In this document: one piece after another, positions 1 to 64,000 of the stretch | How positions within the stretch are numbered: the first letter of the stretch is position 1 | Layout: every line of letters begins with the position of its first letter | Source of the DNA: Isoetes taiwanensis | Lineage: Eukaryota > Streptophyta > Lycopodiopsida > Isoetales > Isoetaceae | Assembly (NCBI GenBank): GCA_021234155.1 | Contig: JAJEKV010000806.1 | Span: 1-64,000 of the forward strand | DNA: 64,000 nt | Direction: 5' to 3' | Position numbers and translations under genes: made by a program | Notes under the pieces: generated by a model | The model's input: the letters and a program-made list of their open reading frames with translations, nothing else | The model's database searches: none | Told to the model about the DNA's origin: nothing

Positions 1-497
1 TGAACATTGATGTTACATAGCACATATCCTTGAAGTTATGCTTGATTTCTTCAAAACCTTGATGAGTTAGGAATAATCAAAGTTCTGGTCATTGAGAGAC
101 CAGTTGGGTCCCTAAAAATTCTGGGACATAAACTTCTAGGAATTATTTCTCCATAATTACACCATAGTTTTTTCTAAGAGTTTCTTTGTTGAATTTCTCA
201 TCTTGTGTTCCACAAGATGTATGGATTGTAATTTATAGGAAAAATCATACTTGTAAACTAACATAAGAAATGTTAAACATTGTCGTAACATGTTCGAGCC
301 CCTTGCACTCAACATATACATACTACTTGGTAACAAGAGCTTTACAATTTTACACAATTTTGCCTTGTATATACACTTCCAAACAACAACATAGTTGAAG
401 GGTTTAGACAAATTCTTGATCTTGGAGCTATAATAGAATTTCAAAAGAACTATACTTAAAGACCTGTTCGGGTTCATCAACCTACAACTCTAGTGTT
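1..497. other. AT-rich DNA, no gene seen
   Basis: I see no coding pattern, repeat family or RNA gene in this stretch. The longest open frame (157-480, minus) has the composition of random AT-rich sequence and no recognisable motif. Confidence 0.5.
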
Positions 498-710
498 AAA
501 AAACCACACCTCAAAAAAACACTACCTTAAAAAACAACACCTGAAGAAAAAAAACATCCCTTCAAAAAACCATACCGCCTGAGAAAACAACACATCCTTA
601 AAAAAGAGACTACACCTCCTTTAGAAACCACCCATTCTTAAAAAAAAAACTACGTATCCTTAAGAAAAACTACAGCATATCCTTAGAAAACCACACCCCC
701 ATATAACTAC
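498..710. repeat. A-rich degenerate minisatellite
   Basis: A loose tandem array of roughly 22-30-bp units, each an A-run followed by a core like CCACACCTCCTTA or CATCCCTTC. The units have diverged and vary in length, so this is an old array. Nothing suggests it is transcribed. Confidence 0.6.
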
Positions 711-1918
711 GTGTAGGTTTTTTTCAAATCTTCAAAAAGACAACGTGTATTTTGTTTTTGTTGTTTTTTGGCCAGTGGACCAAATGTTGGGGTTGTAGTA
801 TTAGCGGTCCTCGAAACTTACGCTGTAGTACGCATTCAAGATGGATGTCTATGATGAAGTGCTAACAATTACTCACCCCAAAGATAGAAGAAATCTTGAG
901 GCCAAGACGAGGAAAAAAATGAAGTCAGCGATGAAGAACACACACGGATACAAGCCCCGCCTAAGACGGATAGACATGATTATGAAGCTATGCTTGGAAA
1001 GACTTTTACGGAAAACAATTGCGATTCTGCCGGGTTTGTGAATGAGGAATTGAGAAGGTTTATGGTGATGAACTTTGTCATTCTCCATTCTTGTGATTAA
1101 GCCTGAGACATTTATGATTATTGGCACGATTGTCATTTATTTAGGCCAAGGAATCCTACACTTTTCATGTACCATCTTTATCTTAATTTAAGAATGTTTT
1201 TGCTATATTGTATATATAGTTCAATGCAGACTTGTCTATAAGTTTTGCTATATTGTTTATATCTACTTCAATCTTGACCGCAAAGGGATGCTTAAAACTT
1301 ATCAAGTGCTTAAAAAAAATTGCTGCAGAAGTGCTAGTCCGGTATGAGTCTTAATGGCGGAATCGCATCTTGTCATCAAAAAAGGTGATTACTAAAGTAT
1401 GTAGTTGCTTAACGCTAGCGAAGTGTTAATGTCATCAAGCGCTTATCGTCATGCGGTTAAGGTGCGGTGCTTCTTTTGTTATGCTATATAAGCTTTTAAA
1501 GCTATTTGTTTATTGCATAAGTGCTCGTGTGTTCGATTGCTTACTCACAAACCTTCTTTGAAACTAATTAAAGTGCTTAGTGTTTGAGCTAGAAACCTTT
1601 GTTACATCAAAGCGAATATGGGACTACAAAAGAATTCAATGTTTTGCCACTGCGTGGATAATAGAAGTAAGAACATCAAATGAATTCATTCTTTACATAA
1701 TGGAAAAAACAAAATGTGATCTTTGAAAAGAAGTAGATGAGACAAAAACTTCATATATTTGATGAAGCGAAAAAAGAACATTTGATAGAAAGAAAATGAC
1801 AAACAAAGAACAAAAACAAAGAACGAAAAGAACATTTGATAGAGAAAGTGGTAGAGACAAAAAACTTTTTATATTAACAAAATATTTTACAAAAAAAAGG
1901 CCTTCAGGCCAGTATCTT
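711..1918. other. Non-coding stretch, no gene seen
   Basis: Only short open frames occur (for example 841-1041 plus). None has a homology-like motif, a convincing splice pattern or repeat structure. Confidence 0.4.
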
Positions 1919-1967
1919 CAGGGGGGGTGTCTTCAGGGGGGTGTCTTCGGGGGTGTCTTGGGGGGCT
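1919..1967 (+). repeat. G-run tandem repeat, possible G-quadruplex
   Basis: Four runs of five to seven G are separated by near-identical 8-nt spacers (TGTCTTCA-like). The 13-14-bp unit is repeated about 3.5 times. Four G-runs in one strand satisfy the basic quadruplex requirement, although 8-nt loops are long. Confidence 0.55.
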
Positions 1968-2049
1968 TTACGGCTCCTCCACACATTCTCCTCCAATTCG
2001 CCTCCTCTGCCTCTTGGTGGCGCTCTTAAGGAACGACTCTAGAAAACCA

Positions 2050-2175
2050 TCTATTTTTCTTCTTCTTCATCTCCCTCTTCCTCTTCCTCTTCCCCTTCAT
2101 CCTCCTCTTCCTCTTCATCCTCCTCTTCCTCAAAATTCTCCTCCTCTTCTTCTTCAGAATTCTCCACTTCCTGCT
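2050..2175. repeat. CTTCCT-type pyrimidine microsatellite
   Basis: A tract of CTT/CCT triplets on the plus strand. On the minus strand it reads as a poly-Glu open frame (2051-2416). I treat that frame as a by-product of the microsatellite: the remainder has no recognisable sequence and no splice context. Confidence 0.7.
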
Positions 2176-2907
2176 CGACTTCTGTAAACAAAAAAATCAT
2201 CAATCTTAGAACAAAAGAAAAACAAAACAAAAAAAAATTGCAAAACAAAATAATACCTTCTTCTTCCTCTCGGTCTTGATTAATACGTTGCAAGAATCTG
2301 GGCGAACCGGCTCGAAAAAGTAGGTGTTCTGTATTCTTGGGCGGCGTCGCATCTTGAGCTTTGCTTAAGCACATACTACGGTGCTTGATTTCCGGCGCAT
2401 GTAGAGGCCATTGCAAAGGAGTTTGGGCAAGATCTTGATTGAGGCGTAAGAAGAGGATTTGAAGGCGAAGCGTAAAGGCGTAGAAGAGCTTAAATCCTAT
2501 GATTAGGGGCCTAGTGCTTAAATCCTATGCTTAGGCGTGTCGATTAATACGAAAAACCTCACAGCGCCCGAGAACAATTAATTAAGTAAACTGGGCTTAA
2601 ATGGCCCCAGTATGACCATTGGAATTGACACATGTCACATCGAGGAAATGCCTTGACAATATAATTTTGCCAAGAATGTTTGGATAGTGATGGTACCAAA
2701 ATAAATAATTGAATGTTATTCCAATGTCACAAATGTACATTCTTAAAGAACAATGCAATCTCCATTTGAAATGCGTGTCCATGCACACCACCCTTGTGCA
2801 TCCTCACTATTATTAATATATATACAAATGTGTGCATCGTGCTTAGGTCTTTGGAACAACAAATCACTTGCAAAAGAATTACATCAATTTGGTTAAGTGT
2901 CAAAGAA

Positions 2908-5699
2908 TTACAATGTTATTGGGAGACTGGCCATAATTTTTTCATGGGTCTCCTGTGAAATTTTGTACATGTCTGTGCCTTCTATTTTGTCCATATCAAT
3001 TTTAGGATATCTTACCACATGGTCTGTACGCGGAGGCTTCGGGTTGTTTAGTGAGCAACATGTACTTGAAATTACCCAAGAATTGATAATACAATCCACT
3101 TAAGATAACCTCATACACTCCAAATTTTTGCCCCCATCCATCTTTGTATGAATCTTCAAGTGTGCATTTGGGTTTTGTGCACTTGAGGATGTAGAAGTCC
3201 ACATAGCATTCACCGCAAAATTGTCACCTACCTCTATCAAATTATCGATCCATTCATTGGCTTGTTCAAGAGTCTCCTTTTTCTTCTCAACTCCACGGTT
3301 TTAAGTCGGTTACCTCCCACTTTCCAAATCTACTGTATTGATGCGGGGGAGTCCCATTCGATCCATCTAAAACAAGCGAAACATGGCGGGCATCTATGAG
3401 CAAGCCTGTTTGGTCTACTCCTGGCGGCGGTGTGTCTGATACAGTGAATCTTCTTTGTGCCTTTAAGTGTTTCAATTTCATATTCTTCCATGTTTGCCAC
3501 AACGGCAGGTTCAATTTCCCAAAAATATCTTTTGATCTCATCTGTTTCATCAACGAAATTTTACAATATCTTTAGCATGCCTCGGTTGCACACCATTGGG
3601 TTTGAGTTGTTCCTTACTTAGCGACCTTTTGATAACGGCACACGCACCATCATGTTCACCTTTACCATGGCGGTGGCAAAGTAGTTCCACACTATTTCCT
3701 TGTCATTCATTGTGAAGTACCGCCTAAGAAAAAAAAAAGGTTTTTTCGACTTGAATTGTGATGAGCGACCATCACTCCAAACCCAATGCTTCTCATACTC
3801 TATTTCTGTTCCTTAAGCCATGCAACATGCTTTTGTAGGCGAGTGTTCCACAAATAATGAGTCATGCACTTTATCGTCCGAAATGTAAAAGTGAGTCTCT
3901 TTTATGATCTTCCTACCATTGTTGAGTCTATTCACGATGCGCTCCAATCTTACATTTTTTTTTTTCTTCTTTGGGCGGTCTTCTTACATGCGCGCGAGGA
4001 GAACGGGAATATCGGCACTTTTGTCATGTCTATATGTTATGTGAACAAGTATAGAAACTTAGTGCGTATGCGGTGCATTGGCCGGGGCTCATTACGGATC
4101 TTGATCTTTGTAATTTTCTGCAAAGTCAATAATGAGATACAATTGTATCTTCGGAAATGATGACACCTGCTTTATTTTAAACCGATTGGCTGCCAATGTG
4201 CTATGTAATTGGGTGGAACAAAATCGATATTACCTTCTTCACGTCCTCTTGAAACTCTTTGGGAGTTCTCTCCTTCATTACTAATCTCAAAGGCAGTTTG
4301 TACCTCAAAGCCTTTCTTGGATCCCCGAATTCTCTGTCTGGTCCCGCGGGTTGCTTTTCAAATGTCTTCCAAGTAACTAGTAATGAACTTCGTGCCATCC
4401 ATTTCTGTGGACATTTTCTAATTCTATCCAACCCACATTTTTTACACGCCAATATCAAGCGGTTATGATCAAACCACTCCTCATCATCACCTTTCTTTGC
4501 AGGACCACTTGTCTCCATAAATCACGGGTGCACTTGATTGTATACTCCTTGGCTGCACATTACGGGCGGGGCCACAAATCTCACATGATGGCGGTTGCAA
4601 TTGTCATGAACTCCACCCGATTTTCTCAGTCATTTCAATCCCGCATGATGTATTCAAATTTCAAGTGGTAGATGCAGCGGCATGTATGCCTCTCACGCAT
4701 CCTCCTTACCTCGGTTTCAACCTCTCAAAATCTGCAATGCAATTTTGATATGAGGATTCTCCTCTCTAAACACGAGGTAGAATTACAAGCCGCTAGGAAA
4801 TCGTGTGAATGCCAAATAAATGCTACATATAATGAACCCTACAATATAGGATGAATACTTACTTGGTGACTTCAAGAAGGTCAATTGGATATTCCATCTT
4901 TATTCCGTCTCGATACATACCTCCTCACGTCTTTCTTGTATGGAGAAACTCTTGTATTTTCTAGGTCCATAACTTGATAATGATAACTTCTCTATTGTAA
5001 TCTAACATGCTATCCATCCGCTTCCTCCTCCTCGAACATTGACCAAGGTCCTTCCCTTTGTTAGCTTGCACCCTTCTTTGAAAAGCATTTGAAATTGTTT
5101 TACGGGGATCTTTGAGCAATCGGCCACTTCTTTTGATACAATGGCTTGACACCATTTGTACTGCTTGCTACCATTATCGGGGTGGACTTCCCGCCGCGAA
5201 GCATGTCATGATTCCTCTCATACTTATGTTCTTGCATTGTTTCCTTCAAATTCTTCACCATTTGCTTTCGGCCATAGTAACTTTGCTTAGATTTCTTTAT
5301 AGAAGCAATTGGTAAATCCCTTTGCCCTTCAAAGAAAGCATCAAGGATCTGACCTTTGTCATTGTCATCAACATTTGTACTAATTTGGTTGAATACTTCA
5401 TAAATTTCTCCTGAAATTTTTCTTATTCTCTGATCACTCAGTCTCAATTTCTTATTCTTCTTTGAAGGCGAATCTTTAGAAGGGAATTCTTCTTCATTGC
5501 TACCTTCTTTGCATACAATCTCGCCTCGATCTCTCTTCCTTCTTTGCATCAATGGCTGCGTAAAAGTGAGCAGGGAGAGGAATTGGGTTTCATCTATCCC
5601 GATTTTACGTGTATTTGCAAAATTGGTGAGGGGCAAATTGTTGAATTTTGGTTGGGCAATTCTTGAAACAATTAGTCCCTCCATTTTGCTTGAATTCAA
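2908..5699 (-). pseudogene. Degraded multi-segment coding remnant, unrecognised
   Basis: Several minus-strand open segments look like pieces of one former gene: 5100-5699 (basic, Ser/Lys rich), 4961-5155 in another frame, a segment near 4865-4970 ending in a donor-like AAG|GTAAGT, 4201-4518 with a CxxC pair, 3287-3553 and 3002-3202. The last continues after a one-base shift to a stop at 2908-2910. Neighbouring segments overlap in different frames and in-frame stops interrupt the joins, so the copy is broken. I recognise no family. It could be a transposon protein or a decayed host gene; the amino-acid usage is protein-like rather than random, which is the main support. Confidence 0.4.
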
Positions 5700-7880
5700 G
5701 ATGGGTTAGCCCGCCATCCACGAATATGGCGGGCTACAGGCATTCATGTTTCCGGCACCAAACAAGCTCATGATGCTCTCAGCTTGTCATTTGACGGGGC
5801 GCACCCTACATGTCAATTGATCAATCACGCACGTCGCGTTTAAAACACGCCGATTTTAAGCACTTGTAAGCGGCGTCCGGACGGTGATTTCTGCTACCTA
5901 GTACCGATTTTGCACCCAATAGCTACTGTAGCTGCACTACCTAGGCGTGTACAGTAACTGTGATTGCTTTGATATTCCATTACAAAATTACCTAACAATT
6001 CCATCAGATGTTACGTACTGGAGCAATGTGGAACAATTGAATGCTGGGAAACACCATTTCTCATTGCGCCAGAATTTTTATGAAGCTCTGGCTTTTTCCG
6101 TTTCTCATTATGTTCCATGTTGACTTATATCATATGAAGTGTTATGTTGGTGTTATTTTGATAGAGAGGGTTCGAACCCCTGCCGTAATAATATTTTCTA
6201 TAATTCCTTAACCCTTTGAGTATTCCTTTGCTTCAAAAAGCAATGGTGGGCACCTGTATCCGCACTATTATTTTTAATGTCTTTCAAACAGGCATTAAGT
6301 TTTTTCTAGCATTCATAGTTTTTGTGATGCATTGTTGTTAGCACCAGCAAAATTCTATATGTGATGAGCACATTGCACCAGTAAGCTTTTTTTAATTGTC
6401 AAGCCCTTGCTGTCAATCTTTGACTGTCCAACCAGGTCACACATGCATGCTTTCTTGCTCTAAAGGCAAGATAAAGAGGCAAATAGTAGATGCTGGGTAA
6501 TATGTATTACCTAACGAGATTAGAGATGTATTTTTATTTTTTTCGCATTGCTTAGATTGATTCAAGTAATTTAAAATGTTTCAACTTCCAGCTGAGCTTT
6601 TTTGCATGCAATGACATCGTTGTTGGAGCAGAGTCTTCAATGGAACAATGGAACAAGGGCTACTAAGAAGGTATTTGTTGCATTATTAAGAATTTGGTGC
6701 ATCTATTTTAGTCCCATTTTTACATATTAGAGGCTGAGTTAGAAAATGTTCGCCGTCTACATTGCAGATATTCGTCTTCTACTTCCAAAAACTGTAATAT
6801 TTTTGTTCCTTTTTGCAAAGGTAAAAGCGTTTAAAGCGCTGCTTTATTCTTTAGTTAACAGCTTCAATCTGTGAAGCATGGCAATAACAGACAATATCTG
6901 GGGAAATTTGGTTTGTTTTGGCTCTCTGGGATCTATGATGCCATGCAAGCACTTGATTCATATCACCACAGTTTAAAATGTATCATCTGTTGAACTAAAT
7001 TCGTTTCAAGTAAAAGGCAGTTCTTCAAATGCCCACAATTTGGTTTCTCGAGCAAAACTTTAAGGTTGTTTGATGGAAATGCATGCATTGTAAGTTAATT
7101 TGGTATGTTGTATCCATTTTATGTCCAATATGGGCCTTTGCTATATATGAGATGCTTAAAATGAGAGACCATAATTATTTTTCTTACAAAATGTCAATGG
7201 AAACTGAACAACAAACTAGCAGTATATTTTAAGAACTGTATATTTTAAGAACTGTGTCCACTATGGCCTGGCCCTTATTTGCCATTATGGTCAGTTCTCA
7301 ATATATAGGGAACTGCGTTTTCGAGAATTATTATTTTTATGTTAGTCCGATTAAACATGTCAAAATATTATTTTATTGACAAGAGTTATTAAATTGTCTC
7401 ATTGCCCCCACGGATTTAAGTAGTCTTCTTAACAATGTTACTTCTAATATGGACTCATAACTTCATAGCAATAGAATGGTTCAAGAACTGTACATGACAG
7501 GTTGCACATGAACAAAATTGATTTGAGAAGAATTTGTGGAATTCATTCCATAGTTGGGGAATTACGTCTTCCTACTATGCACAGCATTGCCCGGCAACGC
7601 CGGGCACACGTGAGCTTTCGCGTCGATGCCGGTGTGCCCTTTTCAGCCCTTTTCAGGGACGACTTTTGAAACCCAAAAAATGTGTTTTCGGCCAAATTTC
7701 TTCTTCTGGGCATCTTTCTATCTTGGAAATTTTGGAACGCTCGAGGAGCTAGCGTACCATTCATAGGACGACCCATTTTGCCGGTGCTGTAGCCAATTGC
7801 AACAAAACTGGATTATTTGCCTTTTAAGAAGCGCGGAGGCATGGTTGACCCTGCCGGAATGCAGGGTAAACATGCATTCC
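5700..7880. other. Gene-free AT-rich stretch
   Basis: No open frame with coding character was found on either strand. The only notable element is the GC-rich palindrome listed separately at 7589-7605. Confidence 0.4.
7589..7605 (+). other. GC-rich hairpin of Helitron 3'-end type, tail lost
   Basis: GCCCGGCAACGCCGGGC is a 7-bp perfect stem with a 3-nt loop, identical to the hairpin of the better Helitron end at 20231-20247. Here no CTRR terminus follows within about 12 nt. It may be a decayed end or an unrelated copy of the hairpin. Confidence 0.3.
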
Positions 7881-7883
7881 CTT

Positions 7884-8087
7884 AACATGGACGCAATTTA
7901 GGGTCATTCTGCACACGTGTCAATGCCACATTGGTCCAAAAATGGAATGTTAGCTGGAAACGGAATGAAAAAGTGGAATGTTACTAAGAAAACAGAATGT
8001 TGACTAAATTGAAATTCAGGGGAGGAAAGAATGCCACGTAGCAGTCGCGGATAGGCAGAATGGACCCTAAATTGCTTTTACGTATAT
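7884..8087. mobile_element. MITE-like inverted-repeat element, copy A
   Basis: About 30-bp imperfect terminal inverted repeats face each other: the left end contains GCAATTTAGGGTCATTCTGC, and the right end holds its reverse complement with one extra G and small changes. The interior (~140 bp) has no open frame. A second copy lies at 9031-9275. The short length and lack of coding capacity fit a non-autonomous DNA transposon. I could not define a target-site duplication with confidence. Confidence 0.65.
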
Positions 8088-8840
8088 AGGAAAATCACTT
8101 GAAACCCAGGTCCTCGCGGGTTATCAGACACTATCTGCCATTGGATCGAAGAGTGGTTATAACAGAGAACCACCTGAATATTCTTTTTAATAGAATATCC
8201 TAATGATTATTAAAATAACCTCTCGAATATTTTTTCTATGAATATTTCTACTCTGGCAGCCCGACACTCTGCAATTCAATGGAGAAAATTGGGGCTTCTT
8301 CTGCCATCATTGTAACAGAACCCATCTATCCGATCGATTCAACGAAATTGTCATTCCCAGATTGATAAACTCCTGGTGTAAATCCTTAGTCTGTCGGGAC
8401 TAATTCTGATGCCATATCTTTATCTTAAAGCTCTAGTATGATTTATGGCCACAAATCCGGCCATGTCTGACTCGCTTTTTTTACCTGATTAATATTGTGG
8501 GCTGTCGGAATAGATCTAAGCATTACGAACAGATAAAGCAGAGCAAACCAAAGCCTGAATGCTTCGTTGGCAGTTCAAAAATATGGGCATCTTGTGTGAG
8601 CAAAAAAAATTGTGTGCATGTCGGATAGTAGAGATTTAACTGCGGATCTGTCCAACTCCAAAATCTCATTTTCTAAAGGATTTTGTGAAGGCCCTTCCAT
8701 TGCAGACTCTATATGCTTCTTGGAAAAGAACATGCCAAAAAGTCCCGTTTAATGCTATCTATTACACTCTTATCTACAGCTCTAATTTCATGCTAAGTCC
8801 GATGCCATAGCTATGGAGAAACCTGCTCAGATCTGGGTTT
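8088..8840. other. Spacer between repeats, no gene seen
   Basis: Unique-looking sequence with no long open frame, no recognisable RNA gene and no repeat matching elsewhere in the window. Confidence 0.4.
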
Positions 8841-8952
8841 AAGGGAGATCAACCCTCCCCTTTCGGGGATCATGGGAAATAACCCTCTCGACCTGCTGGC
8901 CTCAAGGGTTATTTCCCATAATCCCCTCAAGGGGAGGGTTAACCTCCTCTTC
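8841..8952. repeat. Foldback hairpin, ~45-bp arms
   Basis: The left arm (about 8841-8885) and right arm (about 8906-8950) are near-perfect reverse complements sharing AACCCTCCCC and GGGAAATAACCCT with their mirror sequences. They are separated by a ~20-nt loop, so transcription in either direction would give a stable stem. The element lies midway between the two MITE copies. Confidence 0.75.
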
Positions 8953-9030
8953 ACATGACTTCCCTGCTGTATCAACCTGCCTCCGTGCGACAGGTTTCCA
9001 CAGAAGGGAAGTCTTGTAAAGGGACTTTCC

Positions 9031-9275
9031 TATAACATGGAAACAAGTTAAGAACCATTCTGCGATCCAAAATGCGGGGTAAAATTATAGGAACGACTGA
9101 ATAAACGGCAGGAATGCAGGTAAAAATGCTGAAGTAGCAGGTAACGGCCGCCGCATAAGTTCGTCGAAGTACAAAGATTAGTTAGTAACATTCCTGGAAT
9201 TGAAACAATGCCATGTGGCATTGCGCTTTAGGAAAGGAAGGCAGAATGGTTCTTAATTGGTTTTTATGTTCACAT
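9031..9275. mobile_element. MITE-like inverted-repeat element, copy B
   Basis: The same family as 7884-8087. The left terminus contains AACATGGAAACAAGTTAAG and AACCATTCTGC, and the right terminus contains the complementary GCAGAATGGTTCTTAA. Near the right end both copies carry a related GCCACGTAGCA / GCCATGTGGCA segment. The interior is non-coding. Confidence 0.65.
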
Positions 9276-9459
9276 GGGTTTCATGCCTTCTCTGGTTCTA
9301 GTTGCACCGCTGGCATATTTCGCAATTGCCATTTGAGGAACCGCTAGGCCACACCAGCAATAGCCAATTCTGCATTGAAGGATTCAGCGCTGGAAGACGA
9401 AATTCTTAAAGCGATGTTAAAGTTTGTTGTGATAGAGTCTCGCTGCTTCAAAAAAAATA

Positions 9460-10651
9460 GGGAAAATTATAAAAATGCCCTTGTATTTTATGAAAATTAT
9501 GAAAATGCTCTTGTATTTTCATAATTTATTAGAATGCCCTTTCTTATTCTTATTCCTACAGTCCTTATATCTAGCACGAGAAGAGCCGATCCATGAAAAC
9601 ACTTCCAGCCGAAAATCAGTTCGCATCAAAGACAATTCCGGAAGAGTTTAATATGTTTTTAAGAATTTCAAGCCCATTTCAAAGATTATCTGCCAGGGAA
9701 CCAATGCCTATTCTTGAATAGAGTATTCAATTTAGGGTCGTTGCTTCCAGTTAGCAGAGATTTAAGTGGAGCTCAAATTGTTTCTCTATATCGTCTTCGG
9801 CTTAAAAGAAGCTCCATGAGAGCGTGTTTGGCTGGCAGCTTCAACCATACCCTTATAAAAAGCATCTCCATGCAAATTCTAATTGATAACAAGGAAAAAT
9901 ACTGTTTCTTACCTAGCAACAAACAATTGTATTCTTTGCACATTATACATATCGAAAAAAATGCAAAATGGCCCTTTGGAAATGCCCTTCAATTTGAATA
10001 AGGCCCGCCGCTGATGGAACCAAGTGATGATGCAACAACAGATGTGGGTGCAAATCTGAATTCAGAAAAAGGTTTGAGTTTTCTGGTTCTTCATGATAGA
10101 CCGCTATCCAAAATAAAGGATCAATTGGACATTTGCGCCTCCAGAAACAAAGAAGCTGAAGCTTCCTGTTCTTCCTCCGATCTCATCAAACAAGAAAATT
10201 TTCAATTTGGCTATGGTAACCCACAATATTTCTGGACCTCAAACTGGCTTCTCGCTTAGTTTTTTGTCCAAATTCTCAAAGGATCCGAGACTGGGCAAAT
10301 ACAAAGAATTCAGACATCAGCCCTCTTCTCAATCCTAGAAAAATGTGATGGAGCAGTGCACAAGGAGAACGTCAGATGTGAAAAGATATAAAATCGAGCT
10401 ACATAGAGCTTCAAAAAGTACCGTCACTCCATTTCCAGCATGCAGCAGTATGGCTATGGAAGGAATGTGATAGAAAATGGAAGCTTACTGCTTCGTTTTT
10501 GTGTGGCCCTTTGTTTGCACTTGGAAAAGGGTAAAATATACACCCATTCTTGCTTGTAAACCAAAATGTAGGGGCATTTAGATAATTTACAGAAATACAA
10601 GGGCATTTTCATAATTTTCATAAAACATAGGGGCATTTTTATAATTTTCCC
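9460..10651. mobile_element. MULE-like element 1, long terminal inverted repeats
   Basis: Terminal inverted repeats of about 80 bp begin GGGAAAATTATAAAAATGCC at the left and end with its near complement at the right. Each repeat is itself made of AAAATGCCC(T/C)TGTATTTT-like sub-units. The flanks are AAAAAAATA and AAAAAATAA, which fits a 9-bp target duplication altered by A-run slippage (an exact 8-mer is shared). No transposase is encoded. Two weak open frames inside (9714-10001 and 10014-10259, plus) could be captured DNA, but I recognise nothing in them. Confidence 0.7.
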
Positions 10652-10660
10652 AAAAAATAA

Positions 10661-10985
10661 CCCATGTAAATGCTCCATAAGTTCCCAGGGTAGTGGATCT
10701 CGCTCTTATGATGGCCAACTGACTTCAACGCAAACCGCTTCCTTGCTTAGGGTTTGTGCTAAAAAAGAAGAGGGCTTATCAAGCTGTTTGCATTCGACTA
10801 AGGGTGCATCCCCATTACGCTAAAAAATAGCCGGTACCTGTGACACCTTGCAAGTTACAGGCACCGGAGCAGCGTTCCCATTCCACAACCGGACTTTGAT
10901 TTTGCTGATATGGCACAGGTCTGGAACTCCGATTCAGATGGATTTGAAAGCTTCTGAATACCCTAAATCAGAACTGAGCTTACAA
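10661..10985. other. Short spacer, no gene seen
   Basis: No coding or repeat signal was found between the MULE-like element and the Gypsy remnant. Confidence 0.4.
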
Positions 10986-12890
10986 CTCCATGGATGATCA
11001 TCTTGACAAATTGGAGCAATCTTTTAAAAAATGTGATGAATCTAGTATCAGTTTGAATTCAGAAAAGCGCACTTTTTGTGTCACTTCCGGCGTCTTGTTG
11101 GCCATGTTGTGAGTAAAGATAGTATTACCACGGACCCTGCAAAAACCAGTTGCGTGCTTAAAGCTCAAGCCCCTTCAAACATCAAGGAAACACGTTCATT
11201 CCTGGGCAAGGTAAACTATTATGCAACCCTCATTCCAGGACTCGCTGCCATTGCAGATCCCACTCATAAACTCACGGGTGATGAATCCTCTTGGGCTTGG
11301 AATCCCCAGGCGGATGCAGCGTTTCAGAAATTAAAGGTTCTACTCACTTAAGCTCATGTTCTTGTTCCACCACACCGGGACAAACCCTTTCATGTTCATG
11401 TTGATGTCTCGGCTTTTGCCATTAGTGCTGTTCTTTCTCAAGAATATGATTCTCATGCTGACAAGCCTATTTGATATGCCAGCGTGAAACTCAATTCTGC
11501 CAAGAAAAATTATTTTGCCACGAAACGTGAGGCGCTTGGACTCATCTTCTGTGTGCAACGATTCCGTCATTATTTGTTGGGCAGCAAAATCAAGTTCTTT
11601 GTTGATCGCAAGCATTACTCTATCCGATCAACAAAACCACGCCCACGGGCTGCATTTCATGATGGGTACTGCTTCTTCAAGAGTTTGCTCTCTTCGAAAT
11701 CATTCATAAGGCTGGTAAGTCACATGTCTTTGCCTGATTATCTTTCACGCATTCACATATATGACCCATCCATGGGTGTTTCTGATGCTTTTCCTGACGC
11801 TCAACTCTTCTTGGTCACGGCCATGCCCCATTGGTTTCATGACTATCAGCAATATCTTCTCAATGGTGCCTTTCCGTCAGAAGATCCCACGTTCTCTCCT
11901 GAGAAGCTCCGATTACGCCGTCAACAATTTCTCCATGAAGTCTGTGACTACACCATGGCCATGGTCGCGCGACATCTCTATAAGCGTGGTAAGGATATGG
12001 TTTTGCGTCTGTCTGTTCTTTCGCATGAAGTCCCAGAGATTGTTCGCCAAGCCCATAAGGGCCTTGGTGGAGGACATTTTAGTGGTGATACTACGGTACG
12101 CAAAATTCTTCTAGCTGGCTATTTCTTGCCCACGCTCTTTAAAGACGCCCACACTCATGCACGCATTTGTGATGTCTGTCAGCGTGTGGGACGACCCACG
12201 GCCCGTGACGTTCTACCCTTAACTCTAGTTGCCACGCTATTACCCCTCAACAAATGGGGAATGGATTTTATTGGGCCCATGGATCTACCAGCGCTACACT
12301 CCCGTGCTCGCTATATCCTTGTTCTCACTAATTATGTCACCAAGTGGGCGAAGGCCTGTGCACTTCTTGATAACACTGCTACCAGCACGGCGAAAGTCCT
12401 TTACATGCATGTCATTACCTGCTTCGGCTGTCCCATGGAACCTTGTCAGTGATCGAGGTGTTCAGTTTGTTAATCAGACGATCAAAGAATTGACGGACTA
12501 TTTGCATATTCATAATCGGAAGAGTACTCCTTATTATCCACAAGGAAATGGCCTTGCCGAAAGCACAAACAAGATATTTATCAACATTTTGAAGAAAATT
12601 TGTGACGCTTCTAGAACTGATTAGCAGGAAAAATTACCTACGGTTTTGTGAGCCTGCAATACTAGTTACAAGATTGCCACTGGACAAACTCCATTTAAAT
12701 TTGTTTATGGTCAAGAAGCCTTAATGCCTTTTGATATGTTTTGCCATCTCTTTGTTTCCGCATTGCTACTGTGGATGATCCTCCTGCTGCTCTTCGAGGG
12801 CATGCTTATTAATTACAACAATTAGATGAGCTTCGCAGAGATGCTTATCTTCGAGTTCTTGCTGGACAACAATTAAGAAAATCCGGGGGA
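10986..12890 (+). pseudogene. Ty3/Gypsy pol remnant (RT end, RNase H, integrase)
   Basis: Translated segments show the end of the reverse transcriptase (FCVTSG...LLGHVVSKDSI, then SFLGKVNYY), RNase H (FHVHVDVSAFAISAVLSQ; KNYFATKREALGLIFCVQRF; HYLLGSKIKFFVD), an HHCC-type integrase zinc-finger region (HKGLGGGHFSGDTTVRKIL ... ICDVCQRVGR) and the integrase core (WGMDFIGPM; LVSDRGVQF; YYPQGNGLAES). Stops interrupt it near 11348 and 11473, a frameshift lies near 12435, and further stops follow 12620. The RT palm, protease, gag and both LTRs were not found. This is an old solo fragment. Confidence 0.92.
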
Positions 12891-12990
12891 AATCTGCTCG
12901 GCGGCGCCGCCAGCGGGAGCGGACGCGCTCCCGGATCTATCACTCGTGCGCGGCCAACGCTGGCAGTGCAGCCTCGCAGATTACCCTCTG
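12888..12990. other. GC-rich patch with stem-loop
   Basis: About 100 bp is far more GC-rich than its surroundings. It contains the palindrome GCGGCGCCGC and an 8-bp stem CGGGAGCG/CGCTCCCG with a 4-nt loop (12914-12933). It directly follows the Gypsy remnant, so it may be leftover element DNA. No open frame of note. Confidence 0.5.
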
Positions 12991-13216
12991 GAAAACCCTC
13001 GAGGGGTATTTTCCCTTATACATAATTATATGTTAGAGATATAGAAAGCAAACATACATTTTTTAGTTCATTAACATAGCAATGCATTCGAGTGTGATGG
13101 TTTAAACCTCCATTTAGTGAATGAAAAATCAATATGAGCCAAATACTTTGTTTGTAAAAGTGGATCATAGATTAATTCATTTGGTAAATTGTCATAGTGC
13201 CATTTTACTTTGAAGT

Positions 13217-16200
13217 TCAAGATAGATTTATGTGTGTCTCTGTAAGTTCAAGCATAAATCTCCCACATCCGTCTTTTGATTCAGGAGGGCAAAAACATAT
13301 TCCTTCCATTCTTGATTTGCCCCTATCACCAACAAGGATGCCTTTGAATAAAATATCTGGTATATTTGCCTTGTACCTCACTAGGATGGAAGCTTGAACG
13401 CTATCATGTTCCGGAAATAAAAAACCTATATGTGATAAAGAGATTAAGGACGTGCTTCAAGAGGAGAGAAATGACGTGGTCAAAATTCCCTAAAGTTGTT
13501 GCTTACCTTGGCAAAAGAAGTCCCCATGCGCGTCCTGGCCACTACCTTGTACTTGACCTTCATTTCTTAAGAACAATACTTTGGCACTAATTGAGATGGC
13601 ATTGGAACTTATTATATATTGCCCTTCCCACTTTTGCATCTCATACACTTGTTTAGAATTTGTACCTGTTTGTGCTTCTATCAACATAAATTGCCCTCTG
13701 CCACTGGGATTTATATTGCAATGCCTCAAATGCCTTGTAGCCCATGTGCCATTGATCTCATTGCCATCTATAACTATGCCCTCAAACACAATGGTTATAT
13801 TCTCCGAGTTATACAGTTTACTGAATTTTATGTTATTCTGTTTATCCAATTCCCCTGAAAATGAAACTACTTAATGGGATAAAGAACATTAACTTGAAAC
13901 TTTTATATATACAAGAACTTATCGTGGCCAAGGCCGCGAAACGTTTCTCTTTCCCAACATTTTGTATACACTCGTAACCTTATTCAGATCATATGATAGA
14001 TAATTCTTAATATTATTTCAATTTTATGGGATGTTTGGAAGGACACTAAAGCCCTTAGGCTAGGTCCAAGTGTGACAAATTTGAGGAAACCCTTGAAGCC
14101 TACCGTTGAAATCAAGAATTTCCGATATAGAAAAAAATTCTCAAGGAGGTTTTTTTGATAAAAAAAACTATATAATTCTCCACATTTTTCGGCTTGAAGT
14201 TCGTTTTTTTTTGCTTAATGCTCCTCGCTAGCTTAAATTTCGTAAGAAATTTACCTTTTTTAGTATAGAGTTTGTCTGAGTTTGTAGCTCTCGGCTAGGC
14301 CTATCTTAGAATTGTTGCCAAAAAATTTGAGGGCGCACCTCCCAATTTGGAAGAGCTTTCCTTTGTTCCACGTTTAGCATCTTTGGGTGTCTCAACTCAA
14401 TGATTAGCATCTTTGGGTGTACCATCTTGAACCAATTTATCATGTATACCTTGAAGAACTTGCTCATGAAGGGCACCAATGCCCCTAAATTAAAAATTCT
14501 CGGAAGAGCGGGGAGGATATTTCACCCAATTTCATACCTAGATAAATGCTGTAATTCTTTTTCCCTTCTAAGATTGTTAGAAAATCGCCATGTGACCTCC
14601 ATCACAATCACTCAAATTTAGCAAATAACCTTCCCCCTCTTCATTACATATGGTGAATGCTTCCTCGGAGGACATTTCTTAACGACCTGGCCAAGCACTT
14701 ACCCCAATGATGCCCTACCAGGGTTGCCCTTAAGGCCAAATTTGTCTAAGCATAATTTAGAAGGTCGGGCGAATAATAGAGTTGCAAGATTAGTTATGCT
14801 GGCGAATGTTTTCTAGACATGAATGTTTTTTATAGAAATCTAGGCGAATCATAGCCAATATTATTTTGCCAAGATTTAAGTGTCTTTATTTTTTCAAGTG
14901 CAATTTCTGTGGTGAAATTTTATTCACTAGCATCCATATTTAATCAAGGTTACAAATACATTATAACTATAGTTGCATGATGCAATACCACAACTTAACC
15001 TTTGCAAATGAGTAGATAAAACAAATCTATTAAAAGGGAGGTCTGTAAAATGCTCTCCAGTGCATCCTTAGAAGTATTTGAAACACAATAGCTACAAAAA
15101 TAACTCTTAAAATTATCATATGTATATGGATGGATATGAAGAATAGATTGGATCATGAAGAAAGCCTAGAATATTAGGCGATTCCTTCAGAAATATTTGA
15201 GAAGGAGGGTAGAGGATAAGGCGAATCCATAGTTATGACACTTAGTGGATGTGGCGAATTTTCAAGCGGAGTGAGATTTGTTTGTAGAAAAGTTGGCTAA
15301 TTTTATTTTTTTCATGTATAACGAGCCCTATTAAACCATAGCATCAAAATTTCTCGATACCCTTCAAAAATAGCCTTTTGGCGAACTTTCGTCCTTAAGG
15401 GCTACCCTGTGCCCTACACGGGAACATTACCCCTATCAAAAGGACCAACAACTAAGACCACACCATTTGATAAGAAATGTAGTGTTTGATGGCAGAGATC
15501 TAAGATGGGACACTTGTGAATGATCTCCCACTATGGAGTTCATATTTTGGAATGGAGCCACTTATCCCAAACCCACCCCCACATTCTTCTACTAGGTGAG
15601 TAGCCATAGCTATAGGGAGCAAATTCCAAATAATCACTTATCCCAAACCCAGCCTCCCCACATTCTTCCTAGTAGCCATAGCTAAAAGGAGCAAATCCTA
15701 AAGAATGTCCTTGGGAAATCCAATAAGGGTGGAACTATAAAGAGAATATTAGCATGGCAAATTTTAAAGGGTGCTTGATGGAGGACTGATTTTCCAAAAA
15801 TGTGGTTGATAAATGGGAAGCAGACTCAACTCAGAGTGGATAACCTACATTTATGGCCATATGGTTTGCTGGTTATATCTAACAGGTCCTAACAAGGGGT
15901 GAGGTCATTTAATAATCTCTTCTGTAAGGTGAAATAGAAATTTACCTAGGAGATAACAAATTAGCAAAAGCAAAACACGTCTAGCTGCTGGATGAGCCAT
16001 TTGTTAGCTTTTTCGTCACTCGTAGCTATGGCAGGCAGGGGAGAATGGGGCCTTCTCGTGAGCCAAGCTCATTCAATTGCACTGAAAACAATACTGCCAT
16101 ATGCATTAAGCTTTGATGCAGAAATAGCAGAATGATTCACCACCGGAGCAACCTTTTATGCTATCGTGCTTTTAGGATTGAATGGACAAAGCACAGCGAT

Positions 16201-18314
16201 TTGGAGCTCTTGCATGAATCGCCTGCGGCAGAACGTACTGTGTCTTACAGGTGCGCAGGTGTGGCAGTAATAAAAAATGCTTTGAAAAAAGGCTTTGTTG
16301 GTTGGTGTTGTCTGTAGTTCAGAACAGAGTAGCTCAGAACAGAGTAGCCGGCCGTTTCTTCTTAGCTTAGCTTGGCTTAGCTAGCTATGGAGCCATGCGG
16401 CGCCGTCATCTTGCGCCTTGTCTCCCTTGCTTTTCAAGGGTACCATAACCCCGCTTGCCCAGACTTTGGCTATGGCGATATAGTGTAGTCCACCCTTCTT
16501 CCCTTCCATTCAGTCTTTGTTGCCCTCTTTTAATTTCTTTCAAGCTCGCCTTTAGAAAATGCATGTTGGGGCTGCTTGAAACTGATTGAGTCGGTGGAAT
16601 ATTAAGATTGAACTGCGGTTTCTTTGTGTGTTTTAGTCGATTATTTCATGTTCTCTTAGTTCCGTTATTGGATCCAACAGAAGCGGATTTGGTAGTTTTG
16701 ACAGGAACTAAAATTGGAGTAATACTTCCCCTGAATATTGCTCGGAGAATGCAGCATTCTGACGGGCGACGAAATAAAACAGAAACAGCAGAATTTTGAA
16801 TCAAACAGCTCAAATTCGAAGACCCAGATCAAAATCATCACAGGCAAGAACAGAGAACAGATTTAGAGAAAGCAGCTCCAATTCCAAAAGAAATTTGGTC
16901 CGAAAAGAAATTTCGGATCAAACAGCTCAAATCCGAAGGACCCAATTCAAAATAATAGACCATACCGGATTCCAATGCCGCCGCCCTGTTGTAGAGGAGC
17001 TCCAGCTTGAATCAGTGCAAACAGGCGTGTAAATGCTGTGCAGATCTAAATTCCCAAATTCTTCATTCGATGCATAATCCATCACCTTTTTGGAACTCTA
17101 GACATTTTCAGGCTTTTCCAATCGCGGCATCCGCTTCCATGGCTATGGCAGTGCAAGGTTCAGTGAAGCATCTATATGCCATTGAATTCTGCGACGTCTC
17201 CAACACAAAGTGCTGACGTCATGGTCATTTTTTACTCTCTAGGTTCCATAGACAGGTGTCAATACCAGAGCTGCTCAAAAAAATATTACACCCTCAAACA
17301 AAAACAAAAAAGAAGACTGCATTATATATGTTAGGAAAAAGGGGGAGTCTACCTAGATACCTTCCAATATAAAACTTCCGGTGTCGTCTGTGCCATATCC
17401 ATGACAAGTTCCTTGAGGTGCAACATACATCTCTAAGTTGAGCTCGGCTATGATGTCGCCATCCATGTGCCCTTTCCATTGGTAAACCCTTGAAGCTTGT
17501 GATATCTACAAGGAAATCATTCTAGATAAGACAAGGTAATATTTTTATTTTGCAAAAGACCTGGTCAAACCTGGTGAGGACTAGAACAGATAGGTCGCTG
17601 TTCGAGACCAAGAGCGTCTTGGATGTGCCAAGCAATAGACCGAGTAGGGTCTTTGAAGATATGGCTGATCTCGTAGGGGGTAACAATTCCTTGGGTTCGA
17701 GATCTCATCTCAATCTGAGCTTTAGCATGGGGATCATCCTTGAAATAGATATTTGCGATACCTGGATGTTCATCGAAAAATTGATCCCAAAACAGCTCCC
17801 ATCTGATCTCGTGTGGATTGCACAAGCGGTATTTCCAGAACCTGCGAAGGTCCATGTGGTTGATGAGCTGATGAGGGCCAGAGGAGCTGGTTAGATGCAC
17901 CAAATCAGCGGTAAATTTGGTAACAACTCGGTCAAGCTGCTGCTCATAATCGCTGAGTGTGGATTGGTCTTCAGCCGCGCGGAAGGCCCGAGTGACAAAG
18001 AAGCTTTTCTGCCGCTTCTGGGCGAACCTCCACAGCCGATTCACAATGTCTGTTACTGCCTCCACATCAGCCACAAACATTGGTTTATTTTTTAGCTCTG
18101 CAGCATGCACTTGTATCATGCCTGCTACACCGAATGCCTTGTTAGCCATATTCGCCACTGATTCCCTCTGTTCCTTTGCCAGCTGATGACCCTCCACAAG
18201 TACTGCCGTGACCTTTATAAGTGATGCCACTGCTTGTATTGCCATATTTGCAGGCCAGGGCGTTATGCTTGCCCATGAAGACGCATCATTGCCAATTGCT
18301 ATCCAACCTCTCAT
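13217..18314 (-). CDS. Four-exon gene: predicted four-helix bundle, EF-hand-like segment, two repeated modules
   Basis: I do not recognise this gene by name. Exons on the minus strand are 17571-18314, 17361-17505, 13507-13854 and 13217-13425, with GT-AG introns in phases 0, 1 and 1; joining them gives 481 codons without a stop. An in-frame TAG lies two codons before the ATG. Residues ~25-145 look like an amphipathic helical bundle of the HeLo/MLKL/Cbl-N kind. Residues ~155-235 (FW at 159-160, RWELFW at 171-176, GIVTPYEI at 209-216) resemble the degenerate EF-hand that follows the bundle in Cbl. Two ~114-residue modules follow, each with WxG (258, 372), GxGxDxxGxF (284-293, 400-409) and a later FxG (320-322 in the first) and G-rich strand. 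The modules look beta-rich. No signal peptide or membrane segment is evident. Membrane-active or signalling roles are possible by analogy only. Confidence 0.7.
13855..17360 (-). other. 3.5-kb intron 2 of the unknown gene
   Basis: It is bounded by GAAG|GTATCT and TTTTCAG|GGG, both phase 1. The interior is AT-rich with no convincing exon. It includes a direct duplication at about 15560-15690 (units beginning CTTATCCCAAACCCA) and a short direct repeat near 14340-14420. At 16797-16960 there is a pair of GATCAAACAGCTCAAAT-like units. Parts of 16.0-17.2 kb could be an inserted element, but I saw no termini. Confidence 0.55.
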
Positions 18315-18318
18315 ATTC

Positions 18319-18490
18319 TCCTAGTCTCTAATGGACTCTAGAATTGCCTCAAATCCTCTTTAGCCTTCCCTACTAGTCTCTATAGACTCCAGAATTGCCC
18401 CAAATCCTCTTTAGCCTTCAGGATTTAGCCTTCCCTACTAGTCTCTATAGACCCCAGAATTGCCCCAAATCCTCTTTAGCCTTCCCTACG
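18319..18490. repeat. Three-copy tandem repeat upstream of the unknown gene
   Basis: Units of about 55-75 bp carry CTAGTCTCTATAGACTCCAG and CCCCAAATCCTCTTTAGCC. The first copy starts within a few bases of the gene's ATG, so the array occupies its 5' UTR or core promoter. Confidence 0.75.
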
Positions 18491-20218
18491 CGCCTTTCCC
18501 CCAAACCTCTCACGGTCCTCCCCAAGGAATAGCATATGTGTTTTTGGTCTCCGTGAACGATAAAATTCAATTCAACTTGAACTCAATTAAATTCAATTCA
18601 ACTTGAACTCAATTCTAAAGAAGAGCATATTAATAATCTCAAATTAATAATGCTTAAAACTACTAATTAACTAACAAATAACACGCCTTATCCACCCAGT
18701 ATTTTTTAGTGGCCCTCCGTTGGCCACACATTCACACTTTTTCAAACGCCAAAGTAGGATACACTCATGCCATGACCGAAGGGTAGTGGCCAGTTCAAAA
18801 CACAAACTTGTAATGTTTACATGTTTAGTAGCCAATTTGATATTTACTCAACTTTGCTAGGCATAGGTGTGACCAATTCAAAATTTTATATGTGATCAAA
18901 AGCATATTGAGGTAGCCAATTAGAACATAAAATATGCCATATTATATAATCTTAGCAACTTTGGAGTAAGATACCTTGGTTCTTGTGGCCCAACATCACG
19001 TTAACACTTTGCCTGAGAATATCAAGTAGACGTGGTTATGCCACTGGCTTTTGCTAAAATTATGCACACATATTCATCATCTATGCTTTGTTTAAAGTTT
19101 ATTTAAAGTGCAAGATCTTGAATGATTTTGTCCTAGATTCACTGTCTTTACATTGTTTGTGCAATATTTGAGAGTTAGAAAATAAATGTTCTAGAGAATA
19201 CCTAGCCAAGAGCAACTCTACTCAAAATCGTCAAATTGGCTTGCTCAATTTTGCTACCAAAGCATGTGGAGGAAATAAACATATATTTTAACTAAAGTGT
19301 ATCTGCCCATAACCAATTTGTTAAATGTAGCAAATACACGAGCTCATGGTTGCGCCAGTTCAGTTATTAGCAAGGATGTGTAAAAACTCGCCAAGCCAAA
19401 CTACTCCGTTATCTATCCTAGATGGGTAGTAGCGCGTTGTTACAAGCTAAGTAAAAATGTAGGGCGCATAAAAAATAACTATGGTGCTAGCAACTACTAG
19501 TTAGAACAATAAAAGTCCTAGACCCTACTTGGCCATGCTAGAATCAATAAAACACGTCTCACTAGCATAGCGTGTAAGAGGCAACTGGAATTCGAGTCAA
19601 TGCATGCCTTATGCTAATTAATAATGTTGACATCAACATTTGGAATTTTAGAACCACAACATTTATTAACAAGTTGTTGATGATAACCTAAAATAAAGGG
19701 AAGTTTGACATGTTCTTCTTGCCCACAGAATGGTAACGCATATTAAATAACAATAATGCATTATCAAAATGTTTTTACTTTACGTGTCATTTCTGTTGTC
19801 GGCATTCACAATGAGAACAAATTACAATTGGTATTTATGACTTATGTACTTGCGCTAACATGATGTAGAGGAAATTGTTCGATTTAGGTGTTGCAAATTC
19901 AATAGAGATGAGTTGGACCACATTATCTTTTTTTTGAATTACTAATAGAATTGAAGTAACTCAAATCAAAGTGAAGAATTTTGAAGCTATACTCCTTTGA
20001 ATTGCTGTGCATTTTTTATTTTTTGTTTAAGGTCCATACTAGACTAATCTTGTACAGATTAGCTAGCTATATCCCACTGCCTTGCGGCAGCCAAAGTGGA
20101 GGACACGTATAGGCAGTCTATGACAATTGCCATTTTAACTAAAAGTCTAGTTTTTTAAGGTAGCTTTGGGAATTTAAAAAAAAATGGGACAATTCGATAA
20201 TTTCCTCGTTTATAAGTA
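18491..20218. other. Intergenic AT-rich stretch
   Basis: No coding signal. A ~27-bp direct repeat (AATTCAACTTGAACTCAATT) lies near 18563-18615. The last ~100 bp (20100-20180) has an inverted copy at about 33385-33450. Confidence 0.45.
20108..20180 (+). repeat. Dispersed repeat, copy 1 (inverted copy near 33.4 kb)
   Basis: GCAGTCTATGACAATTGCC, followed by TTTTAACTAAAAGTCTAG and the following ~20 bp, is matched almost exactly in reverse complement at 33385-33446. It flanks the Helitron end here and the start of LINE 2 there. Confidence 0.75.
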
Positions 20219-20247
20219 CTAGTTATGGATGCCCGGCGTTGCCGGGC
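20219..20247 (-). mobile_element. Helitron 3' terminus
   Basis: Read on the minus strand, a GCCCGGC/GCCGGGC hairpin (20231-20247) with an AAC loop is followed after 11 nt by CTAG and a host T. Hairpin, 10-12-nt spacing, CTRR end and T target are the defining 3' features of plant Helitrons. The element would extend to higher coordinates; I could not find its 5' TC end or any Rep/helicase coding. Confidence 0.65.
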
Positions 20248-20727
20248 TTTAGCACCAACCTAAAAAGCATTTTGTAACCAAAATTGGCCTTGGAGAGCAA
20301 AGTGTAAGTTGTGTCAAATATGTAGCATATGTAGCATTATAACAGGGGGTTTCTTTTGTGTTTTTGTACGCTTTTTGGCATGGTTTTCATATGATTTCAC
20401 GGGCGTATTCACGTGGACATACTAAACGGTATTTCTAGAGTGCACCCATTTGTTAGCCATTGATTTTAAAGAAAAGGAAAATCGTGTGGTTGTGGGGCTT
20501 TTATTGTTTTAGGTTTGTCAAATATTAGGTTTTTGGTTTTGAATGATATTAGGGTTCGGATTTGGCATGTGGCATATCGGCGCAGGCATGGCCTTTATTG
20601 GCGGTTATGGCGAATGCGATTTGATGGAATTAAAATGGAAAAGGCGCTTGAAGATGCGGTACTTGATGTTCAATCCGGCAAGGAAGATCCTGGTTGCATG
20701 TTTGAAATCAAAAGGGGTTGAATTTAA

Positions 20728-20945
20728 ATGGGCAAATTGGGAGAAATTGAGATAAATTGCGACGTAATTGTGGTCGGATCTTGATCAAGCGGAGGAGTGG
20801 TAGCGAGGGAGCTTGCAAGCAGAGGATTCAAAGTGATTGTGTTAGAAAAGGGCAAATATTTTTCCCCGCCAAGACCTCTCTCCTTCTTGAAGGCCCTTCC
20901 ATGGCCAATATGTATGAAGGAGGCGACCTCTTAAGCACCCTCTGA
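20728..20945 (+). pseudogene. Long-chain fatty alcohol oxidase (GMC type) fragment, broken
   Basis: The translation starts MGKLGEIEINCDVIVVGS and continues, after a TGA in place of a glycine codon of the FAD-binding GxGxxGG loop, with SSGGVVARELASRGFKVIV and LEKGKYFSP. After a frameshift it reads LLEGPSMANMYEGGDLLSTL. These are the N-terminal landmarks of plant FAO-like GMC oxidoreductases: the Rossmann FAD site, then the LEGPSM block. The rest of the ~700-residue enzyme is missing. It lies ~500 bp inside the putative Helitron and may be captured DNA. Confidence 0.7.
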
Positions 20946-20949
20946 AAAA

Positions 20950-22680
20950 ATACGGTTGAAGTCAAGCTTCGGCGAAGAATACTGAGATCGGCTATGGCGA
21001 AAATGTAGCAGTCGAAACAATCGACCGCGAGAAACATGGCTTGTAGATCTTTGATCCGCCGGAGCGATTATTCCGGCAAAGCTGCAGAGCTGAAAAAATC
21101 CTCAAGAACCCTAATCTTGGGAGCAAATCGATCTTCAAGAATCCTAAGCTTGGGAGCAAATCTGGTAAATTCTTTAAAGCCCAAGGTGTGATTGCATCAA
21201 AGAGAAGGAAACCCACAATTGAAAATCGTAATCAATGCTAAATGCAACCGTGAAGTGGTTTGTGGGTCTTTCCAAACTCGGTTACAACTGCTAGAGAAGC
21301 GGCCTCAAGAACCCTAATATTGGCGGAATCTCCATATTCACCCAACCCAATTTGCATGGGGCTTTTTTCCGAAGGCCAAAAGGAAGGAAAATTTATGAAT
21401 TGGGAATCATGGCGGGGCCACCAAAGATTTAGATCCGGCAGGAGATTTCTGATATTGCACCCATGAAGCCCTTCGAGCTTGCATCTAGGCTTTCAAGCTC
21501 TGTCAGACCTGAAAAAAACGCCAGGGTAGAAACAGTATTTGAATCGACCCACAACCGGGTGGATTGACAACTACAAAAAGTCGCAAAACCCGAGCTCCAT
21601 CCGATAAACCATGGCTAACTAGAGCGACAAGAAATTTAACACTCCGCCCAAAAGAGGGCTGGCCTGAAAGAAAACGGTAGAAGCTTACTGGTTGAAACAA
21701 AAGAGGCTAATCTTTTGTCTGAGAAGATATTTGGGCAGAAAAATCCCTGCAAAGAGTTGTAGTGTGCTCTGGAGGGAAGCTGAACGAAGCTCAAGATCCT
21801 TTTCAGGCCACCACTTAAGGATATGGGATCGGGAGATAGACATTCTGCATATCAAAGGTAGGGCACTTTATATCATTGTGGGTGCATTTTTTTTCTGTAC
21901 AATTTTGTTCAAGTTAGAATGTCTGTTTGTTGTTATCAACAGAGATTGCTAAGGACTGATTGCTAAGGACTGAGCAACCAAGTGTCGTTGCACCAGGCAA
22001 TCATGTCCTCAAAGATGATGCAGCAGCAGGTATGCCTATACCCAAACACACTGTTTTGGGCCTTCTTCAAGAGTGCACAAAACTCCAAGACCTGTGGAAG
22101 TCAGCAGGCAGTTGTACAGTTTGATGGTTTATAATTCATTAGATTTTGTTTCTCTTGTCTTCTAGAAACAACCATTAGGGATTGCCCAACTTTGTTATAA
22201 ACTACTGTGACATTGCCATAATGTAGTTTTTCCAGAGAAGAATTTGCAATCTTGGCAGTTCGGGGATGATTATAAATTAAATCTTGTTTTTGATCCTATT
22301 AATATTGTTATTTGTGGATGCCAATGCCGTTATGATTGCCATTTCTTCTGTATTCATGCTCCCTCTTTGTAGAATTAAATTTGTTTTGCATATGCCATAT
22401 GCTTATGAATGCTTGCTATGGCAAAACAGGCTTGCATTGATACCAGCACATGTTACCATATGCACTAGCATATGCATGACAATGTGCAGTTTACAATAGA
22501 AGGGGGTATTTATTTTGATAGTTTGGGGGTATTTATTTTGATAGTTGATTTCCTTGAACTAGTGGTACTGGCTTTATTTATGTTTGCGTTAGTTAGGGCC
22601 TTCGTGTTTGCGTTAGTTAGGGCCCGAAGGGCCCAAATTTTTTTTTAATATAACAATCAACACACAACTACCAGTAACAT
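20950..22680. other. Gene-free stretch, possibly Helitron interior
   Basis: Scattered short open frames only. A 21-bp direct repeat (GGGGGTATTTATTTTGATAG) occurs at about 22503-22548 and a second direct repeat (GTTTGCGTTAGTTAGGGCC) at about 22582-22623. Confidence 0.4.
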
Positions 22681-22684
22681 TATT

Positions 22685-23075
22685 AACACAAACCATTGCA
22701 TTTAACACATTTTAATTAAAATCCCCCTTAAACCCCCTTTGGTTTGGGTGCATATTCACACGGGGGGTTACGTAGGGCAGCGAGAGCCCCAAAAATATAT
22801 TTACAATACATGTACAAAATTAACACCATTAAGTACATTCTCTCAAATCTTATAGTATTTTGCAAACTTTAATATACAGTATACAAAAACTTGTACATGC
22901 ATACCCCACAAACGAGGATCGCTATGTATGGTCCAGATCTTGGAATAAAGGGCAAATATACCCATTTGACAGCTCTCGTTGCCCGAAGTAACCCCCCGTG
23001 TGAAATATGCACCCAAACCAAAGGGGGTTTAAGGGGGATTTTAATTAAAATGTGTTAAATGCAATGGTTTGTGTC
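22685..23075. repeat. ~105-bp inverted-repeat pair
   Basis: The arms at 22685-22788 and 22972-23075 are over 90% complementary and share blocks such as GGGGGTTTAAGG, AAGGGGGATTTTAATTAAAA and TGTGTTAAATGCAATGGTTT with their complements. The ~180-bp spacer is AT-rich. There is no coding capacity. It could be a foldback element, a MITE with long termini, or two inverted insertions of one repeat. Confidence 0.8.
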
Positions 23076-23105
23076 AAATATAAGTTGTTAGAGTTATAAG
23101 ATATA

Positions 23106-24008
23106 GGGAAAATTCTAAAATTACCCCAATATTTCTTAGAAATTATGAATATGCCCTTGCATTTATTTTAATTGTTTAAATGCCCTTACGTCACATACAA
23201 CTAAATACGAAACGAAAATAGGATCGTTCTTTGTCTTCGGATCTGCTGAGAAAGCCATCGGATCTGCTGAGAAAGCCAGTAAGAAGCATCTAAACAATCA
23301 GAGAAAGTGCCAGGCTAGTTGGTTTTGCCATTCCACGGTGCCTCGCGCCCTAAGTTTGATAAAAGGGTTCATGTCCGGATTTCGAATCAGAATCGTGTAT
23401 GGAATAAACAGAGCTCCTGGAGCAGGTTACCTCCATTTTATGGCCAGAGACGAAACAAAAACCAGGACATATATGCTCAGGCCAGAGAAATTTTGCAGCA
23501 TAAGCTAGAAAATTCGAGTATTCAATTATCATTCTTTGCATTCTATGAAAATTTGGAAAGAAGGATCCATCCAAATGGGCAATTTGCTTGTTTACTTGAG
23601 GTTGAATCTTGCCCAAAGACAAAGAACGGAAAGGGCAACAACAAACTCGAATCGGCAAAAGAACCGAACAAAGATTTAACAAATCTTTAACAAAGATTTA
23701 ACAAAGATTTCAATGATGCCACAAACTGAGAACCTGCATTTAACAAATCTTATGATGCCTTTAGCTCAAACCTGCAGCATCATTCCTCATCATTCTAAAG
23801 AGCAAATTGTAATCTCCTGCAACTTCCAGATTAAGATCATACATGCTTTGGTGAAACAACAAGAAGAATCGGATTTAGCCCGGTCTGCTTCTGGCGCGAA
23901 ATGGAGTAGCCGTTTGCCGAAAAAACAAGGGTAATTTGATAATTTTTGTAAATACAGGGGTAATTTCATAATTATATTAAAATATAGGGGTAATTTTAGA
24001 ATTTTCCC
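23106..24008. mobile_element. MULE-like element 2, 9-bp target duplication
   Basis: The termini GGGAAAATTCTAAAATTACC and its complement belong to the same family as 9460-10651. The element is flanked on both sides by the identical 9-mer TAAGATATA (23097-23105 and 24009-24017), the duplication length of Mutator-like elements. It is 903 bp and encodes no transposase. A 123-codon open frame inside (23319-23690, plus) has no recognised motif and may be captured sequence. Confidence 0.85.
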
Positions 24009-24239
24009 TAAGATATATGGAAATAGCAAAGGAAGCATTTTATCTAATTTGTTTGTTGGTGCTATATAGAAGAAGTGATCGTTAGATTTGCATTGAATTG
24101 AATTGAAAGAAGTTTTATTGTGTCAATGTGGATAAAATGTGACATTGATTTGGCACCGTATGTGGTTAAGTAAATATGTTGCTTGTTCATTAACAAAAGT
24201 ATGTTACCTATGCGATTTCAAATAGTAGAGTTATTACCT

Positions 24240-25335
24240 TGATTTGGGCAATATGTTGCTTGCTTGTTGACAATAGTAGTCAAAATCTTCTATTTAAAAG
24301 TGTGCAATGAATATACTGTGTTGCGCAAACATGAAAAGTACCTGATAGTCTTTGTGGCACTTCTACTATGGGAGCCCTTTGGGTGGAGCTAGGCTTCATA
24401 GGGCAATATGCTTGTTTGTTGACAAAAGTAGTCAGAATCTTCTTTCTTATATGCGTGCAATGAATATACAGTGTTGGGCGAACATCAACCTAATCAATTA
24501 CACAAAGAGGAATGTAGCTTTGTGGCACTTCCATAGTGTAGGTTTTGGAGATTTGGGTTGAGGTAGGCTTTGTAGTTCATAGTGTATTTAATGGCTACGT
24601 ATTTGGCCTAGGAATGCATGAATTTTAAGTGCAAAGAAATGTTAATAGTTGTAAATGGTGAATAGTATGTCAACATGATACATGCTATGATTAATAAACT
24701 ATTGTTTAAATGCCATCATTAATAGATGAGTTTGCATGTGCCATCTTATGGGGTCAGACTGCATAAAGATGAAACGCTTCTTCCTTTCACAGTATAAAGA
24801 TTGTAATCATCCCAGCTTGAGTAGGAATGCAAACGTGGTTTTTTTATTGCAATTCTACATTGTTGAAACTTCTGGGCAAAGCAAACGTGTTTTTTTAATT
24901 GCATATCTACATTATTGAAAGTTCAGCAAAGAGGCCGTTGTATCTTGTACCTATAGACAAAGAGGTAGTTCGCCATCTTGCAGCTAACTACTTGGATCTG
25001 AGTCCAGCCAAAAACATGGGTGATGCACCACGCAACAGAATTCTTAGGTGATACGTAAGTTTCTCTAGTCCTTGTGCAAAATGAGTTGTTCTAAATTCCT
25101 CCAATGTGAGACTAAAATTGTGATTTGCAACCCGTTTATGCCAAAGCTAAATAGAATGCAATGGAAGGACTGTCATGATCTCATTTTCTTAATAGAGCAT
25201 GCTTCAGAAGAGAGGAATATGCCAATATGGACCTGCAAGCTAAATATAGCGCTATGGAAGGTCTGTCACGATCTCATTTTCCTATTGAAGCATGCTTCAG
25301 AAGAAAAGAATATGCCATTGTGGACCTGCATCAAA
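24240..25335. repeat. Cluster of local tandem duplications
   Basis: Three separate direct duplications are visible: a ~155-bp pair at about 24245-24540 (sharing GTGCAATGAATATAC and CTTTGTGGCACTTC), a ~60-bp pair at 24826-24920 (GCAAACGTG then a T run), and a ~93-bp pair at 25155-25330 (TCATTTTC and GCATGCTTCAGAAGA). No gene is evident between them. Confidence 0.7.
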
Positions 25336-25524
25336 CCATCATCTCAGTAGAATGAAAATTTTATTTGTAAGCACTGATCAATCACGTTCCCTCCAAAATA
25401 TTAAAAAGTTACAACCCACCTAATGACCATAAGAGGCAGTAATAGCAAAATACCAAATAGAAACTATTCACTACAACCGATAAGGCACAGTACTGCATGT
25501 ATACAGCAAAGGCCAAGATCTCTA

Positions 25525-25636
25525 CGAATTTTGATATGCTTAGAAAAGGATGGAAAAACTTGAAATGCCTTGATGGTTCAAATAAAACTGTGGAGAGTTG
25601 TTTAGCTTACGTAACAAACTTCTAATACGTACTTAC
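25525..25636. repeat. Left flank of LINE 1: interrupted local repeat
   Basis: This ~110-bp sequence (GCCTTGATGGTTCAAATAAA, then ACAAACTTCTAATACGTAC) reappears at 29765-29870. There it runs uninterrupted into the unit that begins just after LINE 1. It therefore marks the pre-insertion target. Confidence 0.8.
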
Positions 25637-25691
25637 CGCGAGGCTGCAGAGCACACCTCGCTTGAGGCAAAGCCTTGGGCGCCTATCTTGA

Positions 25692-26192
25692 CGGTCCCCT
25701 CTTTTAGAACAAGGAGAGAAAGGGGATCAGGTTCAGCTAGTCGCTCAAATCAATTCCACTGTGGAAAATCAGATGTCAAAGTTTGCAGATAGGCTTACCG
25801 AACAAGAGGACAGGGCATCTAGAGCACAAAATCTGCTCATATCCGGCTTGCAAGAAGAAGAAGGTGAGGATATATCTGCAATTGTTGATGATTTCTTTAA
25901 AAATACAATGCATGTTGTAGATCCAAGAGTTATCTATTCTAGGAGACTAGGAAAAAGGAATGATGGTAGAATTCGTCCTATTCTGTTGAAACTTGGTACT
26001 ATGGAAGCAAAGACACGGATCATCCAACACAGGAGCCATCTAAAAGGACAAAGAATCTGGCTCAACGATGATCTAACTGTGCAGCAACAGAAAGAACGCA
26101 AGCAACTCTTGGAAGAAGTAAAGAGATTAAAAGATGAGGGAAAAAATGCCTACATTGTGAACAATAAACTAGTGGTAAGGAATCGGGCATAG
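25692..26192 (+). pseudogene. LINE 1 ORF1 (RNA-binding protein), 5' incomplete
   Basis: A coiled-coil-like start (TVENQMSKFADRLTEQEDRA) leads into RAQNLLISGLQEEEGEDI, the typical entry to the RRM-like domain of LINE ORF1 proteins. It is followed by a basic segment (RRLGKRNDGRIRPILLKLG) and a C-terminal helical region (QQQKERKQLLEEVKRLKDEG). It ends in TAG at 26190-26192. LINE 2 has a longer related ORF1, implying that N-terminal sequence is missing here. Confidence 0.75.
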
Positions 26193-26198
26193 GGATTT

Positions 26199-29100
26199 GC
26201 AGCCCTCAGGTTTCTTGTATGGAATGTGCATGGTTTGTGCGAAGATACCATTTTGAGCAATATCCAAATGTTTCAGGGATGTGATGTTCTAGCTTTCACT
26301 GAAACTTGGGAACATGAAAATAGTAGACTTTTAGAAATCCCAGGTTTTTGTCTGTTGGACTCAGTCTGGAATGAATTGGGCAATAGCAAAAGGGGATGGG
26401 GTGGAGTTGCTTGCTATGTGAAAAAGGATCTACAAAAGACAGTTTCAGTTGTTAGCAAAGATAAATTCTCACAGTATATTTGGCTGAAGTTAAAGGATAA
26501 CTCTGTTGAAATTTATGTGGCACTTGCTTATTTTGCTCCTCTTGAGCCTTATCCAAAGACTGTTTATTCTCTGGATGGCTTATGTGTCGTGATCCTTTTA
26601 TACATCTTGCAGCCGACATCTCAACATATAGAGAGTCTGGTATGGTGTTTATTGCAGGAGACCTTAATGGTCGTGTGAGCAATAGGCAAGCCTTTCTTCT
26701 ATCTGAGGAAGAGAACCCATTATGGCTAGTAGAACAATCAGATTTACAAGCTAGTTGGCCTCGCAAGACAGCAGATACGGTTATTAATAAGATGGGCAAG
26801 CATATAATTGCATTATGTGAGGCGTTTAATTTCATTATGTACAATGGGATTACTAGATTTCCCAACTCTAGTGGATTCACGTACTACCAATCAAATGGTA
26901 GCAGCACAATCGATTACCTTATTGGTGATCCAAATGCATTACATCTAGTGACGAATTTGTCCATGTTAGATAGGAATATCGATTCTGATCATATTCCTTA
27001 TGTATTTACATTGGATGTAAAAGCTAACAGAAAAGTGCGGGCAAAGTATTCACCACCAAGGCTGAAGCTATGTTATAGACGTGCAACTGATTATGAAAAA
27101 GCCTTAGATGCCAAGTTGATGGAGTTACAGTGGCAAGGGTCACTAGAAGACAGAAGCAAAACTCTTATGAATCTCACTTTGCAGGCAGCACAGTCCATAT
27201 TTGGGCTTACCAAGCCAAAGAGACAGAAATGGGCAAATAGTAAGTGGTTTGTCCTGGATTGCAGATCAGCAAAAGAGACATGGAAACAATCCAAGGATCC
27301 TGATAACTTTGTTCATTATAAAAAGCTTATCAAGTTAAAAACGAGCTTGGATGAGAAAACATACTGAAATGCTTATGCATGAAATGGAGATAGATCCAAA
27401 AAGGTTTTTTAACCGGTCTAAAAAGCAAAACTTGATGGGTGATATTTCTAGAAAGGAATTGCTGGCATGGGTACAAGATTTATACAATACGCCACATGTG
27501 GACCAGATGGTTTGTGAGGGAGATGCCACTCCAATTTTTACAGGACATAATGTACATGAAGCCTTGAAGGCTATGGGCAATGGCCGGGCTAGTGACTCTA
27601 ATGGTATGTCAGCTGAATTGTTCAAATGGGGAGGTGCGTCACTTCATGCCCTCTTAGCTGAAATCTGTAATGAAGCTCTTTTAACAGGACATTTTCCACA
27701 AGATTGGTGCTTGAATAGAGTTATCCCGATATATAAATCTCGAGACAGAGATGAAATTAAAAACTACCGCACAATTCTTGTGGGTAGTATATTTGCTAAA
27801 CTATTTGCTGCAATGGTTGAAAAAAAGCTTACAGATTGGGCGGACTCTCATGCTGGGCGAGCAATTGGGCAAGCAGGTTTTAGAGAAGCATACTCTACCC
27901 TTGACCATCTGGCTACTTTGAGAGTGTTGGCTGAGGGCGCAAAGGGATCAAATAATAAGAGATATATTGCCTTTATAGATCTAGCGAAAGCATTTGACAA
28001 GGTAAAAAGAAAAGATCTGGCCTCGCGGTTAGAACTGTTGCAGGTACCATTGGAAATTAGACAAGCGGTTGCTTGTCTTTATAACAAAGTCCTGGTTGAG
28101 CTCTCTTTTCCTTTTACAGGACCTGAATGCATTGATAATACCATTGGGGTTAAACAGGGGTGTCCTTGTTCGCCAACGCTTTTTGGGTTATTCATAGATG
28201 ATTTGGAGGGATGGTTGGCGAGACTTGGTGGAGTTGGAGCAAAACTAGGTAAGTATATTGTGCAATTATTACTTTTTGCGGGTGACATAGTTTTGATTTC
28301 TAAAACTGCCAATGGGCTTCAACAACACTTGGATGTGCTACAGGAGTTTTGTGAGCATAATAGTATGCAAATTAATGCAGCTAAATCCAAGGTAATGATT
28401 GTTGGTGGCCGTGGACTCAACCATTTTACAATGGAGGGATTCCTTTGGAATGTGTAAAAGAATATAAGTATCTCGGCATAGATGTTACAAATGACTATAG
28501 GTGGACCTGTAGCAGCAGGAAGAGAGCCTCCGGGGGCTTAGGGCCTATTATAATATGATGCATCAATGCAAAATGAATAATTTTGAGCAATCGGAATCCG
28601 AGGAAGTTGCTTTTCAAGATCTGTGTGAAGCCAGTAGTTTTGTATGGCAGCCCAATCTGGGGGCCCGGACTTTCTAAAAAATGATGGCAAGAGATTGAAA
28701 AAAAATCAAAAAGGTTTCTCCTCTGGGAATTGGGTGTGAAATCTCAAACACTGTATTGCATGCTCCTTGCTGAAGCAGGCTTACTGCCCTTAGAGGTAGA
28801 GGCGCTTTGCAGAACCATCACCTATGTAAATAAAATTTTGGTCATGGACTTGGATAGATGGCCCAGGTTGTCATTTGAAGCGATAAGAGAAAGAGGATGG
28901 CAGGTTGATATAAGAAGATGGGCAGCTAGACGGCTTGGACATGGGATGTGGCCAACGTCAACAAAGTTTAAGGAAGTACATGAACAAGTCACATGCATAA
29001 CAGTTAAAAAAATGTGGCAGTTAAATGCAGACGGTGATACGAAGAAAAGGTTCTATCTAGCAGAGATAAATGATCTGAATGATTATACCGCTCAAGCTTA

Positions 29101-29458
29101 CTTAGCCTCTCATATCAACAGAAAGAAACGAATGGCAATCTCGCAGCTCAGATTGTCATCCCATACTTTACATGTTGAGACTGGTAGAATGCATGGGTTA
29201 GCTCGTGAGGAGAGGTTTTGTCCTAGTTGTCTGGACCCAAAGATAGAGATGTAATCAAAGATGCTTTTATTTGAATGCTATTCTTATGAACATATAAGGG
29301 TCAAGCATGGAATTTACATGTCTACCTTGAAGGAGTTGTTTGATATTCCTGCTCATACCTTGAGTTCGTACATTAGAGAAGTGTTGAAAGAAAGAGACGA
29401 CATAATTGGCTTGTTCAATCTTATGGAAGAATATGAATTTAATAATGCTCTAGAATGA
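26199..29458 (+). pseudogene. LINE 1 ORF2: APE endonuclease and reverse transcriptase
   Basis: The endonuclease shows FLVWNVHGL, TETWEHE, the GDLN block (26660s) and DSDH. A frameshift near 26580 moves the frame and a stop at 27365 interrupts the connector. RT motifs follow: GRASDSNGMSAELFKWG, FIDLAKAFDKV, GVKQGCPCSPTLFGLFIDDL and the catalytic box, which reads FAGD (28275-28286) instead of (F/Y)ADD. After breaks at 28455-28730 the C-terminal part (SQLRLSSHTLHVETGRMHG, CPSC, then a second Cys/His stretch) runs to 29458 with a stop after KIEM. No RNase H domain was seen. Confidence 0.92.
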
Positions 29459-29528
29459 GCGCTTACTAGTACTAGTTTTGTAAAACTTTGCCATAGAGGC
29501 CTGGGGGCCTAAATGGCTTGATTAATAC

Positions 29529-29584
29529 AATTAAATTAAATTAAATTAAATTAAATTAAATTAAATTAAATTAAATTAATTAAA
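29529..29584 (+). repeat. (TTAAA)n microsatellite tail of LINE 1
   Basis: About ten tandem TTAAA units directly follow the LINE 3' UTR and end at the reconstructed insertion boundary. This is the usual place for a LINE tail made of simple repeats rather than poly(A). Confidence 0.9.
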
Positions 29585-30060
29585 TTACATTAGCACTTAG
29601 CATAGGCATCGTCCAGGTGTCTTATCCATCTACATATTCCATTAGTTAATATTTCCATTAGTTAATATAGACAGCAGAAAGGAAGGCAAAAGCTAAGCAC
29701 CTTAGATGGTCGACAGAGATGGATGCTTTGCAGCAGGCATAGGCTTAAAATTAAGAATAGAAAAAAATCCTCTAAGAATTTTGATATCTTGAAATGCCTT
29801 GATGGTTCAAATAAAACTGTGGAGACTGTTTACCTTATATAACAAACTTCTAATACATACTTACTACATTAGTACTTAGCATAGGCATCGTCCAGGTGTC
29901 CTATCCATCTACATATTCCATTAGTTAATATTTGCATTAGTTAATATAGACAGCAGAAAGGAAGGTAAGCACCTTAGATGGTCAATAGAGATGCATGCTT
30001 TGCAGCAGGCATAGGCCTAAAATTAAGAATAAAAAATATAAAATTAAGAATAAAAAATAG
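29585..30060. repeat. Tandem repeat (~285-bp unit) interrupted by LINE 1
   Basis: Copies at 29589-29760 and 29872-30035 share ACTTAGCATAGGCATCGTCC and GCTTTGCAGCAGGCATAGG. The segment between them (29765-29870) matches the left flank of LINE 1. So two to three head-to-tail copies existed before the LINE inserted into one of them. Confidence 0.85.
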
Positions 30061-30772
30061 AAACAACTGTTTCTAAGCAAAGCCAGAAGCATACCTTATC
30101 TACAAACACCCCTCCATTATGAGAGCATTTCATTACCTTTTTTAGACGGTATAATCTTCTGTAGATCTTCTACAAACTATGGCAGGAACCTGTGATTTGA
30201 AAGGAAATGTATCAAATGTTTTTTATGGTGGGTAACAACATTTTAGTCTGAAAGACAAAGATGTTTGGGCATCTACTAATATTGTTTGCTGTCATTGACT
30301 CGTACCATTGCAATTATTATGTGGAGACATTATGGGAAACCTTACCTTTTTGCATGTGGTGTTCTAGATTGCATCTCATGACCACCGAGCCAGCTTATGC
30401 ATGGTATGGGTGATTAGATTTTCCACAGCCATAATCAGATGGTCCAAATGCATCTGCCATTATCAGAGGGTTAAATTAACAACCAGGCCCACTTTTGTGC
30501 TCCTCAACATAGGCTCCATTAATTTCTTTGGCTCCACATATCTTTGCAGATGTATCAAAAGCAGATAAAAAATCCAAAGAGGAAGGTGAGAACATTTACA
30601 ACGCAGATTATGCTTCTATACTATAGAAAAACAATAACAATATTGGATAGAGATTGTGGTTTCAACTGAAGCAAATACCAAAAGCCTGCATAGTCCTTGT
30701 GCAGTTGTAGCATCAGTGTATGTAACACCAAAAAGGAGGGCTCTTATATCAATAATGTAATGTCTATCATAC
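30060..30772. other. No gene seen; possible 3' region of the 30.8-kb gene
   Basis: AT-rich, with no repeat or open frame of note. If the exons at 30773-31270 are real, this is their 3' UTR and downstream DNA. Confidence 0.35.
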
Positions 30773-31270
30773 CTAATCACTGGCTTTGCTAGTCCGCCGT
30801 GCATAAACCGAACCAACAATTGAAATAATAACAGGAATTAAAGCTTCGATGAAAGCAGGTATACCCAACTCGCGAAAACTCATAGCCATGTGCATATCCA
30901 TAGTTGTGTCAAAATTCTTGTGAGTAACATGGAACAACAGCTGTAAATTAGCAATTGTAAATCAGACAATAGCGCACTTTTCAACAGCCACTACAAATAC
31001 GATGGCCACCCAATTCAATTAATTACATATATTAATAGCGCCAAAGGAATCCTATAGTTATCATTTATATGATTTTCAAATCAGACTGGTTATTTTAGTT
31101 AACACACAAATTCCTTTGTGTTGGACTACCACCTATTGAAAGTTGAGAATTGAAGATATTTGAAAATAAAACATACCTTGAAATATGTCCTCCATATATA
31201 TGTGTCCCAGTATCTTGTGTCATCCATAGCCTGCTGGATGAATTTGCAAGGCATGTCGTGCTTTTGTTTT
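30773..31270 (-). CDS. Last two exons of an unidentified gene, C-terminal membrane segment
   Basis: A minus-strand exon (30773-30940) opens after TTTACAG| and encodes 55 residues ending in a stop. Its core, IPAFIEALIPVIISIVGSVY, followed by the basic tail ARRTSK, looks like a C-terminal transmembrane helix with cytosolic anchor. Upstream, a segment ending at 31177 with TTCAAG|GTATGT encodes PCKFIQQAMDDTRYWD and TYIWRTYFK in the matching phase 0. Its 5' boundary is unclear because a TGA lies in frame at 31270-31272. Further exons may lie at 31632-31898 (frame containing SYLSSLELDARCREAAMAF). I cannot name the family, and the gene could be partial or broken. Confidence 0.4.
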
Positions 31271-31799
31271 CATATGCCCCTGTCAAACAATAGAACCTGC
31301 TCTGTGCCCACAACAAAATGAACAATTTCCTTTATTATAACATACAACAACTTGGCATATTGCAAATGTCCTTAAATATTTCTAACAGATGTAATCTACG
31401 TGCTGCAAAGGGGGATCAATACATCATGTTATCCAGTTAAAAAGGTGCATAGCTGTATGCCTAGGCCTGATAAATCACGAAGTGCAGAGCTGTCAACCAA
31501 AAGCCTACAATGTCTAACTCTAAGCATCCATCTAAAGACATGGTGGCAGCAATTCCATAAACACTTTGCTTTCCGTACAAAAGAAACGAAAAATAAATGA
31601 ACCCAACAATCAACAGAAGCAAAAACAACATTTAAAGGCAAAAGCCCAAAGATTGTATGTATATGGGATGCATAAATCTGTGAAACGCCATGGCAGCTTC
31701 TCTGCATCTTGCATCTAACTCCAGAGAGCTCAAATAAGAAGCACCAGGTTTTAGCAACGATCTTCTGGCGAGGTGCTTTGCAAGTTGCAGTAAAACGCA

Positions 31800-31872
31800 T
31801 GCATACCGGTGGACAGCTGCAATTCGATAAGAAGATCCTATGCCTGCGGACAGCTGCAATCCGATAAAATCT
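31800..31872. repeat. Short direct repeat
   Basis: GACAGCTGCAAT(T/C)CGATAA occurs twice about 40 bp apart, inside the possible upstream exon of the 30.8-kb gene. Confidence 0.55.
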
Positions 31873-31949
31873 GAATCCATGCAAGATGTCCTGCACATTC
31901 GAAGATAGCTTACTATGACTAAAATCTGAAGCTGAGAGTACTTGCATGG

Positions 31950-33380
31950 TTAGCCCTGGGAAACTGTTTTTGTACTCACTTCAGAAACTAAATCCCAACC
32001 TTTATAACCTGTACAAAAAGAAAGATATATAAGATCAAACAGGATATCAAAGGCCTGCAATTTTCGAGTGTTCCATTCTCATCGCATGAATTAAAACACT
32101 ATTCTAACATTCAAAATAGAAAAAACTTGAGGAAATACGTAACAAATGAAAGATGCTAACTCAGGGTTCCTCTCAAGAAATTTAGAGATATGAATCATAG
32201 CATGGAAAATAATTCAATCAATACTTTAACAGAAGTAATTGTAAAAGGGGGAACCCAATATAGAGGATGTGAAGGCTTACATTGTTGAGCTCCATTTTGT
32301 GGTCTTGATGTTTTAACCCAACATGGAAAGAAAAATGATCTTGAGCTGTGGTTTACAAAATGGGTCCGCCTCAAGCTAAAACTGAAATGCAAAATCGTCT
32401 CAAATGTTTTCTCCCAGATTTTTTTCATGTAATACAGAATGACATTCAATCAAAAATAAGAGTACGTTCTGAATTTGCTGCCTCTTGATGCCCTTGCGGC
32501 TCCAGGATCTAGGTGAAAAGCTCCAGCTCAAACTGCAGGTGGAAGCTCTAGCAGACGACTTTGCTCTCTTATAAACCCAAAACCTTAAGGGGTATGGTGC
32601 AAGGCGCCAATCCAGCGCTGCCATAACCATAATCAGTGCGAGGTCCACCGCCCCGCTGGTCTGCCAAAAACCTAGAGGGGGCAAATCGATGCCCTCAGGT
32701 TGAAAGGCAAATGAAACCATATAAAAAACAAATTCCGATTCTTGGATATCGGTTTTCTTTTTCGGATATCGGTTTTCTTTTTTCCGGGCAACAAAAATCC
32801 CCAAAACCAAAAATCATAGGGAAAAACTTCTACTACTTTTGGGAACTCGGAAATTTTTTCCGGCCTCAAGAAACCCCAAAATCTTAGGAAATTGGATTAA
32901 AAAAAATTCCAAAAAAGTTTTCCACCAAACCGGAAAATCCGAATTTAAAAGATAGATAGGAAGATAGTCGTGTAGAATGTGTTCATTAAAAAGGTAATTA
33001 GCTTTATTTCTTATGAATGAATTTCGTCACATATAATTTTGGGATATGAACATGCCAGTTCTAGGTTATAGGATGAAAAGAACTTTTTTTTTTATGGATA
33101 AAAAGGATAGGATGAAAGAACATGTCAACGCGGACATTAATGTTTCCGAGTCAAAGTTTACCAACTCAATATCACAACACATGAATATATTTGTCCAAAA
33201 GTGATTACCAAGAATATTTTCGTGTACCAAGTCACTTCTCATATTAGAGCATGGTAAAAGTGCATTGAGTTGGTAAAGAGAATTTCCTTATCAAAAGATT
33301 TGCTCAAGTATGGACACATGATGTAATACTTTTCTATTTCACATCTAAAAGTGTTCTCTTATTACATCTTTCTATTTTTT
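31950..33380. other. Intergenic, no supported gene
   Basis: A 136-codon open frame (32400-32810, minus) has no motif that I recognise. A ~20-bp direct repeat (GGATATCGGTTTTCTTTTT) lies near 32743-32785. The rest is AT-rich. Confidence 0.4.
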
Positions 33381-33384
33381 TTAA

Positions 33385-33446
33385 ATTCCCAAAGCTACCT
33401 TAAAAAACTAGACTTTTAGTTAAAATGGCAATTGTCATAGACTGCT
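33385..33446 (-). repeat. Dispersed repeat, copy 2, cut by LINE 2
   Basis: This is the reverse complement of 20115-20180. The match stops abruptly at GTCATAGACTGC (33446), where LINE 2 sequence begins, so it defines the 5' junction of that insertion. Confidence 0.75.
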
Positions 33447-33462
33447 CAAAGATTCTGCATCG

Positions 33463-33804
33463 ATGCTCTCAATGATCAAGGAAATGAAATCGGCCATAGA
33501 GGACCTCCGTGAGATGCTAGGGGAAGTGCTTCAACAAAATAAAATTCTGACAACTCAGAACTTGGAATTGAAAGAAGCCCTGTCACAGAAATACGAAATT
33601 AGGGTTTCTGATATGAATGAGATCACACATGTAGCAGCAGAACAGCTAGTGAAGCATGATGAGGTACTGTCACAGGAATCCAGAGAACAAGAAATAAGAG
33701 CACGAAACCTCAAACTCTCAGGACTGGAAGAGGAAGAAAATGAAGATATAAATCAGATAGTAGATCACTTTTTTAAGGATACTATGAAACTCCATGAGCC
33801 CTAA
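33463..33804 (+). pseudogene. LINE 2 ORF1, interrupted
   Basis: A long coiled coil (EMKSAIEDLREMLGEVLQQN onward) is followed by ARNLKLSGLEEEENEDI, the RRM-like entry shared with LINE 1. A stop after KLHEP (33802-33804) ends the frame. Coding-like sequence continues (CRRLGKPGHYHRPILIKF) in the same frame up to ~33930, so the stop is a lesion rather than the natural end. Confidence 0.8.
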
Positions 33805-34073
33805 ATAGTACATTGCAGAAGGTTAGGGAAGCCAGGGCATTACCATCGTCCAATCCTGATCAAATTTGCAGATGTGGATGCACGCAACAGGGTGCTTCTA
33901 AATAAATCCCGATTCACGAAGGGCGTAAGATCCGGCCGATGTTGATCTCACTCCAGCCCAATTAGAAGTCCGTAAAAAAGAGTGGGCGAAGGTGAAAGAG
34001 GGATGCATGCTTCATAGCATACTTGGACAGAACTGGCAAAGCTGTGGTTACCTCTAGAAAGAAGAATAATTAG

Positions 34074-36295
34074 GGAATTCGGACTCTAAGGGTACTGGCT
34101 TGGAATGTACATGGGCTATCTCAAGCCAAGGTACATGCTTGCGAACATGTCTGGAAGCAAGCAGATATTTTATCGTTTTCAGAAACTTGGGAACACCAAA
34201 TGCGAGGTTTACCACAGATTGAGGGTTTTGATATCTTAGGATCAGCCTGGAATACCAAGAAGATCGGTGTGGGACGGGGGCATGGTGGAATTGCAGTTTA
34301 TATTTGCAGTGACTTAGGATGTATCGCCAAGATCTTTAAAAAACACAGACATAATCAGTTCATATGGATTGAGATGCTTCTTAGTAACAAGAAGATATAT
34401 TTAGCCAGCTTCTATTTTGCTCCCTTAAATATGAAGTTATATCAGAGCAAAGACATGAATAAGGATAGTCCTCTTCATGACTTAACCACGGATATCATTG
34501 AATTCAACAGACTAGGAGAAGTCTTGATTATTGGAGACTTTAATGCTAGAACTAATGGACTGCAGGCAATCTCATATGAGAATATAGGAGACCACCTGTT
34601 AGAAGAATATAGTGAGCATGATTATATCAGATCTGCAATTGACAAGGTGAAGAATAACATGGGGGATTATTTGGTGGAGCTTGCAACAATATGTGATTTA
34701 AGAATCTTGAATGGCATCGCACAGTTTGAAAATACGGATGGATTCACATGTTTCACTCCCACAGGAGCTAGTGCAGTGGATTATATACTGGCCAACAAGC
34801 AAAATTCGGTGCATCAGTTTGTGATTTTGGAAAAAGAAGTGGAATCTGATCATGCGGGTTTATGGTTTGAGTTGAGCGAACAGGTGCACATACAACCCGT
34901 TATGAGAACTTTTACCTCTAAAATCAAATTGGACTTTAAACAGAGAGGGAAATATCAGAGACATTTGAACTCTATGCTTGCAAACTTGCAGTGCATGGGT
35001 GATCTCGAGACAGATTCCCAAAATTTGACCAAACTAATGTTAGAGGTAGCCAATCTGGGATTTGGTATCACTACAAAAAGACAAAGTGGACGCCCTTGCA
35101 ACAGTTGGTGGGATGATGACTGCAAGAGGGCGAAGGCATGTTTGCCAAAAAACTGCAGGGTAAAACCCAAATGGTACAAGAAACTCATCAAAGAGAAGAA
35201 GAGCCATTTTCATGCAAAAAAACAATCCGAGCTTACCCATACACTTCACGAGAATTCCAAATTTTTCTGGAAAAAACTGCAAGGTAAACAGGCTGACACG
35301 GATTTGAAGGTAGAAGATCTTCTTTCCTTGGTTCAGGGTATTTATTTCAATGCGGAAGCTGGTGAAATGCCAATAACCAGCTTTACGAAAGAGATCTTTG
35401 ATGAGGGAGACGTGGAGGCTCAACTTAAACGAATGAAAAATGGGAAAGCTCCAGATTTGATGGGTTTGTCTGCTGAATTGATGAAGTGGGCAGATGGCAA
35501 ATTGATACATCAAATAAAAGACCTTATGAACATGGCTGTACAGCGTGGTTTACCGAAATCTTGGAGGGAATGCATGATTGTTCCAATACACAAGTCTGGG
35601 AGCAAGAAGGATATGCATAATTACCGTACCATGATGATCGGTAGCATGTATTCTAAACTTTTGGGAGGCCTATTAGAGCAAAAAATTAGTGAATGGGCAG
35701 AACGTCATGATAAGAGAGCTCATTATCAGGCAGGTTTTAGAAGAAAACACAACACTTTGGACCATCTCCTTACTCTAAGAGTCCTTTTTGAACAAGCCAA
35801 GAAACCGAGGCAAGCTCTTTACTTGGCCTACATCGATTTCTCGAAGGCCTTTGATAGCGTACCTCGAGACAAACTGTGGTTGAGGATGGAACAGCTTGAT
35901 GTTCCACCTGTTTGGAGAGGGGCGATAACGATTATATGAAGAGGTGCTAGCCAAATTGTCTCTGAGAGGTACCACATGAAATTCGAAGCACAATGGGAGC
36001 TCGGCAAGGATGTCTTATCACTATGTGGGCCTGCTTTCAAGCGTTAAAATATACTTCCTTCCTTCCTTCCTTCTATATAGATGAGTTGGAGGAGTGGCTT
36101 CAGAGTAGAGGGCAGGCTGGAGCCAAGTTAGGAAGTTCTGTAATACAATTACTATTATACGCGGATGATGCAGTGTTGATGGCAGATTCCCCAGAAGACC
36201 TACAAGAGCATTTAGACAATCTGAGTCTTTTTTGCACATCCAGAAGCATGAAAATTTCAAATAAAAGCATTATTCTTTTGTGGTTTTTTTTCTAG
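34074..36295 (+). pseudogene. LINE 2 ORF2: APE endonuclease and RT, frameshifted
   Basis: The reading frame is open back to at least 34074 and gives RVLAWNVHGL and SETWEHQ. The GDFNART block and ESDHAGL of the endonuclease follow, then RT motifs (NGKAPDLMGLSAELMKWADG; AYIDFSKAFDSV). A frame break near 35935 precedes GARQGC. The expected SPTLFGLY stretch has been replaced by a (CCTT)n insertion at 36055-36075. The catalytic YADD is intact at 36158-36169. The frame becomes non-homologous after SRSMKIS. Confidence 0.92.
36055..36075 (+). repeat. (CCTT)n microsatellite inside the LINE 2 RT
   Basis: About five CCTT units sit between the RT QGC block and IDELEEW, where family members have a conserved SPTLFG stretch. 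This is an in-place expansion or replacement. Confidence 0.75.
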
Positions 36296-36299
36296 GGTT

Positions 36300-38040
36300 T
36301 TCCGATGTTGTGCTATGGATTGCACTCAGATTTGTTCTATTTTGGGCATGTGCACAGGTGTTGGAAGCGGATGGCTGCCGGAAGCCATGGCTCCAGATCT
36401 TCCAGTTTCCTGCTGCATGTTTTCAATTCGGGAGGCCTTTGGTAAGGGCGGCCAGGCTTAAGTGATGCACCATAGGGCATACCATAGCAGGATCAGTTGG
36501 GAGGGGGCTGTAATTTTCTTCTTCTGCAGGGTGTTTCAGTAAGAAATGAGGTTTACAGAGATGTAAACCCTGTCAGAGCACATTGCAGACAGGGGAACTT
36601 GGCCGAGCCTTGTTAAATTTGACCTTCTTAAGCCTGGCACTAATCCGGCCTTGCGGACGGGAGTTTCTGGTGTTGCTCTGGTTTAACGGCTCTGTAATTC
36701 CTTGTCCTTGCAAGTTTTTTGGTGCAAACGCCTCTTTGCTTTCTTACTTACGACCTATGGATTGAGAGATACAACAAAATCCCTGGCTCCTGCGCTAAAA
36801 TCCGCCAAGTAAGCATGTAAAAAACATTGTCGTATGGCTGCCATCACAGAGATTGACGGTCTGTGCTCTCTAGTTCTTGGATGTGGCAGGAATTTCTTGG
36901 CTTGCGGGCGTATGTATCCAAATTCCGCTACTAATTTGGCCTAAAATTGCCACTATTGTCGGGCTATGATCGGACTGATCAAGATCGTTTGTTGAGTTGT
37001 GTAAAACGAACCATGATGCTAGAGAGCCGAGCAGGAGATTAAGGTAAAATTATTTAGACACGGCATCTTCATCTGGTCAACAGAGCCTGTGAAACTACGG
37101 CGCTTGGAATGATGCTGCTATGTTTGAGTTGTGAGCATTGGATTGGAACTGGGGTTGGATTCCCCAGGCTCGTCTCATCTTTCAATTCTACTGTTGTGTT
37201 TGGGTTATGCCTTGTCGTAGATTATGTATTCATGTATTGTTGTATTGTATGGGCACCAGTGTGCCTAAGTACTATTTTAACCCATGGTGTTTGGTCAAGG
37301 GGCGCCCCTTTAAAAGCGGTTCAGTTTCACCCCACAAAGACCTCAAATGGGCGTGCAGGATGTATGCAGAGGGAATATTCTATGAATTGTGCCAGGATCC
37401 AAAGGCCCAAAAGCTATAATACCGGGTTTAGCTAGATGGTATTGATAATCCCTTGTTAGTTTAAATAATAATTGGTAAAGTGATGTCTTCTTTTATTTCC
37501 CTTAAAATAGGAACCGAATGCTAAAAGTAGCAACCCGGCCCACACAAAACCTAAAATATTTAGAAATATGAAACAACTTAAAGTCTATAATCTATATTGA
37601 GTTCTTAAAAATAAAACGGTCTATCAAAAGTCCCTCAGTTGTTAAATTTTGGCGTATACTATTCGATGGTTTTATGTACGCCCGATTTGGATTGGCCTCC
37701 CGTGGAAACCTTTCCGATTTTCCATGGAAACTCAATCGGCTGAAGCAAAGATTTTATAAATAATTTTTTCAAACTTGAATCCTTATATCAGTGAGAAAAT
37801 AACTTCCAAAAAAACCAAAAAAGAGATTATTTTTTACGTGCGAAACCCTCAACTCTGGTTTTGATAATCGCCACACCGCCGAAAGAATAGCAAAGAACAA
37901 AAAAAAGCTTCCGTCGAAAAATAAGCGGTTTTGAAACAGCCGTATAAATTTAAATTGGATAAATTAATTACTGGCAGATCATGACCACCCAAATATTTGC
38001 TTTTGATTTCATTTTTTTGAGCGGAAATTTGCCGGGTTTT
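36300..38040. other. Intergenic, no supported gene
   Basis: Open frames here (for example 37109-37435) have no recognisable motif, splice context or repeat match within the window. Confidence 0.4.
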
Positions 38041-38044
38041 AAAG

Positions 38045-38311
38045 GTGGAAACCCTTCCTAGTTTTAGGGAAATTGAACTTCAAGATTCTCGTCCAGGAAA
38101 ATATGCGTCGTTCTGTTACGGCGCCGTTCTTGGCCGGCTGAGGGCAGCGGCCGCCCTCTCTTCAGCGGACCAGTACAGTGGGCATATGAGAAGAGGATCA
38201 CGGTATTTTGGGGCTAGCAGGGCCAGGGACTGGATTCAACAGAAGCAACAGGAGAAAAGATCTGGTGGAGGTTTGCGATTCTCTTCTTTTTGGTGGCAGT
38301 TTTGGCAGCAG
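38045..38311 (+). other. Possible orphan exon, GC-rich
   Basis: A locally GC-rich open frame of 89 codons ends at a donor-like CAGCAG|GTAATC. It contains GYASF-type and Arg/Gln-rich segments (RRGSRYFGASRARDWIQQ). I found no partner exon downstream and recognise no family. It may be a first exon or chance. Confidence 0.2.
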
Positions 38312-38329
38312 GTAATCCCCTAATGAGGT

Positions 38330-39640
38330 TCCATTCTTTGGTGATTACACTATGTCTTTGAATAGACACACCGAAATGGTAGATCCTTGTGGATACTGGC
38401 CTATAAGGTGAAGAATGGAGGCTGCAAAACTAGGTAAAGGAGATACTTTGCATTTCTTTTCCATCAGGGAAAATCATAACATGTTTCTTTGTGAAGAATT
38501 CGTCTTTGGCCTTTCCTTTTCTTTCCGCTCTTTCTTGCTAGCAGGAATATTCAGATTTTAGCATTTGATGAATCAGAAATATACTTTATGTCTCAAGATT
38601 TGCAAGGTTAGTCCTGATTTACTTGTTTATGTTGAAGAGATCGTGCTACTAGGTTGTATGACAGATTGGTGAATACTTGAAATTCATTAGCACCTTGGTT
38701 TTTTTTTTCAAAGTACTGCTATGCTTGAAAAAGCCATTCAAGATTAAGCTTGAATGTAATTTGGTACTGATGCCAAATTCACCTTGAATCCTCCGGATAT
38801 GGTTTGCTCAAATACTGCTATGTTTGAGCCGTGTGCTAAATCAGGTACTAATTTCTCATACAAATATGAATTTCCAACTTGCATGGAACAAGGTTTCTTC
38901 AATTCCAGTGATTCAGGCCATCTGCATATTTTTCAAGATAAGAGTTATTATTTCCAGGGCCGTCTCGCTACTTTGGATCATCTTCTATAATCTGGATACA
39001 ATGTGGATGGATCTTATGGACTACTCTAGGATATCAGCTACAAGAGCAAGTTATGAACTTCATGTATACTTTGCTTTTAGAGAGTGAAGAAGTTCCTGCA
39101 TGTAGAGAGTGAAGAAGTTGAGATTACTCCTATAGTACTTCTCTATAAGCATGAAACATTGTACTTTTTTTTCATATATATAAAATATAAAAATTCATTC
39201 CCTCAAAAAAAGTTTTTAGGGAAATTTGGAAGGGCATATTTCTTGGACTTCCAACCCAAATGGGGGGAGATAATTTGAGCGTGTACCATTAGTGCTCTTT
39301 ATCTCCAAAACATTTTGTTTTTATCTTGAAGAAAAGAAAAGAGAAAACTACCTATCCGATGTATTAACACATCCAAAAAGGAGGAAAATGGACCCACCAT
39401 TTCCGGTACTTATGATCATAATACGATTAACAAAACGAACAGAAATTATTTGCGTACCGAATGCTTGATGTAGCATCTGCTTTTCCGGTTGAATCAAGAA
39501 TTGTAAAAAACAATTGTACATTGACGAATATATATCCCAAGGAAATTAAATGCTTGAACCATGAAAAAAAAACGAACATAGGAAGACCATACTGTGGTCA
39601 ACTAATTCAATCATCAATCGGTGATAAAAAAAATTCACAC
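38330..39640. other. Intergenic, no supported gene
   Basis: AT-rich, with a short direct repeat (AGAGAGTGAAGAAGTT) at about 39079-39120. No coding or RNA signal was found. Confidence 0.4.
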
Positions 39641-39998
39641 TCTTGAGTACACCGCACCAGTTCTTAATAAAGAGCTCTGGTCAGGCAAGTAATAGCACTA
39701 GAGTACAAAAGTGTGTTGTTATTCACAATCTTCAACTGTACAAAATCTTGAAGACCACCGTGTACATATAAGCTCCACCACTGCGGCGGGCAAATAAAAT
39801 GTAGACCTAACCTTTGATATTCCAACTCACTTTACATCTTTGATTTTTCCGAGACTTTTTCTGTCTGCATGTTGAAAATAACATGGTGTGCCCCCCAATA
39901 CAAGTGATCAAGATCATTAGATCCACTTGCAAACTGGGTGAAAAAATGTAAATGGATGAGGACAAAAATTTTATATAAGAATTGTGCAATTCCTGGCA

Positions 39999-48755
<8,757 letters not shown>

Positions 48756-48756
48756 T

Positions 48757-49793
48757 CTATATAGCAAGGCAGCAATTAAGTAAATACCGCAAGCTGTGCA
48801 GTAACCACTTTACTTGTAGAACCTGAGATAGGATATCATTATGTCAGAACAGCATCAAAATCAATTCAAAAGCATATGTTGAAATAAAATGTAGATTGTT
48901 GGATGTCAAAACCTATTTTTTGTTGCAAATATATGATGCTTCAGACAACCACAAAAGGCAACTCTAAGGGTTAGCTGGTAGTCAATCATGTTTGAATCCA
49001 GCACCTTATTCCTCAATATATGTTATCATAAAGAAATTTCTATATATGAACTAAAATGATACTCGCCACTCTTGTGCTGCCATACAAGGTAGCATATGTG
49101 CTGTGGCACAGGTATGCCAACTGAACAGGAATCATCACTCGTTGGTTGAGGCGCATGCCAATAAAGCGTTCATAGGCAAGAACTTGGTGTCAATACAGTA
49201 CACGGTGGACAAAGCCTTTACCTCTGGACATTCCAATTGCGATTTCCACAATGGTAGTCAAAAATGGCAAAACTTCTGATATCCCAGCAAAAACCAAATG
49301 GTATCGGACTCTGATGAGCAGCAAACAAAAACGATGTCTTCTCTATGTCCCTGAAACGATGTTTGAATAATTCCTGTTTAATAGACGTGCTTTGATTCCA
49401 CCAATACCTGCAGCAATACATAGATCCTCCATATCCATCATCCAAACATTCCCGCCCTGACATTTAGCAGGCTCGTTGAGTACCAAACCAATGTATCGGA
49501 GCCCAATGTCATGAATGCTTTAATCTTCAAAATAAAGCACGACGCAACTCACTAATGCCTATTGACAACACACACCATCGAATCAAAACTGGCTGATCTA
49601 AGTTCCAATATGCTTTATACAAGCCAGAACTGTTAACAATATCTCTCCAGGATAACAAGTCCGACCATATCCAATCCCCAAAACCTCTCATCCAATCGGA
49701 AACAACTTCAAATATGGCAACGGGATTGCAGCTCCAGAGACCATTATCCGCGAAAAAGCAGCGGGTGTATATGAAATCCAGGTCAAAACAAAC
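48757..49793 (-). other. 5'-UTR intron of the CHR5-like gene
   Basis: The region between the inferred leader donor and the acceptor CTATATAG before the start codon. No coding sequence or repeat was recognised inside. Other leader exons could be hidden here. Confidence 0.45.
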
Positions 49794-50090
49794 CTAATTC
49801 GATGCAAAATTGGATTGAGGGGGCTGGGATGGATCTGTCATGGGGAGGTGAAAGGGGGGATAGGAAAGGCCCAAATTCTGGTGGGCGGAGAAGGAGAAAA
49901 AAGGAAAAAGGGGATACAGTGGGCTGGAAAAGGAAGAACTGGGCAGATCGGGGAAGTGGGTAAGGGAAAAACGGCTATGGAGGTCGAGAAAACTATGTCT
50001 GATTACGGCGAGGATGGCCGGAAGTGTAGAACAAAGGCGAGGCGCAGAAGGAGAGAGGAAGAAGAATAGGCTTCGCATACACGGGGTCCA
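49794..50090 (-). other. CHR5-like 5'-UTR exon 1 with a possible upstream ORF
   Basis: A pyrimidine-rich, leader-like stretch runs from the predicted start site to a donor AATTAG|GTTTGT at 49794/49793, leaving a 1037-bp UTR intron to the coding exon at 48756. A 94-codon open frame begins at 50078 and stops exactly at the donor (TAG). If transcription starts upstream of 50078 this would be an upstream ORF. The exon end is inferred. Confidence 0.5.
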
Positions 50091-50113
50091 AAAAAATAAA
50101 ACCCTCCCCCTCG

Positions 50114-50121
50114 CCTTTATA
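50114..50121 (-). promoter_or_regulatory. TATA box of the CHR5-like gene
   Basis: TATAAAGG on the minus strand, in a GC-richer promoter patch (50095-50220). It lies about 30 bp upstream of a pyrimidine-rich leader, so initiation near 50085-50090 is expected. Confidence 0.5.
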
Positions 50122-50229
50122 CCCTAGAATTCGCGATTCCTAAAAGCCTTTACCTTTCCGATCCCAGGTTGCCTCCCTGGGTCGCCGGCATGTTCCTTCC
50201 CGGCATCTATTCCGGCCCGGAATTCTGAT

Positions 50230-51180
50230 GTCTACGTGGAGATTTGAAATTTGACTCTCTTGCTTGACCCATTAGCACCATTTATTCCTGTAGCTTGTGA
50301 ACCCCCTCTTGAGTTCTTCATCCTTTTTATTTTTATTTCCCTTTTCTATTCTTTTTCCCTAGTTGTTTTGTCTTCGTAAATCACCATGTGGTTGAAATGC
50401 CTATCTTTTTATGTCAAAATTCATTTTGAATCATTTTTGGGCTTGAATTTTTGGTGGCATGCTTGTATCTTTGCCACAATCATCCAATTTCAACCCTTTG
50501 GTGGCTTGGTGGCTTATGTCAACTAGGTGTCGGGTTTCCATAGGAACTCAGTAACGACAACACCACTCGAGGCTAACGCCCACGTGTTGCCGCGCTACTA
50601 GTTTTCCATAGCAAACCCCCTCCATCCAGGCAGTTACTTAGCACATAGTTTACTGGTTCTGTTATATGTAATGCAATAACATCTCCATAGCCGATCTTGC
50701 TCGCCACACATCCTTCGCATGTCTGGACATGAGTTTCAGTATGTGCTCTTTCGAGAACAGCCACCTGTTTTTATCTAGGCTTGGAAATAAAGTCATTGCC
50801 CTTCAAATTTTATTACCCCATTTTTCTTTCTCATCACATCTTTTGCACAATTCAACATAAGTATATTCTTTTATAATGACTATTCTTATGTTACCATACA
50901 TTTCTACCATTCGTACCGTTGTTTGGTTGCATATAAAGGTCAAACTTTGCACCCAATGAAATTCTTAAACATGATGATCAATCAGTTCTTCTATAATAAA
51001 CAATTTATCTTACCTCGACAATAATTCCTATTAATGGTTAGTGATTACTCTATCTATTTAAATGCCCCTATATTTTGTGTATTTTTACAAAATAGCCCTC
51101 ATATATCTTCTTATATAATAAAATTATCCTGTAAGTCTTTATATAATAACGTAAAAATACTATCTATCTATCTATCTGTA
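50230..51180. other. Intergenic between the CHR5-like promoter and the repeat region
   Basis: AT-rich, with no gene seen. It ends with a duplicated GTAAGTCTTTATATAATAA and a short TATC run (51130-51205) that lead into the first CT tract. Confidence 0.45.
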
Positions 51181-51299
51181 AGTCTTTATATAATAAAAAC
51201 TAGAAAAGGGGCTGAGCGGCAGTGGAACTTTCTTTCCCCCAACTCCTTTCCTCGTGTCGGCCGGCCATTATAAGCCTCGATTTTGGGGCCACCCGTGTG

Positions 51300-52139
51300 C
51301 TTTTATCTCCTATCTCTCTCGTCACCTCTCTTCTCTCTCGTCTCTCTCCTCTCTTTCTCCTCATCTGTCTTCTCTTCTCTTTGTCTTTACCCTCCCCCTC
51401 TCCCCCTCTCTCTCCTCTCTCTTTTTTTCCCTCTCTCTCTTCCATATCTCCTCCCTCTCTCTCTCTCTATCTCCTCTCTCTTTCTGTTTCTCCCCTCTCT
51501 CTCTATCTTTCTCTCTCTTTCTATTCCTCTCTCTCTCTTCTCTCTCTTCTCTTTCCTCTTCTCTTTCGGCTTCCATAGGCCTCACGTGGTTCCTTCGATC
51601 TGGACCCACCCATGCCCTTCTTCTTCTTTTGTATTATTCCCTCATTTCGGTGACCTTAGGCCTCGCCTCGATTTGGACCCCATTAACACTTTTGGAAGGC
51701 CCTTCCTTTTGGCGGCATCTCTCTCTCATCTCTCTCCTCTTTGGATCTCTCTCTCTCCTCTCCCCTCTTGTATTAGTTCTTCCTCTTCTCCTTCTCCTCT
51801 ACCCATGATCATCTCAATATCTCTCCACCACATTCTCTCTTTTGACCTCTTCTCTCCCCCTCTCTCTCTTCTCTCAAAAAGTCTCTTCTCTCCCCTCTCT
51901 ATTTTCTCCCTCCCTCTCTTCTCTCTCTCCTTCCCTCTCTCCTCCCATGAGCTCTCTCCCTCCTCTCTCTTCCTCTCCTTTCTCTTTTTCCTCTCTCTCT
52001 CCTCTCTCTCTCTCTCCTCTCTCTTTTCTCTCTCTCTCTGTCTCTTTCCTCTTTCTCCTCTCTCTTCTCTCCTCTTCTCTCTTTTAGACTCTCTTTCCTC
52101 TCTCTTCTTCTCTCTCCTTCCTTTCTCTCTTCTTCTTCC
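51300..52139 (+). repeat. CT-rich tract I (two blocks)
   Basis: Blocks at ~51304-51575 and ~51718-52139 consist of (CT)n, CTTT and CTCC variants, with the pyrimidines on the plus strand. About 140 bp of ordinary sequence separates them. The Ser/Leu-rich open frames across them are artefacts of the repeat. Confidence 0.9.
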
Positions 52140-52199
52140 TTTACTACCACTTCTAAAAAAAGTATCACTCATGAGGGAGAACCTTTACCAATTCTTTTA

Positions 52200-53086
52200 T
52201 TTTCATCTATGAGGATCTTACTCACATTCTTTCACTCCATGGTATTTCTCAGTCTTCTTTCCTTCTCCCACCTCTTGCTCAACCCTCTATTCCAATCATT
52301 CATGAGTAACATACTCACACATGCCCATGAGGGCCACATCTTTGTCTCTACTACCAATTCTAAATTATGTTAATCCTAAAGTTTATCACCCATGTGAAGC
52401 TTACACACACACATCATACCCATCACACTTACTACCAATTTCAAATATTCTATTTTGAGCATTTGCAAGGTTTGAAGAAACTTTCTACTTTTTAGACTGG
52501 GGTGCTTCTAGAGCATAGGTGGTTGCCCTATAGCATTTGGAACACTCCAGAACATTCTATTTTGAGTTTTTGCAAAGTTTTAAAAACTTTTACGTGTTTT
52601 AGACTACTATACTTTCTATTTTTAGGTGAGGATGCTTACCCCTAGAGCATCTGGAACATTCTAGGACATTCTATTTGAGAGTTTTTACAAAGTTTTAAAC
52701 AAACTTTCTATTTTTAGATTGAAACTTTCTATTTTTTAGATTAAGGTGCATTTGCAAAATTTCAAAAACTTTCTATTTTTAGGTGAAACTTTCTATTTTT
52801 AGTGAGGTGCTTACCATGAGCATCACGAAACATTCGAACATTCTATTTTGAGCATTTGCAAAGTTTCAAAAACTTTCTATTTTTAGGCAAAACTTTCGAG
52901 GGTGCTTACCATGAGCACACTGGAACGATCCACAACATTCTATTTTGAGCATTTGCAAAGTTTCAAAAAAACTTCTATTTTTAGACATTTGAAATTTTCT
53001 ATTTTTTAGACTGAGGTGCTTACTCATTCTAGGACATTACAAAAGATTCTAGAACATTCTAGAACATCCTAGAGTATCCTTGAATT
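52200..53086 (+). repeat. AT-rich minisatellite, first block
   Basis: Irregular ~80-bp units share AACATTCTATTTTGAGCATT, TGCAAAGTTTCAAAAA and CTTTCTATTTTTAGACTGAG. This copy is more diverged than the later blocks. It ends in TTCTAGAACATTCTAGAA at 53047-53064. Confidence 0.85.
53047..53064. promoter_or_regulatory. Perfect heat-shock-element-like run
   Basis: TTCTAGAACATTCTAGAA gives four alternating modules TTC-GAA-TTC-GAA with 2-nt gaps, the consensus recognised by heat-shock factors. Equivalent copies end the minisatellites at 55753-55770, 58466-58483 and 60410-60427. Function in this setting is not shown. Confidence 0.55.
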
Positions 53087-53165
53087 AATTAGGCCCGTTT
53101 CCATGGCCTTAACTAAGCATGGACTTCCCTATTCTTTCTCTCTTCCCTCTCTCACTTTCTCTTTT

Positions 53166-53217
53166 TGGTCTAGTGGTAAGGGTGGGGGTTTGGGGGCAAT
53201 GTCCGGGGTTCAAGTCC
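53166..53217 (+). mobile_element. tRNA-like (SINE-type) head, unit 1
   Basis: Box A TGGTCTAGTGG (53166-53176) and box B GGTTCAAGTCC (53207-53217) are 30 bp apart. They match the internal RNA polymerase III promoter boxes (TGGCNNAGTGG, GGTTCGANTCC) at tRNA spacing. The flanks do not close an acceptor stem, so this is a tRNA-derived SINE head rather than a tRNA gene. Confidence 0.65.
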
Positions 53218-53415
53218 ACGGTTTCTCAAAAAATTTTGTCCACCAAACTTTCTATTTTGAGAGGCCAAGGCCCACGGGGCGGAGCATCAAGCATCTCGTG
53301 GCATTCTATCCTCCACCATTTGGATGGTTTCAAAAAAGACTTCTATTTCCGGACTCACCGGACACTATTTTTCTTATTATTATCTCTCTCTCTCTATCTA
53401 TCTATCTATCTCTCT

Positions 53416-53455
<40 letters not shown>

Positions 53456-54727
53456 CCCTTTTTCCTTCTCTCTCTCCTATCTTTCTCCTCTCTCTCTATT
53501 TCTCCCCTCTCTCTATCTTTTCTCTCTCTTTTCTAAAAGAACCTCTTCTCCATCTCTCTCTTCTCTCTCCTCTCTCCCTCTCTCCTATCTCTTCCCTCAT
53601 CTTTCTCTCTCCTCTTTTCTCTCTATCTTCTCTCTCTCCCTGTCTCTCTCTATCTCTCTTTCTCTCCCCCCTTTCTCTCTTCTCTCTCCTCTCTCTCTCC
53701 TCTCCTCTCTCCTCTCTCTCTCCTCTCTTTTCTCCTATCTCTCTCCCCTCTCACTATTTCTCCCCTCTCTCTCTATCTTTCTCTCTCTTCTGTATTTCTC
53801 TCTCCCTCTCTCCTCTATCCTCTCTCTTCCCTCATCTCTCTCTCCTCTCTTCTCTCTATCCTCTCTCTCTTTCTCTCTCTTCTCTTTCCCCCCTCTCTCC
53901 TCTCTCTTCTCTCTCCCCTCTCTCTCTCTCTTTCTCTCTCTTCTCTATTTCCTCTCCTCTCTCTCCTCTCCCTCCTCTCCCTCCTCTCTTTTTATCTTTC
54001 TCTCTCTTCTCTATTTCCTCCCCTCCCTCCCCTCTATCCCCTCTCTCCCCTCTCTCTCTATCTTTCTTTCTCTTCTCTATTTCCTCCCCTCTCTCTCCTC
54101 TCTTCCCGTTCTCTGCTCTCTCTTCTCTCTCATCTCTGCTCTCCTCTCTCTCTCCTGCCAACGGCCAAGATCGTGCCGCATGGCAACATCCTACCCTTTC
54201 ATAGGCATGGGAGACATGTATATAGGCTGGGCGACAACCTTAACTATGTTTAAGCCAGCCTATTTTGTTGAAGAAGAAATGCTTGGCATAGTGGATGGAA
54301 TGGGGGGGTTTGGGGGTAGACCCGGGTTCTAAAGTATCACCCATGTGAAGCTTACACACACCCATCATACCCATCACACTTACTACCAATTCCAAAGCAT
54401 CACCTCCAGAATATTCTATTTTGAGCATTTGCAAGGTTTCAAGAAACTTTTTACTTTTAGACTGAGGTGCTTCTAGAGCATAGGTGATTGCTCTATAGCA
54501 TCTAGACCACTCTAGAACATTCTATTTTGAGTTCTTGCAAAGTTTTAACAAACTTTTCTATTTTTAGGCTGCAAGGTACTTTCTATTTTTTAGTGACATG
54601 CTTACCCTAGAGCATCAGGAACATTCTAGGACATTCTATTTGAGTTTTTACAAAGTTTAAGCAAACTTTCTATTTTTAGACTGAAACTTTCTATTTTTAG
54701 ACTGAGGTGCTTACCCTTGAGCATCTG

Positions 54728-54745
54728 GAACATTCCAGAACATTC
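54728..54745. promoter_or_regulatory. Perfect heat-shock-element-like run inside minisatellite
   Basis: GAACATTCCAGAACATTC is GAA-TTC-GAA-TTC with 2-nt gaps; an identical run is at 57421-57438. Many neighbouring units keep two or three modules. Confidence 0.5.
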
Positions 54746-55790
54746 TATTTTGAGCATTTGCAAAGTTTCAAAAAACTTTCTATTTTTAGACTGAAACTTT
54801 CTATTTTTAGAGTGAGGTGCTTACCCATGAGCACCAGGAACATTCCACAACTTTCTACACCTACTACCATGCAAGTCTATATACACACATGCCCTACTAC
54901 CACTTCTAAAGTATCACTCATGAGGAGAACACTACCAATTCCAAAGTATCATCTATGAGGATCTTACTCACATTCTTGCCTCCATGGTATTTCCACAGGT
55001 CTTATTCACACATCTTTGCTCAACCCTCTATTCCAATCATTCATGAGTAACATACTCACACATGCCCATGAGGCCACATCTACGACCTCTACTACCAATT
55101 CTAAAGTATGTTAATCCTAAAGTATCACCCATGTGAAGCTTACACACACACATCATACCCATCACACTTACTACCAATTCCAAATATTCTATTTTGAGCA
55201 TTTGCAAGGTTTGAAGAAACTTTCTACTTTTAGACTGAGGTGCTTCTAGAGCATAGGTGGTTGCCCTATAGCATTTGGAACACTCTAGAACATTCTATTT
55301 TGAGTTTTTGCAAAGTTTTAGCAAACTTTTCTGTTCTTAGACTACTATACTTTCTATTTTTAGACTGAGATGCTTACCCTAGAGCATCTGAAACATTCTA
55401 GGACATTCTATTTGAGTTTTTACAAAGTTTAAGCAAACTTTCTATTTTTAGATTGAAACTTTCTATTTTTAGACTAAGGTGCATTTGCAAAATTTCAAAA
55501 AACTTTCTATTTTTAGACTGAGGTGCTTACCCATGAGCATCTGAAACATTCCAGAACATTCTATTTTGAGGATTTGCAAAGTTTCAAAAAACTTTCTATT
55601 TTTAGACTGAGGTGCTTACCCATGAGCACCTGGAACATTCCACAACATTCTATTTTGAGCATTTGCAAAGTTTCAAAAAAACTTCTATTTTTTTACTGAA
55701 ATTTTCTATTTTTAGACTGAGGTGCTTACTCATTCTAGGACATTACAAAAGATTCTAGAACATTCTAGAACATCCTAGAGTATCCTTGAA

Positions 55791-56098
55791 TTAATTAGGC
55801 CCCAGCCTTAACTAAGCATGGACTTCCTATTCTTTCAAGAAAAGACTGGTTGGTCTAGTGGTAAGGGTGGGGGGTTTGGGGGGCAATGTCCAGGGTTCAA
55901 GTCCCTGGTAAAGCAAAAAAATTTTGTCCACCAAACTTGGGAGCTTTTGAGAGGCCAAGGCCCACGGACGGCCCAGATCAAGCCACGTGGCGCATCCTCC
56001 ACCGTTGGATGGTCGTGGAAGACTCACGGACTCACAGACTCACGGACACTATTTTCTTATTATTATCTCTCTCTCTCTATCTATCTATCTATCTCTCT

Positions 56099-56138
<40 letters not shown>

Positions 56139-58503
56139 CTTTTTCCTTCTCTCTCTCCTATCTTTCTCCTCTCTCTCTATTTCTCCCCTCTCTCTATCTT
56201 TCTCTCTCTTTTCTATTCCTCTCTCTCCCTCTTCTCCCTTCTCTCTCTTCTCTCTCCTCTCTCCTCTCTCTCCCCTCTCTTCCCTCATCTTTCTCTCTCC
56301 TCTTTTCTCTCTATCTTCTCTCTCTCCCTGTCTCTCTCTATCTCTCTTTCTCTCCCCCCTTTCTCTCTTCTCTCTCTCTCTCTCTCTCCTCTCCTCTCTC
56401 TCCTCTCTCTCTCCTCTCTTTTCTCCTATCTCTCTCCCCTCTCACTATTTCTCCCCTCTCTCTATCTTTCTCTCTCTTCTGTATTTCTCTCTCCCTCTCT
56501 CCTCTATCCTCTCTCTTCCCTCATCTCTCTCTCCTCTCTTCTCTCTATCCTCTCTCTCTTTCTCTCTCTTCTCTATTTCCCCCCTCTCTCCTCTCTCTTC
56601 TCTCTCCCCTCTCTCTCTCTCTTTCTCTCTCTTCTCTATTTCCTCTCCTCTCTCTCCTCTCCCTCCTCTCCCTCCTCTCTTTTTTATCTTCTCTCTCTTC
56701 TCTATTTCCTCCCCTCCCTCCCTCTATCCCTCTCTCTCTCTCTCTCTCTATCTTTCTTTCTCTTCTCTATTTCCTCCCTCTCTCTCCTCTCTTCCGTTCT
56801 CTCTCTCTCTCTTCTCTCTCATCTCTCTCTCCTCTCTCTCTCTCTCTTAGCATTTCCTAGATCTCTACCATGGCACACATCCCCTACCCTTTCATAGGCA
56901 TGGGAGACATGTATATAGGCTGGGCGACAACCTTAACTATGTTTAAGCCGCCTATTTTGTTGAAGAAGAAATGCTTGGCATAGTGGATGGAATGGGGGGG
57001 TTTGGGGGGGTAGACCCGGGTTCTAAAGTATCACCCATGTGAAGCTTACACACACCCATCATACCCATCACACTTACTACCAATTCCAAAGCATCACCTC
57101 CAGAATATTCTATTTTGAGCATTTGCAAGGTTTCAAGAAACTTTTTACTTTTAGACTGAGGTGCTTCTAGAGCATAGGTGATTGCTCTATAGCATCTAGA
57201 CCACTCTAGAACATTCTATTTTGAGTTCTTGCAAAGTTTTAACAAACTTTTCTATTTTTAGACTGCCGTACTTTCTACTTTTAGACTGACATGCTTACCC
57301 TAGAGCATCTGAAACATTCTAGGACATTCTATTTGAGTTTTTACAAAGTTTAAGCAAACTTTCTATTTTTAGACTGAAACTTTCTATTTTTAGACTGAGG
57401 TGCTTACCCTTGAGCATCTGGAACATTCCAGAACATTCTATTTTGAGCATTTGCAAAGTTTCAAAAAACTTTCTATTTTTAGACTGAAACTTTCTATTTT
57501 TAGACTGAGGTGCTTACCCATGAGCACCAGGAACATTCCACAACTTTCTACACCTACTACCATGCAAGTCTATATACACACATGCCCTACTACCACTTCT
57601 AAAGTATCACTCATGAGGAGAACACTACCAATTCCAAAGTATCATCTATGAGGATCTTACTCACATTTACTGCACTCCATGGTATTTCACAGTCTTATTC
57701 ACACATACTGCTCAACCCTCTATTCCAATCATTCATGAGTAACATACTCACACATGCCCATGAGGCCACATCTACGACCTCTACTACCAATTCTAAAGTA
57801 TGTTAATCCTAAAGTATCACCCATGTGAAGCTTACACACACACATCATACCCATCACACTTACTACCAATTCCAAATATTCTATTTTGAGCATTTGCAAG
57901 GTTTGAAGAAACTTTCTACTTTTAGACTGAGGTGCTTCTAGAGCATAGGTGGTTGCCCTATAGCATTTGGAACACTCTAGAACATTCTATTTTGAGTTTT
58001 TGCAAAGTTTTAGCAAACTTTTCTGTTCTTAGACTACTATACTTTCTATTTTTAGACTGAGATGCTTACCCTAGAGCATCTGAAACATTCTAGGACATTC
58101 TATTTGAGTTTTTACAAAGTTTAAGCAAACTTTCTATTTTTAGATTGAAACTTTCTATTTTTAGACTAAGGTGCATTTGCAAAATTTCAAAAAACTTTCT
58201 ATTTTTAGACTGAAACTTTCTATTTTTAGACTGAGGTGCTTACCCATGAGCATCTGAAACATTCCAGAACATTCTATTTTGAGGATTTGCAAAGTTTCAA
58301 AAAACTTTCTATTTTTAGACTGAGGTGCTTACCCATGAGCACCTGGAACATTCCACAACATTCTATTTTGAGCATTTGCAAAGTTTCAAAAAAACTTCTA
58401 TTTTTTTACTGAAATTTTCTATTTTTAGACTGAGGTGCTTACTCATTCTAGGACATTACAAAAGATTCTAGAACATTCTAGAACATCCTAGAGTATCCTT
58501 GAA
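55791..58503 (+). repeat. Higher-order repeat unit 2 (~2.7 kb)
   Basis: The same order as unit 1: head at 55851-55904, CT tract ~56065-56848, minisatellite ~57030-58480. Its minisatellite and head match unit 3 almost base for base, so the duplication is recent. Confidence 0.92.
55851..55904 (+). mobile_element. tRNA-like (SINE-type) head, unit 2
   Basis: Box A at 55851-55861 and box B at 55894-55904, with a G-rich interbox (GGGTGGGGGGTTTGGGGGG) that could also form a quadruplex. Confidence 0.65.
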
Positions 58504-58803
58504 TTAATTAGGCCCCAGCCTTAACTAAGCATGGACTTCCTATTCTTTCAAGAAAAGACTGGTTGGTCTAGTGGTAAGGGTGGGGGGTTTGGGGGGCAAT
58601 GTCCAGGGTTCAAGTCCCTGGTAAAGCAAAAAAATTTTGTCCACCAAACTTGGGAGCTTTTGAGAGGCCAAGGCCCACGGACGGCCCAGATCAAGCCACG
58701 TGGCGCATCCTCCACCGTTGGATGGTCGTGGAAGACTCACAGACTCACGGACACTATTTTCTTATTATTATCTCTCTCTCTCTATCTATCTATCTATCTC
58801 TCT

Positions 58804-58847
<44 letters not shown>

Positions 58848-60448
58848 CCCTTTTTCCTTCTCTCTCTCCTATCTTTCTCCTCTCTCTCTATTTCTCCCCT
58901 CTCTCTATCTTTCTCTCTCTTTTCTATTCCTCTCTCTCCCTCTTCTCCCTTCTCTCTCTTCTCTCTCTCTCCTCTCTCTCCCCTCTCTTCCCTCATCTTT
59001 CTCTCTCCTCTTTTCTCTCTATCTTCTCTCTCTCCCTGTCTCTCTCTATCTCTCTTTCTCTCCCCCCTTTCTCTCTTCTCTCTCCTCTCTCTCTCTCCTC
59101 CTCTCTCTCCTCTCTCTCTCCTCTATTTTTTTCTCCAAATCTCTCTCCCTCTCACTATTTTCCCCTCTCTCTCTATCTTTTCTCTTTTCTTACATGTATT
59201 TCTTCTCCCTCTCTATCCTCTATCCTCTATCCTCTCTCTTAATATCTCTCTCCTCTCTTCTCTCTATCCTCTCTCTCTTTCTCTCTCTTCTCTATTTCCC
59301 CCTCTCTCCTCTCTCTTCTCTCTCCCTCTCTCTCTCTCTTTCTCTCTCTTCGCTATTTCCTCTCCTCTCTCTCTCCCCTCCCCTCCCTCCTCTCTTTTTA
59401 TCTTTCTCTCTCTTCTCTATTTCCTCCCCTCCCTCCCCTCTATCCCCTCTCTCCCCTCTCTCTCTATCTTTCTTTCTCTTCTCTATTTCCTCCCCTCTCT
59501 CTCCTCTCTTCCCGTTCTCTGCTCTCTCTTCTCTCTCATCTCTGCTCTCCTCTCTCTCTCCTGCCAACGGCCAAGATCGTGCCGCATGGCAACATCCTAC
59601 CCTTTCATAGGCATGGGAGACATGTATATAGGCCTGGAGCAGCAACCTTAACTATGTTTAAGCCGCCTATTTTGTTGAAGAAGAAATGCTTGGCATAGTG
59701 GATGGAATGGGGGGGTTTGGGGGGGTAGACCCGGGTTCTAAAGTATCACCCATGTGAAGCTTACACACACCCATCATACCCATCACACTTACTACCAATT
59801 CCAAAGCATCACCTCCAGAATATTCTATTTTGAGCATTTGCAAGGTTTCAAGAAACTTTTTACTTTTAGACTGAGGTGCTTCTAGAGCATAGGTGATTGC
59901 TCTATAGCATCTAGACCACTCTAGAACATTCTATTTTGAGTTCTTGCAAAGTTTTAACAAACTTTTCTATTTTTAGACTGCCGTACTTTCTACTTTTAGA
60001 CTGACATGCTTACCCTAGAGCATCTGAAACATTCTAGGACATTCTATTTGAGTTTTTACAAAGTTTAAGCAAACTTTCTATTTTTAGACTGAAACTTTCT
60101 ATTTTTAGACTAAGGTGCATTTGCAAAATTTAAAAAAACTTTCTATTTTTATTATGAAACTTTCTATTTTTAGACTGAGGTGCTTACCCATGAGCATCTG
60201 AAACATTCCAGAACATTCTATTTTGAGGATTTGCAAAGTTTCAAAAAACTTTCTATTTTTAGACTGAGGTGCTTACCCATGAGCACCTGGAACATTCCAC
60301 AACATTCTATTTTGAGCATTTGCAAAGTTTCAAAAAAACTTCTATTTTTTTACTGAAATTTTCTATTTTTAGACTGAGGTGCTTACTCATTCTAGGACAT
60401 TACAAAAGATTCTAGAACATTCTAGAACATCCTAGAGTATCCTTGAAT
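58504..60448 (+). repeat. Higher-order repeat unit 3 (~1.95 kb, internal deletion)
   Basis: Head at 58564-58617, CT tract ~58769-59562, minisatellite ~59740-60440. It lacks the central ~770 bp of the minisatellite present in unit 2 (including the second TACACACACATCATACCC block). This looks like an unequal exchange or slippage between sub-repeats. Confidence 0.9.
58564..58617 (+). mobile_element. tRNA-like (SINE-type) head, unit 3
   Basis: Box A 58564-58574 and box B 58607-58617. Identical to unit 2 across head and body. Confidence 0.65.
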
Positions 60449-60711
60449 TAATTAGGCCCCAGCCTTAACTAAGCATGGACTTCCTATTCTTTCTCCCTTT
60501 GGTTGGTCTAGTGGTAGGGGTGGGGGTTTGGGGGCAATGTCGGGGTTCAAGTCCCTGGTAAAGCAAAAAAATTTTGTCCACCAAACTTGGGAGCTTTTGA
60601 GAGGCCAAGGCCCACGGACGGCCCAGATCAAGCCACGTGGCGCATCCTCCACCGTTGGATGGTCGTGGAAGACTCACAGACTCACGGACACTATTTTCTT
60701 ATTATAATAGA
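60449..60711 (+). repeat. Partial unit 4: head and body only
   Basis: A tRNA-like head (60504-60554) and body match units 2-3 up to CACTATTTTCTTATTAT. Then, instead of the (CT)n/(TATC)n tract, the sequence changes to AATAGACTAGAAAGGGCGG. Confidence 0.85.
60504..60554 (+). mobile_element. tRNA-like (SINE-type) head, unit 4
   Basis: Box A 60504-60514 and box B 60544-60554. The preceding bases differ from units 2-3 (CTCCCTTTGG), resembling unit 1 more. Confidence 0.6.
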
Positions 60712-61483
60712 CTAGAAAGGGCGGCGGCATCCTCCTGTCCTTTGCTCCCTTTTCCTCGGCTCGACCTCCGGCCGGCCTCCGCCTCGTTTGGAGGCTTTTT
60801 TGCCCTATCTCCCTCTCTCCTCTCTCTCTTCTCTCTCTACTCTCTCCTATCTCCTCCCTCTCTCCTTTCTCCTCTCTCCTCTCTCTTCCCTCATCTCCCT
60901 CTATCTCTCTCTTCTCTCTCCTCCCTCGTCTCCTTCTCTCTCCTCCCTCCTCTCCTTCTATCTCCTCTCTTCTTTTGCGCCGTGTGTAGACTATTCTACC
61001 TTGATTCTTTTTCACAGTCTCTATTTCTAGATTGACCAATGACCATCTACATTGTTCTAGAACTTTCTAAAATACTTCACATTAATTAATTGTAAAACAT
61101 CAAGAAACTTACTATTTTTAGGCCTCTCTCCGGGTACATTAAGGTTTTCTGATTACACCTCTCGGCATAAATGCATGTGGGATATATGTGCAACATGTTC
61201 AAATCAACTACCCTTAACTATATTTGTACTTTGAATTTGTTAATGAATCAACACTTGGTCATTCTAGCAGACTCTAGAAGATTCTAGAAGATTCTAGGAT
61301 ATCTAGAACATCCTAGAGTACTTTCTATTTTTAGGCTGTGATACTTTCTATTTTTAGACTAAGGTGGTCATCTGTGGGCATCTAGAACATTCCAGAACAT
61401 TCTATCTTGAGGATGTTCAAAGTTTCAAAAAACTTTCTATTTTTAGACACTCTAGAAGGATGTTCAAAGTTTCTATTTAAACT
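60712..61483 (+). repeat. Mixed segment with CT tract and HSE-like runs
   Basis: It opens with ATAGACTAGAAAGGGCGGCG, similar to AAAACTAGAAAAGGGGC at 51197 before CT tract I, then a short CT tract (~60788-60975). From 61020 it contains diverged minisatellite pieces with four-module TTC/GAA runs at 61277-61294 and 61385-61402. Confidence 0.7.
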
Positions 61484-63150
61484 TTCTCTCTTCCCTCTCC
61501 CCTTTCCCTCTTCTCCCTCCTCTCTCCTCTCTCTATCTCCTCTCTCCTCTCTCTTTCCCTCTCTCTCTTTCCTCTCTCTTCTTTCCTCTCTGTCTCTCTT
61601 TCTCCCCTCTCTCTTCCCTCTCCCCTCTCTCTCCTCCGTCCTCTCTCTTGTCTTTCTTTCCCCTTTCTCCTCTCTTTCTCTCTTCTCTTTCTTCTCTTCT
61701 CTTTGTCTTTACCCTCTCCCTGTCTTTCTCCCCTTTCTCTCTCTTCTTCCTCTTCTCTTCTCTCCTCTCTCTCTCTCCTGTCTCTTTCCTCTCTCCTTTT
61801 CTCTTCTCTCTCTCTCTCTCTCCTCTCTCCTATCTCTCCTCTCTCTCTCCCCTTTCTCCTCTCTCTTCTCCTCTCTTTGAAAGGCCCGGCGGCCCCTCTC
61901 CCTCTCTTCCTCCCTCTCTATTTCTCCCCTCTTTCTCTATCTTTCTCTCTCTTTTCTATTCCTCTCTCTCTTTTTTCCCTTCTCTTTCTTCCCTCTCCTC
62001 TCTCTTCCGTCTCTCTCTTCTCTCTCCTCTCCCTCTCCTCTCTTCCTATCTCTCCTCTGTCTCCCCCCCTCTCTCTCCCTCTCTCCTTCCTCTCTTCTCT
62101 CTCCTATCTCCTCTCTCTCTTCTCCCTTTTCTCTCATCTCCCTCTCTCCTCTCTCTTCCCTCTCTCTCTCTCCTCTCTTCTCTCTATCTTCTTTTTCTCT
62201 CTCTATCTCTCTCATTCTCTCCCCTTTTTTTCCTTCTCCCTCCTCTCTCTCTCTCTATCTCCTCTCTCCTCTCTCTCTCCCCTCTCTCTCCTCTCTATCT
62301 CTCCCCTTAGTTCCTTCTCTCTCTCCTATCTCTCTCCTCTCTTTCTATTTCTCCCGTCTCTCTCTATGTTTCCCCTCTCTCTCTATGTTTTTGTCCCCCT
62401 CTCCCCTTTCTTTTTTCTCTCTCCTCTCTCTCTCCTCTCTCTTCTTTCCTCTCTCTCTCTCTCCCCTCTCTCTTCTCTATCTTCTCTCTCCTCTCTCCTC
62501 TCTTCTCTCTCCTCTTTCCTCTTTCCTCTCTCTTTTGTCCCTCTTCCCTCTCTTCTCCCTCTCCTCTCTCTTCTCTCTCTCTCCCCCTTTTTCCTTTTTT
62601 CTGCTATCTCTCTCCTCTCTCTCTCTATTCCTCGCCTCTCTCTCTATCTTTCTCTCTCTTCTCTCTCTTCTCTTTTCTGTCTCTTTTCCCTCTCTTCTCT
62701 CTCCTCTCTCTTCTCTCTCTCTCTCTCCCTTTTTTCCTTCTCTCTCCTATCTCTCTCCTCTCTCTCTATTTCTCTTCTCTCTCTCTATCTTTCTCTCTCT
62801 CTCTCCTCTCTCTCTCCTCTCTCTTCCCTCTCCCTTTCTCTCTTCTCTCTCCTCTCTCTCTTATCTCTCTTCTCTCTGCTCTCTCTTCTTTCCATTCTCT
62901 CTCTCCTCTCTCTCTTCCCTCTCTTCTCTCTCCTCTCTCTCTCCTCCCTCCCCTCTCTTCTCTCTCTCCTCTCTCCTCTCTCCTCTCTCTCCCCTTTTTC
63001 CCTTCTTTGTCTCTCCTATCTCTCTATTTCTCCCCTCTCTACCTTTCTCTCTTTTTTCTATTCGTCTCTCTCCCTCTTCTCCTTCCTCTCTCTTCTCTCT
63101 CCTCTCTCTCTCCTCTCCCTTCTCCCCCTCTATCTTTCCCTCTTCTCTCT
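61484..63150 (+). repeat. CT-rich tract, longest block (~1.67 kb)
   Basis: Almost pure pyrimidine on the plus strand over ~1.67 kb, with only short interruptions such as GAAAGGCCCGGCGGCC near 61878. All open frames here are low-complexity Ser/Leu or Arg/Glu artefacts. Confidence 0.95.
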
Positions 63151-63377
63151 CTGGCTTCATTCTAGAACATTCTAGAAGTTTCTAGGATCATCAAGGCTTT
63201 TAATTAACCAAAGGAATTTCCATTGCCCTAGCCTTAACTAAGCATGGACTTCTTATTTTATTGAAGAAGAAATGCTTGGTCTAGTGGTTAGAATTGGGGA
63301 TTCTATTTTGAGCATTTGCAAAGTTTCAAAAAACTTTCTATTTTTAGACTGAAACTTTCTATTTTTAGACTGAGGTT
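63151..63377 (+). repeat. Minisatellite and spacer between CT tracts
   Basis: Starts with a five-module TTC/GAA run at 63160-63182. It contains the isolated box A element and one minisatellite unit (TGCAAAGTTTCAAAAAACTT), then returns to CT repeat. Confidence 0.8.
63277..63287 (+). other. Isolated box A-like element
   Basis: TGGTCTAGTGG occurs in AAATGCTTGGTCTAGTGGTT with no box B. The surrounding GAAGAAGAAATGCTTGG also precedes the second, TGGCATAGTGG element in each 2.7-kb unit (for example 54284-54294). It is probably a truncated copy. Confidence 0.5.
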
Positions 63378-64000
63378 CTTTCTCTTCTCTATTTCTCTCT
63401 CTCTTTTCTCTCCTCTCTCTTGCCTCTCTCTTCCCTCTCCCCTCTCTCTCTATCTTTCTCTCTCTCTCCCTCCTCCCTCTTCCCTCTCCCTTTTCCCTCT
63501 TCTCTCTCCTCTCTCTCTCATCCCTCTTCTCTCTCCTCTCTTCTCTCTCCTCTCTTCTCTCTCTTCTTTTCCCTCTCTCTCTCCCCCTCTCTTTTCTCTC
63601 TCTTCTCTCTCTTCCCTCTCCTCTCTCCTCTCTCTCTCCTCTCTTCTATCTCTCTTCTCTCTCTTGTCTCTCTCTATGCTCTTTCTCCTCTTTCTCTCTC
63701 CTCTCTCTCCTCTATCCTTCTCTCTCTCCTCTCTCTCCCCTCTCCCTTTCCCTCTTCTCTCTCCTCTCTCTCTCATCTCTCTTCTCTCTCCTCTCTCTTC
63801 TTTCCCCCCTCTCTCTTTCCTCTCTCTTCTCTCTTTTCTCTCTCCTCTCTCTCTATTTCTCCCCTCTCTCTCTATCTTTCTCTCTCTTTTCTATCCCTTT
63901 CTCTGCCTCTTCTCCCTCCTCTCTCTTCTCTCTCCTCTCTCTCTCCTCTCTCTTCCCCCCCTCTATCTTTCCCTCTTCTCTCTCTAGCTTCATTCTAGAA
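63378..64000 (+). repeat. CT-rich tract running to the window end
   Basis: Pyrimidine tract to ~63985, ending with AGCTTCATTCTAGAA, the same transition seen at 63154. Another repeat cycle therefore probably starts beyond the window. Confidence 0.9.

Follow-up and report, generated by a model that had tools for sequence, protein, structure and literature searches.

The window (the whole 64,000-nucleotide stretch of DNA analysed here) sits on a contig of 87.6 kb in a genome of 1.66 Gb. The LEAFY SAM domain model matches this genome four times and none of 14 control genomes; as LEAFY is not known outside plants, we assign the genome to a land plant. On its minus strand, four exons join into an intact gene of 1446 nt, 481 codons plus TGA, without an internal stop, as an earlier note on this DNA had proposed; the intron phases given in that note, 0,1,1, were borne out, and all three introns (65, 3506 and 81 nt) are GT-AG. 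Exon 1 (17571..18314, minus strand, as for all features below) encodes aa 1-248 and carries the start codon, a predicted four-helix bundle (17886..18272, about aa 15-143; low-confidence model, weak MLKL profile match) and an EF-hand-like segment (17610..17882, about aa 145-235), which bears the family signature and has no canonical Ca2+ loop. It is followed by intron 1 (17506..17570; 65 nt, phase 0), with the end of exon 1 identical in a paralogue, and by exon 2 (17361..17505), which encodes a linker and the first half of module 1. Intron 2 (13855..17360; 3506 nt, phase 1) splits a Gly codon homologous to the one split by intron 3, and exon 3 (13507..13854) encodes the second half of module 1 and the first half of module 2. 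Intron 3 (13426..13506; 81 nt, phase 1) matches the paralogue in position and phase, and exon 4 (13217..13425) encodes the second half of module 2 and the stop codon, with which the paralogue stop coincides. A 61-nt repeat in three copies, one of them 62% alike, spans the start codon and the sequence just upstream (18308..18484). Rfam (at gathering scores) and tRNA searches across the window gave no match.

The C-terminal half was examined by aligning aa 255-365 with aa 366-481. The local alignment scored 58, compared with a mean of 26.0 (SD 4.5) for shuffled sequences, and a score of 58 was matched by one of 2000 shuffles. In each module the homologous Gly codon (G297 and G413) is interrupted by an intron, 2 and 3 respectively, in both cases in phase 1. 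The duplicated beta-type module described in the earlier note is therefore upheld by both the shuffle-tested alignment and the matching intron phase. Read by eye, module 1 shows a W-x-G start, I-x-G-x-W and G-x-F, and I-x-G-x-W is missing from module 2. Neither the whole protein nor the module profiles matched any PDB sequence below E 0.1, and the plant module profile found no relatives among viral and genome contigs. The best NCBIfam match of the plant protein was a ribonuclease model, which at E 0.13 was taken as chance and rejected as its identity. Hydropathy over 19 residues peaks at 1.68 in the window protein.

The closest relative in the same genome is the paralogue L032 (G000:C1034:34.15 Mb), which is 46-48% identical across exon 1. 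The comparison, in which the paralogue splice sites were inferred from DNA and not from transcripts, showed that exon 1 of L032 terminates identically (..SSHQ, then GT), that the position and phase of intron 3 and the C-terminal stop site are kept, and that module 2 alone of the two modules is found there. For exon 1, dN was 0.37 and dS 1.31 over 238 codons (dN/dS about 0.28), and judged from this codon comparison exon 1 shows long-term constraint; for module 2, dN was 0.35 and dS 0.75 over 102 codons, with about five paralogue codons omitted. The duplicated modules with shared intron sites, the paralogue and the exon 1 constraint argue that the gene model is not a chance join, and chance joining of open frames was ruled out on these grounds together with the kept intron positions. 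Intron 2 is supported by the homology of the two modules, the paralogue offering no counterpart. A premature stop in exon 4, considered since the frame downstream looks codable, was ruled out by the paralogue stop at the equivalent position. On these sequence data, we take the window gene for a genuine and intact member of a small plant family that has yet to be named.

With the 481-residue protein as the query, 30 places in the genome were found at E ≤ 10, of which 26 lie outside the window gene; 11 of these 26 are transposon-borne fragments, and the weakest two have E values of 0.07 and 8. Two divergent members used as queries gave 19 and 16 matches, their own loci and the window gene included. 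The remaining members have the N-terminal half in common at about 20-37% identity, with a signature of GPH.LI, then FW, then W..FW in most rows. Two relatives, L043 and L046, carry a hydrophobic C-terminal tail in place of the beta modules (hydropathy over the best 19 residues, 2.0 and 2.5, respectively); the L043 tail lies 3′ of the main frame in an open frame of its own, and the splice joining them is inferred. As read from these sequences, all members seen have the N-terminal half, whereas the C-terminal part varies between two modules, a single module and a hydrophobic tail. Exon 1 found no relatives among viral contigs. NLR or kinase partners downstream of the divergent relatives were also considered and were rejected after the open reading frames beside 10 loci were read by eye.

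Part of the gene has also been captured by repeats. A repeat of about 4 kb, dispersed in five copies (L033-L037), carries a fragment that matches exon 3 and, in part, exon 4, with intron 3 between them. Three copies have the hairpin GCCCAGC-AAC-GCTGGGC near CTAG, and L036 has a degraded version with CTAA; a T comes next in each of these four, and L033, the fifth copy, has its aligned end elsewhere. At the opposite end, a TC start is readable in two of four ends, preceded by A in L037 and by T in L035. Read by eye against the terminal rules for Helitrons, the ends of the repeat look Helitron-like. Exon and intron diverge alike between the window and the copies, and mismatches are spread about evenly across the three codon positions. 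Over 138 codons there are 33 nonsynonymous differences, about four of them beside an alignment gap, and nine synonymous ones. Thirteen amino-acid differences in module 2 could be set against the paralogue: the window branch and the copy branch each account for four, three of those on the copy branch being close to an alignment gap, and five were ambiguous. By these counts, the C-terminal half looks to have changed at about a neutral ratio after it parted from the captured copies.

These data bear on the possibility that the window gene is intact by luck and non-functional, i.e. a recently silenced copy in a family that has its working members at other loci, for example the paralogue at C1034:34.15 Mb. 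The even differences by codon position in exons 3 and 4, as large as those in the intron, and the four module 2 changes on the window branch, beside four on the copy branch and five ambiguous, speak for silencing. Neutral change is expected on captured copies, however, and the copies themselves contribute part of it; moreover, 481 of 481 codons are open, every splice site is intact and the dN/dS of exon 1 relative to the paralogue is about 0.28. We therefore regard a silenced copy as rather unlikely and retain an intact family member as the preferred reading, but in view of the four polarised changes on the window branch we make no claim of present constraint on its C-terminal half.

The plant module resembles an unnamed bacterial family of single-module open frames (21 frames of 113-225 aa, 16 of which are taken into the alignment A4). 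Titled records, available for 16 of the 21, come from Verrucomicrobia, Planctomycetes, Acidobacteria and Armatimonadetes plus one uncultured bacterium. The bacterial domain was confidently predicted to be an eight-stranded barrel of avidin size, and comparison of the predicted model showed that its fold resembles that of Cap15. Searches of Pfam with four bacterial modules gave no convincing match (best E 0.21), and those of NCBIfam with two gave no match. Comparison of the plant profile with the bacterial profile gave 89% probability and a score of 38, and a five-row plant alignment scored 36 against the bacterial family, the best of 150 column shuffles reaching 20. With a 14-residue motif masked on both sides, the score was 13.8, below the best of 150 masked shuffles (21.4). 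When 132 motif-bearing frames were ranked by the plant profile, 15 family members came first and 18 of 21 were in the top 30 (p 5e-12), and the masked plant profile still favoured the bacterial family (p 2e-7), although its scores lie close to zero (medians -0.7 and -2.5 bits); both p values are inflated by kinship among the members and by our own motif filter. By whole-frame summed score, a repetitive bacterial protein (L129) outscored the family.

Two further searches were made between the plant and bacterial sides. The plant profile gave a match at E ≤ 0.1 in four of 288 genomes of one bacterial phylum unselected by the motif, which is chance level, and this search missed a known family member in G001; a bacterial query run on the plant genome returned no match and so missed the plant module itself too. 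One match of the 288-genome search lies in G192, in an open frame of 135 aa.

The plant-bacterial link rests mainly on the motif, by which the bacterial set had also been selected. Given the loss of score on masking, the chance-level genome search, L129 and the empty reverse search, the barrel assignment is likely, not proven: by way of the bacterial look-alike, the two plant modules are likely to be eight-stranded avidin-like barrels. An alternative, which we hold to be fairly unlikely, is that the beta modules are not such barrels and that the bacterial similarity is a short convergent Gly/Asp motif. It would account for the non-significant masked profile comparison, the negative search in genomes unselected by the motif and the lack of any PDB sequence match. 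However, the motif-matched ranking favours the bacterial family, weakly so with the motif masked, and by eye the bacterial proteins and module 1 agree in the succession of a W-x-G start, I-x-G-x-W and G-x-F, an argument limited by the absence of I-x-G-x-W from module 2.

The N-terminal half had been described in the earlier note as helical, with the layout of a Cbl-N or MLKL/HeLo bundle followed by a degenerate EF-hand. Its helical nature is supported. Structure prediction, which the note had suggested as a check, gave four long helices for exon 1 (22-40, 47-74, 81-100 and 117-143, then shorter ones), but the single-sequence AlphaFold model is of low confidence and too poor to use (pLDDT 40.6). 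Family profiles built from eight, seven and five sequences were searched against PDB. The results showed that the MLKL four-helix bundle was the best natural protein for the eight- and five-sequence profiles (E 0.05-0.08), a designed coiled coil outscoring it in both searches (E 0.005 and 0.015), and that the MLKL alignment covers the third and fourth long helices of the low-confidence model. The EF-hand of CBL aligns in register with the EF-hand-like segment at just 5.5 bits, within a GST-CBL fusion chain; another stretch of this chain, which from its position we take to be GST, adds 4.8 bits to the score. A CBL-labelled match in the eight-sequence profile search was discounted because the aligned part of the GST-CBL fusion is presumably GST, judging from its position in the chain and the sequence of GST.

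Searches with curated models covered both the protein and the genome. Pfam returned no family at E up to 10 for the whole window protein, and for exon 1 and seven relatives it returned unrelated families alone, at E 0.02 or worse (PUB2_N, for example, at 0.08). At E ≤ 10, MLKL_N (PF22215) found 20 places in the genome, seven over the cut-off, and MCAfunc (PF19584) found 32, nine over the cut-off, none of them at the window locus. When the window protein was scanned with a regular expression, no canonical Ca2+ loop turned up. Because the PDB profile matches are weak and the Pfam, MCAfunc and MLKL_N searches negative, we call the N-terminal half MLKL/MCAfunc/Cbl-N-like and not a member of any of these families. 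The MLKL/Cbl-N layout thus holds as weak, in-register PDB profile similarity but not as Pfam membership, MLKL_N missing the locus, and the EF-hand is fair as a guess at the fold, given the in-register CBL alignment at 5.5 bits, but not as a canonical Ca2+ site. Probably, then, this half begins with a four-helix bundle that belongs, broadly, to the MLKL/MCAfunc/Cbl-N type, and continues into an EF-hand-like segment that is degenerate.

Two narrower views of this half were weighed. That it is a Cbl-like docking adaptor unconnected with membrane damage agrees with a bundle that precedes an EF-hand-like segment and with the weak in-register match to the CBL EF-hand; Pfam shows no SH2 or RING domain, however, and the CBL stretch is worth just 5.5 bits within a GST fusion chain, which makes this adaptor quite unlikely. 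A membrane-permeabilising, MLKL/HeLo-like executor switched by the barrels is improbable, for although MLKL tops the natural PDB matches, two relatives have hydrophobic C-terminal tails and the bacterial barrel is similar in fold to Cap15, the E value is about 0.05 at best, MLKL_N finds other genes in this genome and not the window gene, and a common barrel fold does not imply function.

Our best reading, drawn from sequence comparison and held to be more likely than not, is that the window gene would encode an adaptor or sensor in which a Cbl/MLKL-like platform is joined to two ligand-binding barrels. The bundle and EF-hand-like half would serve as a platform, common to the family, for docking or oligomerisation close to membranes, with its location or input set by the C-terminal part. 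In the tail-bearing relatives the hydrophobic C-terminus would act as an anchor; in the window gene, two tandem barrels of about 110 residues, which may bind ligand, would bind a ligand or peptide and so control the platform. By analogy, the layout suggests a part in signalling or in the control of cell death, and the output may be scaffolding, Ca2+-linked signalling (cf. MCA proteins) or membrane damage (cf. MLKL). A long shot is a plant sensor-effector unrelated to NLRs, in which a membrane-active or oligomerising bundle is gated by tandem avidin/Cap15-like barrels for small ligands, with tail-anchored sisters; if true, plants would have an equivalent of the barrel-sensor immunity effectors of bacteria. 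The gene defines a plant family unrecognised by Pfam here, which joins a bundle of a signalling or cell-death type to a module resembling an unnamed bacterial barrel domain. A literature search of titles and abstract beginnings found no description of an architecture of bundle plus twin modules. Should the barrels bind ligand, the family might represent a new type of sensor in plants. The junctions, paralogues and tail-bearing relatives are concrete places for testing.

The known systems share parts of this layout. The MLKL N-terminal bundle (PF22215) resembles the window protein in the helical layout predicted for it and as the top natural PDB match of the family profile, but the window protein has no kinase domain in Pfam (E up to 10) and the MLKL_N model misses its locus. 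The Cbl TKB architecture comprises a bundle, an EF-hand and an SH2 domain; the window protein is like it in the predicted order of bundle, then EF-hand-like segment, and in the weak in-register alignment, and differs in lacking SH2 and RING (Pfam) and a canonical Ca2+ loop. MCAfunc (PF19584), found in plant MCA channels and some PUB ligases, is a similar N-terminal domain with an EF-hand-like region, but PLAC8, U-box and Arm are absent from the window protein (Pfam) and the MCAfunc model misses its locus. In streptophytes, according to PMC8049495, MCAfunc is N-terminal, has an EF-hand-like region and occurs with varied partner domains. Barrels of avidin/streptavidin size, of Cap15 and of quinohemoprotein amine dehydrogenase were compared via the predicted bacterial relative; sequence identity in these comparisons is 6-18%, and many unrelated barrels match too. 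Cap15 is a cyclic-nucleotide receptor with transmembrane helices and a barrel, encoded beside a CD-NTase gene. The bacterial family itself, composed of short single-module frames in which no bundle was seen, is like the plant module in its W-x-G, I-x-G-x-W and G-x-F landmarks and, by selection, in GxGxDDxGxFxIxG.

Genome-wide searches with the Pfam models MLKL_N (PF22215) and MCAfunc (PF19584) showed that both models match at seven places in the Isoetes taiwanensis genome, namely on contigs C946, C963, C1007, C1042 and C926 and at two positions on C1034 (18.13 Mb and 18.18 Mb), several of these matches being below cut-offs. The double matches fit the view that MLKL_N and MCAfunc are one superfamily in this species. 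Two relatives of the N-terminal half of the window gene, L043 and L046, were found to carry a hydrophobic C-terminal tail in place of the beta modules (L043:4318-5064 and downstream; L046:4289-4918), with the sequence pattern EGGxQF.LA.F.AW.CIM..LYL.

A fragment of the window-gene family, comprising exon 3, intron 3 and part of exon 4, has been captured and multiplied by a repeat about 4 kb long whose ends resemble those of a Helitron; the dispersed copies of this repeat (L033-L037) lie on contigs C1102, C101, C1055 (twice) and C1056. At the window gene itself, three copies of a 61-nt repeat (window 18308-18484) extend across the start codon and just upstream, one of them being only 62% alike.

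Elsewhere in the window, Pfam showed a partial CHD1-type chromatin remodeller on the minus strand (41251-46716), with its chromodomain, SNF2 domain and CHD1 HTH domain in three separate frames. The plus strand carries two reverse-transcriptase frames (27339-28454 and 34074-35936), one of which contains an endonuclease domain and is LINE-like, and a frame with both an RNase H domain of the LTR type and an integrase zinc-binding domain (11475-12452). The region 50000-64000 displays strong strand asymmetry over a long stretch, with GC skew down to -0.87, and the long frames opened there by CT-rich simple repeats look spurious.

The DNA motif of the barrel family, a set of single-module bacterial frames, also occurs, as GDDDNGxFxIxG, in long repetitive bacterial proteins (L054, L071, L080, L110 and others), which resemble cadherin-type repeats rather than the barrel family.
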